Shown here: positions 1-64,000 of the stretch, one piece after another
Position numbering within the stretch: the stretch's first letter is position 1
Layout of the letters: each line of letters begins with the position of its first letter
Source: Thermoleophilaceae bacterium
Lineage (GTDB): Bacteria; Actinomycetota; Thermoleophilia; Solirubrobacterales; JACPNS01
Length of the DNA: 64,000 nt
NCBI GenBank assembly: GCA_016462645.1
Contig: JAEMSX010000008.1
Coordinates: forward strand, 1-64,000
Reading direction: 5' to 3'
Made by a program: the position numbers and the translations under genes
The notes under the pieces: generated by a model
What the model was told of the DNA's origin: nothing
The model's input: the letters and a program-made list of their open reading frames with translations, nothing else
Databases searched by the model: none

Positions 1-61
1 GGGCATGGGGCACGTGCTTGGGGATGGTGGCGTCCTGGGCCACGACGAGGGAGATGTCCAT
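1..61 (-). CDS. Partial hypothetical protein running off the left edge
   Basis: An ATG on the minus strand at 61-59 opens a frame beginning MDISLVVAQDATIPKH that stays open to the window edge. A modest AGGA Shine-Dalgarno-like stretch lies just upstream, and an in-frame GTG two codons earlier is an alternative start. Only about 20 codons are visible, so no family can be assigned. The 250 bases between it and the protease gene hold nothing I can name. Confidence 0.35.
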   Translation of the reverse strand, partial: MDISLVVAQDATIPKHVPHA

Positions 62-311
62 GGCCACGTCCTACCGTCGCCGCACCCGACCAACCCGCGA
101 GCGGCCCGGCTGGGTGGGCGGGATGGACGGGTTCGGGGGACGAAAAGGCCGGTTTCTGCCAGCGGGTCGAATCCCAGTCGTGTCCCGGCGATGAATCTGT
201 GAACGACTTCGCCGCGTCATCGTCGACGATCGCCGCCAAGTCCGCGACGGTTCCGTCTCGGACTTGGGCGACGCGCACTGACGTCCGATGTCGCGCGGAG
301 AGACGTCACGA

Positions 312-2720
312 TCAATGACGGATCCGGACTGTCGCCGGGACGAGAGAGGCGGACACCAGGGCGTGGACGTCGACATCGACGTCGCCGAGGTCAACGCTAA
401 CGACGACCGAGTACGGCAGGTCCTTGTCCCAACCCTCGCGACCGTCCTCCCACCAACCGAGAACCGGATACACGGCGAGCAGTCGCGTACCCGCGAGATG
501 GGAGGCCAGGACCGTTGTGTGATCGTGTTGCAAGGTGCCTCGCGAGCGCGCGTCGGCCGGAATCACCCACGGGTATGAGCCGGAGCCGGGAGTGACACCC
601 TGCTCGTGCACGACCTTGTTAATCCGCGCCCTGAACCCATCGGCGGTCTCGGTTGGACCTTGAAGGTCCCATCGGAGGCGGCCGCCCGCGTACGCCCGGC
701 GGGTCAGGTTGTCCGTCGGCTCGGCGAAGTACGAGAGGGTGACAGTCAGATCGACGTCTGATTCTCCGATGGCGTACAACTCGTCCTCTGGGAATGGGAT
801 CTCGATGAAGTCCGCCTGCCGATCTACCTTGGACCCCACGTGCCGGCTCGGCTTTAGCGAACCTTCGTAGACCATGACCGGCCGGTTCGAATCGCTCGCC
901 ATCGCAAGGTCAGGCCGTGGTACGCCGTAGCCGAACGAGCGAAGCAGATCGCGTTGGTCCGGGAACTGCGCCACAGCTGCGTCGGGCCACCGGGCGGTGT
1001 GTACGAGCAGCGCTCGCCAAGTGGAAGGCGCGAGCTCAGGGTGGGCTGCGGCAATCTGCGCGAGAGCGTTCGATGCCGCTGCGGCCGCTGGGCTCGTCTT
1101 ATACGTCCGACGCAACAAGCTTCCCGCTCCCCCGGCGGTCGACTGGAGCGTGAGGATGCTGAGGCCCTGTGCATCGGGATTCTCCAAACCGGCGCCCGGA
1201 GCGGTGTTACCCGCCTCCATCACAATGTCCGGCTTGATCGGTCTATTCGCGACGATGGCGGTTCGGCTATGCGGACTCAACTGACCCGCGGCCGCCAACG
1301 GAGCGGGATAGCCCTTCGAAGTGTCTTCAGCCGTCAGCACGTCGAGGGCGCTATACCCACCGACGGTGAGCACGTTCCACGCCTGGCCCGGCTGTTGCAG
1401 GTGCGGTGGCCCCAGGTTGATGTACGGGTAGTCCGCCGTATCAGTGATCGTGTCAGAGTTCCCGCCCGCGATAACGAGAAGGCGGCCGCGGCCCCCGTTC
1501 CACGCCAGGACGTCGGCGGCCACCGACCACGAAGTTCGGTCGGTGTTGCCGATCGTTGGATTGTCGGCACCGATGCTCAGGTTATGCACGACCGGTCTAC
1601 CACCCGCGAGGGATTCAGCGACATCGATCGACTCGACGGTTCGCTCGGCCCACATGACGCCGCGTTCGGGGTCACCGCCAGCGTCAGCCGCAGATTCGAG
1701 CAGTCGCATGGCGACGAGCCAGGCGTCCGCGTGGAGGAGACCGCCCGCGACGCCATCGGCGAGCGCCGAGTATGCAGCAACCCCTGCCATCTGAGTTCCG
1801 TGCCCGTCCACGTCGGCCGAGCCGAGAACGCCCGGCACGACGCTCTGTGCACCGAGAAGGATGGGACTGACGTACGGGTGCGAGGAGTCGATCCCGCTGT
1901 CATGGACCGCGACAACGACCGCGTCCTCGGGTGGTGGGTCGACGTCCGCCAACTCTCCAGCTTGGTCCTGTGCCTCAGCCAGAACGATCGGGAAGACCGT
2001 GGGCGCCAGGTGCACTTCGGCTGAATCAGGGAGAACGACCGGGAGGGCCTTCAGCGAAACCCCGCTTGCCAACACGACATGCACATCTCGCTCCGGCCCA
2101 CGGAAGACCGGGATTGCCTCAGCGCCGCCGTTGGTCAGCGCGGCGAACTGGGCAACCGCCGCATCGATAGTCCGGTGCTCCTCGGGGCTCAGTCGCGCTC
2201 CCCCACGGGTCCAGATCTCGACCCAGAGCCGTTCCTCGTCCGCGATGTCGTTCGCGATCTCGCCGAGACTCAAGTCCGCGATGGTTGCCAACGCAACGGC
2301 GTCAATGCGAGCAACCGGGTCCCTGAAGCGCGGATTGCCCTTCGCGGTGTTCTCTTCGGCGTACGCGACCGCCTTGTTCCGGAGTCCCACCAGGTCATCG
2401 GTGACGCGGAACGTCACCCGGCCATCGTCTGTGACGAGCAACTCGTTCTCGGACCTCGCGGGAACCAGCTTGCGAGCCACCAGCGGGTCCCCCAGCCCCG
2501 GGCCCACGGCTGTGACGAGCGCCGACAATTCGGCCCGCTCCTGCTCCGCGCGAACGGCAGCGATCTGCTCGGCGACCTGATCAAGCTGAGACAGAACGAT
2601 GGCAGCCTGCTGTGCACGATCGCGTTCGGGCACCCGCGGCGTCCGACCGGACCTCCGCGTGACGAACTGTTCGCGTTCCGCTTGGCGAAGCGCGAGAAGA
2701 GGAAGCCCGCTGACAATCAC
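312..2720 (-). CDS. Subtilisin-like serine protease (S8 family) of a protease/AAA+ pair
   Basis: An 802-residue S8 peptidase without an obvious signal peptide, so probably cytoplasmic. The triad is readable: Asp about 274 in VVAVHDSGID, His about 307 in DVDGHGTQMAG, Ser about 543 in TYKTSPAAA, plus the oxyanion Asn about 421 in VIAGGNSD. The Ser motif departs from the usual GTSxA. About 250 residues precede the catalytic domain and about 230 follow it. The start overlaps the stop of the upstream XRE regulator by four bases, so the two are translationally coupled. An AAA+ ATPase lies divergently 390 bases away. Such cytoplasmic S8 peptidases are often found beside an AAA+ ATPase, and a role as a stress- or phage-activated protease effector is inferred. 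Confidence 0.85.
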   Translation of the reverse strand: MIVSGLPLLALRQAEREQFVTRRSGRTPRVPERDRAQQAAIVLSQLDQVAEQIAAVRAEQERAELSALVTAVGPGLGDPLVARKLVPARSENELLVTDDGRVTFRVTDDLVGLRNKAVAYAEENTAKGNPRFRDPVARIDAVALATIADLSLGEIANDIADEERLWVEIWTRGGARLSPEEHRTIDAAVAQFAALTNGGAEAIPVFRGPERDVHVVLASGVSLKALPVVLPDSAEVHLAPTVFPIVLAEAQDQAGELADVDPPPEDAVVVAVHDSGIDSSHPYVSPILLGAQSVVPGVLGSADVDGHGTQMAGVAAYSALADGVAGGLLHADAWLVAMRLLESAADAGGDPERGVMWAERTVESIDVAESLAGGRPVVHNLSIGADNPTIGNTDRTSWSVAADVLAWNGGRGRLLVIAGGNSDTITDTADYPYINLGPPHLQQPGQAWNVLTVGGYSALDVLTAEDTSKGYPAPLAAAGQLSPHSRTAIVANRPIKPDIVMEAGNTAPGAGLENPDAQGLSILTLQSTAGGAGSLLRRTYKTSPAAAAASNALAQIAAAHPELAPSTWRALLVHTARWPDAAVAQFPDQRDLLRSFGYGVPRPDLAMASDSNRPVMVYEGSLKPSRHVGSKVDRQADFIEIPFPEDELYAIGESDVDLTVTLSYFAEPTDNLTRRAYAGGRLRWDLQGPTETADGFRARINKVVHEQGVTPGSGSYPWVIPADARSRGTLQHDHTTVLASHLAGTRLLAVYPVLGWWEDGREGWDKDLPYSVVVSVDLGDVDVDVHALVSASLVPATVRIRH

Positions 2721-3040
2721 CCTCCGATTCTGTCGCCCGGTCCCGCCACCACAGAGCCGCCACGCCCACCTGCTCCCTGCGCGACACTCGCGCGACGAAC
2801 CAAGTCGTCCAGCGGCAACTCAAGAGCTCCGGCGATCGCAGCAACGACAGCGAAGCCCGGATCGGTCACGGCCGCTTGCTCGATCTTCGCGATCGTGTGG
2901 CCCGACACACCGCTCAACTCGGAAAGCCGCTTGCGGGTGAGGCCCGCGTCGTCACGGGCCTGCCGCAACGTCGCCACCACCGAACGCGCCAAATCCTCGC
3001 GAGAACGCGTCCCGCGAGTCGGCCTGCCACGCTGCCGCAT
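2717..3040 (-). CDS. XRE-type helix-turn-helix regulator
   Basis: A 107-residue protein with a Cro/C1-type HTH at about residues 18-60 (LRQARDDAGLTRKRLSELSG followed by VSGHTIAKIEQ). The C-terminal tail is low in complexity and rich in Gly. It is the first gene of a two-gene operon with the S8 protease, overlapping it by four bases. No Shine-Dalgarno is visible, and the ATG falls about 7 bases downstream of a good -10, so the mRNA is probably leaderless. It most likely represses its own operon, and perhaps the divergent ATPase gene, through the palindrome in the shared promoter. Confidence 0.85.
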   Translation of the reverse strand: MRQRGRPTRGTRSREDLARSVVATLRQARDDAGLTRKRLSELSGVSGHTIAKIEQAAVTDPGFAVVAAIAGALELPLDDLVRRASVAQGAGGRGGSVVAGPGDRIGG

Positions 3041-3046
3041 TCCATC

Positions 3047-3074
3047 AGTCTAGTGGTAAATTATTACTTGTCAG
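3047..3074 (-). promoter_or_regulatory. Promoter of the regulator-protease operon with embedded palindrome
   Basis: On the minus strand, CTGACA (3074-3069) and TAGACT (3052-3047) are separated by 16 bases, and the start codon follows six bases after the -10. The spacer holds GTAAATTATTAC (3056-3067), an imperfect 12-bp palindrome with GTAA/TTAC arms. This is the most AT-rich stretch in the region. A dyad between -35 and -10 is a classic repressor position, and the neighbouring XRE protein is the likely ligand. Function is inferred. Confidence 0.5.
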
Positions 3075-3109
3075 ATGCAGGCCCTAGGCTACTCACGAGG
3101 AGGTGAACC

Positions 3110-4084
3110 ATGGCGAACGCCGAGTACCTGACCGAGTTGGTCCGCGCGCACTACAGCGGCGACGACCGGCGCTTCTCCAACCTCCTCAACCAGGTGATCG
3201 CAGCCGAGTCGCGCGCGGGCCATTCACGCCTTGCCGAGCGTCTGCGGGAACTGCGAATCGAAGCCACGCGCCCCGACTCCACGGCCAAGGCCACTCCGCT
3301 TGCACGAGCGCCGCGCAATCTTGAGCAAATCCTGTCCGTCGGCTACAGCGAAACGAAACTCGCCGACCTCGTATTGGCTCCGGAGACCCGCGGCTCGCTT
3401 GAGCGCTATGTGATCGAGCAACGACGAGCACAAGCACTCGCAGACCACGGCCTCAAGCCCCGCCGTCGCCTCCTCCTCCACGGACCATCCGGCTGCGGCA
3501 AGACAATGACCGCGCAAGCTCTCGCCGGCGAGCTCAAACTTCCACTGATCCGCGTTCGCCTAGAGGTGGTCTTCAGCAAGTTCCTGGGCGAGACAGCCAG
3601 CACACTTTCGGACGTCTTCGCAGAAGCTGCACGCGTGCGCGGCGTGTATCTTTTCGACGAGTTCGATGCGCTCGGACGAACCCGACTCGATGACAACGAG
3701 GTCGGCGAGATCAAGCGGGTAGTAACGACCTTCTTGCAGCTTCTCGACGCTGACCACAGCGACAGCCTCCTGATCGCCGCGACGAACACCGGACACGCGC
3801 TCGACACCGCCCTGTTCCGCCGGTTCGACGACGTCATCGAGCTTCCGGAGCCGACCGAGGCGCAGCGCCGAGAGCTGCTCAGCCGACTCCTTCGCCCATG
3901 GCGAATGAAGCCCACAGACAACCTGGTTGCCGAGACCGCCGGCCTGTCCTTTGCCGACATCCGTGCAGCAGTCGAGGATGCCCACAAGGAAGCGATCCTT
4001 GGCGATCAACCCCGACCGAGTCGCGAGTCCATCGCAAGCAGACTGACCGAACGTCAGTCGCGCGTACCTTCCCGAGCAGATTGA
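3110..4084 (+). CDS. AAA+ ATPase partner of the S8 protease
   Basis: A 324-residue AAA+ ATPase. Walker A is GPSGCGKT (about 125-132), Walker B LFDEFD (about 181-186), sensor 1 LIAATN (about 221-226), and an RRFDD arginine-finger-like element follows at about 237. The fold resembles FtsH/Vps4-type AAA modules. The roughly 120-residue N-terminal region has no recognisable domain and could bind substrate or the protease. The start is well marked by GAGGAGGTGA five bases upstream. It is transcribed away from the regulator-protease operon. In the usual pair the ATPase and peptidase genes run in the same direction, so the divergent order is a variant. It probably remodels or recognises targets for the protease. 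Confidence 0.85.
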   Translation: MANAEYLTELVRAHYSGDDRRFSNLLNQVIAAESRAGHSRLAERLRELRIEATRPDSTAKATPLARAPRNLEQILSVGYSETKLADLVLAPETRGSLERYVIEQRRAQALADHGLKPRRRLLLHGPSGCGKTMTAQALAGELKLPLIRVRLEVVFSKFLGETASTLSDVFAEAARVRGVYLFDEFDALGRTRLDDNEVGEIKRVVTTFLQLLDADHSDSLLIAATNTGHALDTALFRRFDDVIELPEPTEAQRRELLSRLLRPWRMKPTDNLVAETAGLSFADIRAAVEDAHKEAILGDQPRPSRESIASRLTERQSRVPSRAD

Positions 4085-4340
4085 CCAGACGCGGCGACCT
4101 CGCACATCGTTTCGGCGGAGAGCCCGCCGCCACCTAGCATTAGCGACCGTGGCGATGGAGCCACACGTCGAGAACGGCAACCCAGTGCCGCTCTCCCTAG
4201 TGGGATCCTGCGCCATCCAGCCAAAGGTCCACGTCTCGGCCGACGAAAGCCGGCTGGCGACGGAAGCACGAGCGCACCGGTCTTCGGTAACCGCGGCATC
4301 AGGTCCTGCGGGTGAGGCCCGGTCCTTCGAGCCGGGCGAC

Positions 4341-4658
4341 TTACAGGCCGAGGTCGCGGCTGGAGGTGACCTGCATGGCTTCGAGGGGGCGGATGTAGTG
4401 CTCGACGAGCGTGGAGATGCGGGTGTGGCGGGTCTGGGCGGCGATGCGGTCGAGGCCGACGCCGGCCAGCGCGGCGATGGTGGCGTGCCCAGCTCGAAGC
4501 GAGTGTCCACTCACTCGCTCCGACGGAAAGCCGGCTGCCGAGGCCCGTTCCTTGAGCATGCGCGCCAGGCCGCTGCCAGTGAACGGACAGGTGCCGATGC
4601 GCTCGTGGTGGAAGCCGAGGAAGAGCTGGCCGGCCCGGTCGTGGACCTGGGTGCACAC
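4341..4658 (-). pseudogene. Tyrosine recombinase (integrase), C-terminal remnant
   Basis: A 105-codon frame holding only the C-terminal catalytic part of a tyrosine recombinase. GHSLRAGHAT carries the H-x-x-R motif, and RHTRISTLVEHYIRP carries the second His and the nucleophilic Tyr. The N-terminal DNA-binding domain and first catalytic Arg are missing, because the DUF4192 gene starts nine bases beyond its apparent start. It is therefore a truncated gene and unlikely to be active. It marks an old integration or recombination event at the edge of this accessory region. The 256 bases between it and the AAA+ gene show no gene. Confidence 0.8.
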
Positions 4659-4666
4659 CTAGAGGC

Positions 4667-5674
4667 ATGACACTCTCCGTCCACTCCCCCGACGAGCTTG
4701 TCGCGGTCATCCCCCACATGCTCGGTTTCAAGCCCGAAGGGTCGATCGTGTTCGTGCCGATGCGGTGCGACCTCCCCGTCGCCCGCGTCGACATCCCGAC
4801 TACTCCCAAGGACCGCGAGCTGGTCTGGCACTCCATCCGCGACGGGTTCAGCCGCCACGCGCAGCCCGGCGCCAGCGTTGGCATCGTCTGCTTCACCGCG
4901 GACCGTCGGACGGCCGACGTGGTAGGCCAGGTGTTCGCCGACAGGCTGGACACCATCGGCATCGACACACTCGTCAGATTGTGGGCCGACGAGACCCGGT
5001 GGGCAGACCTCGACAGCGGCGACACGGGGCTCCAGACCGGAGCCGCCCGCGAGCGTGTCGCCGCGCTGACCGTCCTCAGTGGCCGAGCCCAACCCGCGGC
5101 CAGCCGTGAGTCACTCGCGGAGTCGCTGGTCGGCGACCGCGAGCCGATCGCGATGCTCCTACCCGACGCCCGGCAGGCGGGCGCCGCGAGCACGCCACGA
5201 GTCGAGGGTAGATGGGCTCTCGGTCGTCTCCAGCAGTTCCAAGACGACGGCATCCGGCTCACCGACGGCGACGCGGCTCGAATGCTCGTCGCCCTGGACT
5301 CGATCCCGATCCGCGATCGCCTGTGGAACGACATGAACCGAAACAACGCCGCCTCCCACGTCGCGTTGTGGATCGACGTAACGAGGAGGGCTCCCGACCA
5401 GGTGCGAGCAGCTCCAGCCTCGATGCTCGGCTTCGCGAGCTGGCTCAGCGGTCACGGGGCCATGGCATGGTGCGCACTCGACCAGGTGCCCCAGGACAAG
5501 CCATATGCCCTCGCCGACCTCGTCGCAGCCGCCGTCCAGATGGGCATGCATCCGCGCGAGTGGGAGGCCGCTAAGTCCCAGCCCGCCGGGAGCGGGATGG
5601 ATCGTGCCTCCGGCTTCGCCCCGTCCCAACCCAACGTCCAGCACGGTCAGGTCGGACCTGCTTACGGAATCTGA
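4667..5674 (+). CDS. DUF4192 family protein
   Basis: A 335-residue protein matching the actinobacterial DUF4192 family along its length. It has the family's opening, SPDELVAVIPHMLGFKPEGS followed by IVFVP, and a central VCFTADRR segment. No catalytic motif, signal peptide or membrane segment is visible. The family has no settled function and is common on actinobacterial chromosomes and mobile elements. The start is the first ATG after the recombinase remnant, without a strong Shine-Dalgarno. It stands alone, with a small orphan frame downstream. Confidence 0.85.
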   Translation: MTLSVHSPDELVAVIPHMLGFKPEGSIVFVPMRCDLPVARVDIPTTPKDRELVWHSIRDGFSRHAQPGASVGIVCFTADRRTADVVGQVFADRLDTIGIDTLVRLWADETRWADLDSGDTGLQTGAARERVAALTVLSGRAQPAASRESLAESLVGDREPIAMLLPDARQAGAASTPRVEGRWALGRLQQFQDDGIRLTDGDAARMLVALDSIPIRDRLWNDMNRNNAASHVALWIDVTRRAPDQVRAAPASMLGFASWLSGHGAMAWCALDQVPQDKPYALADLVAAAVQMGMHPREWEAAKSQPAGSGMDRASGFAPSQPNVQHGQVGPAYGI

Positions 5675-5684
5675 GGAACGCCCG

Positions 5685-5879
5685 ATGGAGATCACCTTCC
5701 GCCGACGTCATCCGGCCAGCAGACTGGAGCGTCGGCTGTTACGAATCGTGAAACCGAAGGTTCTGTCGCGGTCGCCCACGGTTCAGGTCGACCTCGTGCT
5801 CGACACGGCCGTGATTCGAGACAAAGACGCTACGAACACCCAGCCCGACGAGCACCACGACCGACGACTGCGATCCTGA
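5685..5879 (+). CDS. Small orphan frame, possibly the truncated 5' end of a lost gene
   Basis: A 64-codon frame beginning MEITFRRRHPASRLERRLLR, preceded by GAGGAA seven bases upstream and ten bases after the DUF4192 stop. Its first 45 residues look protein-like. The last 50 bases run into the 3' end of the convergent SARP-NACHT gene, where the composition becomes unconvincing. It may be the surviving start of a gene cut when the neighbouring operon arrived. No family recognised. Confidence 0.3.
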   Translation: MEITFRRRHPASRLERRLLRIVKPKVLSRSPTVQVDLVLDTAVIRDKDATNTQPDEHHDRRLRS

Positions 5880-8800
5880 AACCAACGTCGTAGAAGAGGT
5901 TGTAGGACCGGTCAACCGCTCGCGCACTGCATGCCGAGAGCGGCCCGAAGTGATACCAGGAGCCTCCCCGAACGACCCGTTCATCGAGACTGTCCGCGTC
6001 CAGACGCTTTGCGTCGAACTCCGGGTCGAATGGAAGGAACAGGGTCGCCGTCCATTCCCAGACGTTGCCAGCCATATCGGCTGGCCCGCCGGGCCACGGT
6101 TCCAGATGGATGCCAACTGTCGCTGGGTTTCGAAGATTGAGGGTGTTGGTGGTGACCAGGGCGCGCTCCTCATCCCAATCGTCGCCCCAAGGAAAAATCC
6201 GATCGTCGTCGGTCGGGCGAGCAGCGAGCTCCCACTCGAACTCGCTCGGGAGCACCGCAACACGGTCCTTGGCCAACGTGCCGTCCTGATGACCGCGGGC
6301 CGTCGCCCATCGGCAAAATGCCTCAGCTTCCCAAAAGTTGATGCCAACCACTGGTTGGTTGGCACGGTTGAAGCGCGAATCGTCCCAATAGAAGGGCGCC
6401 TGGCGGGGCGCTGTCCGCCTTGTAGCCTCAACCTGGAGGCGAGCGGGATCAATCTCGCCGTCGCGGATCTCCTTGGCGTGGTGTTCGTGGACGGTCTTGA
6501 GCCAGTCGCCTCGGATCTCGTCTAGCGTCCGCGAGTCTCCCCGCACCCACCTGAGGGCGCGGGGAGCCAGCCAGTAGTCACTGTTCGAGTATCCGTCGCC
6601 CTCGACAAAGGCACGGAACTCCGCATTCGTCACGGGATACCGCCCGATCTCGAACCCGTCCGTTTCCAAAGTGCGCGGCGGCCCAACGAACCCGCCCGTA
6701 GTCTCCGCCTCGGTAAGTTTCGTCGTACCAACTTGGCGCTCGCCCGCCTGAACGTGGACAAGATGCACGTACGGCGGACGGATCTCGCCCTCGGGTGTCA
6801 CGAACCGTTGATCCCCCAAAGCGGCGAGAGCTTCACCTGCTCGCTCTCGCTCCGGCAGCGTGATCTCGGGGTCTTCGACCTGCTGCTGCATCGCACCGCG
6901 GGCGTCCTCCCAGAGTCCCGCATCTTCCGGATCCAACCCCACGTCGAGGACGTAGCCGAAGTCCCAAAGTGCGAGGCGTTGACGACTGATCTCAGCGAGC
7001 ATCTCAGCGCCAAGTTGGGACGCGGCTGTGCTCTCGCTCGCCACAAGGTCCTCAACGAGGTTCAGAATGTTCGCGAGGTTGTCACCGTTGTGTCCAGCGA
7101 AGCTCGCCATGAGGCGGAACGGCTCACGCCAGTGCACTGAGGCGCCTCGATCGACAGCACTTCTCCGGTCTCGCCCTCCGCCTCTCGCGTAGTGCTGTCC
7201 CGCGAGGTACTCCTGAAAGTAGCGGTGCGAGAAGCGGAACCGATCAGGGCCAACCTGAAGTAGCAGGCCGTGACTGTTCTCGAACTGCGTTGCAAGTTTC
7301 TCTGGCGAAGGGGCTGACCTGCCCGCACCCGCACGCTCAAGTGCGCCAACGATCCGTCCGGCCTCGGTCGCGACCAACTCACGGGTGATGCCCTCATTGG
7401 AACTGGAGGCGCCCTCCTCAGCCGCGTGACTCCGGAACGCCACCTCCACAGCGAGTCTGACGATCGGCCCTGAAGCTTCACTCCCAGAACCGGGCTCCCT
7501 CTCGCGCCACGGAGGCGTTTCGGCGAGCATGAACTTGATCGCCTGGTCGCACACGACCGACCGGGAATCTGGGAGTTCTTGTTTCGAATGGATCAGAGTC
7601 AGCAAGGCCAGCAGGAGCGGCAGCTCCGCCATTTCCGAAATGGCGGGACGGTTCCGCAGCTCGTGCTGGAGGGCTTCACAGAGTTGCTGAGCCAAGTCTG
7701 CGCGGAACCCACCAGCCCGAGCTGCTGCTGCGTACCACTGAGACACGTACGAGTCCTTCTCGTCCGCACTCAGCGGGAGCAACTCAAGTTCGCGCTGGAT
7801 CGGCACCTTCCGACTTGGCTCGCTTTGCCGATAGTCGAAACTCCGGCACGTCACAACGACGCGGCACCCGTTTCGGATACCCAAGACGCCTGAGACTGAT
7901 TGGCGAACCGCGTCAAGATTGTGTTCCTTCACCTCATCGAGGCCGTCAAGAAGCAAGAGCGCTCGACCGTCATGGATCGCGCCTTCCAAGATGTTCAGAA
8001 GATCCACCTGCGCGTGGCGCCCGCCTCGGCTCTTCGCGGCTTCAACTTCTGGGACACCGCTAAGGAGATTCTCTTCGGGGGTGTCCCTTGGGTCGGGAAC
8101 GACGGTCCCCAGATTCACCCAGATGGGCAGGAGCCCGTCGTGGCCGTTTCCCGCGGCACGCGCAGCGAGCATCGCGACCGATGTGGACTTGCCGGCACCG
8201 GGCTCGCCTAGAACGATCAGAGGTTCATTCGAACCTTCCACAAGCTCAAGAAGATCGGTGCCGAGGTCAGCCATCGACTCGTGCGTTCCGATGTTTCCCG
8301 ATCTCTCCTGCGAGTCAGCTGCTCGGAGGGGGGTCCAGATGTCCTCAAGGGTGACGAAGTCATCGGCCAGCTCGCTGGCAGTCCAGGATGTCGGGTTTCC
8401 AAACGCGAGCGTGATGCCGCGCTTCTGGATGTCTCGTAGATAGGCCGCGAGTAGCGGTGTGCTTGCGGGTGACCCGGCAGTCCGGCGCGTCACCTCGACT
8501 TCGAGCTCATCGCGCTTCTCGAGAAGGCGTTCGTGCCGCAGCCTAAACTCGATGAAGAGGCTCGCCACGCGCTCCACGTCCCGGAAGGGCTCGGCGGGGT
8601 CGGCAATCCAGATCGCCTCAAGTGCGCGGCATTCGTCCAGCAAGTCGCGAACCTCGTCTTCAGGCAGCCGCTGAACCTCGTGCGCCGCGACGAGCAGTGT
8701 CCTGGCCCGCTTGTCGAAGTAGAGAATGTCGACCTCGTCGGGATCCACCTCGAGGCAGTACTGCTTGCGGGCAATCGGCCACCCGTCATCACCCCGCAGC

Positions 8801-9045
8801 CGAGCCAGCGGCGTCTGGATGGCGCTGTCGGAGGCCCAGTCAAGATCGTTCTGGTCGTACATGGCGTGTCGGAGGGTCTCCTTGGAGACGTTGCGGCCCG
8901 CATGCAAGGCAAGAACGACAAGAGCGTGCAGCTTCTTTGCTGCCGTTGGCACCGTGCCGACCGTCGAGGTGAACGTTCCTGCAAGGAACCTGAGCCTGAA
9001 CTGCAACTCGCCCCCGCCTGCTCCCCCCTCGTAGGCCATGGTCAA
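5830..9045 (-). CDS. SARP-NACHT-FGE fusion: STAND-type regulator/sensor
   Basis: A 1071-residue three-part protein. Residues 15-100 are an OmpR/SARP winged helix (AAKKLHALVVLALHAGRNVS, then SAIQTPLARLRG) and 100-190 a BTAD-like helical part (VDPDEVDILYFDKRAR). Residues 270-620 form a NACHT NTPase: Walker A VLGEPGAGKST (about 278), Walker B LLLLDGLDE (about 363), and the FSHRYFQEYLAG motif typical of STAND proteins (about 605). Residues 755-1065 are an FGE/sulfatase-modifying-factor-like domain (GRYPVTNAEF, MAGNVWEWT, VVRGGSWYHF, VGFRIAVV). SARP-STAND fusions such as AfsR control secondary metabolism, and NACHT proteins also act in phage defence. Here it ends a metabolic operon, overlapping the gene before it by four bases, with SARP-like repeats in the operon promoter. 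Autogenous control with ligand sensing by the FGE-like domain is inferred. Confidence 0.88.
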   Translation of the reverse strand: MTMAYEGGAGGGELQFRLRFLAGTFTSTVGTVPTAAKKLHALVVLALHAGRNVSKETLRHAMYDQNDLDWASDSAIQTPLARLRGDDGWPIARKQYCLEVDPDEVDILYFDKRARTLLVAAHEVQRLPEDEVRDLLDECRALEAIWIADPAEPFRDVERVASLFIEFRLRHERLLEKRDELEVEVTRRTAGSPASTPLLAAYLRDIQKRGITLAFGNPTSWTASELADDFVTLEDIWTPLRAADSQERSGNIGTHESMADLGTDLLELVEGSNEPLIVLGEPGAGKSTSVAMLAARAAGNGHDGLLPIWVNLGTVVPDPRDTPEENLLSGVPEVEAAKSRGGRHAQVDLLNILEGAIHDGRALLLLDGLDEVKEHNLDAVRQSVSGVLGIRNGCRVVVTCRSFDYRQSEPSRKVPIQRELELLPLSADEKDSYVSQWYAAAARAGGFRADLAQQLCEALQHELRNRPAISEMAELPLLLALLTLIHSKQELPDSRSVVCDQAIKFMLAETPPWREREPGSGSEASGPIVRLAVEVAFRSHAAEEGASSSNEGITRELVATEAGRIVGALERAGAGRSAPSPEKLATQFENSHGLLLQVGPDRFRFSHRYFQEYLAGQHYARGGGRDRRSAVDRGASVHWREPFRLMASFAGHNGDNLANILNLVEDLVASESTAASQLGAEMLAEISRQRLALWDFGYVLDVGLDPEDAGLWEDARGAMQQQVEDPEITLPERERAGEALAALGDQRFVTPEGEIRPPYVHLVHVQAGERQVGTTKLTEAETTGGFVGPPRTLETDGFEIGRYPVTNAEFRAFVEGDGYSNSDYWLAPRALRWVRGDSRTLDEIRGDWLKTVHEHHAKEIRDGEIDPARLQVEATRRTAPRQAPFYWDDSRFNRANQPVVGINFWEAEAFCRWATARGHQDGTLAKDRVAVLPSEFEWELAARPTDDDRIFPWGDDWDEERALVTTNTLNLRNPATVGIHLEPWPGGPADMAGNVWEWTATLFLPFDPEFDAKRLDADSLDERVVRGGSWYHFGPLSACSARAVDRSYNLFYDVGFRIAVVGRGARRAGCS

Positions 9046-10034
9046 AGTATGCCGTTCCCGCTCGTGCGAAGGATCGGATTGAACTCACTCAAAGGCCCCG
9101 CCAGGTCCGAGGCCGCTTGAAGATCGCGGTAGCACTCGAAGACCATCTGACGTGCCATCAGGCGCAACGAATCAAGTCCCAGCCCGAAGTCGAAGTCGGT
9201 GCAGGCCTCAAGGACGACGAGCCCAGGATGGAGCCGGCGAAGTGGAGTGAGGATCTCGCCTTCGATCGCCTGACGCGCAGTTGCAAGGTTGGCGTCTGAA
9301 CCGTCAATGCACGCGAGCACAGCCTCATCGACGATCGCCTGCTGGAGCTCAGTCAGAAGGATGATGTTCATACCTCTCGGGCCACCAAGCCTTCGGTACT
9401 GCTCATTGGCCATAGCCGCTCCAAGAACCACGAACGGTCGGCCGTCAAGCATGCCGGTCCTCTCGAGCTGACCGATCGTGGAGTGAACGACCCCGTGCGC
9501 GGTCAGTTCAGGAACGGCATCGTCAGAGATTGGCTCGTAGTCCACCGACTCCGCAGCTGCCTTGAACGCCCTTGCCTCGCCCGCCACGCGTACGGCGTCA
9601 CCCAAAGTTTCAGACAACGCGTTGCATGGGAGAGCGACACGAACACGACCGTGCCCCCTCCGCATCGCCAGCACCGCCTCGTCGTGAATGACACACGCGA
9701 AACGCGCGACCATGTCTGAAGGAATGTCGTGCGCCTTAACCGCTACGAGAACTTCGTCTGTCAAGCGCCCCTGCTCGGCCCAAACCCGTTGAACTGTCAC
9801 GCGCTTCAAGTAAGCCACGTCGCCGATGTGGCCGAACATGATGCGGCGATACTCGTCCAGGAACGGCAGGTCCTGCGTTGCGAGGAGCCGCGTCAGGAAC
9901 GCACGCTCTTCCTCGGCCATGATGGCGAGGTATCGGGTTGCGGCCTCCCTGCCGAAGTCTCCTACGACAACGTCGAAGAGCGTCGGCAGATCCCTGAGCT
10001 GGTCAAGGAGGCCGTTGGGTCCGTTCATCGTCAC
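9042..10034 (-). CDS. Aspartate/glutamate racemase-like protein
   Basis: A 330-residue protein whose C-terminal two thirds resembles cofactor-independent Asp/Glu racemases. It has one catalytic-Cys-like motif, ALPCNALSE (Cys about 137), and a second, LEACTDFDFG (Cys about 278), at the spacing expected for the PCN and GCT motifs. About 100 extra N-terminal residues have no recognised domain, making it longer than the usual 230-250. It overlaps RidA upstream and the SARP-NACHT gene downstream by four bases each. It would supply or consume a D-amino acid for the neighbouring oxidase. The match is by motif only, so another racemase-fold isomerase is possible. Confidence 0.6.
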   Translation of the reverse strand: MTMNGPNGLLDQLRDLPTLFDVVVGDFGREAATRYLAIMAEEERAFLTRLLATQDLPFLDEYRRIMFGHIGDVAYLKRVTVQRVWAEQGRLTDEVLVAVKAHDIPSDMVARFACVIHDEAVLAMRRGHGRVRVALPCNALSETLGDAVRVAGEARAFKAAAESVDYEPISDDAVPELTAHGVVHSTIGQLERTGMLDGRPFVVLGAAMANEQYRRLGGPRGMNIILLTELQQAIVDEAVLACIDGSDANLATARQAIEGEILTPLRRLHPGLVVLEACTDFDFGLGLDSLRLMARQMVFECYRDLQAASDLAGPLSEFNPILRTSGNGIL

Positions 10035-10480
10035 TGCCTCAGCGCGAGGACCAGTTCGACCTCAACTGCCCAATCTCCGGGAAGAACCATGCCCACTGCC
10101 GAGCGTGCGTGGGACGGTTGCCCGTCGAAGACCGAGTTAAGGAAATCTGTGGCGCCATTGATGACCGATGACGTGTCGTTGAAGCCGGGTGCCACGTTCA
10201 CCATGCCGACGAGCTTCGCGACACGTTCGATCTCGTCCGCGTCGGCCACTGCAAGCGCCGCCCGTAGGCAATTGACAGCGCACACCTCCGCGGCCTTCTG
10301 TGCGGTTGCGAGGTCGATGTCGTCTCCCACCTTTCCCTTGATCGCCACGTCTCCGAGGCTCGGGATCTGGCCAGAAGTGAATATGAGAGAGCCAACCCTC
10401 GTGGCCGCGTGGAAGCTCAAGACCTGGAGCGGAGCCGGCGACAGGTCGTAGCCGAGCTTCCTAGCAATGTTGAGGTCCAT
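10031..10480 (-). CDS. RidA/YjgF family imine deaminase
   Basis: A 149-residue RidA-family protein (Rid/YER057c/UK114). The FTSGQIP segment near the N terminus and the conserved Arg in SHARSAVGMVLPG with the following VEVELVLAL are typical of active members. RidA enzymes hydrolyse reactive enamine/imine intermediates to ketoacids and ammonia, protecting PLP enzymes. That fits its place between an FAD amino-acid oxidase, which makes imines, and the racemase, in an operon that also holds a PLP aminotransferase. It starts about 30 bases after the oxidase stop, with AAGGAG upstream, and overlaps the racemase-like gene by four bases. Confidence 0.88.
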   Translation of the reverse strand: MDLNIARKLGYDLSPAPLQVLSFHAATRVGSLIFTSGQIPSLGDVAIKGKVGDDIDLATAQKAAEVCAVNCLRAALAVADADEIERVAKLVGMVNVAPGFNDTSSVINGATDFLNSVFDGQPSHARSAVGMVLPGDWAVEVELVLALRQ

Positions 10481-10511
10481 GATTCTTGTACTCCTTTGAA
10501 TACTGGTGCTG

Positions 10512-11645
10512 CTACTTGATGGCTGCTAATCCCGTTCGACCGATCGAACAGGCCTCCCACGGAATCTCGGGGGTTTCCAGGCCCAGAACTGAGTCAGCGA
10601 GCATGCGGCCGCCCGCGGGGCTGTGCATGATTCCTTCGCCACCCCACCCGCAGGTGTTGAAGAATCCCTCAACGGTTGGAACGGGCCCGACGATCGGAAG
10701 AATGTCGGGGGTCAGCGGCCGAACCCCGGAGGTACCGGACACAACCCGGGCATCGCGAAACGCTGGCACCCGTCGTGAGGCGACGCGCTGAACCTCGGCC
10801 CAGAAGGCAAGGTCCGGTTCATCACTTACGCTGCCGTCGGCCTCAAGCCCCATGCCAACCAGCGCGCGACCTCCGCCCAGGCCGCGGAAATACCACTCGA
10901 CGCCGGCCTCTTCGACCATTGGGCCGATCTGGACCTCCGGTGACAAGCACTCGACGAAGAACAATGATCGCCGAAGGTTGTCGATCGGCAGGTCGACGCC
11001 CACCCAAGAAGCGACCGCCGCGGCATTCCCGCCTGCCGCGTTCACAACGATGTCGCACGCTACGCGAGACGACGACGTGAATACGGACCGGACTCGACCT
11101 CCGTGAACCTCAATCCCCGTCGCAACCTCGCCGGTGTGAATCTCTGCACCAAGGCGCTGGGCCCCCGTCAAGTAAGAGCGGACAAGTTGGTCTGGGTCGA
11201 TGACCGCATCGTCAGGACCGAGCACCCCGAACTCGATCCCGTCCGTTTCAACTGCTGGCGAAAGCTCGCGGATGGCGCCAGGATCGACCAGCTCTGACGG
11301 AACCCCCATCTCAAGACGAAGCTCATGCTCTGCCTTGTAACGGTCGACCAAGTCCGGCGGAACCAAGCTAAGGAAGCCGATCCGGTTGAAGTTGAGGGGC
11401 TCCCCGAAGCGCTTCTCAAATCCCAAGAGCCAGTCATAGGAGTACTTCGACAACGCGATCTTCGTGCGGTTCTCGCGTGACTTCATCAGCATGGAGCCGG
11501 ACCGACCGGACGATCCCCGCCCCGGGGCGCCGAGCTCTTCGAGGAGGAGGATGCGCGCAATACCTGCCTCGGCGAGGTGGTAGGCCGCGCTCGTACCCTG
11601 CACACCCGCTCCGATGATGATCGCTTCGTACCCTGCGTCAGTCAT
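10512..11645 (-). CDS. FAD-dependent amino-acid/amine oxidase (DAO family)
   Basis: A 377-residue flavoprotein of the D-amino-acid oxidase/sarcosine oxidase family. The N-terminal dinucleotide fold is IIIGAGVQGTSAAYHLAEAG. Near the C terminus are RPLTPDILPIVGP and a GWGGEGIMHSPA glycine-rich flavin-contact segment. Family members oxidise secondary or D-amines to imines, passing electrons to oxygen. It overlaps the upstream aminotransferase by four bases. With RidA and a racemase-like protein next door, a D- or N-substituted amino acid is a likely substrate, the imine being hydrolysed by RidA. The exact substrate cannot be told from sequence. Confidence 0.85.
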   Translation of the reverse strand: MTDAGYEAIIIGAGVQGTSAAYHLAEAGIARILLLEELGAPGRGSSGRSGSMLMKSRENRTKIALSKYSYDWLLGFEKRFGEPLNFNRIGFLSLVPPDLVDRYKAEHELRLEMGVPSELVDPGAIRELSPAVETDGIEFGVLGPDDAVIDPDQLVRSYLTGAQRLGAEIHTGEVATGIEVHGGRVRSVFTSSSRVACDIVVNAAGGNAAAVASWVGVDLPIDNLRRSLFFVECLSPEVQIGPMVEEAGVEWYFRGLGGGRALVGMGLEADGSVSDEPDLAFWAEVQRVASRRVPAFRDARVVSGTSGVRPLTPDILPIVGPVPTVEGFFNTCGWGGEGIMHSPAGGRMLADSVLGLETPEIPWEACSIGRTGLAAIK

Positions 11646-12787
11646 CTCGATACCTCCTTCAGCCGTCCAACGATGTCGTCAAGTACGGACCCCGACAGTG
11701 CGGCGTAGCTGAGCCGCAAATGGCCCGTGTCGCCTGCGGCGAAGTACGACCCCGGCACCGTGAGAACGCCGACGTCAGACGCGACGCGCTTGGCCGCTTC
11801 CTCATCGGTCATGCCGACGAAGGGGTGCTTCAACCAAGCAAAGAAGCCACCCCACGACTGCACCTCGAAGCCGGTATTCGCGAGTGCAAGCCGTTCGACG
11901 AAGCGTTCACCCTTCAGCCGGATGTCGTCGGCGAGCGCACCCCGCCAGTCGGTCAGATGCGCCAACGCGAACTCGGCGAACGCCTGTCCGGGCGAAGGCG
12001 CAACGATGGAGATGCAGTCGTGCCACTTGGCCGCAGCCTCCAACACTCGCTGGCCTCCGATGGCGGCACCAACTCTGTAGCCAGGGATGGAAAACTCCTT
12101 CGACATGCTGCGGAGCGAAATGAAGTGGTTGCGCCATTCGTCGTTGGCAAAGAGTCGATGGGGAGGACGGCTGGGGTTGCGGCGGACGAATGCATAGGTC
12201 TCGTCCAGGATGAACGGAATCTCGTAGCGCCGACAGGCCGACGCGATCAGTTCTATGGACTTACCTGAGAGCTCGAGACCCGTTGGGTTGCCGGGGCTCA
12301 CTGCGCAGATCGCAGCGGCTCGCTCGGTCGCAGCCAGGAGAGCCTTCCCATCAACCCTTCCGTCTCCGGACAGAGTCAGGTAGATCGGCTCAATGCCGTT
12401 GAGTTTCAGCCACATGTCGTGGTTGAAGTAGTAGGGACTCAGGAGGACGACGCTGTCCCCCGGCGCCACGAGGGCACGGGTGACCACACAGAAGGCCTCG
12501 TTACAGCCCGCAGTTACCAGCACGTCTTCCGGAGTGATTTCGGTTGTTCCGTACTGGATGCAAAGGTCCTCAGCGATGGCTTCGCGGAGAGACGCGGCCC
12601 CCCATCGTGGGCCATAGTGCTCCGATCCTTCTTCCAAGCCGACCTTGTCCTGAGGAGGTGTCGCACCGCTGGTGCCTTGGCTTGCGTCGATCACCGCCAA
12701 GGATCCGGTGTAGTCCTTTCCCCAAGAAAGAGCCTGTGAGATCGGCGGAACAACAACGTCGCCACCGAGAGTGCGGAGGGTGGTCAT
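11642..12787 (-). CDS. Class I/II PLP-dependent aminotransferase
   Basis: A 381-residue fold-type I aminotransferase. It has the SPGNPTG loop (about 164-170), Asp about 194 in FILDETY, which binds the PLP nitrogen, and the Schiff-base Lys about 230 in SMSKEFSIPGYRVG. The start overlaps the methyltransferase stop by four bases and the stop overlaps the oxidase start by four. A methyltransferase-aminotransferase pair recalls the 3-methylarginine route, in which a 2-ketoacid is C-methylated and then re-aminated. That role is inferred from context. Confidence 0.88.
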   Translation of the reverse strand: MTTLRTLGGDVVVPPISQALSWGKDYTGSLAVIDASQGTSGATPPQDKVGLEEGSEHYGPRWGAASLREAIAEDLCIQYGTTEITPEDVLVTAGCNEAFCVVTRALVAPGDSVVLLSPYYFNHDMWLKLNGIEPIYLTLSGDGRVDGKALLAATERAAAICAVSPGNPTGLELSGKSIELIASACRRYEIPFILDETYAFVRRNPSRPPHRLFANDEWRNHFISLRSMSKEFSIPGYRVGAAIGGQRVLEAAAKWHDCISIVAPSPGQAFAEFALAHLTDWRGALADDIRLKGERFVERLALANTGFEVQSWGGFFAWLKHPFVGMTDEEAAKRVASDVGVLTVPGSYFAAGDTGHLRLSYAALSGSVLDDIVGRLKEVSR

Positions 12788-13824
12788 CGCGACGACGCCC
12801 TCGCGCCCCGTCGAAGGAGGTGCCCGAACTTGATCCCAAGTGGGTCGTAAGTCGGGTTCGGGAAGACTTCTCTGACCACCTCTACGCCGGCCTCGTCGTA
12901 GATCGCCTTCCAGTCTTCGACCGGCAGCAACCGCTGCTCCGTGAGCCGGTGGATCAGGAAGTAGGGGTTGTAGTAGCCCAAGGCGAGATCGGACGGTTCC
13001 GTAGAAAGCGGGTGCCGGCGGTCGACCTCGATCACCACCCAGGTTGCCTCAGGGTCTGCATCGAAGGTCCGCTGGAGTAGGCCGACTACCGCGGCACGGC
13101 CGGACTGCTCCAAGACCTCTTGAAGCACGAAGGCGGTGATATAGCACGTGCCGGGCGGAAGCCCTTGGGCTTCTGTTGGGATGTGCAGCGCGTCGCCAGC
13201 AAGAATTTTCAGGTTCGCAAGGCCCCGCCGTGCCGCCGCGACCTCCGCCACCTTCCTGGCGCCCTCGTCCGGCTCGATGCCGAATGCGGGAACGTCTGTG
13301 AACGCGGCGGCGATCTCAGACACGAACGTCCCGTCACCGCAACCAAGATCGACCACAGCCGACGGACTCGTTCCCGAGCGCATTAGCTCAAGAACCATCG
13401 GGAGCGCATCGTGGTCACTGATCCCACAGCTACCAATGGCGACGTGAGCGCCATCTCGCCTGGCATAGGGAGCCCCAGCCTTGAGCGTCCCTGGAAGTTG
13501 CGCGAACGTGCCGGCATACCCACCGACGAGGAGCTCGTACCACGGACGCACCGTCGACAGCTCGCGTCCTCGATCGGTCAATGCGGCACGGGCGCCACGT
13601 TGCTCGATGAGCCCCTCGTTCTCCAGATACTCCAACAAGCCGCTCAGACGCTCGGGATGAAGGCCGAGTGTGTGCTCGAGTTCCGTGGTCTGCTTGGGGC
13701 CGTCGGCTAGGGCGTCGATGAGTCCAACCTGAAACGCCGCGAAGATGGCATGCGCGAGAGCAAGCCCGCGAATCGGCTGGAGGTGGGCGGCCAGCACCCC
13801 TTCCGACAACTCGCCACCACTCAT
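12784..13824 (-). CDS. SAM-dependent C-methyltransferase, possibly 2-ketoarginine-methyltransferase-like
   Basis: A 346-residue class I methyltransferase. An N-terminal dimerisation/winged-helix part (LQPIRGLALAHAIFAAF, about 15-90) is followed by SAM motif I VVDLGCGDGTF (about 157-167) and an FGIEPDEGARK acidic loop. The layout and the opening segment recall MrsA-type 2-ketoarginine methyltransferases, from memory, but O-methyltransferases share the same two-domain plan. It is the first gene of the six-gene operon, and its start ATG lies about 100 bases downstream of the CTTGC direct repeats. With the aminotransferase directly downstream, methylation of a 2-ketoacid at the beta carbon is the favoured role. 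Confidence 0.8.
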   Translation of the reverse strand: MSGGELSEGVLAAHLQPIRGLALAHAIFAAFQVGLIDALADGPKQTTELEHTLGLHPERLSGLLEYLENEGLIEQRGARAALTDRGRELSTVRPWYELLVGGYAGTFAQLPGTLKAGAPYARRDGAHVAIGSCGISDHDALPMVLELMRSGTSPSAVVDLGCGDGTFVSEIAAAFTDVPAFGIEPDEGARKVAEVAAARRGLANLKILAGDALHIPTEAQGLPPGTCYITAFVLQEVLEQSGRAAVVGLLQRTFDADPEATWVVIEVDRRHPLSTEPSDLALGYYNPYFLIHRLTEQRLLPVEDWKAIYDEAGVEVVREVFPNPTYDPLGIKFGHLLRRGARASSR

Positions 13825-13923
13825 GATCTGTCCCCCTGTAGGCGTTGCGATCGCCCGTCGATGCCCCGTTCAGACTGGCGAGATCGCCGATCCCAGCCAT
13901 GCTCACGATCCTGATCGACTTCT

Positions 13924-13961
13924 CTTGCCCCCACCTTGCAGCGACCTTGCACCTAGCTTGC
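13924..13961 (-). promoter_or_regulatory. SARP-type operator: four direct repeats at 11-bp spacing
   Basis: CTTGC (GCAAG on the coding strand of the operon) occurs at 13924, 13935, 13946 and 13957, exactly 11 bases apart. The middle two extend to ACCTTGCA. Short direct repeats in phase with the helix are the known site form for SARP/OmpR-type activators. They lie 100-140 bases upstream of the methyltransferase start, and the last gene of the operon carries a SARP domain. A further dyad, GGCGA-GA-TCGCC (13877-13888), lies between the repeats and the gene. No convincing -10 could be fixed. Function is inferred. Confidence 0.6.
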
Positions 13962-14134
13962 GCCCCGATCCGACCCGCGGCGGCTCTCCGCAATGCCCGG
14001 TCTCGCTTGCGGAACGCAGGGTTCGCGCAATCGAGCAGCAAGGCTTCGTCTGCAGGCTCTGAGCGGGGAACTCACCCACTCAGAACGGCCCGGGATGGGA
14101 CACGCACCGACGTTCGCTTGACCAAGGAGGCTTG

Positions 14135-14419
14135 ATGAAGGCAACAACCGCACATTGGCCGGCCGAGCCACTCAGAACACATCCGGCCCCTGATCCCCCG
14201 ACACCGACACCGACGACAACCGCGCTTGCCGTGCGTGAGCCGATCGCGTACGTCTTCGAACTCTCGCGATTCGGCGTTCTGGTCGGCGGCGGCGTGGTCA
14301 TCGCGCCATCCAGCACAGCGGCAAAGCGCACAGCGGAACTCGCCCTGGCTGGTGGAGCCGACGTACGCATCGTCGAACCCACAGGACCGCCGTCGAAGCC
14401 GCAGAAGAGCACGGCCTGA
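14135..14419 (+). CDS. Small hypothetical protein, divergent from the SARP-NACHT operon
   Basis: A 94-residue protein. An AGGAGG Shine-Dalgarno lies four bases before the ATG, and a TTG one codon earlier is less likely. The N-terminal third is Pro/Thr-rich. The rest (FELSRFGVLVGGGVVIAP, then AELALAGGADVRIVEP) looks like a short alpha/beta fold. No family is recognised. It shares the 310-base intergenic region with the methyltransferase gene, so it could be co-regulated by the repeats there. Confidence 0.6.
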   Translation: MKATTAHWPAEPLRTHPAPDPPTPTPTTTALAVREPIAYVFELSRFGVLVGGGVVIAPSSTAAKRTAELALAGGADVRIVEPTGPPSKPQKSTA

Positions 14420-14489
14420 TCCACTCCGAGGTCTTCACCCCCCTCGGTCGCACCTCAACTCCAGCAGGATCCCTGAAGGACTTGGCTCC

Positions 14490-14690
14490 ATGTTCACCAT
14501 TGCCGCTCCGTCGCTTGCACACTCAGTGACCACATCCGCAACCGGTTCGCTGCTACAGGCGACCGATGCCCTGATGCAGAGACTGGCTGACCTGCCCGAG
14601 ATCGAGACCGACGAGATGCTCACGGGGGCCTTGGCGGTGAGCGCGCTGAACGCCAGGGCCGTGCTCGATTGCTACTTCAAGTGCACCTAG
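14490..14690 (+). CDS. Small hypothetical protein
   Basis: A 66-residue frame starting MFTIAAPSLAHSVTTSATGS, with GAAGGA nine bases upstream. It is rich in Ala, Leu and Thr and mostly helical in look (LLQATDALMQRLADLPEIE). It follows the previous small gene by 70 bases on the same strand, and its stop overlaps the 3' end of the convergent AAA ATPase by four bases. No family is recognised. A longer reading of this frame upstream overlaps the 94-residue gene and is unlikely. Confidence 0.5.
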   Translation: MFTIAAPSLAHSVTTSATGSLLQATDALMQRLADLPEIETDEMLTGALAVSALNARAVLDCYFKCT

Positions 14691-17275
14691 GCTGCCGCGT
14701 CTAGGTAGGCCTTCCGGGCGTCTTGGAGCTCCTGCCAGTGCGCCTCCAGCCCCGTGAGCGTAGGCGAGACGCCGAGCGTGGGCAGAGGCTGTGAGTGCCC
14801 GGGGATAAAGCGGCAGGCATCCTCGAAGACGCGGGTAACCACCTCTGAGGCCGTGGGCAGAGCGCCAGCCTTGATGTTGCTGAGCGTGGTCATCCGGATG
14901 TTCGGCTGGTACCGCTGAGACACGCCGGCCAGCAGTTCGGTCTCGGTAAAGACCTCACACCACGACCGGATCCAGTCGTAACCCTCTCGGACCAACGCTG
15001 CACGAGCTTCCCCGTCGACGGCGCGAGCTGCCTCAACTGTCTTGTTGATGCTCGTCTTGAGGTTGCCGAGGGTGTCCCAGCGTGGGCCAGAGGCCCGTGT
15101 GACCTTGCCTTTGCCGTCCTCGTCGGTGATCTGGAAGTAGGTGCATCGCCTCGACGTCTCGAACAGCGACAGCAGCGTCGCCGCGAAGAAGATGTCGTGG
15201 GTGAAGACGATGACCTGGTTGTCGTCGGCGAGGCTCGCGATGCGCCGAGCCACCTCGTTGATGCGTCGGTGATCAAGGCTGGAGACCGGGTCGTCGAAGA
15301 TGACCGGCGCTGTGATGCCTGCGAGCCGTGCCTCCGCCAGGAAGTCTGCGAGGGCAAGCACCTTCTGCTCTCCCTCGGAGAGGACCTTTGACGGCTTGTG
15401 TCTACCTCCGAGCATCTTGCGTCGTTGAGCACGTCCCTGGCGTCCGACAAACTCGACCTTCAACTCGGGAGCGCGCAGAGCCTTGCATTCTTCCGCGAAG
15501 AGCCGGTCGAAGTTCTGGTTGATGAGCTGGTCGCTGGCGACCTTGGCGAGCTCCGTTACAGACCGTCCTAGCGCGGTGAACTTCGCACCGAGAACTCGGA
15601 GCTTGTCAGCCTCCTTGGCGCGCTCGACTTGCGCCTGGATCGTCGGCCAAGACTTACCCAACTCCCCCGCGGCTGTCAGTTCGGCTAGCTCTCGCCTCTT
15701 GTCGCGGAGGGCGTCAGACCGGTTCGCCGACTGCATCTTGAGCTCCGTGATGTCGTCGGCAGTAGCCGTGAGAGACACCGTCAACTCAGCCCCGATCGCA
15801 GGCACGTTCGCCACCGCGGAGTCGTCGATCGATTCGCCCGACCGAATCGCCGTGGTTACTAAAGCGACTGTTGCACGGATCGCAGCGACGTTGGCGTAGG
15901 CGGATGGCTTGTCCTCGCGACCTTCATGCTCGTCCACGAAAGCAGCGACGTCGGGCAACGCGACAGCCAGGATCGGGGCAGTGAGACCACCGATGTTCTC
16001 CTCGACCGAGGCGATGTCCAAACTGATCCTGTCGGTCAGGTACTCGCTGTACTTGGCGACCAGTGCCTGCGCAGAGTCGGATAGTGGCTGACGGCAGTAG
16101 AGGCACCTGCCCGAGTCATGAACACCCAGCGCCTCTAGATGCGACCGGTACGCGTCGCCACTTGTCACGAAGTCGTCCCACGTCTCCTCGGGATCGGCCG
16201 GCAAATCCGCAGCGGCGAACAGATCGGAGCGGAAGGTTCGGTAGTCCTGTTGAAGCTCAGTGAGCCGCGCACTTAGGGAGCTGAGTTCCTCCACATTCAG
16301 GCCTTCAAGCGTGGCAGCGGCGGCGGCTGCCTGGCGGAGCACACGTTCGCTGCGCTGCCGCTCTGAGATCTGTGCGTCCAGAGTGTCCGCTTCGAGCGCC
16401 GCAACCGCACGGCGAAGAACATCCACCCGGTGATCGACATCGGACCCTCGCTCGGCGCGCGCATCAAGTGCTGCCAAGTCGGTGGATGCTCCAAGCGTCT
16501 CTACGAGCGCGTAGATCGTCGATTCTCGCGGAAAACGGCTCAACAAAGTCGTCGAGCCGGCACCGAGATCACGGATCGCGACGTCGACTCGGTCGTGGAC
16601 ACCCTTGAGCGCGATATTCACGTGGTTGAACAGCGCGAGGACGGTCGGAACGTAGACGTACTCCAAGTCGTCATCGACGTGAAAGTTCACGGCGGGGCTG
16701 TCAAAAATGGACATGCGAGTGAAGGGGGCAACGCCCTGCTCCCCTGACCAGCTCAGGGTCTTGGCGTCCGGCCCGACGGTGTACCCAACCTTGGCAGTTT
16801 GCGCGACCTCCTCTGTGACTGCAATGTTCCCGAGGATCGTGTCGGCCGTGCGGCTTCCGGCCAGCGCCTTGAAGATGCGGGAGTAGCCCGTCTTTCCAGT
16901 GCCGTTCTCGCCGAACAGGATGGTCATGCCGGCGTGAGGCTCGATGACCGAGCCCGGAACGATCGCGTTGATTCCCGTCACTTCCGAGAGTTTGGTGACT
17001 GCCAGAGGAAGTTCGGCATCCTCCTCCGTGGCCTCGACGGCCAGATCCGGCTCGACTGGCAGAGTGCGCTCGTCTAGCCCCTTCTCCTGTCGAAAGAGCG
17101 CGTACGCCCAGTCGAGCTCGTCGTCCGGCAATGCCCGGCCGGAACTGAGCACTCGTCTGACGACCGCTCGGACCCACTCGTCGTTTGCGTTTGCCCACGC
17201 CGCGAGAACCTCGCGCGGGTCCAGGACGGCTGAGCCCTGCGGATCCCCCTCGATTGGGCCTGCTTCCTCGGTCAC
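14687..17275 (-). CDS. RloC/PrrC-type AAA ATPase with zinc-hook-like CxxC
   Basis: An 862-residue SMC/ABC-like ATPase. Walker A is LFGENGTGKTGYSR (about 118), followed by long heptad-rich coiled-coil arms. A CLYCRQPL CxxC sits between the arms like a Rad50 zinc hook. Then come the LSEGEQKVLALADF signature, Walker B APVIFDDPVSSLDH and a VIVFTHD switch. This plan is shared by RloC/PrrC anticodon nucleases, which guard restriction systems. I cannot make out a definite nuclease triad in the C-terminal 100 residues. It is last in the type III restriction operon, ten bases after Res. A back-up effector triggered when restriction fails is the favoured role. Confidence 0.8.
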   Translation of the reverse strand: MTEEAGPIEGDPQGSAVLDPREVLAAWANANDEWVRAVVRRVLSSGRALPDDELDWAYALFRQEKGLDERTLPVEPDLAVEATEEDAELPLAVTKLSEVTGINAIVPGSVIEPHAGMTILFGENGTGKTGYSRIFKALAGSRTADTILGNIAVTEEVAQTAKVGYTVGPDAKTLSWSGEQGVAPFTRMSIFDSPAVNFHVDDDLEYVYVPTVLALFNHVNIALKGVHDRVDVAIRDLGAGSTTLLSRFPRESTIYALVETLGASTDLAALDARAERGSDVDHRVDVLRRAVAALEADTLDAQISERQRSERVLRQAAAAAATLEGLNVEELSSLSARLTELQQDYRTFRSDLFAAADLPADPEETWDDFVTSGDAYRSHLEALGVHDSGRCLYCRQPLSDSAQALVAKYSEYLTDRISLDIASVEENIGGLTAPILAVALPDVAAFVDEHEGREDKPSAYANVAAIRATVALVTTAIRSGESIDDSAVANVPAIGAELTVSLTATADDITELKMQSANRSDALRDKRRELAELTAAGELGKSWPTIQAQVERAKEADKLRVLGAKFTALGRSVTELAKVASDQLINQNFDRLFAEECKALRAPELKVEFVGRQGRAQRRKMLGGRHKPSKVLSEGEQKVLALADFLAEARLAGITAPVIFDDPVSSLDHRRINEVARRIASLADDNQVIVFTHDIFFAATLLSLFETSRRCTYFQITDEDGKGKVTRASGPRWDTLGNLKTSINKTVEAARAVDGEARAALVREGYDWIRSWCEVFTETELLAGVSQRYQPNIRMTTLSNIKAGALPTASEVVTRVFEDACRFIPGHSQPLPTLGVSPTLTGLEAHWQELQDARKAYLDAAA

Positions 17276-17285
17276 TGTTGTTCTC

Positions 17286-20200
17286 CTACGCCGTCACGAG
17301 TTGCATAAGTTCCGTGTAGTTGGTGACCACGTCATACTTGATTCCGGGGGTATCCGCAGCGTCGTTCAACTTCTTGAACAGCTTCCGTGCGCATTCGATC
17401 TTCGCCTTCTCCGCCCCGCGGAGCTCCAGGGATGAGAGTGAACCCTTCGTCTCTGCCACGAAGTAGACGTGCTTGATCGACCCCTTCTTGAAGGCGATCG
17501 CCCAATCGGGGTTGTAGTCGTCGAGCGGGGTCGGAATCTTGAAGCCTCGCGGAAGCTTCGTGTAGACGACAACCTCGTCGCTGACATCCAACGCGGCGCC
17601 GAAGGCGCGCTCGACCTCTGAGTCATCGAGGACGTACTCATAGACGTTCCGATTCGGAGTATGGACCGCCTTGGACAGGTCCTGGGCAGTCTGGTTCTCG
17701 GTGAAGATGGACGAGTCATATCGGTCATCGAGCAGGTCGTACTCGATGTGCTCGACGACCGCCGCGGCCTTCTGCTCATTGATGAGACGAGATGCCTCGG
17801 TGATGAACTGCTCCGGGTTCTGCTTGAACTTCGCGAAGGTGTCCGGCCTCACCCCCTGCAAGATCGCCGCGCACGTCCGGCGGGTGAGGTTCGTCTTCTC
17901 GGCGATCTCGCCGAGGAGGTCGTAGGGCACGGTCGAGCTCGCGCTGAGCGATGACTCCTCGGTCTTCGTACGGGCGACCTTGAAGCTCTCGCCCGATTCC
18001 AGGTGCTCGGCCTCGACGACGTCGCGCTGGATGCCCTGCACGACGACGTACTGGAGACGCGCGACCTGAAGTGAGGTGTCAAGGACGCGAACGCAGTTGA
18101 TGATCAGTTCTTGCGAGTCGAAGTCGACCTGGTAGACAACCCGGCGGCTGATCCGGTTCCAGAGTTCCTGGAACTCTTTCTTGCTGAAGTTCGCCTGGTT
18201 CATTGGGATGACCTGCCCCTTGCGACCGTTGTCCACCTTCGGCGCCTGAACGTGCAGTGAGTCGATCAGCTCGACGACCTGGTTGACGAACGGCTGGAGC
18301 GCAGTGGGCATCTCCGGAATCTCTGAGAGGCCTGTCCGGCCGATCCACTTTTCAGTGAGCTGTTGGTCGTAGTCGATGAAGTCATGCTTGATGAGCCAGT
18401 GTTGAAGCTGCTTCGCTTCATCGAGAGTGACCTTGTGCTCGGCGCCAGCGGCCATGTCCAGAAGGACAGCGCCGAAGAAGTAGTCGGGCGTCGCCTTGCG
18501 TGGCCGTGAGCTGAGCAGGCGCAAGGTCTCGTCCTGAAAACCCTTGACGAAGTCGAGGTACGACTCCTCCGTGACGACTGTCAGGACGTTGATGTCGTGG
18601 ACGGTAACGGGGTTGTCGGTACGCTCGCCGTTCTGGTCGACGGCCAGCCGCAAGCCGCGGCCCACCTCTTGTCGACGAGAGTCGCCGGGCGTGGCCTTCT
18701 TCAAGAAGCCAAGGGTGAATACGTTCGGGTTGTCCCAACCCTCACGAAGAGCCGAGTGGCTGAAGATGAAGCGGAGCGGGTAGTCACGGTCGAGCAGCTT
18801 CTCCTTGTCTCGGAGGATTGCGTCATACGCCTCAGCATCTCTGGACGTGCCCTGCTTCTCGTCCGACGCATCCGACGAGTCGCTGTCCACCCAACGGCCT
18901 GTCTTCTTGTCGATCGAGAAGTAGCCGTTGTGGACATCTCGCACAGCGTCGCGTTCGAGGAAGTTTCGGTACGCCCCCGTTCCGTCGAGGTCCAACTCCG
19001 CGAGCTTCTCCACTCGGAGCGCCTCGTACTCCTCTTCGAATACCTGCGCATAGGCACCGAGCCGATCGGGCTGGTCGTAGTCGCGGTATCTCACGACCTC
19101 GTCGATGAAGAAGAGCGACAGGACCTTGATGCCGCGGCCAAAGAGCTGTTGCTCCTTCTCTAGATGGGCTCGGATGACCTCGCGGATCTGAAGACGTCGT
19201 TTCTGCTCGTCGGTGACGTCGTTGGTGACCTGACCGCCTTGCAGTGTCTGACCGTCCAGCAACGTCACGGTGTTTGAGATGGCGTCGATGTCGTCGATGA
19301 CGAGTCCCTTGTATGCCTCGATACCGCCGGACAGATCATGCAGGCGTGAGCCTTGCTGCACCTTCAGGGTCTTGCGGACGATGGGGCCACCCTTCGTCTG
19401 CACCTCGAGCTCGACTCGTGCCTTCGGGAAGTCCGCGCCCTTACCGAGTTCGAGCCCGTCCACGTACAGATACGCGCTGCTTCCCGCCAGTCCCTTGACG
19501 CTGATACCGCGGGCGGCGATCTTCTTCACAAGCTTCTTGTTGTAGGCATCAAGAGCATCGAGGCGGTGGACCTTGTTGTGCTCGATGGCGTGTGTCGCCG
19601 AGTAGCGAAGCGCAAACAGGGCGTTGAACTTCCCGAGAGCCTTGAGGGTCTCGCTCGGCTTCTTGGGGTTGCTGCCAAGGCGCTGGGGCTCGTCAATGAT
19701 CAGGATTGGCCGGTTCGCCGCGATCACATCGATTGGTCGGCGGGACCTGAAACCGTCCAGGGTCTTGAACATCTTGAGTCCAGTGGCCTTGCCTTTGCCC
19801 TCGACGTCGGTGTCGGCCTTCTTCGCATCGCGATTGAAGTTCTGAGCGTTGATGATCATGACCTGCACGCCGTCGTCGGAGGAGAATGTTTCGACCTCCT
19901 CCAGGTGATCAGAGTCGTAAACGAAGGCACGCGCCTGGGATTTGTACTCTGCGAGGAAGTGGTCGGCAGTGATCTCGAACGACTTCTTCACGCCTTCGCG
20001 TATGGCTACGCTGGGAACGACGACCACGTACTTCGACCAGCCGAAGTGGCGGTGCAGTTCCATGATCGTCTTGATGTAGACATAGGTCTTGCCTGTACCA
20101 GTCTCCATCTCGACATCGAGATTGAGTCCCGCAGCTGGACTTGCAATCAGATCCGTCGACAGGGGCAAGCCGCTCGTACGTCGCTGGACCGCGTGAACGT

Positions 20201-20435
20201 TTTCGAGAATTTGGTCGGGTCCAAGGAGAAGTTGGCTGTTGCCGTAACCAGTGGCGCTGGCACTTCCATCCACCCCGAGGGCGAACTCTCGTTGTGCAGA
20301 TCGGGCCGCGCGACCGGGGTCGATCTTATACGTGATGTTGTCGGCGAAAGGCTGTCGATGCCGAGCGCGGAAGCAGTCCACCACGGCTTCGACCGCAACC
20401 GTCTGGAAGTCCTGAACCTTAAACTGAAGCTTCAC
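17286..20435 (-). CDS. Type III restriction endonuclease, Res subunit
   Basis: A 1049-residue SF2 helicase-nuclease. Motif I is METGTGKT (about 110-117), motif II ILIIDEPQRLG, and the C-terminal helicase motifs include SHSALREGWDNPN and QEVGRGLRL. The C-terminal PD-(D/E)xK nuclease reads Asp about 977 (YNPDWAIA), then VAETKG with Glu about 995 and Lys about 997. All parts appear intact and the length is normal for Res. It translocates along DNA and cuts near unmodified sites together with Mod, encoded two bases upstream. Confidence 0.92.
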   Translation of the reverse strand: MKLQFKVQDFQTVAVEAVVDCFRARHRQPFADNITYKIDPGRAARSAQREFALGVDGSASATGYGNSQLLLGPDQILENVHAVQRRTSGLPLSTDLIASPAAGLNLDVEMETGTGKTYVYIKTIMELHRHFGWSKYVVVVPSVAIREGVKKSFEITADHFLAEYKSQARAFVYDSDHLEEVETFSSDDGVQVMIINAQNFNRDAKKADTDVEGKGKATGLKMFKTLDGFRSRRPIDVIAANRPILIIDEPQRLGSNPKKPSETLKALGKFNALFALRYSATHAIEHNKVHRLDALDAYNKKLVKKIAARGISVKGLAGSSAYLYVDGLELGKGADFPKARVELEVQTKGGPIVRKTLKVQQGSRLHDLSGGIEAYKGLVIDDIDAISNTVTLLDGQTLQGGQVTNDVTDEQKRRLQIREVIRAHLEKEQQLFGRGIKVLSLFFIDEVVRYRDYDQPDRLGAYAQVFEEEYEALRVEKLAELDLDGTGAYRNFLERDAVRDVHNGYFSIDKKTGRWVDSDSSDASDEKQGTSRDAEAYDAILRDKEKLLDRDYPLRFIFSHSALREGWDNPNVFTLGFLKKATPGDSRRQEVGRGLRLAVDQNGERTDNPVTVHDINVLTVVTEESYLDFVKGFQDETLRLLSSRPRKATPDYFFGAVLLDMAAGAEHKVTLDEAKQLQHWLIKHDFIDYDQQLTEKWIGRTGLSEIPEMPTALQPFVNQVVELIDSLHVQAPKVDNGRKGQVIPMNQANFSKKEFQELWNRISRRVVYQVDFDSQELIINCVRVLDTSLQVARLQYVVVQGIQRDVVEAEHLESGESFKVARTKTEESSLSASSTVPYDLLGEIAEKTNLTRRTCAAILQGVRPDTFAKFKQNPEQFITEASRLINEQKAAAVVEHIEYDLLDDRYDSSIFTENQTAQDLSKAVHTPNRNVYEYVLDDSEVERAFGAALDVSDEVVVYTKLPRGFKIPTPLDDYNPDWAIAFKKGSIKHVYFVAETKGSLSSLELRGAEKAKIECARKLFKKLNDAADTPGIKYDVVTNYTELMQLVTA

Positions 20436-20437
20436 GG

Positions 20438-22537
20438 TCAGAGCACCTTGAGGTCGGTGTCAGGTGACAACTGCTCGAAGACCTGGTCAGCGTTGATCCT
20501 CGCTGCGTCAGTCGCGAAGCCAGTGTCCTTAAAGATGGCCTTTAGTGGCTTGCGACTCGCGATTGCGCGAATCAGGTCTTCATCGAGATCGTCCTCGAAG
20601 CAGGCAAGCAGCGCATCGTCGTCCACCGAGAACACCTCGTGGGACTTGACTTGCTCGACGGTGACGGGCGAGCTCAGGTCCATCCCCCAGTCGATGAGCA
20701 CTTCGAAGAGCACGTCTTCGCTAGTGCGATCCGCCTTCAAGCTCTCGGTCAGAAGGTCGAGGGTGTCCTGAGTTGCGGCGTCAGGAGTCGTGGTGACGTC
20801 AGTGAAATTGCTCGTGTCGATCGTGAAGGCGCGGAAGCCGATATCGCCGCTCCAATCAGAGGGCTTGCGACCGGCGGATGCCCGCACGCCGGCCTTCACG
20901 ATCCGGATTTTAGTCAACTCAGCGATCGTCAGCGGCTTGCCGAGCTTGTTCAGGAACTTGAGCGCATTCTGGATCGTCGTCTTTGCCGATCCGGTGGCCG
21001 ACTTGAGGTTGTCCTCCAGATCCTCCGGCAACTGCACGAGGATCACCGGGCAGTTGAGGCCCGTGCGGGCGCACACGTCGAAGACCGCCTCCGCAGTCGT
21101 TCCTGATCCGGCGAAGAAGTCCATGACGATGCCGCCCTTCCCGTTCAGGACGTATTCGAAGAGGCGTGAGAGTTCGGCGTGGTCCTTGGGATTGTTGAAC
21201 ACCTTCGCCCCCATCAGGGCGCGGAGATGCTTCACGGCCACCTGCGACTGCTTGTAGAAGTAGGTTCCGCGGACCTGCGTAGCGAGCTCCGCCTCGCCGT
21301 CCGCCCCTTCGGCCTCGTCGTATTCCAGCTCCTCGACGTCGGCGTTCTCACCCTCAACTGGGCGAAGGTGCGCCTTGCGGAATGGTGTGGCGGTGGGGTC
21401 GTCCTCTCTGAACACGACCAGCCCGAGTTTGATCTGACGCTTCATCTCCTCGGGGTTGCTGTAGCGCCACCCCGCTTCCGGAACGGTGACCGCCTGCCCC
21501 GTAGCCGGGTTGATCACGTCGTAGGACGGGCCGTCGCCGCCCGGCCACGAGATGTCGCGGTCACGCCACGGCCCGTTGGCGTCGACCCGCTTGTACCGTG
21601 CCCACTTCTTCGAGGGGTTGCTCTTGGGTAGGGACGCAAACCACGCCGAGAGGTCCTTCTCGATGGCGGCATCGTCGGCTCCGTGCAACTCGCGGAGACG
21701 GAGGTACTCGTCCCAAATCTCCCGGGCGCCGGGCTTCTCCTCGCGCCAAGCCGTCTTTCGCTCCCGCAGAGTCGACTTCGACTTGGCGTAGACCATGACG
21801 TACTCATGACCGCTAGAGAAGAACTTCGCGTCGTTCTTCCGGCCCTTCTCCCATACGACTTGAGCGATGAAGTTCTGCTCGCCGAAAACCTCATCCATGA
21901 GCCGCCGGAGAGATGCTTGCTCGGCGTCGTCGATGCTGACGAGGATGACCCCGTCTTGGGCAAGGAAGCGCTTCGCGAGCCGGAGCCGGGGGTAGATCAT
22001 GCTCAGCCAGTCGGAGTGGAAGCGGCCATTCGCCTCCGTGTTCGCCTTCAGTCGCTCGCCCGCCTCGTTGACCTGGTTCGAGTTCCACAGGTATTCCTGC
22101 TTCGAGGTCGCAAAGTCATCGCGATAGACGAGGTCACCGCCGGTGTTGTACGGCGGGTCGATGTAGATCAGCCGCACCTTTCCGAGGTACGACTCCTGAA
22201 GGAGCTTCAGGGCCTCAAGGTTGTCGCCTTCGATGAAAAGGTTCTTCGTGGTGTCGAAGTCGACTGAGTCTGACCGGCTCGGACGGAGCGTCTTCGAGAT
22301 CGGGGCGTTAGACGCGAATTCGGCGGCCAGCTTGCCGGGCCAGTCGATCTGGTAGGCCTCCTTCGCACCGTCGACGACGTAGTCGCTCAGCTCCTGCCGG
22401 AGCGCTTCGAAGTCGACCCCATGCACGACGTGTCCGTCGTCGTCGCGGCTCTCCGTGATGACCTCTGGGAAGAGCGCGGCGATGGCCTCGACGTTCTTCG
22501 CCGTCACGTCAGCAGACTGCAGGTCTAGTTTCTCCAT
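20438..22537 (-). CDS. Type III DNA methyltransferase, Mod subunit
   Basis: A 699-residue adenine-specific methyltransferase of the beta order. The catalytic IDPPYNTGG comes first (about 126-134), a long target-recognition stretch follows, and the SAM-binding DFFAGSGTT is at about 475. An acidic insert (ENADVEELEYDEAEGADGEA) lies in the variable region. Mod sets the recognition sequence and protects host DNA. It sits between DUF4391 and Res in the defence operon. The start ATG lies nine bases after the DUF4391 stop and is preceded by GAGAGGAAACG. Confidence 0.92.
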   Translation of the reverse strand: MEKLDLQSADVTAKNVEAIAALFPEVITESRDDDGHVVHGVDFEALRQELSDYVVDGAKEAYQIDWPGKLAAEFASNAPISKTLRPSRSDSVDFDTTKNLFIEGDNLEALKLLQESYLGKVRLIYIDPPYNTGGDLVYRDDFATSKQEYLWNSNQVNEAGERLKANTEANGRFHSDWLSMIYPRLRLAKRFLAQDGVILVSIDDAEQASLRRLMDEVFGEQNFIAQVVWEKGRKNDAKFFSSGHEYVMVYAKSKSTLRERKTAWREEKPGAREIWDEYLRLRELHGADDAAIEKDLSAWFASLPKSNPSKKWARYKRVDANGPWRDRDISWPGGDGPSYDVINPATGQAVTVPEAGWRYSNPEEMKRQIKLGLVVFREDDPTATPFRKAHLRPVEGENADVEELEYDEAEGADGEAELATQVRGTYFYKQSQVAVKHLRALMGAKVFNNPKDHAELSRLFEYVLNGKGGIVMDFFAGSGTTAEAVFDVCARTGLNCPVILVQLPEDLEDNLKSATGSAKTTIQNALKFLNKLGKPLTIAELTKIRIVKAGVRASAGRKPSDWSGDIGFRAFTIDTSNFTDVTTTPDAATQDTLDLLTESLKADRTSEDVLFEVLIDWGMDLSSPVTVEQVKSHEVFSVDDDALLACFEDDLDEDLIRAIASRKPLKAIFKDTGFATDAARINADQVFEQLSPDTDLKVL

Positions 22538-22546
22538 CGTTTCCTC

Positions 22547-23212
22547 TCACATCAGATCCGCGAGTGCGGTCTGTCGCTCCTTCAGCCGTCGGCGCAACTC
22601 GATCTTCCGATTCAACTGCCGCTCATTGCGAAGCTTTCGCTCCAAGGCAGCGACCTCGCGCTGGAGCGACCGGACAGCGGTGACTCTGTCGACTACCTCC
22701 GACACAGTGTCGCCCACGCGTGATGCGACGGGGGTCAGTGGTTGCAGAAGTGCCGTGTACAGGCTCGTCAGATCGATGGCTGTCGGAAGCGAGACTCGTT
22801 CGCCAGACGCGGGTTGCCAGTCGGTGCTGAAGTAAGGGCCGAGCCTCGGCGCACCGGTACTGATCTGCTTGTGAGCAGCGACCATGCGGGTGGTTCCATC
22901 AGAGCCCTCCCCTCTGCTGATCTCGAAGACGATCGGCGTGCGAACCGCCTTGTCGATCGCAGCGAGCACCCCCTCCGCGACGTCATCCCCCTTGGCGCGG
23001 ATCTGGAAGACCTGAATCTCGGGGACTTCAAGGCTGCCCTGGAGGTTGACCGTGGACTCGGCAAGTTTGTAGGCCCAGGTGATCTGTCGTACGTCAGAAA
23101 CGAAGCGGTCCTTGACCGTTGGTCCGAGACTGGTGTGTTCGTAGAACTTGGTTTTTGGCACGACCCGTCCGAACTCCGCAACTTTCGGCCACCGGTAGAG
23201 AAGCGCCGTCAT
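22547..23212 (-). CDS. DUF4391 family protein
   Basis: A 221-residue protein matching DUF4391: it opens MTALLYRWPKVAEFGRVVPK, and FEISRGEGSDGTTRMV lies in the middle. The last 60 residues form a charged coiled coil (REVAALERKLRNERQLNRKI). The family occurs almost only beside PLD-SNF2 helicases and type III-like methylase/restriction genes. Its function is unknown, and the central part may be nuclease-like or structural. The start overlaps the helicase stop by four bases (ATGA), so the two are coupled. Confidence 0.85.
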   Translation of the reverse strand: MTALLYRWPKVAEFGRVVPKTKFYEHTSLGPTVKDRFVSDVRQITWAYKLAESTVNLQGSLEVPEIQVFQIRAKGDDVAEGVLAAIDKAVRTPIVFEISRGEGSDGTTRMVAAHKQISTGAPRLGPYFSTDWQPASGERVSLPTAIDLTSLYTALLQPLTPVASRVGDTVSEVVDRVTAVRSLQREVAALERKLRNERQLNRKIELRRRLKERQTALADLM

Positions 23213-26200
23213 CCGCTCCCCTGGTCCGGATCGACGACAGCTAGGAATGCGATCAGCTCGAAGTCCTCGACGCCACCGATGGCTTGGCTCAGGGCTGTCG
23301 TTGGGCCGTCGGTGAAGAGGCTGTCCAGATCGCGTTCGTCGGTGACCTCGATCATCGAACGGATGGCCGCCGTGAGCAGTTCGGAGTACTTGCCCATCTC
23401 GGCGCCTTCGCCGGTCGCCGCGTTGAATACACGTGTGACCGCACCTACTGGTTCGTCGTACGGGCGACAGCCGGCACGGATCACGTCGAGCAGGTGCTTT
23501 ACCTCGGTGTGGTCGGCAATCACGTTGCCTGCTTCGTCCAGGTAGACGAGATAGTGAGGGTGGAGGCGGTTCCCGCGGTCGATGTTCTTGTCAGCGTCCA
23601 CGTTGCGTAGCGCGAAGATGACTCCTGGTTTGAGTCCCTTGGTCGGGTCCGCTGGAACGACGGCGTGTAGACCCTTGGGGAGGGTGTCGAGCGCGCCGTG
23701 CTCGTTGATGTACCCGAGCAGATCCATCCGAAAATCGTTGAGGCCGAGGTCTGTGATCGAGACGCCTGCACGGACGTCTTCCAGCTCGATGACCTCGTCC
23801 TGGAGCTTGCGGAGCTGTTCCTTGCGGTAGGCCGCGTCAGCGCTTGCTGGGTCGAGGATGTTGTCGTCACCAACAGCGGCGAGGTCTGCAATGACCATGC
23901 GGTTCTCGACGCGCTCTTTGAGGTGGATGTACTCATCGAGCGAGATATCCGGCCAGAAGTTGACCAGCTGGATCTGCGCATTGGTCGAGCCGATGCGGTC
24001 GACTCGTCCGAATCGCTGGATGATCCGCACCGGGTTCCAGTGGATGTCGTAGTTGACGACGTAGTCGCAGTCCTGGAGGTTCTGACCTTCGCTGATGACG
24101 TCGGTTCCGATGAGAACGTCGATTTCGGCGGTCTCCTTGGGCATGGTGAGGTGCCGCTGCTTCGAGCGGGGAGAGAACAGCGTAAGGACCTGCTGAAAGT
24201 CGTGGCCGGGGCCGAGGGTCGTCTTGGCTGCGTGCGCGCCTCCGGTGACGATTGCGCTCTCCAGGCCCGCCTCGCCGAGGGAGGGCGCGAGCTCTCGGAA
24301 GAGATAGTTGGCCGTGTCGGCAAATGCGGAAAAGACCAGCGCCTTGCGGTTGCCAGGGTTGATGGGGTTGGCGGCCTTGTCCTCGATCAGCTGCTTGAGC
24401 CGCTGGAGCTTGACGTCATGGTTAGGCGTGACCTTCTGCATCTCCTCCAACAACTCGCGCAGGGTCTCGCGGTCGTGCCACAGGTCGCGCCGCCACGATT
24501 CGACGTCGATGTCGGCCAGGTCGATCTTGATCTTCTCGCCAAATGACAGCGCTTCGACGTTGGCGTCGTCTTCGTCGTCAGCGTCGAGGTCTAGGTTGGC
24601 GAAATCCACATCGAACTCGGGCATCGCGCCCGCGTGCGCTTCGAGTCGGCCGAGCGTCTTGTCGACGGCGCCTTCGATCTTCCCGAGCGTGAGCCTGAAC
24701 GCCTCGACTGAGCTCTCCAGCCGCTTGAGCAGGTTGACCGTCATGAGTTTCTTCAGGCCCTGCTCGCGGCCGAGCTGACCGAGGTTTGACCGCGCAGTGC
24801 CGCCCTTGACGTTGTAGAGGTCTTCGTACTTGCTGATCCTGCTTGGAAAGACATAGGCAAGCGGGGTGTAGACCGCGAGCGTCAGGACCTGTATCTGCTC
24901 GAAAATCTCGTTGAAGCTAGCGACGCCGGGCAGGTCGGTGAGCGGTGCTCGGATCGAGACGGGCGGAAGCCGCTCGGGAAACGCTCCGATCTCGGTGGTG
25001 TCGTAGAAGGCTTGAATGTGTTTCCGCGACCGCGCAATGGTCACTGAGTCCAGGAGTTCGAAGAAGTCGAAGTCGAGCATCTTGAGGATCTGGTCGGCGG
25101 TTCGGGCCTCTGGTGGCAGTTTCGACCAGTCGTTGAAGACACGCTGGGCGTCGCTAAAGACCTTCTCAACGCTCGTCGACAGGTTGAGGTGCTGTGCGAG
25201 GTTCTCCGACTCCCCCTCGTAGGCGAGCTGAAGCTGGTTCTTCAGGTCGTTGAACCGATTGTTGACCGGCGTGGCCGAGAGCATCAGGACCTTCGTCTTG
25301 ACGCCTTCACGGATGACCCGTCGCAAGAGTCGCTGATACCGGGACTCCTTCTCATCCGCGTAGTCTGCGTTGCGGAAGTTGTGCGACTCGTCGATCACGA
25401 CGAGGTCATAGTTGCCCCAATTGATCCGGTCGAGTCGAAGCCCCATCGACTCCCCGCGGGTGCGCGAGAGATCAGTGTGTGCGAGCACGTCGTAGTTGAA
25501 CCGGTCGCTGGCGAAGATGTTGGTCGTCAGGTTGGCGTTGTAATTGGTCCAGTTCTCCGACAGCTTCTTCGGGGCGAGAACGAGGACGGACTTGTTCCGC
25601 AGCTCGTAGTACTTGATGACGGCCAGGGCGGTGAACGTCTTACCAAGGCCAACGCTGTCGGCGAGGATGCAGCCGTTGTAGGTCTCAAGCTTGTTGATGA
25701 TGCCGGTGGCCGCGTCCCGCTGGAAGTTGTACAGGCTCTGCCACACCTGGGTCTCTTGGTAGCCGGTCCGGTCGTTCGGGAGCACGTCCTCGTTGATGTC
25801 GTCGAGGAACTCGGCGAACAGGTTGTAGAGGATGAGGAAGTAGATCCGGGCCGGAGAGTTCTCGGCGTACACGCTGGCGATGTGCTCGACCACCGCGTCA
25901 GTCACGTCGTCGAGCTGTGCCGGGTTGTTCCAAATCTGGTCGAACAGCGCGATGTACTGCGACGTCATCGGGGTGTCGTCGATGCGGTGCACCATATTCG
26001 AGACCGCGTTCCCCCGTTCGTAGCCGAGGTCCGCAGTCGTGAAGCCTTGGAGCGGCATGTACGCGGCCTTGTCGTCCACTACGGCGAACTGTTGCATCGG
26101 GTTGCCGGTGGAGTTGGACCGAAAGCGGACCTTGCGCCGAACCCAGTCCGCGCACTCTTTCGCGATCGCACGTTGGGTGAGCTTGTTGCGTAGCCGGATT

Positions 26201-26478
26201 TCGAACTCGGAACCGTAGAGGCTGGACTCGCCGCTGCCGGCTGCGGGGATGAAGAACTCCCGGCGTTCCTTACGCAGCTTGTCCGTGACCTTTTCGGTGA
26301 CAAACGAGGGCGAGGTGAAGATGAACTCCAGCTCCCCCACCTGCTCGAGTTCCTTCCGGAGCGACTCGAATGCGAAGATCGAAAACGTCGAAGCGGCGAT
26401 ACGAACCTTGGAGCCCGGCGTGATCTCGTTCTTGAGATCGTCTCCGAGCAGCGAGTTGAGATTGTCGATGATCTTCAC
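23209..26478 (-). CDS. PLD-like/SNF2-family helicase
   Basis: A 1089-residue protein from the GTG start. Residues 1-200 are phospholipase-D-like (KVRIAASTFSIFAFESL, then HRIDDTPMTSQY). A SNF2 helicase follows: motif I DSVGLGKTFTAL (about 274-285), motif II VVIDESHNF (about 361), and the C-terminal motifs GTDVISEGQNLQ and IIQRFGRVDRIG. I chose the GTG at 26478 because it overlaps the HTH gene stop (GTGA) and has GGAGG seven bases upstream. A longer frame to 26664 overlaps the HTH gene and is rejected. The helicase, DUF4391, methylase and Res set recalls systems described in defence surveys as restriction-like, from memory. Confidence 0.9.
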   Translation of the reverse strand: MKIIDNLNSLLGDDLKNEITPGSKVRIAASTFSIFAFESLRKELEQVGELEFIFTSPSFVTEKVTDKLRKERREFFIPAAGSGESSLYGSEFEIRLRNKLTQRAIAKECADWVRRKVRFRSNSTGNPMQQFAVVDDKAAYMPLQGFTTADLGYERGNAVSNMVHRIDDTPMTSQYIALFDQIWNNPAQLDDVTDAVVEHIASVYAENSPARIYFLILYNLFAEFLDDINEDVLPNDRTGYQETQVWQSLYNFQRDAATGIINKLETYNGCILADSVGLGKTFTALAVIKYYELRNKSVLVLAPKKLSENWTNYNANLTTNIFASDRFNYDVLAHTDLSRTRGESMGLRLDRINWGNYDLVVIDESHNFRNADYADEKESRYQRLLRRVIREGVKTKVLMLSATPVNNRFNDLKNQLQLAYEGESENLAQHLNLSTSVEKVFSDAQRVFNDWSKLPPEARTADQILKMLDFDFFELLDSVTIARSRKHIQAFYDTTEIGAFPERLPPVSIRAPLTDLPGVASFNEIFEQIQVLTLAVYTPLAYVFPSRISKYEDLYNVKGGTARSNLGQLGREQGLKKLMTVNLLKRLESSVEAFRLTLGKIEGAVDKTLGRLEAHAGAMPEFDVDFANLDLDADDEDDANVEALSFGEKIKIDLADIDVESWRRDLWHDRETLRELLEEMQKVTPNHDVKLQRLKQLIEDKAANPINPGNRKALVFSAFADTANYLFRELAPSLGEAGLESAIVTGGAHAAKTTLGPGHDFQQVLTLFSPRSKQRHLTMPKETAEIDVLIGTDVISEGQNLQDCDYVVNYDIHWNPVRIIQRFGRVDRIGSTNAQIQLVNFWPDISLDEYIHLKERVENRMVIADLAAVGDDNILDPASADAAYRKEQLRKLQDEVIELEDVRAGVSITDLGLNDFRMDLLGYINEHGALDTLPKGLHAVVPADPTKGLKPGVIFALRNVDADKNIDRGNRLHPHYLVYLDEAGNVIADHTEVKHLLDVIRAGCRPYDEPVGAVTRVFNAATGEGAEMGKYSELLTAAIRSMIEVTDERDLDSLFTDGPTTALSQAIGGVEDFELIAFLAVVDPDQGSG

Positions 26479-26675
26479 GGGCCGACCTCCGTGCCCGAGG
26501 TCTCGTCGGCACCCGACCGGCGGACCCAGGCGTCGACCTCTGTCACCTGGAACTTCCAGAGCCGGCCGACCCGGTGGGCGGGCATGTTCTTCTTGGCGAT
26601 CCAGGTGTAGATGCTGTCCTTGGTGACGCCGAGGTGCTCGGCGATCGCGTCGGCAGACACCCACGGTTCAGTCAT
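26475..26675 (-). CDS. Excisionase-family helix-turn-helix protein
   Basis: A 66-residue winged-helix protein of the excisionase/MerR-like HTH_17 group: MTEPWVSADAIAEHLGVTKD, then SIYTWIAKKNMPAHRVGRLWKF. It heads the restriction operon and overlaps the helicase start by four bases. In this setting it is more likely a transcriptional regulator of the operon than a recombination factor, since the window holds no intact integrase. The CCGGTT-TG-AACCGG dyad 35-50 bases upstream is its probable operator. Confidence 0.88.
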   Translation of the reverse strand: MTEPWVSADAIAEHLGVTKDSIYTWIAKKNMPAHRVGRLWKFQVTEVDAWVRRSGADETSGTEVGP

Positions 26676-26699
26676 GCTGGAAGGCTAGTCGCAGCGAGG

Positions 26700-26726
26700 C
26701 CGGTCTTTGCCGGTTTGAACCGGTCT
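26700..26726 (-). promoter_or_regulatory. Operator-like repeats upstream of the restriction operon
   Basis: CCGGTYT occurs three times at exactly 10-base spacing (26700, 26710, 26720). The middle and last copies form the dyad CCGGTT-TG-AACCGG (26710-26723). The block lies 25-51 bases upstream of the HTH gene start, where a repressor or activator of the operon would bind. Both direct-repeat and dyad readings are possible. No clear -35/-10 was identified. Function is inferred. Confidence 0.5.
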
Positions 26727-26738
26727 AACGCCGCCAGA

Positions 26739-26787
26739 ACGCAATTAGGGGCTGGGCGCCCCTCGCGCGCCCAGCCCCTCGTTGCGT
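26739..26787. terminator. Large perfect inverted repeat, probable terminator
   Basis: A 12-bp perfect stem, GGGGCTGGGCGC/GCGCCCAGCCCC (26748-26759 and 26767-26778), has a 7-base loop. A second pair, ACGCAA/TTGCGT (26739-26744 and 26782-26787), lies symmetrically three bases outside. No T-tract follows on either strand. It sits directly after the small gene ending at 26795 and before the restriction operon promoter. It would insulate the two leftward transcripts. A protein-binding role is an alternative. Confidence 0.5.
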
Positions 26788-26794
26788 CCCTTGT

Positions 26795-26953
26795 TCAGGC
26801 GGCGTTTGCCGCCTCGGTGTTCAGCTCGTCACCGACGAGGGTGCGCAACTCGTCGCGCTCCCCGTCGCTGAGGGCGAGCAGCTCGCTCCGCGTGACCGGC
26901 TTGCTCGGGACGCTGAAGAACCTCATCACATCGGTCAACTTCGCCATCGCCAT
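26795..26953 (-). CDS. Small hypothetical protein
   Basis: A 52-residue protein, MAMAKLTDVMRFFSVPSKPV, then TRSELLALSDGERDELRTLV. It is helical and charged, with no membrane segment. GAAGGA lies four bases before the chosen ATG, and a second in-frame ATG two codons later is also usable. A longer frame to 27127 has a poor N-terminal composition. It resembles short orphan proteins of actinobacterial mobile elements. Function unknown. It is the last gene of the leftward operon, ahead of a strong hairpin. Confidence 0.65.
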   Translation of the reverse strand: MAMAKLTDVMRFFSVPSKPVTRSELLALSDGERDELRTLVGDELNTEAANAA

Positions 26954-27130
26954 CGTGTCCTTCTTCCTGGAGTCGTTGCCTCCGCTTCGGCGGTGGACCC
27001 GGTGTCCTCCGCGTTGAGCCCACGATGTCCTTGGCCGATTGCGGCGGGCTCGCACGGCGCTTGCGCTCGGCATGCAGACGGTGACGATCTTAGAAATGTC
27101 GAGGGTCGCGAGCCCACGGCTCTCCACCCC

Positions 27131-27967
27131 TCACCGCGGGCAGCCGACGGCCCGAAGTGCGAACTCATCCCCCGGGGACAGCGCCAAGTCGTGAGGATTC
27201 AGGCCTGGGTTCATCACCCCGGGTGCGCCGGTGGCCGAGTGGTCGAGCCCGAGAGTGTGGGCGAGTTCGTGCATCAGAACGGCGCGCGCCTCCTCCATGT
27301 TCTCGGCGGGCAGCGTGTGGGGTGCCTGCGAAGGTCCGGTCAGGATGGTGACCTCGCCGAAGTTGATGAGCCCGTTGTAGCCGGACGCCGGCCCGCCCTG
27401 CCCCAGCTCCTCTGTGAAGGTCTCGGCAGCATCGCCACCGAGAGCGCCATACAGAACGGTGATTGCGCCCTCAACGTCCCGCGAGCCCTCGGGCTGGTGC
27501 TTGGGAACCAAGCGCAGGCCGCTCGTCTCCGAGAGGAGTGCCGTTGCTTCGGAGAGCAGGTCCTCGACCCCCTGGGGCGCCTGACCGATCAGGATGACTG
27601 GGATTGGGCGGCCGCACCGCCAGTGGAGGAGCCGCCCCTCGTCGGTGCGCATGAAGGCGTAGTCCCTCCCCTCCACTAGACCGTCTCCAGCCAGGTCCCG
27701 AACGGTGTGTAGCTCGGTGACAGCGGCCCAGAACTCGGGCGCTACTCGATCCCATGCGACATCGTCGTCGGCAACCCACAGCACCGCACCTGCGAGAGCA
27801 AGCACGAGGACACCGACCAGGGCGAGCATCCAGACCAACAACCGGGCAACGATGCGCGCTGCCCGGCATAGGGGAAACTGGCAACGGCGGGACACCGGGG
27901 CATCGACCTCGGCTCCGCCGTCCGGACGAAGTCGCGCTCTCCGGGCGCTCAGGGCATTCATCGACAT
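27131..27967 (-). CDS. Membrane-anchored matrixin-type metalloprotease
   Basis: About 278 residues from the chosen ATG. A single membrane segment (LLVWMLALVGVLVLALAG) lies near the N terminus. The zinc motif HELAHTLGLDH is followed by GVMNP, the Met-turn, as in matrixin/metzincin peptidases. The catalytic domain would be outside the cell. The frame is open to a TTG at 28114, but the added 49 residues look non-native. It pairs with a second matrixin encoded by the gene next but one upstream, so the two are probably paralogues. Cell-wall or partner-surface protein processing during mating is possible but inferred. Confidence 0.82.
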   Translation of the reverse strand: MSMNALSARRARLRPDGGAEVDAPVSRRCQFPLCRAARIVARLLVWMLALVGVLVLALAGAVLWVADDDVAWDRVAPEFWAAVTELHTVRDLAGDGLVEGRDYAFMRTDEGRLLHWRCGRPIPVILIGQAPQGVEDLLSEATALLSETSGLRLVPKHQPEGSRDVEGAITVLYGALGGDAAETFTEELGQGGPASGYNGLINFGEVTILTGPSQAPHTLPAENMEEARAVLMHELAHTLGLDHSATGAPGVMNPGLNPHDLALSPGDEFALRAVGCPR

Positions 27968-28128
27968 ATCACTCAGCTCTTCGTTCGTCTCGGCTCGAGC
28001 TGACGCGTGCTTCAGATGTAGCAAGCGCGGTCCAGACTCGTCGTCTTCAGTGATAGGGACACTGACCGGCCTCGATAGCGGTGCCCTCGCAGCGGGCTTG
28101 CACGTGCGATGCAACCAAACCCGGCGTG

Positions 28129-28473
28129 CTACTCGGCCTCGTCGGATTCACCTAGGTCGGAGTCGTCGAGGATCTCGGCGCCGAGGAGGTGCTCCAGCAT
28201 CCTGAGGATCTGACCGATCGACATCGGCGCATCCCCAACTGCCTCGTGAGCCTCGGCCTGGTGATCATCAACGCCTTCGGCCTCGTACATGCCCTCGTCC
28301 GTCGAGGCGAACTCGGCGTAGATCGCGTTCCAGTCCGGCTGACGACGCTCTCGATCAAGGTCATCGAGGAGGTCGACCTCCTCGGTCGCCGGCACGAAGA
28401 AGTAGAGAAGGGTCAGCGTCACTCCGCCCCCAGGGAGGTCGTCGGAACCATCCCAGACCCAGTCTTCGACCAC
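28129..28473 (-). CDS. Acidic hypothetical protein
   Basis: A 114-residue, strongly acidic protein between the two matrixin genes. After VVEDWVWDGSDDLPGGGVTL comes a beta-rich LLYFFVPA, then Asp/Glu-rich helices (SIGQILRMLEHLLGAEIL). I chose the GTG just beyond the upstream matrixin stop; the frame extends to 28515 but would overlap that gene by 35 bases. It has no signal peptide or known domain. It could be a cytoplasmic partner or regulator of the proteases, but nothing shows this. Confidence 0.55.
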   Translation of the reverse strand: MVEDWVWDGSDDLPGGGVTLTLLYFFVPATEEVDLLDDLDRERRQPDWNAIYAEFASTDEGMYEAEGVDDHQAEAHEAVGDAPMSIGQILRMLEHLLGAEILDDSDLGESDEAE

Positions 28474-28480
28474 TACTCGC

Positions 28481-29263
28481 TCAGCACCCGACGGCTTGGA
28501 GTGCGAACAGGTCACCCGGGCCCAGCACAGGCTTGGCGTCGGCGGCCGAGGTCGGTGTCATGACCTCGGGGAGCCCGTCCCTGGAGTGGTCGAGACCCAA
28601 TGCGTGCCCGATCTCGTGCATCAAGACCTGCTGGCCGGTGGGCGTGTCCGGGTCCATGTCGTTGCGGACGATCACGCGGCCCGACTGGATCAGGCCGCTG
28701 GAGTTGTACGTCTGTCCGCCCTTCCCGACGACGTCTCCCGACACGCTCATGCCGTACGCGGACTGGCCCTCATCGACGTACCGGATGCGGATGGCACCGT
28801 TGCCGCCCACGGGGACTGCGGATGTTGATTGGACTGTGAGGGGAAGGGCGCTCGCGTCGACGAGGCGATCGACGACAAGGTCAAGGGCGGCGTCAGCACC
28901 GGGCGGCGCAGTACCCTCGACCGCGACGGGGATGGGCTCGGAGCAGGACCAGTGAATGGGCCGTCCGTCGATGCGGGCCTGGAAGGCGAAGTCTCGGCCC
29001 TCTTCGACGTGGTCGCTCTCGTCCTGTGCGTCCGACGAGGGCGCGATCGCGACGATGGGCGCCGCCTCGGGCCCTGCAGAGACTTTCGGCGTGGCGGTCG
29101 CGGCAACGTGGCCCAGGCCGACGAGAAGCGGGACTGCGAGGAACGCCCCGAGCGCGGACTGCGGCCCGGTCACCCTACGGCTAGGACTTCCTCGGCGGCC
29201 CACGCGTCGACGGGCGGGACGGGCGACGCGTCCGCGTCGCCGTGCTGCGCCGTGTCGTGCCAT
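28481..29263 (-). CDS. Secreted matrixin-type metalloprotease
   Basis: A 260-residue protein with a long Arg-rich leader, then a hydrophobic stretch (LGAFLAVPLLVGLGHVAATA) that acts as a signal or anchor. The zinc-binding HEIGHALGLDHS is followed by the Met-turn EVMTP. GAGGAG lies seven bases before the ATG. The catalytic part is similar in plan to the matrixin encoded at 27131-27967: both have GRDxAFxxR-like and HWxC-P-I-PV segments. A duplication is likely. It follows the 467-residue membrane protein in the same leftward operon. Confidence 0.83.
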   Translation of the reverse strand: MARHGAARRRGRVARPARRRVGRRGSPSRRVTGPQSALGAFLAVPLLVGLGHVAATATPKVSAGPEAAPIVAIAPSSDAQDESDHVEEGRDFAFQARIDGRPIHWSCSEPIPVAVEGTAPPGADAALDLVVDRLVDASALPLTVQSTSAVPVGGNGAIRIRYVDEGQSAYGMSVSGDVVGKGGQTYNSSGLIQSGRVIVRNDMDPDTPTGQQVLMHEIGHALGLDHSRDGLPEVMTPTSAADAKPVLGPGDLFALQAVGC

Positions 29264-29323
29264 TGCTGGCTCCTCTCCGTCCGGGCCGAGGCCGTTGATG
29301 TGCCTCGGCCCGGACTTGGGTGA

Positions 29324-30727
29324 TCACTCGACTCGCGAGTGGTTCCAGGGGTGCTGCGGGAGCGCGCCGCGGCGCTCTCGGAGGAGCTGGCTCTCCTCAC
29401 GGAGTCCGTGCAGGCGTGACATGCGGTCGAAGACGGGCTGCATGTCGACGGTGCTCGCGCCGGGGATGCCGGTGGAGATGGTGCCGATGGGGCCGCTCGC
29501 GGCCGGCTCAACCTTCATCGGCTCCGGAGGCGGCATCTCGGTGTCGAGGCTGAGCTGGACGCACACGAACAGGTAGTCGTCGCGTGCGCCGTTGACCTCG
29601 TTCTGAACCTCGTCCCTGATGCGTGGCAGCTTGTCGGTGACGATCTCTTCATCGATCGCCTCGAACCTGGTGATCAGCTCCTCGATCTCGGCCAGCAGGT
29701 CGGTGTGCTCGTCGAGGTCGTCGTCGAGGTCCTGCCCCATCGCGTCGCGCTCGCGCGACACCTGGCTGCCGTCGAGGGCCTTGCCCCAGTAGGTGAGCAC
29801 TGGGAGAAGGAGCCCGGTGATGGCGGCGAGGACGATCATCACGACGGTGACGATCAGGCTGCCACCGGCGAGGGCGGTGAGCCCGCGTTCGATCATGCCG
29901 AAAGTGATCCCCCCCGCTGCGACGAAGGCGATGATCCCGTAGATGAGCCGGTTGCGGCGGCTCTTCTCGGCCTCATGCGACTGACGCTCTGCCTTCTGCT
30001 CCCGGGCGTGGTTGTGTGCCTCGGCCGCGTGGTGGATCGACCAGGCGAGGATCATGCAGATCCCCACAACGAGGACGACCGCGAAGGTCCACCCCATCCA
30101 GTCCAACCACGGCTGGAGGATCGGCACGTTCAGGAAGTACGCGGCGAAGACGAAGAACCCGAAGGCTTCCGCCCACGGTGCCCACTTGGCGATGAACCGA
30201 AGCGCCCTGGGCACCCGGTCGTGGTGACGCATGCCGTTGGCGCGGTCGTCCTCGACGCGCTCGGTCGACTCGGTGACGTGCTTGACCGCGTCGTGTCCAC
30301 CGAAGCGCTTGTTGCCCTCGGGCGTGGAGATGTCGCTCGGGAACTTGGCGAGCAGGTCGAGGTTCGCCTTGATGGTCTCGATGAACACTGCCATCTCGTC
30401 CAGGGCCGGGTCGACCAGGGCCTCCAGCTGCTGGCGCAGCAGCCCCTCGCCACGAAGGATCCAGTACTTGCACAGGGCGACCACGGCGATGAAACCCGGC
30501 AGCCACTTGGACCGAGGTGTACCGGTTCCGTGGTACTGGTCGATCGTCATCTCGACGATCGGCTCCGTCCGGTCGTACTGGGCCTTGTCATCGCAGAGTC
30601 CGGCACGCAGTGCCTCGCTCTTGGTGTAGCGCGGTCGGGGCCGGCGGCCAGCCCGTGGGGCCGCGCCAGTCCCGTTCTCGTCGTCTCCCGGCCCCTCGGG
30701 GAACGGGTAGATCTCTGCTGCGGTCAT
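29324..30727 (-). CDS. Large membrane protein of unknown family
   Basis: A 467-residue protein. The N-terminal 80 residues are basic and Pro/Gly-rich (RAGRRPRPRYTKSEALRAGL). A short hydrophobic segment (LPGFIAVVALCKYWIL) and two membrane pairs follow at about 185-225 and 255-305. A coiled-coil-rich soluble region (TDLLAEIEELITRFEAIDEE) and a C-terminal tail come after. AGGAG lies seven bases upstream of the ATG. It lies between the OmpA-domain protein and a matrixin in one operon. I do not recognise the family. A structural part of an envelope-spanning machine fits its shape. Confidence 0.75.
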   Translation of the reverse strand: MTAAEIYPFPEGPGDDENGTGAAPRAGRRPRPRYTKSEALRAGLCDDKAQYDRTEPIVEMTIDQYHGTGTPRSKWLPGFIAVVALCKYWILRGEGLLRQQLEALVDPALDEMAVFIETIKANLDLLAKFPSDISTPEGNKRFGGHDAVKHVTESTERVEDDRANGMRHHDRVPRALRFIAKWAPWAEAFGFFVFAAYFLNVPILQPWLDWMGWTFAVVLVVGICMILAWSIHHAAEAHNHAREQKAERQSHEAEKSRRNRLIYGIIAFVAAGGITFGMIERGLTALAGGSLIVTVVMIVLAAITGLLLPVLTYWGKALDGSQVSRERDAMGQDLDDDLDEHTDLLAEIEELITRFEAIDEEIVTDKLPRIRDEVQNEVNGARDDYLFVCVQLSLDTEMPPPEPMKVEPAASGPIGTISTGIPGASTVDMQPVFDRMSRLHGLREESQLLRERRGALPQHPWNHSRVE

Positions 30728-30743
30728 TGAACTGCTCCTGTTC

Positions 30744-32003
30744 TCAGTTGGTGATGGTCACGACGACGGAGCGGTTCCGCGCGTCGTAGGGGTCGGGGTA
30801 GGGCTGGTTCCGGTTGCCCATGCCGACGGCCTTGATGTGGCCGGACGGGACGCCCAGCGACTCAAGGAGCTTGGAGATCGCCTTGGCCCGCTTGAGGCTG
30901 AGATTCAGGGCGAACGTGTTGTTGGGGTCACTGCCAGCGGTGTGACCGACAACCGTGACCGACGAGTCGGGTCCGATCTGCTGGACACAGTCGCGCAGGG
31001 CGGTCTTGGTGCTGGCCGGGTCGAGCAGGCGGGCGGAGTCCGGCGCGAAGTACGCGCTGGTGTCGACCGTGCATGTGCGGGCCTCGGGGTTGACCGGCAC
31101 TGGTGTGCTCGGCGGTGCGGGGATCGGGACCACCGGTGCTGCGACAGTGGATGCCGCCCCGGTGCCGTCGACGTACTCGAAGCGGACCTTGGTGGCACCG
31201 CTGGCCTTGGCGAGTGCGCTCCAGAGGGCCTCGCGGTACTCGACCTGCGGCTGACGGAGTTGCTCTTGGCCACCAGCCACCGGTCGGACGACGAAGGTGA
31301 TGTCCGCGCCGGAGAGATCGGGGAGCTCGCCGGACTTCTTGAGGTCGCGGACGACCCTCTTCGGCGAGACGTCCCAGCCAAGGCGTCGCATGTCCAGCGG
31401 GTCCGCCGTGTCCAGGAGGCTGGACACGATGTAGATCGGCACCCGGGTGTTGAGCTGAAGACGCTCCAGCCCGAGGAACATCGCCTGACCCGGCTCCGAC
31501 GCACTCGTGTCGTTGATCTTCTGCGCGACCAGCTCGAGGTTCTTGGTCGTGGCCTCCTCAGCCCGGGCTGCGACCTTAAGGACCGTGCCGTTCTCGAGCT
31601 TCGGCGTCATGTCGAACACCTCGTCCGAGACGGCCTTGCCGTCCCCCCCGACGCCGATCAGCCCGATGCTGCGGTAATCGGCCGCGGCGCGCCGCAGCTC
31701 TTCGCCGAGCGCTCCCGTCATGGGAATCGACTGTGCGTTGGCCGTGGCCTGGTCGAACACGACCTGGGCGGACTGGTCGCCGGGCAGGCAGCAGTCCTTG
31801 ACCTTCTGCTCGGCAGCGCCGAAGACGGCGAGCGCCGCGACGATCAGGACGACGACGATGCCACCCGCGATGAGTGCGACCTTCTTGGCCACCCCCCTGG
31901 TGCGGCGCGGCCGACGAGCTGCGGCCCCTCGACGTCGACTCACCGACTGGCGAGACCGCTTGGTGCGGACCGAGCGCTTGCGACTGATGGTGTTCGTTGC
32001 CAT
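30744..32003 (-). CDS. OmpA-domain protein with N-terminal anchor
   Basis: A 419-residue protein. A basic cytoplasmic tail (about 1-45) is followed by one membrane helix (VALIAGGIVVVLIVAALAVF), a von Willebrand/vesicle-like middle region and a C-terminal OmpA/MotB peptidoglycan-binding domain (YFAPDSARLLD, NLSLKRAKAI, GMGNRNQPYPD, RNRSVVV). I chose the ATG at 32003 because GGAAGGAG lies six bases upstream; the frame runs on to 32141 with poor composition. It would tie the envelope apparatus to the cell wall. Its operon neighbours are a large membrane protein and matrixins. Confidence 0.82.
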   Translation of the reverse strand: MATNTISRKRSVRTKRSRQSVSRRRGAAARRPRRTRGVAKKVALIAGGIVVVLIVAALAVFGAAEQKVKDCCLPGDQSAQVVFDQATANAQSIPMTGALGEELRRAAADYRSIGLIGVGGDGKAVSDEVFDMTPKLENGTVLKVAARAEEATTKNLELVAQKINDTSASEPGQAMFLGLERLQLNTRVPIYIVSSLLDTADPLDMRRLGWDVSPKRVVRDLKKSGELPDLSGADITFVVRPVAGGQEQLRQPQVEYREALWSALAKASGATKVRFEYVDGTGAASTVAAPVVPIPAPPSTPVPVNPEARTCTVDTSAYFAPDSARLLDPASTKTALRDCVQQIGPDSSVTVVGHTAGSDPNNTFALNLSLKRAKAISKLLESLGVPSGHIKAVGMGNRNQPYPDPYDARNRSVVVTITN

Positions 32004-32180
32004 GACCACTCCTTCCCTCGCTGTGAGACCCGTGGTTGGTGAACCACGGGGCCGACAGCTGGGCGTCCGCTGATGCGGGAACTGCCGACGGAAATGAGTG
32101 AACCGGCGCGCGCTTGCGTGGCCGTTGCGGGTGAATCGCACGCTCCTTGCATTGCGGGCACGTTGCCCGCCGGGCGTGCT

Positions 32181-32201
32181 GCCGAACTCAGATTGTTCGG
32201 C
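32181..32201. terminator. Hairpin in the gap before the OmpA-domain gene
   Basis: GCCGAAC and GTTCGGC (32181-32187 and 32195-32201) pair perfectly around a 7-base loop. A second GC-rich hairpin (GCACG-TT-GCCCG/CGGGC-GTGC) lies directly to its left, at about 32157-32178. They sit about 50 bases after the small membrane protein gene, in the 245-base gap before the OmpA-domain gene. There is no T-run, so they may be terminators or mRNA-processing signals. Confidence 0.4.
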
Positions 32202-32248
32202 TGCTAGTCGATCGAGTGATCAGCGTTGGGTGCGCCATCGGCGTCGTT

Positions 32249-32578
32249 CTAAGCCACAACGATACTCCGGCGAACGACGCGGCGCATCCAGGTTCGCGCT
32301 AGCAGGAGTGGTGAAAGCCCGGCTATCCAGACGAACTTCATCGCGTTCCAGAAGAAGAGCAAGACCAACACGTTAAGCCAGCCGAGAGCTGGACGGGTGG
32401 CAAGCTGAATGGCGAGAGTGGTCAGGCCCAGGTAGGCGGGCGTGGCAACGACGGCGACGGGAATCGCCCACTTCAGGCCGCGTGGGGTGCGGAGCCACTC
32501 GACGGCCCGGTTGGTGGGCATGTAGAAGCGGAGGTAGCCGCGAATCGCGGTGCTGAGGTTCCAGAGCATCGTGAGCAT
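32249..32578 (-). CDS. Small membrane protein, two hydrophobic segments
   Basis: A 109-residue protein with membrane segments at about 38-58 (WAIPVAVVATPAYLGLTTLA) and 66-88 (LGWLNVLVLLFFWNAMKFVW), and an amphipathic start (RGYLRFYMPTNRAVEWLR). This short family recurs on actinobacterial mobile elements and is sometimes labelled sulfate permease without good reason. GAAGGAG lies six bases upstream of the ATG. It follows the relaxase gene after the palindrome at 32625-32658. Function unknown. Confidence 0.7.
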   Translation of the reverse strand: MLTMLWNLSTAIRGYLRFYMPTNRAVEWLRTPRGLKWAIPVAVVATPAYLGLTTLAIQLATRPALGWLNVLVLLFFWNAMKFVWIAGLSPLLLARTWMRRVVRRSIVVA

Positions 32579-32624
32579 GAGGGTCTCCTTCAGGTGGGGC
32601 TCACTTCCTCTCTACGCGTGCCGT

Positions 32625-32658
32625 CCCCAGGACGGGCGCACCTGCGCCCGTCCTGGGG
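32625..32658. repeat. Perfect 34-base palindrome built from two copies of the dispersed motif
   Basis: CCCCAGGACGGGCGCA (32625-32640) and TGCGCCCGTCCTGGGG (32643-32658) are exact reverse complements, separated only by CC. Two more copies of the motif lie within 90 bases, at 32700 and 32731, in the last codons of the relaxase gene. It lies between the relaxase and the small membrane protein gene. It could serve as a terminator, a protein-binding (partition or transfer) site, or both. Confidence 0.75.
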
Positions 32659-32690
32659 ATGGATCGACCGGAACTGCTTCTCTGTACTTG

Positions 32691-35600
32691 CTATCCGATC
32701 GCCCGTCCCCTCGGCTCGACCGATCGGCCGCGCCCGTCCTGGGTCGCGGCGGCGTGATCGGCGACGGCTCGGGCACGGCGGATCGCCTGCTCGGCACGGG
32801 CGGCGTCGAGCTTCTGTGCCTCGGTGCGGGGCTCACCAACTGCGCTGCAGCTCTCCACCTTGTAGCGGTCACGGTAGGCGGCGACCGTCCCAACCTCGTG
32901 GAGCCACCGGCGGCGAGCAGCATCTGCCGTCGGCTCGACGCCCATACGCTTCAGCCACGGCGCCTTCGACGCGCACAACTGCTCCGCGAGCGCGGTCGCC
33001 CGACTCTCCATCAGCTCGGCACGCTCGGTAAGCGCTTTCGCCATCTCCTCACTCATCATGCCCTCGGCAACCGGGATCAGACCGACAATCAGCTTCGGCG
33101 TGGGGCCGCGCTTGCCCTGTCTCGGCGGGGCTGCCGTTTGGAGGCGACTGATCAGAACAGCGCCAATGTCCTCGGCGTCCTCGAGCGACCGTCTCGCGAC
33201 GAGGGCCGGCAGGACCAGTTCGATGTCGTAGTGGTTGGCCTCGGCCCGACGCAGCTCGGCGGTGAGCGGACCGAACGAGTCAGAGGCGAGCACTTGCTCG
33301 GCCTGAGCCTTGGTCAGGCCGCTTTTGGCAATCGTCCTGATCCAGCGGTCGCGCTGCGCGACGGCCCCGATGGTCTCGTACTCGGCGGCGATCTGAGCGA
33401 TGGACGAATAGCGCTCCTGCTCCTCGACGATGATCTGGTGCGCCGACAACTCCGCGCCGGTGTGCTGGAGCACGCCGTAGAGAACCGTGTGGGCGTTCAC
33501 GCCGTCGGGCTCCGGCGGAGCGTGACCCTCGTCGGGCTTGTCTAGCGCGACGTACGCGACGTTGGACTCCCGACCTCTGGTCATGGAGACGTAGAAGTTC
33601 TCCCTCGTGGTCGAACCCGAGACCACCACGTGCGAGCTATCGACGGTGATGCCTTGGGCACGGTGGGCGGTGACGGCGTAGCCCAGGTCGACGTGCTCAG
33701 CCACGTACGCCGCGGGCAGGGTGACCGTGCCACAGAAGGCGACCCCGAGACGCTCGACCGTGATCGAGCCGTCCTTCCTGACATCCGCGACGCGCCACCG
33801 GTCGCCGTTGCGTACCCAACCGCCCCGCAGCGTGCGGAGTCGACGGTCATTGTTGCGGGTGATGACGAGGTCGCCCTCCGAGGCCTGGGTGCCGTCTGCG
33901 AGGTTGACTTCGATATCGCCGGTCGGGTCGGCGACGATACGATCGGCACGAGCACGACGGTTGAGGTGCTTGACCGTCTCGGACGCCTCAGCGACGAGGA
34001 CCGACGAGCGCCCCTCCCCCACGTCGGCGGCCCATGCGAGGTAGGCGGCATCCATCATCTCCTCAGTGGTGCCCTCGCGGACGCGCTGCTTGGCGATGTA
34101 GGTGCTGATGACCTCCGTGCGCCCGAACCGTAGGTCGAGCGACGCGGTCTTCTCCCACTCGTGGGTGAAGCGTTGGACCTCGGTCAGCTCGGGGGTATCG
34201 GAACGCGCGGAGGCCAGCAGGGTGAACGCCCCTCCGGCATCGACCGACTGGAGCTGCGCCCAGTCGCCGACGAGTAACACCTTCGCGCCCGCGGTGGCTG
34301 CGAGCGCGGTGAGCCGGTCGAGGGTGAGCGTGCCGGCGAGGGTTGCCTCGTCGATGATGACGAGCTGACCCTTGCGGAACTGCGCCCGTCCTCGGTCGAA
34401 CTCGTGCAGCCACTTGGCGGTGTTCTCGCAGTCGATACTCAACTCGTCGGCGAGCACCTGGGCGGCGACGGCGCTCGGGGCGAGGCCCACGACACTGTTC
34501 CTTCCGTGGGCCTTGGCCCACGCGGTCTTCAGTGTGTGCATCGCTGTTGTCTTGCCCGCGCCGGCTGGGCCGACGAGCAGGTCGACCTGGCGTCCGGACA
34601 CAGCAATGCAGGCGAGCGTCTCGGACTGCTCGGCACTCAGGAGGTGCTGCTTGCCCGTCGCCCGCTCAATCACGTCGAGGCTGACTCCCGGGGCGGTGAG
34701 GTCGGCCGAGCGCGCGAGCAGGCGGTCCTCGGCGGCGAGCAGTTGCTGAGACGTGAAGACAACCGAGTGCCGTGGGCGGAACACCGTGGTGCCGTCGTCG
34801 CGCCGGAACACCTCCGGGCTGGCTGCCAGTTCCGGAGGCGTCAGGGTGAGCGACTCCTGCTTCGCGGCGTCGACGATCATCCCGACGACGGCCTCGCGGT
34901 CCTCGACGCTGCCGAAGCGCCAGCCCATCGTCTGCCTTGACGCCTCCCCCCAGAGATTCCAGTGTCGCCAGGTCGAGCGCCTCTCCCCCACTGCTCCGAC
35001 GACCGAGATACCGACCTCGCGGATCGCGTCGAGGGGCACGTCGTCGGCCCGGAGGGCAGGACGGGCGATGGGACGAGCAGTGACTTTGCGCGCCCACTCG
35101 ACTGCGCCCATGCCCAGGATCTTCTGCGCCCGGCCTCGCCATCCCTCGGTCAGCTCGGAGAACGGCCGGATGACCTTCTCGGGCCGAGTCGCCAGCGTGG
35201 CCCGAGCGCGCAGTTCGATGATCTTGGTCCGGGACGGGCGATGCCCTCGTGTGACGACGTACTCCTCGATCAGGCGGTCCTTCTCCTCGTCGATGTGCCG
35301 CGAGCGGCTGGAGAATTCGCGAACCAGCGGCTCGGGGACAGGCGCCAGCTCCCACGCGGGGTTGCGGTCTTTGCCGCGATCACGCTGCTCCCACTCGATG
35401 CCGAACAGCCTCGTGATGCGGTCCGCGAGGACTGCGTTGTAGTGCTCTGAGATCGCGATGACGGCGGCGTGCATCGGTCGCCCGTCCAGGCTGCGCCAAT
35501 GTCCGTCTTCGACGGTCTTCACCTTGTTGGAGATGACGACGTGAGTGTGGAGCTGCGGATCGCCGAGCCGGGAGTCCCAGTGGTCGTACGCCGTGGCGGC

Positions 35601-36221
35601 GATTCCGACGATGTCCGCTTGGGCGACTGCGCCGTCACCGGCGTCGACACCGCGCCGGGTGGTGGCGACCTCGCGCTCCAAGAAGCCGAGCACCTCGGCG
35701 AGCGCCTGGTGGTGGGCCTCGACGATCAAAGCCTGCGTCCCCACGTCCGCGACACCCCAGAGCGCCGAGACCGACTTCGGCACGCTGAAGGTGAAGTCGT
35801 AGCCCGCGACGGCTCGACGGGTGCCCGCCGCCACCTCTTCGGCGGCGATCGTCGCGGCGGCTTCTTTGCGCTGCCCGGGTGTGAGATCGACGGGGAGCTC
35901 AGCGATCCTGGCCGCCACCCGCGTCTGCAGCCCGTCGTATGTCGGGAACGCGCGTCCTAGCGGTTCCCCGGTTACGGGGTCGTGTCCGGTGCCGAGGAGG
36001 AGCTGGAGTTGGTGCGGGGTCACGATGTCGCCCCGCTTGATCTCCCCGGCGCCGAAAGGATGGAGCCCCGAGCCGAGCCAGCGGCCCGCCGGGTTCCCCT
36101 CCTCCGTGAAGTACCCGACCAAGGGGTTGGGGTCCTTCCTGTCGTGATCGCCCGTGGACACCCCCTTGAGCAGATATCGATAGCCGTCGCCGGCAGACAT
36201 CACGCGCATCGAGACGGTCAT
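32691..36221 (-). CDS. MobF-family conjugative relaxase-helicase
   Basis: A 1176-residue TrwC/TraI-type relaxase. The N-terminal Tyr pair is Y14/Y16 (GDGYRYLL). FSVPKSVSALW lies at about 145-155, and the metal-binding His triad is H214, H225 and H227 (YDHWDS, DPQLHTHVV). A RecD-like helicase follows, with Walker A GPAGAGKTT (about 551), LVIIDEATLAG, and a late SMTRGRES motif. The frame opens at 36476, but the ATG at 36221 follows GAGGAGG and starts the conserved fold. It nicks oriT, bonds covalently to the strand and unwinds it. oriT is probably in the adjoining gap at 36222-36568. Several copies of the dispersed motif lie inside it. Confidence 0.93.
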   Translation of the reverse strand: MTVSMRVMSAGDGYRYLLKGVSTGDHDRKDPNPLVGYFTEEGNPAGRWLGSGLHPFGAGEIKRGDIVTPHQLQLLLGTGHDPVTGEPLGRAFPTYDGLQTRVAARIAELPVDLTPGQRKEAAATIAAEEVAAGTRRAVAGYDFTFSVPKSVSALWGVADVGTQALIVEAHHQALAEVLGFLEREVATTRRGVDAGDGAVAQADIVGIAATAYDHWDSRLGDPQLHTHVVISNKVKTVEDGHWRSLDGRPMHAAVIAISEHYNAVLADRITRLFGIEWEQRDRGKDRNPAWELAPVPEPLVREFSSRSRHIDEEKDRLIEEYVVTRGHRPSRTKIIELRARATLATRPEKVIRPFSELTEGWRGRAQKILGMGAVEWARKVTARPIARPALRADDVPLDAIREVGISVVGAVGERRSTWRHWNLWGEASRQTMGWRFGSVEDREAVVGMIVDAAKQESLTLTPPELAASPEVFRRDDGTTVFRPRHSVVFTSQQLLAAEDRLLARSADLTAPGVSLDVIERATGKQHLLSAEQSETLACIAVSGRQVDLLVGPAGAGKTTAMHTLKTAWAKAHGRNSVVGLAPSAVAAQVLADELSIDCENTAKWLHEFDRGRAQFRKGQLVIIDEATLAGTLTLDRLTALAATAGAKVLLVGDWAQLQSVDAGGAFTLLASARSDTPELTEVQRFTHEWEKTASLDLRFGRTEVISTYIAKQRVREGTTEEMMDAAYLAWAADVGEGRSSVLVAEASETVKHLNRRARADRIVADPTGDIEVNLADGTQASEGDLVITRNNDRRLRTLRGGWVRNGDRWRVADVRKDGSITVERLGVAFCGTVTLPAAYVAEHVDLGYAVTAHRAQGITVDSSHVVVSGSTTRENFYVSMTRGRESNVAYVALDKPDEGHAPPEPDGVNAHTVLYGVLQHTGAELSAHQIIVEEQERYSSIAQIAAEYETIGAVAQRDRWIRTIAKSGLTKAQAEQVLASDSFGPLTAELRRAEANHYDIELVLPALVARRSLEDAEDIGAVLISRLQTAAPPRQGKRGPTPKLIVGLIPVAEGMMSEEMAKALTERAELMESRATALAEQLCASKAPWLKRMGVEPTADAARRRWLHEVGTVAAYRDRYKVESCSAVGEPRTEAQKLDAARAEQAIRRARAVADHAAATQDGRGRSVEPRGRAIG

Positions 36222-36568
36222 CGCTGCCCACCACCTCCTCGGCGTAAAGGTGTGCGCGAGGTTCACAGGCCCCGACTTCGGCGGGTCATCCACAGTCGAC
36301 AGGCCACGGAGCCCGCCTCGTTCTGCAAGACGTGTATCCCAGCGAGTGAGGCGGACTCGACCAGGACGGGCGCAGGACGGACCGCCATGAGCACCTGATC
36401 GGTGGGACGCAAGTCGGACGAGAACAGGAGCGGAAGATGCGGAGCGGTTGCATTCGATGGGTGAGGAGTGACTCAATAGGACTTGACTGGGTCACTGCCG
36501 AACGGGCGGCAGGACGTCGGTTTCTTCCTTCAGGGCTTGCTCTCGCGAAGGAAGTCAGGAGCTCGGGC
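36222..36568. promoter_or_regulatory. Divergent intergenic region, candidate oriT and promoters
   Basis: This 347-base gap separates the leftward relaxase operon from the rightward pilus operon. It holds a TGCGCCCGTCCTGG copy (36361-36374), an AGTGAC/GTCACT dyad (36467-36472, 36491-36496) and CTTCCTTC/GAAGGAAG (36524-36531, 36547-36554) close to the lipoprotein start. Relaxase genes commonly lie beside their oriT, so this is the best place for it. No nic site can be fixed, and no strong -35/-10 pair stands out. Confidence 0.35.
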
Positions 36569-37195
36569 ATGACGGTTTCACGAGGAGCAAGGACACTCGC
36601 GCCGGCGGCGGTGCTACTGCTGGTCGCAATGACGTCCTGTGCCGCCGAAGGGAAGGATCCGGCGGCGAGCCCGAGTCGTAGCCCGAGCTCGCCGGCCCCA
36701 TCTACTACAACGCCCACCACGCCGCCGTCTGACACCGAAATGGCATCAGCGGCGGCGTCTGCCGTCTTGAGGACGTACTACGACGTCCGCAACCAGCTCC
36801 GACAGGATCCGAGTCAGCCCCTGAGGCTCCTCAAGTCGGTGGCTATCAGCACCGAGCTGGCTGCCCAGCAGAATCTCTTCGCGAGAGAGCGCAAGCAAGG
36901 ACTCCGTCAGGTCGGCGCAACCAAGGTCGCCAAACTGGAGGTCCAGTCTGTGAATCTCGACAACTCCGACCCGAAGGCCGGCAAGGTCCCCACAGTCCAG
37001 ATCGACCTGTGCTTCGACGTCAGTGACGTCGATGTGGTCAATGTTGAAGGCAAGTCGGTCATCAGCCCCGACAGACCTGACACCGGCTGGATCCAGTTCT
37101 TGGTGTCGAACTACGAGTTCGACTCCAACCCCAGAGGTGGATGGCGCGTCGCCTCCAGCAAAGACATCGAGCGCACGCCATGCGACGTCTTGTAG
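36569..37195 (+). CDS. Predicted lipoprotein heading the pilus operon
   Basis: A 208-residue protein with a signal peptide and lipobox-like LVAMTSC, then a Ser/Pro/Thr-rich linker. The folded domain after about residue 50 (ASAAASAVLRTYYDVRNQLR) resembles the small secreted alpha/beta domains of actinobacterial transfer-associated lipoproteins. AGGAG lies eight bases before the ATG. An upstream extension to 36437 lacks a leader. It overlaps the next gene by 16 bases. Likely surface-exposed; exact role unknown. Confidence 0.75.
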   Translation: MTVSRGARTLAPAAVLLLVAMTSCAAEGKDPAASPSRSPSSPAPSTTTPTTPPSDTEMASAAASAVLRTYYDVRNQLRQDPSQPLRLLKSVAISTELAAQQNLFARERKQGLRQVGATKVAKLEVQSVNLDNSDPKAGKVPTVQIDLCFDVSDVDVVNVEGKSVISPDRPDTGWIQFLVSNYEFDSNPRGGWRVASSKDIERTPCDVL

Positions 37196-38139
37196 CCCGC
37201 ATCATCGTCACGTCACTCGCGGTCGCGGGTCTTGTCAGTCTGCGCACAGGCCCGTCGTTCGCCGACACGGTCTGCCAGGTCACGGACCCCGAGACCGGCA
37301 TCTGCCTCATCTACGTCGAGGTGCCTGGAACGCCGGGTGACCCCGGTGGCCCTGGTGACGACGGGCCGCAGGACACCGGGAGCGGCGCTGCGTGCTATTG
37401 GGACGGTACCGATCAGGGCATCACCAAGCCCCCACCCGGACCAGTCCCCTGCTCCAGCGAGTACGGGTACTGGTCCAATGGCTATCACTGCTACATCTCG
37501 CTGCTCGAGCCGCAGCCTCCCGCAGGCGACCCGAGCTGGCAGGGGCATGAGCCGGGTGATGGCGCCGTCTACACCTGCTACCAGCCACAGACCGACCTAC
37601 TCATCTGGATCTGGTCAGCCGACCCTCCCCCGAACTCGGGGACTGGACCGACGCCTCGTGAAGTCGCACAGATCGCCATCGAGCAGATGGACCTTCGAGC
37701 GATCAACATCGGGATAACACCCGAACCAGGTCCCGACTCGGTTGGAATCGTCGGGATGCCCGTGTGGATGTGGGCAGCCAACCCCGACAGCCACTCCGTC
37801 GGGCCGATCACCGAGTCCGCAACGGCTGCCGGGATCACGGTGACCGCCGCAGCCAAGGTCCTCAAGATCACCTGGGACATGGGCGACGGAACCAAGGTGA
37901 CCTGCACGACCGCTGGCACGCCCTACAAGGCGGAGTACGGCAAGACCAAGTCACCGACCTGCGGGCACACCTACGAGAAGTCGAGCTCGAAGCAGCAGGA
38001 CGGGAAGTACACGGTGACCGCCACCTCGGACTGGGTCATCACCTGGGAAGGGGCTGGACAGACCGGAACCATCCGGCTGAACGGCCTGACTCGATCGGTC
38101 GCGATCGCGGTCGGGGAAGCGCAGGTGCTCGTGCAGTAG
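37180..38139 (+). CDS. Secreted protein with a PKD-like domain
   Basis: A 319-residue exported protein. The signal peptide (MRRLVARIIVTSLAVAGLVS) is followed by a Pro/Gly-rich part with paired Cys (CYWDG, CYISLL, CYQPQT). The C-terminal beta-sandwich carries ITWDMGDGTKVTC and a CGHTYEKSSS segment, as in PKD domains. The start ATG lies inside the end of the lipoprotein gene. The 13-residue longer frame from 37141 has no leader quality. It leads into the Tad genes and may be a pilus-associated surface protein. Confidence 0.72.
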   Translation: MRRLVARIIVTSLAVAGLVSLRTGPSFADTVCQVTDPETGICLIYVEVPGTPGDPGGPGDDGPQDTGSGAACYWDGTDQGITKPPPGPVPCSSEYGYWSNGYHCYISLLEPQPPAGDPSWQGHEPGDGAVYTCYQPQTDLLIWIWSADPPPNSGTGPTPREVAQIAIEQMDLRAINIGITPEPGPDSVGIVGMPVWMWAANPDSHSVGPITESATAAGITVTAAAKVLKITWDMGDGTKVTCTTAGTPYKAEYGKTKSPTCGHTYEKSSSKQQDGKYTVTATSDWVITWEGAGQTGTIRLNGLTRSVAIAVGEAQVLVQ

Positions 38140-38163
38140 CGGGCCAGCGGAGAGGCAGTGAGG

Positions 38164-38835
38164 ATGAGTAGTACAGCCACCCGATTCGACGGGAGTCTCA
38201 ACCACGAGGGTCCGGCCGCAACGGCACTTGTGCCTCCACCGAAGCTGCGCCGACGGCCCGCACTCATCGCGGCTGCGATCGCTGCCATCTGCATCGGCGC
38301 ACTGCTCGCCGGATGGGCATGGACGGCGACAACGAACGCCCAGGAGGTCCTCGTCGCACGGTCCTCCATCGAGCGCGGCGCAGTCATCGAGGCCGCTGAT
38401 CTCGCCCGTGTGCGGCTCAGTGCCGACCCGGCCCTGACGCCGGTGCCAGCCGCGCAACTCGACGAGATCGTCGGACAGCGGGCAGCGATGGACATTGCCG
38501 AGGGCGGAATGCTGACGCCTGGCTCGTACACCTCCGAAGTCGTGCCCGGCGAGGGGCAGTCGGTGGTCGGCGTGGCGCTGACTCCAGCGCAGGCTCCGGG
38601 GCTGAGCTTTCAGTATGGCGACCGTGTGCGCGTCGTTGTGACACCGGCACAGGGCGACGAACTCCCGGCTGGCACGCCATTAAGTAACGACGCCACCGTG
38701 GTCGGTGTCCATACATCTGGTGAGACCGGGCAGACAGTGGTCGATCTACTCGTACCAAAGGCCGACGCTGCTGTGCTCGCCACGCGGATCGCCAGTGGCA
38801 ACATCGCTCTCGTCCTGGACTCTCGGGAGCGTTGA
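38164..38835 (+). CDS. SAF-domain pilus assembly protein (CpaB/RcpC-like)
   Basis: A 223-residue protein with one membrane helix (ALIAAAIAAICIGALLAGWA) and a SAF domain (RSSIERGAVIEAADLARVRL, GQRAAMDIAEGGMLTPG). CpaB/RcpC proteins form part of the outer Tad secretion channel. GGAGAGG lies eight bases before the chosen ATG, and a GTG two codons earlier is possible. The stop overlaps the CpaE-like start (TGATG). Confidence 0.82.
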   Translation: MSSTATRFDGSLNHEGPAATALVPPPKLRRRPALIAAAIAAICIGALLAGWAWTATTNAQEVLVARSSIERGAVIEAADLARVRLSADPALTPVPAAQLDEIVGQRAAMDIAEGGMLTPGSYTSEVVPGEGQSVVGVALTPAQAPGLSFQYGDRVRVVVTPAQGDELPAGTPLSNDATVVGVHTSGETGQTVVDLLVPKADAAVLATRIASGNIALVLDSRER

Positions 38836-39602
38836 TGGCTGTCGTCGCTCTTGCTTCTGCTTCAGGCTCTCCCGGGGTCACGACCACGGCTCTCGGGCTG
38901 GCCTTGCTGTGGCCGCGCCCGGTCATGCTCGTCGAAGCCGACCCGACAGGCGGCTCTGGCTTGTTGGCGGGCTACTTCCGTGGTTCGAGGCAGTACGACG
39001 CCGGGCTGATCGAGCTGGCGCTCACGGCGGGCAGCCTCAGTGATGCGCTCGCCGACGTCGCGCAACCCATCGAGGGCACCGCCGTCTCATTTGTCGCCGG
39101 CACTCGCTCGCACACACAGAACAGTGCACTGCGAGATCTTTGGGCTCCGCTGGCCGAAACCCTCCGCGAACTGGAAACCACAGGGCAAGACGTCGTCGTC
39201 GACGCCGGCCGACTCGGACTGCAAGGTTCGCCGGGCGCCCTGCTGGACGCCGCCGACCTGGCCCTGCTCGTCAGCCGGACGACGTTGCCGCACCTGTCGG
39301 CGCTACGGTCGTGGGCCGACGCTTTCCAGCGACCCGCGCTCGACTGGCACCAGTCGGGCGTCCTTCTTGTCGGCGCTGGCCAGCCCTACAGCGCCCGTGA
39401 AGTCACCGAGGTCGTGAGCCTGCCGGTCCTGTCATCCCTCCCGGACGATCCCGACTCGGCAGCGGTGTTCTCCCGAGGAGCCCAACCTCCCAAGCGCTTC
39501 GAGATCGGGCCGCTTGCCCGGGCGCTCAACGCGGCCATCGCCTCGATCCACTCGACGATCACCCACCGTCGCAACGAACTGCTGGAAGGAGCCCGGTCAT
39601 GA
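38835..39602 (+). CDS. CpaE/MinD-like ATPase-fold protein
   Basis: A 255-residue P-loop protein: ASGSPGVTTTAL stands where the deviant Walker A KGGxGKT would be, and the signature Lys is missing. VLVEADPTGGSG and the DAADLALLVSRTT segment follow the ParA/MinD plan. Loss of the Lys suggests no normal ATP hydrolysis. CpaE-like proteins position Tad machines. It is coupled to the SAF gene upstream and overlaps the TadA start by four bases. Confidence 0.8.
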   Translation: MAVVALASASGSPGVTTTALGLALLWPRPVMLVEADPTGGSGLLAGYFRGSRQYDAGLIELALTAGSLSDALADVAQPIEGTAVSFVAGTRSHTQNSALRDLWAPLAETLRELETTGQDVVVDAGRLGLQGSPGALLDAADLALLVSRTTLPHLSALRSWADAFQRPALDWHQSGVLLVGAGQPYSAREVTEVVSLPVLSSLPDDPDSAAVFSRGAQPPKRFEIGPLARALNAAIASIHSTITHRRNELLEGARS

Positions 39603-41086
39603 CGACGGAACCCTCCGAGGACTACGAGACTCCACTTGCCGGGCTACCGCTGTTCACCCAGCCGGTGCCGCCCGTGGCCCACCGGCTGGGCGCCCCTCGG
39701 CCGGTGGCTTCGGTGGCACACCTGTCGACGGTGAGCAGCACACCCATTGGCAGGAACGTGGACTGGTCGCTGGTCTCTGCGTTGCGCGCGCAGGCGTCTG
39801 AGCAGCTCAGCCAGGCGGTCGCCGCAGACCGTGGCCGACTGGACAAGATCGCGCAGGAGGAGCTGGGGCGGACGATCGTGCTCGACCTGATCGAGACGAC
39901 CGTCGCGGACCGCGTGAACGCCGGAATGAGCACCCTGCCCGGCTCTGAGCAGGACGCTCTGGCGCGGGCGGTCTTCGACTCCCTGTTTCGGCTCGGCCGG
40001 CTCCAGCCGCTCGTAGACGACGACCGGGTTGAGAACATCATCATCACCGGCCACGACAACGTCCTGCTCGAACTCACCGACGCCTCACTGGTCGACGGGC
40101 CACCTGTGGCCGACTCCGACGAGGAATTGATCGACTTTCTTGTCTTCCTCGCCTCCCGCTCCGAAGTGAACGCGCGCGGGTTCTCCGAGGCCCAGCCGAG
40201 GCTGCACCTTCGCCTCGATGGTGGATCACGTCTGGCCGCTGCGGCATGGGTGACTCCGCGCCCGTCCGTCGTGATCAGGCGTCACCGGCTGATGGAGGTC
40301 ACCCTCGACGACCTCGTCGCCAGGCAGATGCTCTCTCCAGTCGCGGCATCGTTCCTGCGGGCGGCTGTGCGGGCGCGGAAGAGCATCGTCGTCTCCGGCT
40401 CGCAGGGCGCGGGCAAGACGACGCTGGTCCGAGCGCTATGCGCGGAGATCGACCCGCTGGAGGCGCTCGGCACCTTCGAGACCGAGTACGAGCTGCACCT
40501 GCACGAGCTACACGACCGGCACCGGATCGTGCACCCGTGGGAGGCCCGTCCCGGCTCCGGTGAGCGCGGTCCGGACGGGCGGTCGGCTGGAGAGTTCACG
40601 CTCGACGAGGCGCTGGTCGACTCGTTCCGCTTCAACCTGTCGCGCCAGATCGTCGGCGAGGTTCGAGGCAAGGAGATCTGGGCGATGATCAAGGCGATGG
40701 AGTCCGGCACGGGCTCCATCTCCACAACTCACGCCGCTGACGCGGTCGCTGCGATCCGCAAGTTGGTCACCTGCGCGATGGAGGCCGGGGCGCACGTCAC
40801 GCACGCCCTCGCCACGAGCAAGCTGGCCTCGACCATCGATGTGATCGTCCACCTCGACATGCGCACGGTGAGAGAGGGCGGGGCGCCCACCCGCCGGCGC
40901 CGAGTGGCCGAGATCATCGCCCTGGACCCTGGCGAGCGTGAGACCGGCTACGCCACCACCCACGTCTTCGCCAGCGACCTCGACGGTACGGCACTCCCAG
41001 CCGTGCTGCCCGACGCCTACCGCGATCTCGCGGCGTACGGCTTCGACCTCGGCAGCTACTTGGCCCAGCAGGAGGTGCGGTCGTGA
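39599..41086 (+). CDS. tadA: TadA/CpaF secretion ATPase
   Basis: A 495-residue type II/IV secretion ATPase. Walker A is GSQGAGKTTLVRAL (about residue 263), the Asp box follows in EIDPLEALGTFETE, and Walker B is QIVGEVRGKE with downstream GSISTTHA. The N-terminal domain is typical of CpaF (LQPLVDDDRVENIIITG). It powers assembly of the Tad pilus. Four-base overlaps tie it to CpaE and TadB. Three copies of the dispersed motif fall in or just after it. Confidence 0.93.
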   Translation: MTTEPSEDYETPLAGLPLFTQPVPPVAHRLGAPRPVASVAHLSTVSSTPIGRNVDWSLVSALRAQASEQLSQAVAADRGRLDKIAQEELGRTIVLDLIETTVADRVNAGMSTLPGSEQDALARAVFDSLFRLGRLQPLVDDDRVENIIITGHDNVLLELTDASLVDGPPVADSDEELIDFLVFLASRSEVNARGFSEAQPRLHLRLDGGSRLAAAAWVTPRPSVVIRRHRLMEVTLDDLVARQMLSPVAASFLRAAVRARKSIVVSGSQGAGKTTLVRALCAEIDPLEALGTFETEYELHLHELHDRHRIVHPWEARPGSGERGPDGRSAGEFTLDEALVDSFRFNLSRQIVGEVRGKEIWAMIKAMESGTGSISTTHAADAVAAIRKLVTCAMEAGAHVTHALATSKLASTIDVIVHLDMRTVREGGAPTRRRRVAEIIALDPGERETGYATTHVFASDLDGTALPAVLPDAYRDLAAYGFDLGSYLAQQEVRS

Positions 41087-41946
41087 TCGTCCTCGTCCCA
41101 GCACTGGCCGGCGCACTGGTCGTCGGCGGCCTGATCGCGCTCATCGTGGGGCTGCGCCCGTCCCCAGTGGTCGAGCGCCCGTCCCGCACGAGCAGGGTCC
41201 GAAAACTCAGCAGGCAGACCCGAATGCTCCTACTCGGCGGTTTCGCCGCTGGCGTCGTGGCGTTCCTCGTCACCGGCTGGGTGCTCGCCCTCGCCATCGT
41301 GCCTGTGGCCTTCGTCGGCCTGCCTATCCTGCTCTCCTCGTCCTCGGCAGCCCAGCGGATCGAGCGCCTCGAAGCGATGGAGGAATGGACCCGATCGCTG
41401 TCCGGCGTACTGACCGTCGGCGTCGGACTGGAGCAGGCCCTCGTCGCCACGCTCCGCTCAACCCCCGCCGCCATTGCTCCCGAGGTCACACGACTGGTCG
41501 CCCGGCTGCGTGCTCGATGGGTCACCGAGGATGCGCTGCGGGCGTTCGCTGACGAGCTCGATGACGCGACCGGCGACCTCGTGGCGGCGAACCTGATCCT
41601 CGGTGCGCGCAGGAGGGGAGCGGGACTGGCCAGTGTGCTCGAAGGTCTCGCGGAGTCAGTTGCAGCCGACGTACGCGCCCGACGCCAGGTCGAGGCCGAC
41701 CGCGCCAAACCCCGCGCGACCGCCCGCTCGGTGACCCTCATCAGCGTCGGCGTTCTGGTGATCCTCGCGGTGTCGGGGACCTACGTGGAGCCATACCAGA
41801 GCCCTCTGGGGCAGGTCATCCTCGTCGCACTGCTGACGGCGTACGTCGCAACGCTCGTGTGGATGAAGCGCATGGCGATAGGACGGGCGATGCCCCGGTT
41901 CTTGTCACCCGTCCCGGCCCTACCGAGGGAAGGCGGTGCCGCGTGA
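41083..41946 (+). CDS. tadB: TadB inner-membrane platform protein
   Basis: A 287-residue T2SS-F-type membrane protein. Two N-terminal helices (ALAGALVVGGLIALIVGL, MLLLGGFAAGVVAFLVTGWV) are followed by the cytoplasmic F domain (EWTRSLSGVLTVGVGLEQAL, VEADRAKPRATARSVTLISV). Further helices lie at the C terminus. Length and order are standard for TadB. GTG start, overlapping TadA. Confidence 0.9.
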   Translation: MIVLVPALAGALVVGGLIALIVGLRPSPVVERPSRTSRVRKLSRQTRMLLLGGFAAGVVAFLVTGWVLALAIVPVAFVGLPILLSSSSAAQRIERLEAMEEWTRSLSGVLTVGVGLEQALVATLRSTPAAIAPEVTRLVARLRARWVTEDALRAFADELDDATGDLVAANLILGARRRGAGLASVLEGLAESVAADVRARRQVEADRAKPRATARSVTLISVGVLVILAVSGTYVEPYQSPLGQVILVALLTAYVATLVWMKRMAIGRAMPRFLSPVPALPREGGAA

Positions 41947-42848
41947 CTACCGGACTCCAAGTCGCGCTACTCGGCGGCGCGTTCCTCGGCCTCGGCGTGG
42001 TGCTGCTCATCGCCCGGCTCTTGCCGGCCGAGCCAGATCTCGCCGAAGCGCTCTCCCGGCTCACGCCCGCCCGTGGTCGGGCCAACACCCTCGGGCCGGT
42101 GACCACGGCGAAGGGCAAGGAGCGGCTCGGGGTGTGGGCTATCAAGGCGCTGCCGCCAACCGTCTGGATCAAGACGCCGACCCGAGAGCTGGCGCTGCTG
42201 CGCATCCCGCTCGCACGGTTCTACGGCGACAAGCTGGTCATGGCCCTCATGGGGCTGGCGATCCCACCACTGCTCGCATTCTTCTTCGAGCAGATCGGCC
42301 TCGGGTTCCCCGTGGCCATCCCGGCGATCGCCTCCGTCGGCCTGGCCGTGGTGATGTTCTTCCTGCCGAACTACAACGCAGTTGACGAGGCCCGCAAGGC
42401 CCGGCTCGAGTTCGCCCGTGCTCTCGGTGCCTACATCGACCTCGTCGCTCTGGAGCGCAACAACGGATCCGGCGTACGACAGGCGATGGAGTCCGCGGCA
42501 GAGGTCGGCGACTCCTGGGTCTTCACCCGGATATCAGAGGAACTGACCCGCTCCCGCTGGTCCGGCCAGCCGCCCTGGGATGCGCTGCACGCCCTGGCCG
42601 ACGAGTTGGGCCTCCCCGAGCTGGACGATTTCGCCGACATCATGCGGCTCTCAGGGGAGGAGGGGGCGTCGGTCTACACCAACCTGCGCGCCCGCTCAGC
42701 CGCGATGCGCACCGCAATGCTCAACGACGAGATTTCCGAAGCCAACGCCGTCGGCGAGCGCATGACCATCCCAGGCTCCCTGCTCGGAGTCATCTTCATG
42801 GCGCTGCTCGTCGCCCCATCCCTGCTGCGGATGTTCAGCAACACCTGA
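41943..42848 (+). CDS. tadC: TadC inner-membrane platform protein
   Basis: A 301-residue T2SS-F-type protein starting at a GTG that overlaps the TadB stop (GTGA). An N-terminal helix (LQVALLGGAFLGLGVVLLIA), a central hairpin (LLAFFFEQIGLGFPVAIPAI) and a C-terminal helix (GSLLGVIFMALLVAPSLL) bracket the F domain, which includes ALGAYIDLVALERNNGSG. The frame opening at 41859 overlaps TadB too far. It forms the inner-membrane platform with TadB. Confidence 0.9.
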   Translation: MTTGLQVALLGGAFLGLGVVLLIARLLPAEPDLAEALSRLTPARGRANTLGPVTTAKGKERLGVWAIKALPPTVWIKTPTRELALLRIPLARFYGDKLVMALMGLAIPPLLAFFFEQIGLGFPVAIPAIASVGLAVVMFFLPNYNAVDEARKARLEFARALGAYIDLVALERNNGSGVRQAMESAAEVGDSWVFTRISEELTRSRWSGQPPWDALHALADELGLPELDDFADIMRLSGEEGASVYTNLRARSAAMRTAMLNDEISEANAVGERMTIPGSLLGVIFMALLVAPSLLRMFSNT

Positions 42849-42895
42849 CACCACCACGGACCACGAAGGGAACCCCTCGAGGAAAGGAAATACGG

Positions 42896-43084
42896 ATGGA
42901 CCGATTGCTTGCACAACTAGTCGCACTCCACCTCGGAATCGATGCGCGCCTGCGTGCTCGCGACGAACAAGGCTCCGTCACCACCGAGCACGTCCTCTGG
43001 GCGGTGGCCGTCATCGCCATCGTCGGCATCGTGGTCGCAGCGATCAAGGCATACGTTGAGAGCCAGGCCGGCAACATCAAGTAG
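42896..43084 (+). CDS. Flp-like small pilin
   Basis: A 62-residue protein with one hydrophobic helix (VLWAVAVIAIVGIVVAAIKAY) after a short charged leader containing DEQGSVTTEH. A small Flp-type pilin encoded directly after TadC is the normal arrangement. The helix with Glu at about +5 fits a prepilin processed at the Gly in DEQG. GAGGAAAGG lies eight bases upstream. It is probably the major subunit of the fibre. Confidence 0.75.
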   Translation: MDRLLAQLVALHLGIDARLRARDEQGSVTTEHVLWAVAVIAIVGIVVAAIKAYVESQAGNIK

Positions 43085-43463
43085 CAAGCCGCGGGACGAA
43101 CGCGGCTCGGTCTCCATCGAGCTGGTCATCCTGCTGCCTGTGCTGTTCGCGGTGATGTTCCTCGGGATGCAGGCCGCGTTGTTCTACCACGCCCGCACAG
43201 TGGCGATCGCTGCCGCGCAAGAGGGCGCGAAGGCCGCTGGCGGCGAGAACGGCAAGGCGGCAGACGGCATCTCGGCTGCCTCCTCATTCATCGCGGATGC
43301 CGGTGGCGATGACGTGCTCACGGGTGCAAGCGCGACCGCCGACCGCACTACAACCACGGTCACCGTGACCGTGCGCGGGCACAGCTTGAGCGTGATCCCA
43401 GGCTGGAACCCGGTGATCGTCCAGTCCGCCTCGCTGCCATTGGAGAGGCTGACGGCTCCGTGA
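43056..43463 (+). CDS. TadE-like pseudopilin
   Basis: About 135 residues with the TadE pattern RDERGSVSIELVILLPVLFA, one long N-terminal helix and a beta-rich C-terminal part (DRTTTTVTVTVRGHSLSV). No ATG is available near the conserved start. A TTG at 43056, eight bases after AAGG and overlapping the pilin gene, is the best candidate, though the exact start is uncertain. It is likely a minor pilin of the Tad fibre. Confidence 0.75.
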   Translation: MRARPATSSSKPRDERGSVSIELVILLPVLFAVMFLGMQAALFYHARTVAIAAAQEGAKAAGGENGKAADGISAASSFIADAGGDDVLTGASATADRTTTTVTVTVRGHSLSVIPGWNPVIVQSASLPLERLTAP

Positions 43464-43897
43464 TGATCTGGATGCTCAGGAAGGACGAGCGGGGCTCGGC
43501 TGCGGTCGAGGCCGCCGTCGGCCTGCCTGCATTCACGCTGTTCGTCGGCCTCATCATCTTCGGTGGCCGCACCGCTACCACCCACTCCGCCGTCGAGTCC
43601 GCGGCCGCCGACGCGGCGCGCTCCGCCTCCATCGCTCGAACAGCGAACGAGGCGACGACCGACGCAAAGGCTGCCGCGCAGGCGAGCCTGGCCAACCAAG
43701 ACATCCACTGCCTGGCCGTGGACGTCGTCGTCGATGCCTCGGATTTCGGCAAGGCGGTCGGCGAGCCCGGCTCAGTTTCCGCGACAGTGGAGTGCCTCCT
43801 CGACCTCGCCGATCTGTCCGTGCCGGGAGTCCCAGGAAGTCGCCTCATCAAGGCCACTGTCAGCTCCCCGCTGGACACCTGGAGGGAGCGCGGATGA
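43460..43897 (+). CDS. TadE/TadF-like pseudopilin
   Basis: A 145-residue protein beginning near MIWMLRKDERGSAAVEAAVG. The Gly-Ser cleavage region and Glu at the start of the helix are those of TadE-type pseudopilins (LPAFTLFVGLIIFGG). The C-terminal part carries HCLAVDVVVDAS with a Cys pair. GTG and ATG starts three bases apart both overlap the previous stop. Minor pilin. Confidence 0.78.
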   Translation: MMIWMLRKDERGSAAVEAAVGLPAFTLFVGLIIFGGRTATTHSAVESAAADAARSASIARTANEATTDAKAAAQASLANQDIHCLAVDVVVDASDFGKAVGEPGSVSATVECLLDLADLSVPGVPGSRLIKATVSSPLDTWRERG

Positions 43898-44319
43898 TGC
43901 GCCGTACACGCGACGAACGCGGCTCCATCAGCATCTGGCTGGCGGTGTCGAGCTTAGTCATGATGATTCTCGTCGGGCTGGCCGTCGACCTCGGCGGACA
44001 GGTCCACGCCAAACAGCGCGCCCACGACATTGCCGCCCAAGCCGCCCGAACCGGCGGTGAACAGGTGCAAGCCGCCCCCGCCATCAAAGGTGACTACGTC
44101 GCTGTCGACGTGGTCGCCGCTCGAAACGCCGCCGAAGAGTACCTCTCCGCCTCCGGCGTCTCCGGCACGGTGACCGTCACGGGCGGCAACACCATCACGG
44201 TCAACGTGACCGACACCTACAGACCCAAGTTCCTGAGCTTCATCGGCGTTGGCGACCTGACCGTCACCAGCACAGCCTCGGCACGACTGATTCGCAGCCT
44301 CGGAGGGAGCGAACAATGA
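43894..44319 (+). CDS. TadG-like pilus assembly protein
   Basis: A 141-residue protein. RDERGSISIWLAVSSLVMMI leads a single helix, then LGGQVHAKQRAHDIAAQAAR, the hallmark of TadG/TadE N-terminal segments, and a short beta-rich domain ending TVTSTASARLIRSL. It lacks the von Willebrand domain of full-length TadG. GGAGGGAG precedes the ATG by five bases. It overlaps the LysM-BTAD gene by four bases. Confidence 0.8.
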   Translation: MMRRTRDERGSISIWLAVSSLVMMILVGLAVDLGGQVHAKQRAHDIAAQAARTGGEQVQAAPAIKGDYVAVDVVAARNAAEEYLSASGVSGTVTVTGGNTITVNVTDTYRPKFLSFIGVGDLTVTSTASARLIRSLGGSEQ

Positions 44320-47300
44320 CCCAGCCCGCGCTTCGGCAGCGACTCCAGGGGCTCGCGGCCACGCTCGTCATCCTCCTGCTCGTCACAGGAGCCCCATTCC
44401 TGCTGGTCGCCATCGGTGCAGCACCCTGGACCGCCGACCTCGGCGAGTTGCGGACCCTGCTAGCCAGTCCCGACGACGGCACACTGGCGATGGTCGTCAT
44501 CGCTGCCGTGGCATGGGTGGCGTGGCTGTTCGTCGCCGTCTCTGTTGTCCTAGAAGTGGTCTCGCAGGTGCGCGGCCTGCCGGTTCCCTCGCTCCCGGGC
44601 CTGGGTGCCCCGCAACGGGCGGTCGGCCAGCTCGTCGCGGTGGCAGCACTGCTATTCGTCGCCGCTCCGACTGTCGTCGCAGCATTCCCGGCTCCGCCAG
44701 CGCACGCTGCAGCAGCGGCGCCCGCCCTCGAAACGCCCCGTCTCGCAGCGATCGACGTTGCGCACGTCCTCCCAGAGGCTGCGCCCGTCCTGATCGCGGC
44801 GCACTCATCGACCCCGGAGAAGTCGACCATCGACTACACGGTGAAACGCGGCGACAGTCTGTGGAAGATTGCGGACCGTCTGCTCGGCGACGGTGCTCGG
44901 TTCCCCGAGATTGTCGAGTTGAACAAGAGCGTCCTTAACGGTCGACCCGATTTCATCGTCGCAGGCACGGTGCTAACGGTGCCCTACGAGGCCGACGAAC
45001 CCGACGCCGGCCGGCAGGCCGAGGAGTACGTCGTACAGCCCGGCGACACCTTGTCGGAGATCGCCGAGGCGAAGCTAGGTGACCCGATGCGCTACCCCGA
45101 GCTCTACGAGGCGTCGCGCGACACCGTGCAGTCTGACGGTGCGACACTCTCCGACCCTGACCTGATCCGACCCGGTTGGGAGATCACGATTCCTGGGCGG
45201 GCGAAGCACAAGGCCGAGGTGCCAGAGGAGCCTCCGATCGACGTCGTGCCGCCTGCCGATAGCCCTCCGGTCAAGACGCCGCCCGCTGAGCCGATACCCA
45301 TGCCGACGGCCACCGCCGAGCCAGACCCGGACCCCGCCGTCGCGACTGCTGACCAGGGCGACCACGAGGGCGAGTCGTCGGCGCCCGGCTGGCTAGTGCC
45401 GGGCCTAACTGGGGCCGGCGCAGTCCTGGCGGCGCTGGTGCTGCTCGCCGTTCGCGCCCACCGCAACACCCAGCTCCGCTACCGCCGGCCCGGGCAGAGC
45501 ATCGCCCCACCTCCTCCCGAGCTGAGGGCCGTCGAGAAGACAGCGCTCGTTTCTGGTGCTTCGCTGACATCGACCATCCAGAGTCTCGACCGGGCTCTCA
45601 GCCACCTGGCCGGAGAGTGCTCGGACGCGGGCCGGACGTTGCCCTCTGCCGTGACCGCGACATTGGCGACGGGCACCGTGACCCTGCATCTCGCCGAACC
45701 AGCCAATCTGCCGGAGCCGTGGACGGGCGAAGGTTGCGAGTGGTCGCTCGGCCTCAACCAGCTGCTGCCCGACCGTGACGACGTGCTTCCGCCCTATCCG
45801 CTGCTCGTGACTGTGGGCCAAGACGGCGGCGGCCTCCACCTCGTGAATCTGGAGCACCTCGGCGTCGTGGCACTCGCCGGCGACCCCGAGCGCACCAGGG
45901 CGCTCGCTCGGCACATCGCAGCCGAGCTGGCGCTCAACCCGTGGTCGGTGCTGGTCGAAGTCCACGCGATCGGCGTCGGCGAGGAGCTCGCCACGCTGGA
46001 CTCACTGCGGCTGCGCCACCACACCGACTGCGAGCAGGTCGTCCCCGCCATCGCTCGCGACCTTGCGGTGTCATTGCAGAACGGCTGGGGCGACCCCGAC
46101 CCCTACCGCGCCGTCATCACGACCACCGAAGGGACGAGCGAACTTGCGCCCCTCCTGACCGCGCCCACCTCGCGGATCGGCGCGGCACTGGTCTCGCTCG
46201 CTGCGCCCACCCCCGGATCCACCGTGATCGAGATAGACAACACAGGAAGATTGCGTGCGCCCGTCCTCGGCCTCGACCTCAGGGCCGCTGGTCTTACGAG
46301 CGAGGAGGCGACTGCGTGCGCTGCCATCGTCGACCTGACGCGCGAAAGCCAGCCGGTGAAGATCCCACCCTTTGAGCAGGCCGCTGACGGCTGGCGCGCG
46401 CTCGCCGACCAGGCTGGAGCGCTGCGCGAGGAGCTGACTCACGTACGCCAGGAAGGCCCGGCCGGCGACGGCTCCCTCCTGCCCAGCGCGGCCGATGAGT
46501 ACGTCGAGGCCGCGGCCACCACCGTCGAGGACATCGAGACGCTGGCCTCGGTCGTTCCCGAGCAGGTCCGACGCACCGTCGAGGAGGCCGACCCCACGCT
46601 CGACGAAGACATCGCCGACTGGTTTGACGAGGCCGAACCTCGACCGAAGCTCCAGTTGCTCGGCCCAGCGCGGGTGTTCGCCCACGGTGACGTGGCCGCC
46701 GTCGCCAAACGACGCCCCTACTTCGTCGAACTGGTGGCCTACCTCGCACTCCACCCTGAAGGTGTCTTCAGCCGAAACCTTGCCGAGGACTTCGGAATCA
46801 AGCAGTCCCGCGCTCGTACAGATCTGAGCACCATCAGAGACTGGCTCGGCACCAATCCTCGGACTGGCAAGCTCTTCCTCCCGAGGCGCGACCTGAACAC
46901 CCCCGAGCACACCATCGACAACGGCTACTCGCTCCACGAGCTTCTGGTGGACGTCGACCTCTTCCGCCGGCTTCGAGCCCGAGGGCAGGCTCGCGGAGCG
47001 AGTGGGATCGACGACTTGAAGATCGCGCTGAAACTCGTCACCGGGCAGCCGTTCAGCAACCTGCGCGGGAACGGCTGGGCATGGCTGTTCGAGGGCGACA
47101 GACTCCACGAGATCGCGGCGCACATGATTGTCGATACGGCCCACATCGTCGCCGTCGCAGCGCAATCCGAAGATGACCTCGACACTGCCCGGTGGGCCTC
47201 CGAGATCGCCTGCGAGGCAGCGCCGTACGACGAGATCTGCCGACTCGACCTCGTCAAGGTTGCCGCCGCCCAGGGCCACCTCGAGCTCGCTGAGCGCATG

Positions 47301-47414
47301 CTCAATCACGACGTGTTCAACCGCGCCGATGACCACCTACCCCCAATTGACCTCCCCAAGCGGACGATCGGCGTGGTCGAGCGGGAGGGCTGGGGCAGCA
47401 ACAAATGTCGATGA
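44316..47414 (+). CDS. LysM-BTAD membrane protein closing the Tad operon
   Basis: A 1032-residue protein. Several membrane segments fill the first 130 residues. Two LysM domains follow at about 173-220 (YTVKRGDSLWKIADRLLGD) and 236-290 (YVVQPGDTLSEIAEAKLGD), then a Pro-rich linker and another helix at about 365-385. The C-terminal 255 residues hold a winged-helix plus BTAD-type TPR region (LVAYLALHPEGVFSRNLAED, VDVDLFRRLRARGQ). LysM binds peptidoglycan, while BTAD is normally cytoplasmic, so the protein spans the membrane with two very different ends. Such fusions recur beside actinobacterial Tad-like operons. Signalling from the wall to the cytoplasm is inferred. Confidence 0.87.
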   Translation: MTQPALRQRLQGLAATLVILLLVTGAPFLLVAIGAAPWTADLGELRTLLASPDDGTLAMVVIAAVAWVAWLFVAVSVVLEVVSQVRGLPVPSLPGLGAPQRAVGQLVAVAALLFVAAPTVVAAFPAPPAHAAAAAPALETPRLAAIDVAHVLPEAAPVLIAAHSSTPEKSTIDYTVKRGDSLWKIADRLLGDGARFPEIVELNKSVLNGRPDFIVAGTVLTVPYEADEPDAGRQAEEYVVQPGDTLSEIAEAKLGDPMRYPELYEASRDTVQSDGATLSDPDLIRPGWEITIPGRAKHKAEVPEEPPIDVVPPADSPPVKTPPAEPIPMPTATAEPDPDPAVATADQGDHEGESSAPGWLVPGLTGAGAVLAALVLLAVRAHRNTQLRYRRPGQSIAPPPPELRAVEKTALVSGASLTSTIQSLDRALSHLAGECSDAGRTLPSAVTATLATGTVTLHLAEPANLPEPWTGEGCEWSLGLNQLLPDRDDVLPPYPLLVTVGQDGGGLHLVNLEHLGVVALAGDPERTRALARHIAAELALNPWSVLVEVHAIGVGEELATLDSLRLRHHTDCEQVVPAIARDLAVSLQNGWGDPDPYRAVITTTEGTSELAPLLTAPTSRIGAALVSLAAPTPGSTVIEIDNTGRLRAPVLGLDLRAAGLTSEEATACAAIVDLTRESQPVKIPPFEQAADGWRALADQAGALREELTHVRQEGPAGDGSLLPSAADEYVEAAATTVEDIETLASVVPEQVRRTVEEADPTLDEDIADWFDEAEPRPKLQLLGPARVFAHGDVAAVAKRRPYFVELVAYLALHPEGVFSRNLAEDFGIKQSRARTDLSTIRDWLGTNPRTGKLFLPRRDLNTPEHTIDNGYSLHELLVDVDLFRRLRARGQARGASGIDDLKIALKLVTGQPFSNLRGNGWAWLFEGDRLHEIAAHMIVDTAHIVAVAAQSEDDLDTARWASEIACEAAPYDEICRLDLVKVAAAQGHLELAERMLNHDVFNRADDHLPPIDLPKRTIGVVEREGWGSNKCR

Positions 47415-47423
47415 TGCAGCCCG

Positions 47424-48014
47424 TCAGGTCACTAGACCTCGGAGCTGACCACAGATCGTCCAGTACACGTCAATGTCACTGACCTCAAGATTCTCCGCCG
47501 TGTCGTTGCCGCCGAGGAACAGCGGAACTTTGTAGCCAACGCACTGACTCCGCAGCAGAGGCAGGGCGTCGGGGTTCACTTCCGACCACGCCCTGAAGAA
47601 CGCCGAAGCGAGAGCCGCGTCCGAATGCTCGACCAGTTCTTCGTCGTGAAGGACCGCGAAGTCGACTGGAATCTCCAACGCCTCACCCGTGCCAGGCTCA
47701 AGCATCAGGACTTGGGGTTGACCGTCCTCAACCCGGCCCGAGTCGACCGCGAACTGTCGCCCTAGCCAGTCGTAGCCGAACGGGCAGACTCGTTGGGCGA
47801 ACTCCGGGAACGCGTCAGCCACCAATGACAGGGCCAGCGGCCCAGTTTGGTCATCGTGGACCCGGTAGATCCCACCTCCAAAGGACGCGCCAGCGAACTC
47901 ATCCGCGAACTCGGCATAGCCGGTGATGCGGTCGAGTCGCGGGTGCGCCCATATCCCATCCGATTCAAGGGCGTCGCGACTCCGTGCGTATGCCCCCCGG
48001 AAACGATCGAACAT
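47424..48014 (-). CDS. Immunity protein, Tdi1/DUF1851-like
   Basis: A 196-residue protein matching the GAD-like/DUF1851 immunity family, whose members include Tdi1 of type VI secretion. FGGGIYRVHD, FGYDWLGRQFAVD, LEPGTGEALEIPVDFA, ELVEHSDAALA and VGYKVPLFLGGND are characteristic. GAGGTG precedes the chosen ATG by six bases. It lies ten bases after the toxin gene, on the same strand, as expected for a toxin-immunity pair, and would bind and block the toxin nuclease domain. Confidence 0.85.
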   Translation of the reverse strand: MFDRFRGAYARSRDALESDGIWAHPRLDRITGYAEFADEFAGASFGGGIYRVHDDQTGPLALSLVADAFPEFAQRVCPFGYDWLGRQFAVDSGRVEDGQPQVLMLEPGTGEALEIPVDFAVLHDEELVEHSDAALASAFFRAWSEVNPDALPLLRSQCVGYKVPLFLGGNDTAENLEVSDIDVYWTICGQLRGLVT

Positions 48015-48024
48015 CGGTGGCACC

Positions 48025-50016
48025 TCAGCAGATCGCCGCGCCGAGAATCGGCGCACCATAGTCAAGCTCTCGGAGCTGCGCCTCGATCTGCCGTCCGACA
48101 CTGCGGTTCACAGCCATGTCGAGCGGTTTCATGTTCGAGAGATCATCACCTCCACCTAGTTGCAGTTCGATCGTGTGGTCGACATCGTGGCCATCCGGAA
48201 CCGATCCGCCGGCCTTCTTGTACCTCGACGACGCCGACGTACTGTCGCGCTGCGACAGGGTCTTCTTCAGTTCGCCCCGCTGCCCCGCCTCCCAGATTGC
48301 CTCAACCTTTTCGTCTGCCGCCTTACGCTGTGCGGCCGACCAGGCGGGGTCGTACTTGAGACGAAGGCCGCCTTGTGGGACCAGATCGCAGTCCTTCCAC
48401 GGCTTCATTGGCCTCCACCAACGAGCCGCCTTCGCGACTTCGTCCGACTCGGCGGCCGCCTTCGCAGCCTTGGTTGCGGTCGCCGCGTCCTTCGCTGCTG
48501 TGGCGCTCGTCGCAATCTTCCCGAAGCCCAAGCCCGGGACTACAGCCGCGAGCGAGAGCCCGGCCATCAGGTAGTCGTCCTCAATGGCGTACCACGTGGC
48601 ATTCACCGTGGCTGGTGCGAGGGAGATGAGGTTGAAGGGCGGTGGGGCAAAGCTGGTGGCGACAGTGAGGATGTCGAGGACCAGGTGACCCCATCGCTTG
48701 CCCCAATGCCACACAGCCTTGGCTGCGGCTATCACGCACTGCCCGTAGTCGAGAGGGTTCAGCGAGCAGCCACTGCCCTTGGCCATGTCGCGGGCCAAGG
48801 CTTGAAGAATCTCCGAGTCACGCGTGGGGCCGGCGTCTTCAGCGGAGGCGTCGGACGATGCCGCCTCCAGCGCCGCCTTGGTGGAACTCGTGGAGTCGAT
48901 CGCTGACGACAATGCCGTGAGCGCAGCTGTCATGCCAATGCTCTCGTCGTCTGAACCTTCCGGGAATCGGTGTTCAAACAGCAGGAAATGCGTGAACTTG
49001 CCGATCTCGTAGTCGGACCCATCAATCTCCGCCGTGCCGGGCTGGAAGTCGGTGAAGGCCCACTCGCTGGCGCCCGAGTTCGCCGTCAATGCGGCTGTCA
49101 GGGCAAGTACCCCATCAGTGAGATAGACGCCATTGGGAGCGGGGGCGAACCCCACGCTGTCATCGGGGTCAGCGTCCGGCCAAGCGTCGTCGCCTTCCTT
49201 GTGGTCGAAGTCGTAGTACTCCTTCGTCAGAGACTGGAGAAACTCGGTCGACCAGTAGCCGCGTGCGAGGAGAAGGAGCAGATTGGACCTGTTGGCCGCG
49301 TCCTGATCTCTTCGCTTCTCGGCGTCTGTCTTGTGGAAGGGGATCGCATCCCCGATGCTGCCATCCACTTCGTAGAGATCGGATGGATTCGTCGTGGCGG
49401 CGATGAAGTCCATGGTCCATGACTCATCCAAGGACCGGTCGCCCGTGCCGTGAGTGGCCAGAGCCAACGTGCCTGCCAGATCGGTGAGGGTCAGTTCGTA
49501 CTTGTGGGGGTCGACGCTGGGCTCGAGTGGCTGGTCCTCGCTCTTGCCGGCGACCGTGGCCAGGGCATCGCCAATGGCTCGCGGCGTGGCCTTCGACGTA
49601 AAGAAGTATGCGAAGTCGGGGTTGCCCCGGTTGTCGGCGAGACGCTCTTCGACGGCGCCAAGGTCACCACTCTCGAGGGACCGCACCGCTGCCCAAGCTT
49701 CGTACCGAGCGCGCCACTGGGGGCCGTTGTCGACCACCACAACCGATATCGCGGCAACGAGGACTACTGCCAGAAGCACTCCCACCCAACCTGCTGGAGT
49801 CAGCCATCCCCAGCGGTTTGTCGACACCTCGCGCCGGAAAGTCAGCCGCGTGCGGAAGCGGCCCTCGGCCCAGTCCACAAGTTCCCAGCCATTGCCCTGC
49901 CACTCGTCCACCACGCGGGACCGGTTGCGGTGGGCCGCTCGCATGGACTTCTGCTCTTGACGCAGGCGGTCGGACGTCGCGCGTCGCTTGAGGCGACGCG
50001 AATCTGCTCTCCCCAC
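48025..50016 (-). CDS. Polymorphic toxin with C-terminal HNH-like nuclease domain
   Basis: A 663-residue protein from a GTG start with GGGAG six bases upstream. A basic N terminus and one membrane helix (AGWVGVLLAVVLVAAISVVV, about 75-95) precede a long unassigned body. A hydrophobic translocation-like region follows at about 500-545. The C-terminal 60 residues carry VPDGHDVDHTIELQLGGGDD and KPLDMAVNRSVG, an HNH-type toxin domain known from polymorphic toxins (His about 610 and 614, Asn about 637). No LXG, PAAR or VgrG export marker is present. The immunity gene follows at once. It could kill element-free neighbours during contact or act as an addiction module. Confidence 0.85.
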   Translation of the reverse strand: MGRADSRRLKRRATSDRLRQEQKSMRAAHRNRSRVVDEWQGNGWELVDWAEGRFRTRLTFRREVSTNRWGWLTPAGWVGVLLAVVLVAAISVVVVDNGPQWRARYEAWAAVRSLESGDLGAVEERLADNRGNPDFAYFFTSKATPRAIGDALATVAGKSEDQPLEPSVDPHKYELTLTDLAGTLALATHGTGDRSLDESWTMDFIAATTNPSDLYEVDGSIGDAIPFHKTDAEKRRDQDAANRSNLLLLLARGYWSTEFLQSLTKEYYDFDHKEGDDAWPDADPDDSVGFAPAPNGVYLTDGVLALTAALTANSGASEWAFTDFQPGTAEIDGSDYEIGKFTHFLLFEHRFPEGSDDESIGMTAALTALSSAIDSTSSTKAALEAASSDASAEDAGPTRDSEILQALARDMAKGSGCSLNPLDYGQCVIAAAKAVWHWGKRWGHLVLDILTVATSFAPPPFNLISLAPATVNATWYAIEDDYLMAGLSLAAVVPGLGFGKIATSATAAKDAATATKAAKAAAESDEVAKAARWWRPMKPWKDCDLVPQGGLRLKYDPAWSAAQRKAADEKVEAIWEAGQRGELKKTLSQRDSTSASSRYKKAGGSVPDGHDVDHTIELQLGGGDDLSNMKPLDMAVNRSVGRQIEAQLRELDYGAPILGAAIC

Positions 50017-50205
50017 CCCGTTGCTCCCGACTCAAGTCCCGACCGCGATACGCGACTAGCCAGATCGCGCTGCCAATTGGGGCGATTCCCCAACATCCAT
50101 CAACGATAGGAGAAACGTCCGACAAGAGCTGTTCAAAGTCCCTTCCAACTTTCGGAGGGGCGTCCCCAATGTGGCCTGTGACCTGCGGAAACACCCTCTA
50201 GCCGA

Positions 50206-50244
50206 GCCCGCCCGTCCGGGGACGGGCGGGCAGTAGGACGGGCG
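50206..50244. repeat. Motif palindrome plus third copy, candidate replication or partition site
   Basis: GCCCGCCCGTCC (50206-50217) and GGACGGGCGGGC (50220-50231) form a perfect 12-bp dyad with a GG centre, followed five bases later by a third copy of GGACGGGCG (50236-50244). The site lies in the 263-base gap between the divergent toxin gene and the Prim-Pol gene, about 40 bases before the latter. That position suits an origin, a partition site or an operator for the replication operon. Confidence 0.6.
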
Positions 50245-50279
50245 ATTCTTGGTGCCCCCCTCAGAGCAGCGTGGGGTGA

Positions 50280-51197
50280 ATGAACAACCTGCACCAACAA
50301 CGAGCCGCGACAGCCAGGTGGAGTCCGCGGCTCCTCAGCGACATAGTCGACGCACCGGATCTCGCGACGGCGGCTGAACACCTGGGGACCAGAGGCATAC
50401 CGGTCTTTCCGTGCCTCCCTGGCGGGAAGAGCCCGCTGACTACCCACGGCTTCCAAGACGCAAGTGCCGACCCCGACGCCATCAACTTGTGGTGGCGCCG
50501 CCAGCCTGACGCCAACATCGGTGTCCCCACCGGCGGGGCCGGCGGCATCGACGTGGTCGATGTCGACGTCCACCAGACTGGCTCCGGGTTCGCCGCCTTC
50601 GAGCACGCCCGCCAGGCCGGGTTCGTCGAGGGCTGGGCCTGGCTGGTCCGCACTCCTTCCGGTGGCCTCCACGCCTACTTCCTCCGCGTCAGCGAGACGG
50701 AGCAGCGCTCGTGGCAGTTGCCGAGCAGACACATCGACTTCCGGGGCGACGGCGGCTACATCATCGTCCCGCCTTCCCAGGTAACCGGCGAGGACGGCGT
50801 CACCGGCACCTACCAGCGGATCGCGGTCGCCGAGCATCACCGTCCCTCGCCGGTCGACGCGGCCGGGCTGCGCGGCTTCCTCGACCCGCCTCGGCCCACG
50901 CGTCCACCGACCGACATGCCCGTGGTCGGTGCTCGCCCGGACAAGCTCGCCGCGTGGGTGGCGTCCCGCCCCGAGGGCGGCCGCAACGGTGGCCTGTTCT
51001 GGGCTGCTTGCCGGATGGCCGAGGACGGCCACGACCTGAGCGCCACCGTCTCCCTGCTGGGCGAGGCGGCGTACGGCGCTGGCCTGTCGGAGCGGGAGGC
51101 GATGGCCACGATCAGGTCGGCGTACCGAATCGCAACTCGACTGGGGCCGGCGACTCAGCCGCGCCGTACGTCGGCGGTTGAGGCGGTGGGACTGTGA
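50280..51197 (+). CDS. Bifunctional DNA primase/polymerase (Prim-Pol)
   Basis: A 305-residue protein with the archaeo-eukaryotic primase-like Prim-Pol fold: GIPVFPCLPGGKSPLTTHGF, the catalytic acidic pair in VVDVDVHQTG, RTPSGGLHAYF and HIDFRGDGGYIIVPPS. There is no fused helicase. The C-terminal 80 residues (NGGLFWAACRMAEDGH) resemble the primase C-terminal domain. It is common on actinobacterial plasmids and integrative elements and would start element replication. GTG-overlap coupling links it to the next gene. Confidence 0.9.
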   Translation: MNNLHQQRAATARWSPRLLSDIVDAPDLATAAEHLGTRGIPVFPCLPGGKSPLTTHGFQDASADPDAINLWWRRQPDANIGVPTGGAGGIDVVDVDVHQTGSGFAAFEHARQAGFVEGWAWLVRTPSGGLHAYFLRVSETEQRSWQLPSRHIDFRGDGGYIIVPPSQVTGEDGVTGTYQRIAVAEHHRPSPVDAAGLRGFLDPPRPTRPPTDMPVVGARPDKLAAWVASRPEGGRNGGLFWAACRMAEDGHDLSATVSLLGEAAYGAGLSEREAMATIRSAYRIATRLGPATQPRRTSAVEAVGL

Positions 51198-51568
51198 ATA
51201 CGCCAGAGCCCTACGAGCGTCGCCTCAACCGCGCCATCCCGGACTCCACACCAGCGCCCGAGTCCGAGAAGGCGGTCGACGCCTTGGCCGTGCACCGCGA
51301 CCCCTCCGTTCCGGCCGATGAGGTCAAGCCGGACCGCGGCCGCACCGGGCCAGGCGTGGCCTGGGTCCGGCCGAGCGAGATGCCGACCCTGCTCGCTTCC
51401 AGGTTCATCGGCCGCGGCATCGACCTCCAATCGGAGCTGACCCGCCGCGCTCGCCGCGCTCCTGGCGCTGCCATCTCCAAGTCGTCGCGCGGCGTCACCC
51501 GCAGCTCGATCGCTCGACCTGACTCAGCAAGCCCGACGATCACCGGCCAAGAAGGACTCGGGCTATGA
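51194..51568 (+). CDS. Hypothetical basic protein
   Basis: A 124-residue protein starting at a GTG that overlaps the Prim-Pol stop. It is rich in Pro, Ser and Arg, mostly disordered in look, with one better-formed segment (VRPSEMPTLLASRFIGRGID). No known domain. It lies between Prim-Pol and the 281-residue protein, overlapping both by four bases, so it is surely translated with them. Possibly a replication accessory or DNA-binding protein; no direct evidence. Confidence 0.65.
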   Translation: MNTPEPYERRLNRAIPDSTPAPESEKAVDALAVHRDPSVPADEVKPDRGRTGPGVAWVRPSEMPTLLASRFIGRGIDLQSELTRRARRAPGAAISKSSRGVTRSSIARPDSASPTITGQEGLGL

Positions 51569-52410
51569 GCAAGCCGACCTGTGCCACCAGTGAGGAGCTG
51601 CGAATGCTGCTCTTCGAGCTCGCCTACGACACCTCTGACGGCTGGCGGACCGATCGGCGCGCCGCCGAGCTGGTGACCTACGCGATGAAAAGGTACGCCG
51701 GGCTCGCACACAAGTACGGCCTCGAGTCCAGCGATGCCGCCGTCGCCGCCTTCGAGGTGATGCGGATGCGTTCCACGCGCGTCGCCGAGGATCCCTGGGC
51801 CGTCGTCACCCACGCCGTCGAGTTGAGCCTGATCTACGAGTCACGGGCCGGGGGGCTGCTCTGCTCGACGGGCCAGGCACGCAAGACGGCCGGCCTCGAC
51901 TACCACGATGCCGAAAGGTTCGCCGACCGCGACTCCGAGATCGCCGACTACCACCCGGCGTTCCACTTCCACGACGACGTCGAGGAAATCGACGAACCGA
52001 AGCAGGCGAACCCCGACGGCGAGCCCACCAACGCCTACTTCGCCCTCGACGCTGCCGTGAAGTTCTTCGTCGAGCTCGGCTGGCCGGAACAGACTGCCCG
52101 ACTCGGCTTGGAGTACATCGCCGCACGCCTGATGCGATGCAGGGAGCGGTCCACCGCCTACGTGTCGTTGCGCCGCGATGGGAACGGCCCCGGCTTGCTC
52201 GATATTGACCACGACGCGTGGCTGACGGTGCTTCGTGCTGTTCTGGGCAACCAGCAGCGCGACTGCGAGGAGACGGCCGCAGGACTCGGGGTTCTTGGAC
52301 GACTCGTCACAGGCGAGCACCTCAATGATCTGTTCGAGGATCACGACCTCGCTGATGCGATCCAGGCCGCTGCACCCGCGATCAAGGCAACGGATGACAG
52401 CCATGTCTGA
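51565..52410 (+). CDS. Hypothetical protein of the replication operon
   Basis: A 281-residue soluble, mainly helical protein. Segments such as DRRAAELVTYAMKRYAGLAH and LIYESRAGGLLCSTGQARK suggest a sigma-factor- or replication-initiator-like helical fold, but I cannot assign a family. It is coupled to the genes on both sides by short overlaps, and its last 17 bases overlap the ParB-like gene start. Its position between a primase and a ParB-like protein suggests a role in replication control. Confidence 0.65.
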   Translation: MSKPTCATSEELRMLLFELAYDTSDGWRTDRRAAELVTYAMKRYAGLAHKYGLESSDAAVAAFEVMRMRSTRVAEDPWAVVTHAVELSLIYESRAGGLLCSTGQARKTAGLDYHDAERFADRDSEIADYHPAFHFHDDVEEIDEPKQANPDGEPTNAYFALDAAVKFFVELGWPEQTARLGLEYIAARLMRCRERSTAYVSLRRDGNGPGLLDIDHDAWLTVLRAVLGNQQRDCEETAAGLGVLGRLVTGEHLNDLFEDHDLADAIQAAAPAIKATDDSHV

Positions 52411-53377
52411 TCGCGGGCACATCGAACTGGACCGTCAAGTGGGCTCGATCATCATCGGCGAGCGGCACCGCCGCGACCCCGGCGACCTGACACCCCTGAT
52501 GGACTCGTTGAAGCGCGTAGGGCTGCTTCAGCCCGTCACCATCACCCCCGACGGCTACCTGATCTGCGGCTACCGACGTCTGGAGGCTGCCAAACGGCTC
52601 GGGTGGCGCACCTTGCGTGTGTGGGTGAGGTCAGGGATCAGCGACGAGTTGACTCGGCTGCTCGCCGAACGCGACGAGAACACGACCCACAAGCCGCTTG
52701 CGCCCGTCGAGGCGGCGAAGCTCTATGACGAGCTGCGGGTGCTTGTCGATGAAGACGCGGACCGTCGGAAGAAGGCGACCCAGTTCGGGGCCGAAAGCCG
52801 CAACCCCACAGCTCAGCCCGGTCCCGCTGAATCAGCGGGACCGAAGACTGGCCCGCTGGGGGACGCTCGGAGACGCGCCGCTGAGATGGTCACAGGCAAG
52901 GCGTCATACGCACGCCTGGAGCAGATCCTGGAGATGGAGCGCATTGCGGCCAACAAGACCCTCTCCCCCGAACTGCGGAAGGTTGCCGAGACCGAGCTTG
53001 AGGCGATCCGCAACGGCGGAGCCGTCGACCCGGGCTACCAGCGTGTGAAGGCGGCGCATCGCGTCGCCGAGTTGATGAAGCCCGCCGACGAAGACACTGA
53101 CATCGACAAGCTCACCGACGAGGCCCTCAAGAGAGCCAAGGAGGACCGCGCTCGTCGAATCAAGGAGAACCGGGCCAAGCGCGAGGCCGCTGCCGCCAAC
53201 ACCAAGCGCTCGACCCGGTCGTTCGTGCTGAAGTGGACTGAGCTCGACGGCTGGTCGAAGAAGTACGACGTCGAGCAGATCGCCCGCGAGATCAAGGCCG
53301 ACGATTGGGCGCTGTTCCTCCGCGTCATCGACGAGACCAAGGCGTTCGCCGAGGCCATCAGCCTCGCCCGGGAGTAG
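52394..53377 (+). CDS. ParB-like partition/DNA-binding protein
   Basis: A 327-residue protein from the ATG at 52394, with AAGG six bases upstream; a second ATG at 52403 is possible. The N-terminal ParB/Srx fold is clear: RDPGDLTPLMDSLKRVGLLQ, PVTITPDGYLICGYRRLEAA and LLAERDENTTHKPLAP, which carries the NTP-binding and box III residues. A helical centre and a Lys/Arg-rich coiled coil (EDRARRIKENRAKREAAAAN) follow. No ParA is in the window. It could bind the dispersed motif, but that is a guess. Confidence 0.87.
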   Translation: MTAMSDRGHIELDRQVGSIIIGERHRRDPGDLTPLMDSLKRVGLLQPVTITPDGYLICGYRRLEAAKRLGWRTLRVWVRSGISDELTRLLAERDENTTHKPLAPVEAAKLYDELRVLVDEDADRRKKATQFGAESRNPTAQPGPAESAGPKTGPLGDARRRAAEMVTGKASYARLEQILEMERIAANKTLSPELRKVAETELEAIRNGGAVDPGYQRVKAAHRVAELMKPADEDTDIDKLTDEALKRAKEDRARRIKENRAKREAAAANTKRSTRSFVLKWTELDGWSKKYDVEQIAREIKADDWALFLRVIDETKAFAEAISLARE

Positions 53378-53393
53378 TCGGAACACCTGAGTC

Positions 53394-54104
53394 ATGACCA
53401 CCCCGACTCAGAAGGCGACGCCGATGCTTTACTCGACCACTTCCGATGACCTCCGCCGACGTCGCCTCATCGTCGCCGGCATCGCGACCGCCCTGCTGCT
53501 GATGGCCTTCGTGACGTACGCCGTCCTGGTCCACCGCGGGCAGTCGTCGAGCACCTCCCCCGCCCAGACGACGGACGGCCGGGTTGCTCTGACGCCGGTC
53601 GAGCCGAAGCCCGTGGTCACCGAACTCCCAGCCATACGTGCGACCTCCGACCCCGAGACCTTCGCTCGGGAGGTGGCCGAGGCGATCTTCGCGTGGGACA
53701 CCGCCACGCTGGTCACTCGTACAGATCACGTCGAGCAGCTCGTGAGCGTTGCGGACCCGACCGGCGAGTCGACACCCGGCCTCGTCTCCGACCTCGACAA
53801 CTACCTGCCGACGCAGGATGCCTGGGTCGAGCTGGCGACGTACGAGACGCGGCAGTGGATCTCCGTCGACTCAGTGACCACGCCAAGCAAGTGGGCCGAC
53901 GCTCAAGCACAGGCGGGCGACGAACTGCTGCCGGGAACTACCGCCCTGACAATCCACGGAGTACGACACCGCACTGGTCTCTGGGAGGCCGAGCCGGTCG
54001 CATCCGAGCATGACGTGGCCTTCACCGTCTTCATCGTCTGCGGCCCGTCATACCGCGAGTGCCACGTGCTCCGCCTGTCGATGCTCGACAAGCCCCTGGA
54101 CTGA
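53394..54104 (+). CDS. Single-pass secreted protein, VirB8-like
   Basis: A 236-residue protein with a short cytoplasmic tail, one membrane helix (LIVAGIATALLLMAFVTYAV) and an exported domain of about 180 residues (FAREVAEAIFAWDTATLVTR). That size and layout match VirB8/TcpC-like conjugation channel proteins, though I see no diagnostic motif. It follows the ParB-like gene and precedes the M23 peptidase, as transfer genes do in actinobacterial elements. Confidence 0.65.
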   Translation: MTTPTQKATPMLYSTTSDDLRRRRLIVAGIATALLLMAFVTYAVLVHRGQSSSTSPAQTTDGRVALTPVEPKPVVTELPAIRATSDPETFAREVAEAIFAWDTATLVTRTDHVEQLVSVADPTGESTPGLVSDLDNYLPTQDAWVELATYETRQWISVDSVTTPSKWADAQAQAGDELLPGTTALTIHGVRHRTGLWEAEPVASEHDVAFTVFIVCGPSYRECHVLRLSMLDKPLD

Positions 54105-54107
54105 GCA

Positions 54108-55184
54108 ATGGGCAAGGTCACGGCCCTCGGGCTGGTCACGCTCCTCTTCGCGCCTGCCAGCCTGCTCCTTGGGCTTGGCGCACTGCTCAGTCCTGCGGCC
54201 CAGGCCCAATGCCTGCCGGGCACCTCGTCCGTCTCCACGGTCGAGGGAACCTTGCCGGAGACCGCCCAGGTTGCGTTCCCGCTCCCGGCCGGGACATGGG
54301 TGCGCACCAGCGGCTTCGGAATGCGCGTGCACCCGGTCACCGGCGAGTACAAGCTGCACACCGGAGTCGACCTCGCCGCACCCAGCGGCACGCACATTCT
54401 GGCGGCGGCCGACGGTCGCGTGGCATTCGCAGGCCCTGCCTCGGGCTATGGGCACCTGATCCTCATTGAGCACACGGTCGGTGGCAAGCGGGTCGCCACC
54501 GGCTACGCCCACATGTACGCCGACGGCATCCACGTCAGTTCCGGCGACACCGTGACGGCGGGGCAGTACATCGCCGACGTGGGGTCCGACGGCTACGCCA
54601 GCGGGCCGCACCTTCACTTCGAGGTCCGTCCCGGTGGCGCGGACGGTGCCCCCGTCGACCCGGAGCCGTGGCTCGCCTCTAACGGTGCGGCCAACCTGGA
54701 AGGCGGCGGAGCCGCGAGCGACGTGGGATGTGGCAACACCGGAGGCCCAGCGACGTCGTACACCGGCGACAACCCCGATCACCTCGTGGACGACCCGACG
54801 ACTGACGGTCAGATCACGGAGCGCACCGCGAGCGTGCTCGCCCAGGTCCAGAAGAACTTCCCCGATTCGCATTGGTCATGCTGGTCCGCACGCCCGGGAA
54901 GCAACTCAGAGCACCCGCTCGGCCGTGCCTGTGACGGCACGTTCGGCAACTCGATCGGCACCGCCGCGACAGGTCCCGCGCTCGACCTCGGCTGGAAGGT
55001 CTGCAACTGGCTGAAGGCCAGCGCGGAGACCCTCGGCGTGGAGTACCTCATCTGGCAGGGTCGCATCTGGTCAGTTGCGCGAGCCTCCGAGGGCTGGCGG
55101 CCGTACGACGGCGGAGGGATGCACGACCCCAACAGCGTGACCGGCGGCCACTACGATCACCTCCACTTCACGGTAGTGGGGTAG
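54108..55184 (+). CDS. Secreted M23 peptidoglycan endopeptidase
   Basis: A 358-residue protein with a signal peptide (LVTLLFAPASLLLGLGALLS). The M23 domain has the zinc ligands in GMRVHPVTGEYKLHTGVDLA and SGPHLHFEVRPGG. The C-terminal 130 residues (NFPDSHWSCWSARPGSNSEH) form a second, ARB-07466-type domain often fused to such peptidases. It opens the wall for the transfer machine. ATG three bases after the preceding stop. Confidence 0.88.
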   Translation: MGKVTALGLVTLLFAPASLLLGLGALLSPAAQAQCLPGTSSVSTVEGTLPETAQVAFPLPAGTWVRTSGFGMRVHPVTGEYKLHTGVDLAAPSGTHILAAADGRVAFAGPASGYGHLILIEHTVGGKRVATGYAHMYADGIHVSSGDTVTAGQYIADVGSDGYASGPHLHFEVRPGGADGAPVDPEPWLASNGAANLEGGGAASDVGCGNTGGPATSYTGDNPDHLVDDPTTDGQITERTASVLAQVQKNFPDSHWSCWSARPGSNSEHPLGRACDGTFGNSIGTAATGPALDLGWKVCNWLKASAETLGVEYLIWQGRIWSVARASEGWRPYDGGGMHDPNSVTGGHYDHLHFTVVG

Positions 55185-55221
55185 GGACCTCCCCGCTGCT
55201 CATCCGGGCCATACGACCCAG

Positions 55222-55264
55222 TCACGTCAAGATGTCGGACCCTTACGAGAAGATCTTGATGTGA
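55222..55264 (+). promoter_or_regulatory. Hairpin overlapping the GTPase start codon
   Basis: TCACGTCAAGAT (55222-55233) pairs with ATCTTGATGTGA (55253-55264). All 12 positions pair in RNA, one of them as a G-U, around a 19-base loop. The GTG start codon (55261-55263) lies in the stem and the purine-rich pre-start stretch in and near the loop. As RNA it would hide the start; as DNA it is an operator-like dyad. Function is inferred. Confidence 0.5.
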
Positions 55265-57378
55265 CCGAGCGCGCCGTGCCTTCCCGCCATCAGTGGCAGC
55301 CGTGGGCGCTCTCCTTGTTCTTCGGTGAGGAGCCAGAGCTCTCAGATCCCTGGCCAGGACTGATGGATGTCGTCGGGAAATTTGGAGCAGCAACTGCCGA
55401 GATTCGTGACGATGCACTAACGGACGCTGACGGACTCGGAACTCTTAGAGACGAGTTGCTGCCCGACGAAAGCGCGTCGAGTACGACGAGAGTAGATGTG
55501 CAAGACATCCACGCTCCGATGCGCGTTGTTCTTATGGGCCGAACGATGGCTGGCAAGTCATCCCTCCTGACAGCGATGACTGGCGCGCACTTCGACCGGA
55601 TCGGAGACGGAAGCCAACGGTTCTCTCGGGACGTCTTCGCCGCGGCCTCATCGGTGTCCGAACAAATCGAGGTGGTCGACACTCCTGGCGTGGGTGCACA
55701 CGGTGGTGCTGACGACACTGAAGAGGCTCTGAAAGCAGCTCTCGATGCTGATGTCATCGTTTGGGTCAACAGCAGCGACTCGATCCAGAAAGAGTCGGCG
55801 ACCGCCCTGAAACTACTCGGAGTGATCGGCAAGCCGATCATCGTTGCCCTGAACTGTCGGCAGTCACTCGAAGGCGTCGGGAGACTGAACCTTTTGAGGT
55901 TTCCCGACCGCGTCTTTGGGAGCAAGGATGGTCTTCTCGTCGAGATCAGGCGGCACATGGCTGACGCTGGAGTCGAGCCGCTGGAAGTCGTCTATGTGCA
56001 CGCTCTGGCTGCCGCGGAGGCGCTGGCCGATCCCGAGCTGCACGACGCGAGCCGCGTCGACCAGCTCACCGACGCACTCCTGCGGGAACATGCCAGCCAT
56101 AGTGAGAGTCGGCGAGCCCTTCGGCTCGTCGACGGCCAGCGTCAGCAGGCCGAAGGACTTGCGCTGTCACTCCAACGAGGGTCCTCCTCACTCCGCGTGC
56201 GGGCAGTGCGGGACCGCGGCATGACCGAGGACGTCCATGCGCGACTGAAGCGGCTCGTGCGTGCCACTGGCGAGGCCATGGCCGCAGATGTCGAAGCCGC
56301 AGTCGGACGTCGCCGTGACTGGCACCTCACCGTGACCGACTTCGGGAAGTCCGTCCAGTCCGACTGGAACAACGAGATTGCTGGCATGCAGGAGGAGCTG
56401 GCCAAGTCCCTTGAGTCACGGCTGATGAATCTGACGGCTGAGGTCCAGTCCACAATCGACGACATCGACTCGGAATGGACGAGCGTGGCGACCGACCAGT
56501 TCGCACTGCATGACCTCGCTGGGTTCGATGCAGTCTGGGGCAACCGCATAGCCAAAGCCGGGGTCGGCGTCGCCGGCTCGGTTCTGGGCTTCAGCGGAGG
56601 CGCATGGCTGGGAGCCCAGATCGGCGGAGCACTCGGCTTGGCTACGGGGCCGGGTGCAATCGTCACCGCAAGCCTTGGCTTTGTCGTGGGCGGCATCGCC
56701 GCACTGGCGGCGGGGCGAATCAAGAACCTCACCGACCATGTTTTTCTCGGGAAGGACGGTGTCCTCCGCAAGCGACGAGCCGAGGTCGCTAAGCAGGTCG
56801 GGCCGATCCTCGATGAGGTCAGGCAGGAGTATCAGACTGCCATCACCGCTCAACTGGACGAACTGCGGGAAGCCCTCGGCCAGGAGCGCCAGCGTAGTGA
56901 CCATCACTCAGCCTCACTCAACCGAATGTCGTCCCGTTGGGCGCACCACAGTGGGCGCCTCCACGCTTTGGTGCGCGAGCTGGACCTAGAGACCACCTCA
57001 GCACTGCTTCGGATTGGGCGGCGAGAACGTCTGGCCAGGTCGGTTAAGCGGGCTACGAGAGTGCCCGGCGTGTGCATCCTTGCCGAGTTCGAGGAAGTCG
57101 CGTTTTGGGAGTCATGGCTCTTCCCACCTGACCTTGGTGAGAGGCTCGCCGGAGGCAAGGCCCCGTTCACGGGCGGCGAAGCAGCGAACGCACTCTCGTA
57201 CGCACTCAGCCTGGTCGACGCGTCGGTGCGACTAATTCGAGCCAACGACGCCTCGGCGCTCCTCAACATCGAAGCCGACATTCCGTCAGCCATCACCGAG
57301 ACGTGGTCAGGTGGACTGGCAGCTCACGTGGGCAAGCGCATCCAGATCGAGACAACCAGAAGGACCAGCAACTCATGA
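55261..57378 (+). CDS. Dynamin-like GTPase, first of a pair
   Basis: A 705-residue large GTPase. G1 GRTMAGKSS (about 93-101) and G3 VVDTPGVG (about 138-145) are clear, but the expected NKxD is NCRQ. Helical stalk-like regions flank a Gly/Ala-rich membrane hairpin at about 430-485 (GVGVAGSVLGFSGGAWLGAQ, then VTASLGFVVGGIAALAAG). This is the plan of bacterial dynamin-like and YfjP-like GTPases. GTG start, hidden in a hairpin. The second GTPase overlaps its stop by four bases. Membrane remodelling, repair or phage defence are the options; it may be cargo within the transfer operon. Confidence 0.82.
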   Translation: MTERAVPSRHQWQPWALSLFFGEEPELSDPWPGLMDVVGKFGAATAEIRDDALTDADGLGTLRDELLPDESASSTTRVDVQDIHAPMRVVLMGRTMAGKSSLLTAMTGAHFDRIGDGSQRFSRDVFAAASSVSEQIEVVDTPGVGAHGGADDTEEALKAALDADVIVWVNSSDSIQKESATALKLLGVIGKPIIVALNCRQSLEGVGRLNLLRFPDRVFGSKDGLLVEIRRHMADAGVEPLEVVYVHALAAAEALADPELHDASRVDQLTDALLREHASHSESRRALRLVDGQRQQAEGLALSLQRGSSSLRVRAVRDRGMTEDVHARLKRLVRATGEAMAADVEAAVGRRRDWHLTVTDFGKSVQSDWNNEIAGMQEELAKSLESRLMNLTAEVQSTIDDIDSEWTSVATDQFALHDLAGFDAVWGNRIAKAGVGVAGSVLGFSGGAWLGAQIGGALGLATGPGAIVTASLGFVVGGIAALAAGRIKNLTDHVFLGKDGVLRKRRAEVAKQVGPILDEVRQEYQTAITAQLDELREALGQERQRSDHHSASLNRMSSRWAHHSGRLHALVRELDLETTSALLRIGRRERLARSVKRATRVPGVCILAEFEEVAFWESWLFPPDLGERLAGGKAPFTGGEAANALSYALSLVDASVRLIRANDASALLNIEADIPSAITETWSGGLAAHVGKRIQIETTRRTSNS

Positions 57379-59102
57379 CCGTCAACCTCTTCAAGGAGTC
57401 CTCAGCAGCGGCGAGAGCATTGGGTGAAGACCTTCGTGGCATCCTCACCGGCCTCGACCCGGCGGTGGCTCAGCCGCTCCTAGATCGGCTATCCGTTGAA
57501 GCCCACCCCACACCGCTCCTGGTCTTCACTGGGTATCACAGCAGCGGGAAGTCGACTCTCATCGAGGCGCTCACCGACAGAGCCTTCAACGTGCCCATCG
57601 GCTCCGGGGTCACCACCGACGAGGTCAAGCAGTACGACTGGGACGGTGACGTCCGCCTCGTCGACACCCCTGGCGTGCATGCCGGACGGCCACACCATGA
57701 CGAGCTCGCGGAACAGGGACTTCAGGCTGCGGACCTCGTCCTCTTTGCCGTTCCGGTCGAACTCTTCGACAACACTCTCGTCGCCCATCTGCGAGATGTC
57801 CTCGGACGCCTCGGCAAGTCGCGTCAGACGCTCATTGTGATCACCAAGGCTGGAACGATGGCTCCGCCAGCGCCTGACGTACGCGAACGTGCGATCAGGG
57901 AGGCACTCGGCCCGTTCGATCAGGTTCCCTGGGTCGAGTGCGACGCCCAGTACTACCTTGACGGTTTCGATCTGGCCGACTCCGCTCCCGCCGACTCGGC
58001 AGCCTTTATCGAGGCGTCCGGGCTGGCAAGGGTTGCCGATCTCATCAACAGCTTCGCAAGTCAGCAGGGCGAGCTGGGGCGGTTGAGTCAGCCTTTGCAG
58101 CTCTTGCTCGCCATCTCCCTCGAAGCCACGGCATCCCTCACAGACGACCCCAACGAGCAGGCCGCGCTCAAGGTTCTCGCGCGACAGCGATCTGCTCTGT
58201 CAAAGAAGCGAATCCACCTGGACGACTTGCTGACGGCGCGGTCAGCCCAGTTCCGCACGGACGCCGTGCGAGCAGCGACGCTATTCGCGGACAACATCGA
58301 GCGAGATGAACAAGGAGGAGCGCTGTCGGAGGCGATGCTTGAGGGACACACCGCAACCCTGAACGAGAGCCTCGGCACTGCACTCGACCGGTTCGAGGCC
58401 ACGGTGCGCCAGGTCCTTGAAGTCCAGTTCGATGACCTCGCCTCGGAGGTCCTTGAGATCGAAGCGTCTCCGTTCGGGCGTGTCGCGGTCCAACTCGGCG
58501 AAGTGGAGTCGGCCAGCTTTGATGGCCGCGAGGTCGCGGTCACGCGGCGCAGCGCCCAGGCCCTTTCGGCGCCGAGTTGGGCAGGTGACCTCACCAAGTA
58601 CCTCAAGCAGTTCAACAAGTTCTGGGGTGCGGGCGACGGTGTGAAGGCCGCCTCAGGCAGCAACGGTCACAAGGTTGTCCTGAAGGTCGGACACGCCTTC
58701 GGCAAGAAGTTCAAGCCTTGGGAAGCGGTCAAGGCAGCGGACAAGATTGGGAAGTTCGCCAAGGTTGGCGGGGTGGCCATCGCCGTCGGCCTCGAAGCCT
58801 ACGGAGTGTTTGCTGACGAGCGTGCAGCCGTGAAAGCTGAGCAGGCCCGCACCGAGCGCCGGCGCGGCATCACGCAAGAGATTCTGGCTCAGGCCGACGG
58901 CATCGTGGCAGATGCTCTCCGAACGATCGGAGACGACTTGGACGAGATCTTCAAGCCCGAGTTCAAGCGCATTGACGCGATGGCCCTTGAGATTCAAGGT
59001 GCCCGCTCAACACGGTCCGACCTCCGGGAGCGCTTGAGTTCCGTCCAGCAGCGAGCCGGCGCGGCTCTGGCGGTGCTGGCTAGGTCGCAGGACAGCAACT
59101 AG
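57375..59102 (+). CDS. Dynamin-like GTPase, second of a pair
   Basis: A 575-residue GTPase. G1 is GYHSSGKSTL (about 53-62), G2-like Thr lies in GSGVTTDEVK, G3 LVDTPGVHAG (about 95), and G4 ITKAG. Helical regions follow, with an alternately basic and hydrophobic segment at about 435-475 (LKVGHAFGKKFKPWEAVKAA, then GGVAIAVGLEAYGVF) that may touch membrane. The ATG overlaps the first GTPase stop (ATGA), so the two are made together. Paired bacterial dynamins often work as hetero-oligomers. The open frame from 57303 overlaps too far. Confidence 0.83.
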   Translation: MTVNLFKESSAAARALGEDLRGILTGLDPAVAQPLLDRLSVEAHPTPLLVFTGYHSSGKSTLIEALTDRAFNVPIGSGVTTDEVKQYDWDGDVRLVDTPGVHAGRPHHDELAEQGLQAADLVLFAVPVELFDNTLVAHLRDVLGRLGKSRQTLIVITKAGTMAPPAPDVRERAIREALGPFDQVPWVECDAQYYLDGFDLADSAPADSAAFIEASGLARVADLINSFASQQGELGRLSQPLQLLLAISLEATASLTDDPNEQAALKVLARQRSALSKKRIHLDDLLTARSAQFRTDAVRAATLFADNIERDEQGGALSEAMLEGHTATLNESLGTALDRFEATVRQVLEVQFDDLASEVLEIEASPFGRVAVQLGEVESASFDGREVAVTRRSAQALSAPSWAGDLTKYLKQFNKFWGAGDGVKAASGSNGHKVVLKVGHAFGKKFKPWEAVKAADKIGKFAKVGGVAIAVGLEAYGVFADERAAVKAEQARTERRRGITQEILAQADGIVADALRTIGDDLDEIFKPEFKRIDAMALEIQGARSTRSDLRERLSSVQQRAGAALAVLARSQDSN

Positions 59103-59147
59103 CCACTCAACGCCTCGTCAGGTGACGTACCGGCGCACCTCACGAGC

Positions 59148-59432
59148 ATGTTTACCTTCATCCTCCCGAGCGTCGGCCCAGACTTCGGTGCCGTCGGTGG
59201 CTCCAGCCAGCTCCGTGCCATCGTCGGCGCACTGCTGACATACGGCCTGGTCACAGCGGTCCTGATGGTCGTGATCTGCGCGGCGACATGGGCCATCGGC
59301 TCGGCGCAAGGGAGTTGGCAGACCGCGAGCAAGGCCAAGACAGGACTCATCGTCGCCATCGGCGGGGCGGTGCTCACCGGTGGCGCGCTCGCATGGACCA
59401 ACTGGCTCCTAGATGTCGGGGCGACGTTGTGA
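59148..59432 (+). CDS. DUF6112-like small membrane protein
   Basis: A 94-residue protein with two membrane helices (GLVTAVLMVVICAATWAIGS and AKTGLIVAIGGAVLTGGALA) joined by a short loop, after IVGALLTYG. It fits the DUF6112 group encoded before SCO6881/SCO6880-type genes. Two short helices and a small size suggest a VirB2-like channel or pilus subunit. The Shine-Dalgarno is weak. A paralogue lies 94 bases downstream. Confidence 0.75.
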   Translation: MFTFILPSVGPDFGAVGGSSQLRAIVGALLTYGLVTAVLMVVICAATWAIGSAQGSWQTASKAKTGLIVAIGGAVLTGGALAWTNWLLDVGATL

Positions 59433-59526
59433 GCCGCAAACGACACGCCCCAAGCCGCGGGCGACGCTGAGGGGAAGGCACCAGCACACCTGAGCGAGTG
59501 AACCGTCCACTCACTTTGGAGGAATC

Positions 59527-59841
59527 GTGATCTACCTCGGTCTACCCGCGATCGGGCCGCTGCTGCCGCAGGACATCACCATCGGGCCCAATTCCAACGG
59601 CCTTCCCGGCATCGGCCAGCTCAAGTCCATCGTCGGCGCGTCAATGACGGTCGGGTTGATTCTCGCCGTGCTCGCCCTGATCATCTCGGCGATCGTTTGG
59701 GCGCTTGGCGCGAACTCCTCAAACCCGCACCTCGCGGGACGCGGCAAGGTCGGCGTGCTCGTCGGTCTAGGGGCAGCGATCATCACCGGCGCCTCGGTCA
59801 CCCTCATCAACTTCTTCTGGAACGTCGGACAGTCGGTCTGA
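59527..59841 (+). CDS. DUF6112-like small membrane protein, paralogue
   Basis: A 104-residue, two-helix membrane protein (IVGASMTVGLILAVLALIIS and GKVGVLVGLGAAIITGASVT) similar in plan to the gene before it. GGAGG lies five bases before the GTG, a stronger signal than that of its paralogue, so it may be the more abundant product. Probably a VirB2-like subunit of the conjugation channel. Confidence 0.78.
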   Translation: MIYLGLPAIGPLLPQDITIGPNSNGLPGIGQLKSIVGASMTVGLILAVLALIISAIVWALGANSSNPHLAGRGKVGVLVGLGAAIITGASVTLINFFWNVGQSV

Positions 59842-59869
59842 CCGCCGCAAGTGTGAGGAGGACCCGACA

Positions 59870-61168
59870 ATGAGCGACGTCTGCGATGTACCCGTCATCT
59901 CATCCGTGTGCGACACCGCGGGCGACGCCGCCGGCGAGCTGGTCGCCGCACCCTTCGACTGGCTCGCGCAGGGCATGGGTCACGCGGCGGGTTGGATGTT
60001 CGAGGCGGTGTGGACGGCCTTCGACTCGACCACGATGGTCGACGTCACCAGTAGCCAGTTCACGAAGGTCTACAACATCCTGTTCGGGGTCGCCGTCTTC
60101 GTCATGCTCGGCTTCTTCATGCTTCAGGTCATCGGCGGCATGATCCGCCGAGAGCCAGCTGCCTTGTCGAGAGCCGCACTCGGGCTGGGGAAGTCGATCC
60201 TCGGATCATTCGTCTCGCTGGCCCTCCTCGCCACCGCGCTGGAGGTCACCGACCAACTCTGCATGGGGATCGTTAAGGCCGCCGGCTCGAACATGGAGCA
60301 GATGGGTGATCGCATCACCCTCCTGACCGCCGGGCTCGTCGGTATCAACGTCGCAGCACCTGGCGCCGGGGCGATCCTGACCATCTTCATCGCTGGCCTC
60401 GCTATCGGTGCGGCAGGCATCGTCTGGATCAGCCTTCTCGTCCGCAAGGCGCTGCTGCTCGTCGCGATCGTGTTCGCGCCAGTCGCGATGGCCGGGTCCA
60501 GTTGGGACCAGACCCGCGGCTGGGTCAGCAAGTGGGCCTCGTTCGTGATCGCACTGATCATCTCGAAGGTCGTCCTCGTCGTGATCTTCCTGCTCGCCAC
60601 GGCGCAGGTGTCTGCGCCGATTGACGGCGACATCCAGTCCGTGAGCGAGCCGATAGCAGGAGTCGTGCTGATGCTCATGGCCGGGTTCGCGCCTTACATG
60701 ACCTACAAGGCGATCAACTTCATGAGCTTCGACATGTACCACGCGATGTCATCCGAGCAGGAAGCCAAGTCGGCGCTCAACCGACCGATGCCGATTCCGT
60801 TGAATCATCGCCCTGGCGCTGGACCGAGCAAGGTGCTCGACGGCACTGGCTCCGGTGGCGGGTCCCCCGCATTTCCGGCACCCACGACAGGCTCCGGTCC
60901 ATCACCCGGCGGCGTGGCGGGCGCGTCCTCGGAAGGCGGAGCCGCTACCGCCGGTGGCGCGGCTGCGGGCGGAATCGCCGCCGGTGTTGTTGTGGCGAAG
61001 GAAGCCGCAACTGCCGGACGTCGCACAGGCAAGGCGATCGGTGGCGCCGCATCCGAGCAGGCCGACGCGGCACAGAGGACGCCGCCGTCTCCCTCAGGCG
61101 CACCGATGCCGACACACCTCACAGACTCCGTCCCGGTCCAGTCGAGCGGCCAAAGGAGAGGTGACTGA
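59870..61168 (+). CDS. SCO6881-type polytopic transfer protein (VirB6/TrbL-like)
   Basis: A 432-residue membrane protein. It opens MSDVCDVPVISSVCDTAGDA and has about six helices (YNILFGVAVFVMLGFFMLQV, TIFIAGLAIGAAGIVWISLL, WASFVIALIISKVVLVVIFL) with the family's ALLLVAIVFAPVAMAGSSWD segment. The C-terminal 130 residues are Gly/Ala/Pro-rich and cytoplasmic. VirB6/TrbL proteins form the inner part of the conjugation channel. AGGAGG lies before the ATG. The stop overlaps the next start. Confidence 0.85.
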   Translation: MSDVCDVPVISSVCDTAGDAAGELVAAPFDWLAQGMGHAAGWMFEAVWTAFDSTTMVDVTSSQFTKVYNILFGVAVFVMLGFFMLQVIGGMIRREPAALSRAALGLGKSILGSFVSLALLATALEVTDQLCMGIVKAAGSNMEQMGDRITLLTAGLVGINVAAPGAGAILTIFIAGLAIGAAGIVWISLLVRKALLLVAIVFAPVAMAGSSWDQTRGWVSKWASFVIALIISKVVLVVIFLLATAQVSAPIDGDIQSVSEPIAGVVLMLMAGFAPYMTYKAINFMSFDMYHAMSSEQEAKSALNRPMPIPLNHRPGAGPSKVLDGTGSGGGSPAFPAPTTGSGPSPGGVAGASSEGGAATAGGAAAGGIAAGVVVAKEAATAGRRTGKAIGGAASEQADAAQRTPPSPSGAPMPTHLTDSVPVQSSGQRRGD

Positions 61169-62631
61169 TGAGCACCCGAACGACTGCACAAGACCACGAG
61201 CTCGCGCCGGTGAAGTTCTCCCGCCTGACCCGCCGGGGCGTCATGCTCGGCCTTTCGGGGTCGCAGCTGATCGTGGTCGGCTCCGGAGCTATCGTCCTCG
61301 TCTTCGCGCTCTACTTCGATGGTGGCCAGTCGCTCTTGTACGTCGCCCCGATCCTCCTACTGTGCGCTGCACTTGCGTTCGTCGGAGCCGGCGGCCGCAA
61401 GATAGTCGAGTGGCTCCCCATCGCTATCCGGTGGCTGTGGCGCTCGACTGGCGGGCAGCTCCTGTTCCGTCGTCACATCGTCAAGCCTCGCCCGGCGGGG
61501 ACGCTGTCCTTGCCAGGCGACGCTGCGCGGCTGCGTCAGTGGTTCGACCCCGAGTCGGGCGCGGTGATGATCCACGACCCTCACGCCGCGACCCTGACCG
61601 CGATCGTCGGGGTCACTCACCCGGCGTTCATCCTTCTCGACCCCATCGAGCAGCAACGCCGGGTGACGAGCTGGGGTCGCGTGCTCGCCACCGTCTGCCG
61701 CTCTGGACGTATCGCGTCTTTGCAGGTGATGGAGCGGACCCTGCCCGACTCCGGCAAGGGTCTGGCCGAGTGGTGGTCGCAGCACGGGAGGCAGGACGAC
61801 TCATGGACCTCGACGACGTACGGCGAGCTGATCAACCGCGCCGGACCAGCCGGTGAACGTCACGCGAGCACGGTCTCGATCTCGCTCGACATGAAGGCCG
61901 CTGGTCGGGCGATCCGGGCCGCTGGTGGCGGCAACCGAGGAGCCGCCGCAGTGCTGCGACAAGAGATGTCTACGATGACAGCTGCACTTCGAGCCGCAGA
62001 CCTCTCGCCGTCTGGATGGCTCCAGCCGGGTGACCTAGCGGTGATTCTGCGGTCGGCTTACGACCCAGTCGTGGCAGGTGCGTTGGAACGTCACGGGGAT
62101 CTCGGTCGCGACCTCGCCACCGCCGGGCCAGTCGCGGTCACCGAGAACTGGTCGAGTGTGCGATCAGACTCCGCCCATCACTGCGTGCTCTGGATCAGCG
62201 AGTGGCCGCGTTCCCTCGTCTACCCGGGCTTCCTTGCCCCGGTGCTCCTCTCGTCGGGCGTGCGCCGCACCTTCACCCTGCTCGTCACGCCCTTGCGGAC
62301 CGACCAAGCCGCCCGCGACATCCGCAAGAAGAAGACCGAGTACATCTCCGATGCCGCCCAACGACAGCGAATCGGCCAGATCGAGGACGCCCAGCAGTCC
62401 GCGGAGTACAACGACGTCCTCCAACAGGAGGCCGACCTCACCGCCGGCCACGGCATCCTTCGAACGACCGGGCTCATTGCCATCAGCGCCCAAGACCCGG
62501 ACGAACTCGAATTAGCGGTCGCCGACATCGAGCAGGCCGCAATCCAGGCCTCCTGCGAGACCAGGCGACTGTGGGGCCAGCAGGCGCAGGCCTTCAGCGC
62601 CGCGGCACTGCCGCTGGGTCGGGGCGTTTGA
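61168..62631 (+). CDS. SCO6880-type transfer protein
   Basis: A 487-residue protein of the SCO6880 family. After KFSRLTRRGVMLGLSGSQLI come two membrane helices (about 30-75), then a soluble region (FILLDPIEQQRRVTSWGRVL, MTAALRAADLSPSGWLQPGD). It resembles a VirB3-PrgI part joined to the N-terminal portion of VirB4, without the P-loop ATPase domain. In related elements a VirB4-like ATPase gene follows; here a deacetylase gene comes next, so the ATPase must lie elsewhere or be lost. Confidence 0.85.
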   Translation: MSTRTTAQDHELAPVKFSRLTRRGVMLGLSGSQLIVVGSGAIVLVFALYFDGGQSLLYVAPILLLCAALAFVGAGGRKIVEWLPIAIRWLWRSTGGQLLFRRHIVKPRPAGTLSLPGDAARLRQWFDPESGAVMIHDPHAATLTAIVGVTHPAFILLDPIEQQRRVTSWGRVLATVCRSGRIASLQVMERTLPDSGKGLAEWWSQHGRQDDSWTSTTYGELINRAGPAGERHASTVSISLDMKAAGRAIRAAGGGNRGAAAVLRQEMSTMTAALRAADLSPSGWLQPGDLAVILRSAYDPVVAGALERHGDLGRDLATAGPVAVTENWSSVRSDSAHHCVLWISEWPRSLVYPGFLAPVLLSSGVRRTFTLLVTPLRTDQAARDIRKKKTEYISDAAQRQRIGQIEDAQQSAEYNDVLQQEADLTAGHGILRTTGLIAISAQDPDELELAVADIEQAAIQASCETRRLWGQQAQAFSAAALPLGRGV

Positions 62632-62741
62632 TTGCCAGAGCCCTAGCGCAACACAGTCGCTATGGTTGTACGGCGAGCATTCCACGCAGGGCGCCGCAGT
62701 TGGACTCGGAGACGTAGGCGTCGAGTCAATAGGAGTTGGGG

Positions 62742-63467
62742 ATGATCGCCGAAGGAGCCTCTATCGTCGGCACTCTGACGCCGTGCGACTTGGCGGTCCT
62801 CACGTTCGACGATGGCCCCACCCCTGGCGTGACTGAAGGCATCCTCGACGCACTGAGCGATGAAGGTGCCGGCGCCACGTTCTTCGTCCTGCTTACCCGT
62901 GCACGACGGACCCCTGAGCTTCTCAAAAGAATCACCGATGCCGGCCATGAGATCGCGCTTCACGGTCACGACCACCGCAGACTCACCAACGTACCGCCAG
63001 CGTCCCTACCGCGCCTGCTGAAGGACTCACGGGATGAACTCGAGCAGTTATGCGGGTCTGACGTGCGCTGGTACCGACCGACCTACGGAGCTCAGAATCG
63101 CCCCCTATGGCACGCTGCTCGGACTGCGGGCCTAACGTCCGTGCTCTGGAGCATCGAGTGTTGCGACTGGCTGACACTTCCGCCCGACGACTACCTGGCT
63201 CCCGTGCAGGAGGGTTCCCTGCCCGGCAGCATCGTTCTGCTACATGATGGGTTCGCCGACGCATTGGATGGCGCCGACGATGGATCCCCGCCCACTCTCG
63301 ACCGAGCGAGGCTAGCGCGGGAAGTGGTCCAGAAGGCACGCGAGCAGTCTCTTCGGGTGTTCGGTGTGGCTGACGCTCTGATCCACTCAGAGCCGCGGTG
63401 GCAAGTCTGGCTCGATGAGGTTCGCGCTCCACTCGCGGGTGAGAACAGGCTGCGTGCGGGCCAATGA
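62742..63467 (+). CDS. Polysaccharide deacetylase (NodB-like)
   Basis: A 241-residue carbohydrate esterase 4 protein. Motif 1 is LTFDDGPTPGV (catalytic Asp and metal Asp), motif 2 EIALHGHDHRRL (metal His pair), motif 3 RWYRPTYGAQ, and a late IVLLHDGFAD carries the motif 5 His. No signal peptide, so it probably acts on a cytoplasmic or intermediate substrate. AGGAG lies six bases before the ATG. It overlaps the GNAT gene by four bases, so an acetyl-removal and acetyl-transfer pair is encoded together. Confidence 0.87.
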   Translation: MIAEGASIVGTLTPCDLAVLTFDDGPTPGVTEGILDALSDEGAGATFFVLLTRARRTPELLKRITDAGHEIALHGHDHRRLTNVPPASLPRLLKDSRDELEQLCGSDVRWYRPTYGAQNRPLWHAARTAGLTSVLWSIECCDWLTLPPDDYLAPVQEGSLPGSIVLLHDGFADALDGADDGSPPTLDRARLAREVVQKAREQSLRVFGVADALIHSEPRWQVWLDEVRAPLAGENRLRAGQ

Positions 63468-64000
63468 CGGACGTGATCGATGTCCAGCTGCGGTCTCAAC
63501 TCATGTCCTCCCTGGACCCAACTGAGACGCGCGATCTCAAGGTGCTGTGCAGCAGAGCACTTCCTGATGAGCCCTACGCCTCTCTGATCCCGGAGGTCCT
63601 AACCGTCGGTAGGTCCGTTGTACTCGCGCGAGACAAAGCGAAGGGTCGACTCCTCGGTGCTGGCGTTTGGTCACGGACCGCATCGATCGATGAGCTCTCC
63701 TCCGTCCTCGACCTCATCGTGGTTGACCCGCACGCACGCCGATCTGGAATCGGGGGTGTGCTTCTCGCCCGTGTCGAACATGACGCGTCCACTAGCGGAG
63801 CCGAGGTATTGCGAGTTGCGGGTCACCCTCCCTGCTATGCCTGGCCAGGAGTTGACTTGTCTAACATCCAGGCGATTTCGTTCTTCGATGGACGTGGCTA
63901 CCAGCGTCAGCAAGTTGTACACAACCTTCGCATTGATTTCGCCGATTCCCTGTCTGCCGAGAGGCCCGACCCCCAGCTCATTGCGAGCGGAGTAACTGTG
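63464..64000 (+). CDS. GNAT-family acetyltransferase, cut by window end
   Basis: At least 179 residues with no stop before the edge. The acetyl-CoA motif is VDPHARRSGIGGVLLARVEH (about 86-106). A later AISFFDGRGYQRQQ segment is the typical GNAT C-terminal signature, so one full GNAT domain is present and more may follow. ATG overlaps the deacetylase stop (ATGA). Substrate unknown; being coupled to a deacetylase suggests a sugar or amino-sugar target. Confidence 0.83.
   Translation, partial: MTDVIDVQLRSQLMSSLDPTETRDLKVLCSRALPDEPYASLIPEVLTVGRSVVLARDKAKGRLLGAGVWSRTASIDELSSVLDLIVVDPHARRSGIGGVLLARVEHDASTSGAEVLRVAGHPPCYAWPGVDLSNIQAISFFDGRGYQRQQVVHNLRIDFADSLSAERPDPQLIASGVTV

Follow-up and report, generated by a model that had tools for sequence, protein, structure and literature searches.

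The window, that is, the whole stretch of 64,000 nucleotides of a Thermoleophilaceae contig (JAEMSX010000008.1) analyzed here, carries on its minus strand, from position 13824 down to 5830, six intact and tightly packed open reading frames. In order of transcription these encode a SAM-dependent C-methyltransferase of the 2-ketoarginine methyltransferase (MrsA)/MppJ type (MT; 12784..13824, 346 aa), a PLP-dependent class I/II aminotransferase (AT; 11642..12787, 381 aa), an FAD-dependent oxidase of the DAO family (OX, of the sarcosine/glycine/D-amino-acid oxidase type; 10512..11645, 377 aa), a member of the RidA/YjgF family (Rid, of the imine/enamine deaminase type; 10031..10480, 149 aa), a racemase-like protein with two conserved cysteine motifs (RAC; 9042..10034, 330 aa), and a STAND protein, NACHT-FGE (5830..9045, 1071 aa). 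Four of the five junctions (MT/AT, AT/OX, Rid/RAC and RAC/NACHT-FGE) are overlaps of 4 bp, the last of which presumes a TTG start at 9045 (were translation to begin at the in-frame ATG at 9039, RAC and NACHT-FGE would lie 2 bp apart); OX and Rid are separated by 31 bp. The first-pass annotation had described six genes on one strand with these four-base overlaps, and the reading frames lie, intact, exactly where it had placed them. Between the operon and the upstream PDC-S06 gene there is a gap of 862 bp (13825..14686), with two small plus-strand reading frames (14135-14419 and 14490-14690) that are divergent from the operon, and thus the six genes look like a transcription unit of their own, as predicted from the gene layout. 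The family names proposed earlier hold for AT, OX, Rid, NACHT and FGE, all of which are supported by Pfam matches above the curated cut-offs, while those of racemase and SARP found no profile confirmation; no full-length PADLOC model was obtained for any of the six proteins.

A relative of RAC is encoded by one of 72,556 plasmids, NZ_CP123587.1 of Alisedimentitalea scapharcae (Alphaproteobacteria), where MT, AT, FAD oxidase, Rid, RAC and FGE-NACHT follow one another on one strand in the order of the window, with identities between the two copies that span 29–61% across the six proteins. That two unrelated genomes should have assembled these six families in identical order by chance is not credible, and the set can be taken, from these comparisons, as a real conserved unit. 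The co-occurrence elsewhere for which the earlier reading had proposed to search is therefore found, in the plasmid of a very distant bacterium, with all six families present and their order kept; the closest homologue of the NACHT-FGE gene that was found adjoins the same five enzymes, and so the finding that would have refuted that reading, homologues that never neighbor these enzymes, is not what was seen. Two features belong to the plasmid copy alone: a gene for a WelO5-like 2OG-Fe oxygenase with an HxD motif, located 22 bp ahead of MT, and a transmembrane helix at the N-terminus of the NACHT protein, in the place of the wHTH-like region of the window protein.

Both copies are situated among genes of defense. 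Upstream of the operon in the window, and on the same strand, are found a PDC-S06 ATPase, the subunits of a type III restriction-modification system, a DUF4391 gene and an HKD-SNF2 helicase, and downstream, ietS-like and ietA-like genes, a known defense pair, here divergent and with a DUF4192 gene between them; the plasmid unit comes after helicases, a cytosine methylase and an MvaI/BcnI endonuclease. The defense setting, restriction-modification genes included, thus accompanies two of the two copies, which agrees with the defense role raised as one possibility in the first-pass annotation.

These two copies are the only ones known. A third was not found in the 72,556 plasmids, nor was any in 50,697 phage records or in the viral contigs scanned. 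When RAC served as query in some 1,590 genome searches (some genomes counted twice), which covered relatives, the phylum of the window, that of a gammaproteobacterial genome, and the Chloroflexi, Planctomycetota and Acidobacteriota phyla, only the window was returned; two further matches, weak at about 20 bits and interrupted by stop codons, were treated as noise. An alignment scan with NACHT-FGE of 84,980 species genomes, which was pattern-limited and therefore leaves room for further copies, gave at least 80 generic FGE or NACHT-FGE loci, none of which, among the matches listed, is accompanied by the other five genes. A search of the class of the window with TIGR04543 gave no other strong member, the next best having 105 bits, and the unit is absent from the relatives examined in the same genus and order. 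The unit is rare and, it appears, was acquired laterally; such a sparse distribution, with absence from relatives, is what would be expected of laterally moved defense genes.

With regard to the chemistry, MT matches the 2-ketoarginine methyltransferase family TIGR04543 with 2.5e-97 and 326 bits, below the curated cut-off of 425, as does the Alisedimentitalea MT (357 bits; 46% identity between the two), while an MT from a Streptomyces plasmid clears it with 454 bits. The SAM motif, VVDLGCGDG, is intact in the window protein. When a profile of the MTs of the two operons was compared with the PDB, the 2-ketoarginine methyltransferase 8r4z (3.4e-81) came far ahead of MppJ (4e-19), and for this reason the assignment of MT as a ketoacid C-methyltransferase, acting at C3 of a 2-ketoacid, is well supported; that the skeleton of its substrate is arginine, and that the product is of the beta-methylarginine type, are likely but unproven. 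MT has Gln in the place of a metal-ligand His, but no weight was given to this, since the Streptomyces MT that passes the cut-off also has Gln. AT is a member of Aminotran_1_2 (PF00155, 3.6e-42), and its nearest NCBIfam families are PRK07550 (311 bits) and then GntC (206 bits); the beta-methylarginine aminotransferase family TIGR04544 (cut-off 350) is missing from the 25 that score highest, which reach down to 77.7 bits. The lysine of the SxSK motif (K230) is kept in both copies, with 34% identity between them.

OX is a clear DAO protein (PF01266, 1.3e-62, 212.8 bits against a cut-off of 27.9), with the GxGxxG motif in the form IIIGAGVQG; among plasmid relatives the Alisedimentitalea copy comes first (43%) and the next group is at about 31%, so that the oxidases of the operons form a distinct subfamily of their own. 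Rid matches Ribonuc_L-PSP (PF01042) with 28.0 bits against a cut-off of 27.3, its arginine R126, within HARSAVGM, is conserved in both copies, and these are 61% identical. RAC gave no Pfam match, even at E 10, and none with NCBIfam or the PDB; two cysteines, C137 (PCN) and C278 (EACTDF), are invariant between copies that share 29–31% identity, in motifs that resemble those of the Asp/Glu racemases. A profile comparison with MurI was weak (E 0.092), with the second Cys motif aligned, and an AlphaFold model produced without an alignment was too poor (pLDDT 40) for its fold matches to be regarded. The racemase-like label of the first pass thus has the two conserved cysteine motifs behind it, and to consider RAC a putative racemase is a reasonable guess from these.

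The sixth protein is composed of a tentative wHTH/SARP-like region (residues 1–195), a NACHT domain (256–440), a helical region (441–755) and an FGE/C-type-lectin fold (756–1060). The NACHT domain is recognized by PF05729 (6.7e-12, 46.0 bits against a cut-off of 26.7), with Walker A (GEPGAGKST) and Walker B (LLLLDGLDE) intact, and the FGE domain by PF03781 (FGE-sulfatase, 9.2e-40). The N-terminus, which had been read as SARP, gives Trans_reg_C at E=0.02, below the cut-off, no match to the BTAD model, and a single non-significant tblastn match to a BTAD protein; its AlphaFold model without alignment was poor and the fold matches were disregarded (the pLDDT of two such models was 40 and 44). From residue 198 onward, the window and Alisedimentitalea proteins are 47% identical; the Alisedimentitalea protein begins with its membrane helix. 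The SARP part, weakly detected here and absent in the other copy, is thus not conserved, and the system should not be defined by it; in addition, the two copies have different N-terminal output domains, so that an output common to both cannot lie in the control of transcription.

The FGE domain is the most conserved of this protein between copies (54%). In an alignment to an annotated bacterial FGE, the operon proteins have His/Asn where that enzyme has its first catalytic cysteine, and Cys is retained in the second column alone, so that the domain is probably non-catalytic and a binding module. Since STAND proteins with C-terminal FGE/C-type-lectin domains have already been proposed as antigen sensors, some of them diversified by retroelements (PMC10907252), the ligand-facing strip was compared with that of 25 other FGE domains among the listed matches of the NACHT-FGE scan. 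In this strip (residues 1037–1054 of the window protein, 18 columns picked after seeing the alignment), the operon pair is 89% identical, with 54% in the FGE core, while 210 other STAND-FGE pairs, among the matches listed, have a mean of 30% at a core identity of 50%, and a maximum of 61%. The operon pair also has in common an insert with an HxHH motif (residues 853–856) that is absent from almost all the other FGE domains compared. A conserved ligand face together with this insert points to a fixed ligand, which might be a metabolite of the pathway or some conserved component, and not to a changing phage antigen; the control of this domain by a diversity-generating retroelement was rejected, given a face that is 89% conserved between the two copies.

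From all of the above we infer the function of the six-gene unit, which may defend cells with a small molecule. The explanation that best accounts for the whole, which we hold tentatively and at somewhat less than an even chance, is that of a mobile operon of defense islands in which a STAND protein gates the production of an intracellular amino-acid antimetabolite. RAC and OX, with Rid clearing the imine, would provide 2-ketoarginine or, less probably, some other 2-ketoacid, to which the MrsA-like MT would add a methyl at C3; AT would then re-aminate it to give an amino acid of the beta-methylarginine type, or a related beta-methyl one. NACHT-FGE would be the STAND switch, its non-catalytic FGE (C-type-lectin-fold) domain sensing one fixed ligand and, once activated, it would turn the pathway on or up, by means of DNA binding in the window copy and from the membrane in the Alisedimentitalea copy. 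The product would be an antimetabolite inside the producing cell, where it would halt the growth of the phage or the infected cell itself. As no transporter or exporter is encoded within either operon, the product probably acts inside the cell that makes it. Several points speak against this explanation: the copies are only two, MT scores under the TIGR04543 cut-off and AT is outside the beta-methylarginine family, the racemase is unproven, the N-terminal output domains differ, the ligand-face comparison has few columns, picked after the alignment had been inspected, and the enzyme pathway has no recognized toxin, nuclease or other killing effector. This sequence of reactions is in essence the one already outlined in the first-pass annotation, and the enzymes are consistent with C3-methylation of a 2-ketoacid and re-amination, with the racemase step unproven. 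Taken as a whole, what persists of that earlier reading is the conserved, operon-like unit, its chemistry and its defense context; what is weakened or falls away is the SARP part, the racemase as established, and the novelty of the STAND-FGE fusion.

The conservation of the ligand face could also be understood in another way, if the cassette answered infection by making an amino-acid-derived signal and the NACHT protein received it through its FGE domain, in a manner similar to CBASS or Thoeris, where nucleotide signals activate effectors. That FGE should be the most conserved domain, with a face fixed between copies, unlike those of other STAND-FGE proteins, and with the HxHH insert (853–856) common to both and absent from almost all others, would agree with this, as would the location of cassette and receptor in one operon in both copies. 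However, for a signal that has to be fast, a path through five enzymes is long, none of the enzymes looks triggered by infection, and the receptor would be one without an evident killing domain; this explanation is therefore considered unlikely. We assign a similarly low probability to a small natural-product cluster with its pathway regulator, producing a secreted beta-methyl amino acid antibiotic and located near defense genes by chance. SARP-STAND regulators are usual in actinobacterial clusters, and plasmids of Streptomyces carry clusters in which MTs related to this one are accompanied by ATP-grasp, MFS and amidinotransferase genes, but the operons, which have no exporter, have no resistance gene either, the restriction-modification neighbors accompany the unit in both of the two unrelated genomes, and the Alisedimentitalea regulator has a membrane anchor and not a DNA-binding domain.

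An oxidase with Rid is a usual catabolic pair for D-amino acids, and this, together with the additional 2OG-Fe oxygenase and its HxD motif in the Alisedimentitalea copy, with which the end product may vary, would fit a role in metabolism or in the modification of macromolecules. The enzymes would then degrade or reshape an amino acid, perhaps a D- or a beta-methyl one, or furnish a component with which another molecule is modified, and the part of the NACHT protein would be limited to regulation. Yet a C3-methyltransferase with an aminotransferase is anabolic, and so sparse an occurrence next to defense genes would be unusual for catabolism, and such a role seems to us quite improbable. The intracellular antimetabolite remains the reading preferred here. 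It is possible, although rather doubtful, that the union of a STAND (NLR-like) protein with a full amino-acid-modifying pathway represents a new antiphage class, which uses a beta-methylated arginine-type amino acid as an intracellular antiviral antimetabolite or as an amino-acid-derived immune signal read by FGE. What is known of immune signaling and chemical defense in bacteria concerns mostly nucleotides and secreted antibiotics; if the proposal is true, an NLR-like switch joined to amino-acid C-methylation would bring amino-acid chemistry into intracellular immunity, and would put forward a definite candidate ligand within the STAND-FGE group, for which no sensed molecule is known. With its six genes in 8 kb, the unit is compact enough for tests in a laboratory strain.

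As regards known systems, no description was found in the literature of one that combines the families of this operon, and the six-gene unit is apparently undescribed; should its function be shown, there is a real chance that it constitutes a new class of system. The STAND-FGE fusion, which had seemed an unfamiliar combination, has already been described in conflict systems (PMC7159879, PMC8195603; see also PMC10907252). What would be new, in other words, is the coupling of STAND-FGE to an enzyme cassette, as the MT/AT chemistry and the fusion are each known. The MeArg pathway of Pseudomonas syringae and Streptomyces consists of MrsA (TIGR04543) and a bifunctional aminotransferase (TIGR04544); the operon resembles it in an MT that is homologous over its whole length and, as in Streptomyces NBC_00467, directly followed by an aminotransferase gene, but differs in that this MT is under the TIGR04543 cut-off, AT is of another subfamily (24% to the Streptomyces AT), and oxidase, Rid, racemase-like and NACHT-FGE genes are added, with no exporter. 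With the STAND-FGE/CLec sensors the operon protein shares a STAND NTPase and a C-terminal FGE-type C-type-lectin domain, although here the ligand face is conserved and not variable, and the protein is tied to an amino-acid enzyme cassette. Like Avs and bNACHT, it has a NACHT switch with a C-terminal sensing region and is found in defense islands, but it has no match to the PADLOC bNACHT/Avs models and no N-terminal nuclease or killing effector, the N-terminus being wHTH-like or a membrane helix. Finally, in AfsR the sensor region is formed by TPRs; compared with SARP-STAND regulators of the AfsR type, which act in actinobacterial secondary metabolism, the SARP signature is weak in the window and absent in the other copy, and an FGE sensor replaces the TPRs, while the window protein retains the same general plan of a wHTH-like N-terminus followed by a STAND ATPase, encoded beside biosynthetic genes.

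Divergent from the six-gene operon lie two small ORFs on the plus strand, one of 94 aa (14135-14419), which is preceded by a good ribosome-binding site, and one of 66 aa (14490-14690), and a Pfam match was found for neither of them. Further along, a block carried throughout on the minus strand (14687-26664) comprises a PDC-S06 ATPase, type III restriction-modification res and mod genes, a DUF4391 gene and an HKD-SNF2 helicase, with a GC content of about 60-64%, whereas the window elsewhere has mostly 64-69%. Two matrixin-like metalloprotease genes, also on the minus strand, adjoin each other (27131-28114 and 28481-29263), and at the start of the window an ietS-like subtilase gene (312-2720, minus strand; PADLOC IetS, 8.4e-40) and an ietA-like AAA ATPase gene (3110-4084, plus strand; PADLOC IetA, 3.9e-72) are arranged divergently.

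Only in Alisedimentitalea is the operon adjoined by a gene for a WelO5-like 2OG-Fe oxygenase (7331-8137 of locus L002), which bears an HxD motif and not a halogenase motif. On a plasmid of Streptomyces sp. NBC_01420, a gene resembling the 2-ketoarginine methyltransferase is clustered with dioxygenase, amidinotransferase, ATP-grasp and MFS genes (4838-17014 of locus L115), and the output of this cluster is probably a different guanidino natural product.

In related ketoacid methyltransferases, two histidines occupy metal-ligand positions, H244 and H296 in SgvM (PMC10502145). The residues of the operon's methyltransferase (12784-13824) compared with these positions are Q235 and H292, so that, with the equivalence to SgvM drawn through MrsA, Gln appears to replace one of the two histidines; by the same route, this Gln appears to be shared by the Alisedimentitalea operon methyltransferase and by ketoarginine-type methyltransferases of Streptomyces.

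Follow-up and report, generated by a model that had tools for sequence, protein, structure and literature searches.

Bacterial NACHT proteins are mostly discussed as receptors that set off killing or arrest. Among the closest described counterparts of the locus presented here are the SARP regulators and their operators. In SARP promoters the direct repeats are spaced by 11 or 22 bp, and the 3' repeat is located 8 bp from the -10 element; the afs box of AfsR has two repeats, extends from -40 to -19 and overlaps the -35 element; and within AfsR itself NOD and TPR hold the SARP part in check, an inhibition that is lifted by ATP binding (PMC10936776). The operator of PimR was defined by footprinting as three CGGCAAG heptamers, separated by 4-bp spacers and read on the target's coding strand, the same heptamer is common to the SanG and PolR operators, and adding a fourth heptamer to the PimR site gave no substantial gain in output (PMC3367932, PMC5930380).

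Here we describe a NACHT protein, designated P0001, that is joined to a SARP-like DNA-binding part and whose own operon is preceded by a candidate site; its sole known counterpart, which lacks the SARP-like part, also lacks the site within the limits tested. Such a NACHT switch with a transcriptional output would be testable using a single protein domain together with a short DNA probe. The features of the locus are collected in Table 1, with positions numbered in the window, by which we mean the whole 64,000-nucleotide stretch of DNA that was analysed.

Table 1. Features of the leftward operon and its upstream region in the window
Feature	Coordinates	Strand	Basis or remark
Operator-like array	13924..13961	-	GCAAG at 13961-13957, 13950-13946, 13939-13935 and 13928-13924
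Putative -10 element CAGGAT	13908..13913	-	Predicted; starts 10 nt past the last GCAAG
Gene 1, methyltransferase like 2-ketoarginine methyltransferase	12784..13824	-	TIGR04543, 326 bits, below the cut-off of 425
Gene 2, PLP-dependent aminotransferase	11642..12787	-	PF00155
Gene 3, FAD-dependent oxidoreductase (DAO family)	10512..11645	-	PF01266, E 1.3e-62
Gene 4, RidA-like protein	10031..10480	-	PF01042, 28 bits, barely above cut-off
Gene 5, P0002, without family match	9042..10034	-	Aligned with plasmid homologue
Gene 6, P0001, SARP-like winged helix + NACHT + FGE-sulfatase, 1071 aa	5830..9045	-	Pfam, hhalign
Winged-helix DNA-binding region of P0001, residues 29-115	8701..8961	-	hhalign

The array lies in a divergent intergenic region, 100 nt from the first gene of the leftward operon (start 13824). 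On the plus strand CTTGC starts at 13924, 13935, 13946 and 13957, with a period of exactly 11, one turn of the helix, and zero mismatches. No other 5-mer recurs four times in this manner anywhere in the 64-kb window, whatever the period tried (7 to 40). An earlier note on this DNA had reported four CTTGC repeats at exact 11-base spacing upstream of the operon, an observation confirmed here and strengthened by the absence of any four-copy 5-mer run from 120 Markov-simulated windows (60 of order 1 and 60 of order 3). The exact four-copy pattern has a single match in the 2.65-Mb genome from which the window comes (2,647,188 bases searched, 82% complete), and exact matches to three copies were confined to the array, with one match for the reversed control. 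When up to 3 mismatches to the four-copy pattern were allowed, two extra sites appeared, at 27038-27075 and 32113-32150, against one for the reversed control. Both are on the same contig as the array, and the former is upstream of a small ORF and of a helicase gene starting at 26664. The 6-nt spacers of the array differ from one another and the 5-mer alone is invariant, which makes it improbable that the array arose by a recent tandem duplication of 11 bp.

On the minus strand, which also codes for the leftward operon, the repeated word is GCAAG. The array has in common with the PimR, SanG and PolR operators an 11-bp period, a GCAAG core and, with P0001 as the putative reader, a regulator with an ATPase part, and it shares with the PimR site, for which the orientation is shown, the placement of the repeats on the coding strand of the target. 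That 11-base spacing is a known form of SARP sites, as had been claimed, is likewise borne out by the published 11-bp direct repeats (PMC10936776). The four units agree with the CGGCAAG heptamer at 5, 5, 6 and 6 of 7 positions, GCAAG being complete in all four, so that, unlike in PimR, SanG and PolR, the first two bases of the heptamer mostly do not agree. Other differences from these systems are the copy number (four here, two for SanG and PolR, three for PimR), the position, since the PimR site stands clear of the -35, some 58 nt ahead of the start site, whereas the array would overlap the -35, and the target, which is pimM for PimR and would be its own operon for P0001.

Within 60 nt downstream of the array, CAGGAT is the sole hexamer with A at position 2, T at position 6 and at least five of six matches to TA[GT][AG][AG]T, a combination with a background of 0.32% per position. 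The gap between the last unit and this predicted element is 10 nt when counted from GCAAG and 8 nt when the unit is framed as GCAAGNN. With the predicted CAGGAT set at -12 to -7, the last two NNGCAAG units would occupy -29 to -23 and -40 to -34, a phase like that of the two repeats of the AfsR box. In the plus direction, the nearest equally good -10-like hexamer is 55 nt away. Most probably, the GCAAG array serves the leftward operon as an operator of the SARP type, and we treat it as a candidate for that role.

The operon comprises six genes, from 13824 to 5830, that overlap or nearly touch: the longest ORFs share 4 bp at each of the junctions 1-2, 2-3, 4-5 and 5-6, and a gap of 31 nt separates genes 3 and 4. 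The gene 1 product is 41% identical to an annotated 2-ketoarginine methyltransferase. The aminotransferase of gene 2 scored 311 bits with NCBIfam PRK07550 and 206 bits with GntC, each below cut-off, and has just 24% identity to the aminotransferase of the beta-methylarginine pathway. For P0002, searches of Pfam, the PDB and phage records gave no match, and a single-sequence structure prediction (mean pLDDT 40.5) was too poor for fold comparison. Its PCN and ACTDF motifs, kept in both known copies (window and plasmid, see below), are presumably those of Asp/Glu-racemase-like proteins, which suggests that P0002 may be an unrecognised enzyme of this type. PADLOC 2.0.0 matched the six operon proteins to no described antiphage system and returned partial matches only, among them those of P0001 to PDC-M54A (E 5.7e-4, 32 residues) and of the methyltransferase to mad2 (E 9.2e-11, 66 residues). 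We found no description of this operon in the literature searched, the coverage of which leaves out most subscription journals.

Two Pfam families are above cut-off in P0001, NACHT (PF05729, 46 bits versus 26.7) and FGE-sulfatase; Trans_reg_C, with E 0.022, is below it. Alignment of residues 29-115 by hhalign to three true SARPs, all SARP-ATPase-TPR proteins from the same order, gave a score of 57.4 (E 5.8e-8), against 23.3 for the best of 100 shuffles. In an alignment made by eye, T78, R82 and R84 of P0001 fall at T88, R92 and R94 of AfsR, of which T88 and R92 contact bases, and the position of K95, a conserved phosphate contact, is a glycine in P0001 (PMC10936776). The BTAD domain, the activating half of a SARP, had no Pfam match in P0001, and residues 100-230 did not align with the BTAD of the true SARPs (score 20.5); the VDxxxF stretch that opens the BTAD region is present, and this region of P0001 would be divergent or truncated relative to AfsR. 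The earlier note placed a gene with a SARP domain at the end of the operon; this is supported for the SARP-like winged helix, and for the BTAD half no match was found. A phmmer search of PDB sequences with the P0001 N-terminus had zero matches, and the AlphaFold2 model computed from this sequence alone was not usable (mean pLDDT 37.9). Matches of profile A2 to AfsR and EmbR were set aside, since A2 includes the three true SARPs and its matches are not independent evidence for P0001.

In overall layout P0001 resembles AfsR, with an N-terminal winged helix, a central STAND ATPase and a putative sensor at the end. Where AfsR has NOD-TPR, P0001 has a NACHT and an FGE-sulfatase domain, the latter taking the place of a C-terminal TPR sensor, which was not found; and, unlike AfsR, P0001 is encoded inside the operon that it would control. 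The antiphage NACHT protein EruA (NCBIfam NF058535) has a similar NACHT region, although the match, at 35.7 bits, is far below the cut-off of 1000.

Among genomes, homologues of whole P0001 were confined to the window's own in each of the sets searched (1/232 for the order at E <= 1e-40; 1/399 for the class and 1/396 for the phylum at E <= 1e-60), sets that overlap and for which scoring covered the top 2 or 3 candidates of each genome among the rows listed; in two other classes, 0/66 and 0/36 genomes had one at E <= 1e-50. The methyltransferase was likewise found in 1/5 genomes of the family, the window's own. A genome-contig search with P0001 turned up a single locus, where the match was confined to FGE at 28%, and phages yielded FGE fragments in 2 records; in viral contigs neither P0001, a two-sequence profile nor the methyltransferase had a match.

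Plasmids gave 118 records for P0001, and the best of the 20 listed (80% coverage, 46.8% identity) was NZ_CP123587.1 of Alisedimentitalea scapharcae, the only plasmid matched by P0002. All six genes are present on it and follow each other as they do in the window, with identities to the window from 30% (P0002, the lowest) to 61% (RidA, the highest). Its NACHT-FGE protein is 47% identical to P0001 over 883 aligned positions, starting at P0001 residue 198, and in front of these it has an N-terminal hydrophobic helix, identified by eye, and no SARP-like part. Upstream of this operon no 11-bp triplet was found within the limits tested. Conservation of the array could be judged in this single related operon, where the repeats were not found and the winged helix is absent too; the joint absence, in one comparison across phyla, fits a coupling of domain and site. 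The plasmid operon also differs from the window copy in an extra first gene, WelO5/2OG-Fe(II)-oxygenase-like (L007, 9277-10083). The second of the plasmid matches listed, from Candidatus Thiodictyon syntrophicum (58% coverage, 26.5% identity), has none of the operon's enzymes annotated alongside. This plasmid has two large SUMF1/EgtB/PvdO-annotated proteins near each other (L034, 6255-9713 and 14233-17532), the former of which matches P0001 residues 391-1007 at 26.5%.

To the right of the operon in the window are genes for a PDC-S06-like protein and for type III restriction-modification, and a restriction-modification pair is found upstream of the NZ_CP123587.1 operon; with restriction-modification genes beside each of them, both copies sit among defence genes. 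The island at 14687-26664 consists of the PDC-S06-like AAA protein, the type III restriction and modification genes, a DUF4391 gene and an SNF2-type helicase similar to the HKD+Snf2 and DrmD models. Between it and the array is a small divergent gene (14135-14419, plus strand; about 95 aa) with a strong ribosome-binding site, AAGGAGG, and without family match.

We favour, with moderate confidence, the reading that the array is a SARP-type operator and that P0001, from the last gene of the operon, is its activator, in a positive autoregulation. P0001 is the best single explanation for the reader of the site because of its co-location with the array, the type of its domain and the one contrasting relative. 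In the scheme we propose, the NACHT switch would keep P0001 molecules inactive until a signal read by the C-terminal part releases them; the released molecules would line up on the four repeats along one face of the helix, a set of four tandem units with which a NACHT oligomer would be compatible, and would recruit RNA polymerase. The operon, with its amino-acid-modifying enzymes and P0001, would in this way amplify its own expression. A more far-reaching proposal, which we put forward tentatively and hold to be rather unlikely as a whole, is that this is a mobile defence-island operon in which a NACHT protein, once it senses a signal, acts as a transcription activator at its own four-repeat operator and so drives the synthesis of an effector, a small molecule of the methylated-amino-acid type, and that in the proteobacterial sister a membrane anchor replaces the DNA-binding part. 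If true, the output of an immune-type receptor would be the burst of a biosynthetic pathway.

The spelling of the array alone cannot name P0001 as its reader, because similar arrays occur at unrelated loci. Four-GCAAG arrays with at most 1 mismatch were found in 4/231 other genomes of the order (5/232 with the window's own), more often than arrays of three control 5-mers with identical base composition (GAACG 1/232, ACGAG 0/232, GAGCA 1/232). Outside the window's own genome, the four sites lie at a histidine kinase/response regulator pair, at an MFS/GntR pair, in a gap between sigma factor and MlaD genes and in a convergent gap with a hairpin, and no SARP or NACHT was present among the 16 proteins scanned near them. 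GCAAG arrays thus exist in the order without this operon, perhaps as sites for different SARPs or for regulators of another kind. The first of these sites, between divergent histidine kinase and response-regulator genes in genome G167 (L030, 4188-4250), has five GCAAG at 11 bp, as CGGCAAG or GGGCAAG heptamers with 4-bp spacers.

Direct repeats of 11 bp are also used by other OmpR-type regulators, such as PhoP and PhoB. Together with the arrays at loci free of SARP and NACHT among the proteins scanned, this speaks for an alternative that we regard as appreciably less probable than autoregulation by P0001, namely that the array is a true operator but is read by some other host regulator, either a different SARP or an OmpR-type response regulator, and that the winged helix of P0001 acts elsewhere or is an adaptor only. 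Against it, the array is the sole exact site in its genome, unlike a regulon; four other genomes of the genus have no array at up to 1 mismatch; and no other SARP was found in this genome within the limits of the search, in which BTAD proteins were sought in the 82% complete assembly by a method that misses P0001 too. Speaking against the favoured reading, on the other hand, no GCAAG array was found upstream of the three true SARP genes of the order (L016-L018); two of these regions are without any such array and the third has a GCGCT/CGCTG triplet. The glycine at the AfsR K95 position and the small effect of a fourth heptamer in PimR also count against it. A fourth N-terminal match (L014/L019, E 0.006) was inside a glutamate dehydrogenase and was dropped as chance.

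That the array is a functionless product of chance or the remnant of a tandem repeat seems improbable to us. Slippage can create short periodic repeats, the control 5-mers too gave two matches each in 2/232 genomes, and the one GCAAG array between convergent genes is where a promoter is not expected; yet the simulations produced no four-copy run, an invariant 5-mer with varying spacers is not explained by tandem duplication, and the position, strand and phase to the predicted -10 all fit an operator. Control of the divergent small gene by the array, or control in both directions, can be given very little weight: the site is in the intergenic region that this gene shares with the operon, and the gene has a ribosome-binding site, but in the plus direction the repeats, as CTTGC, have the reverse of the orientation seen in known operators, and a -10-like hexamer is reached only at the 55-nt distance noted above.
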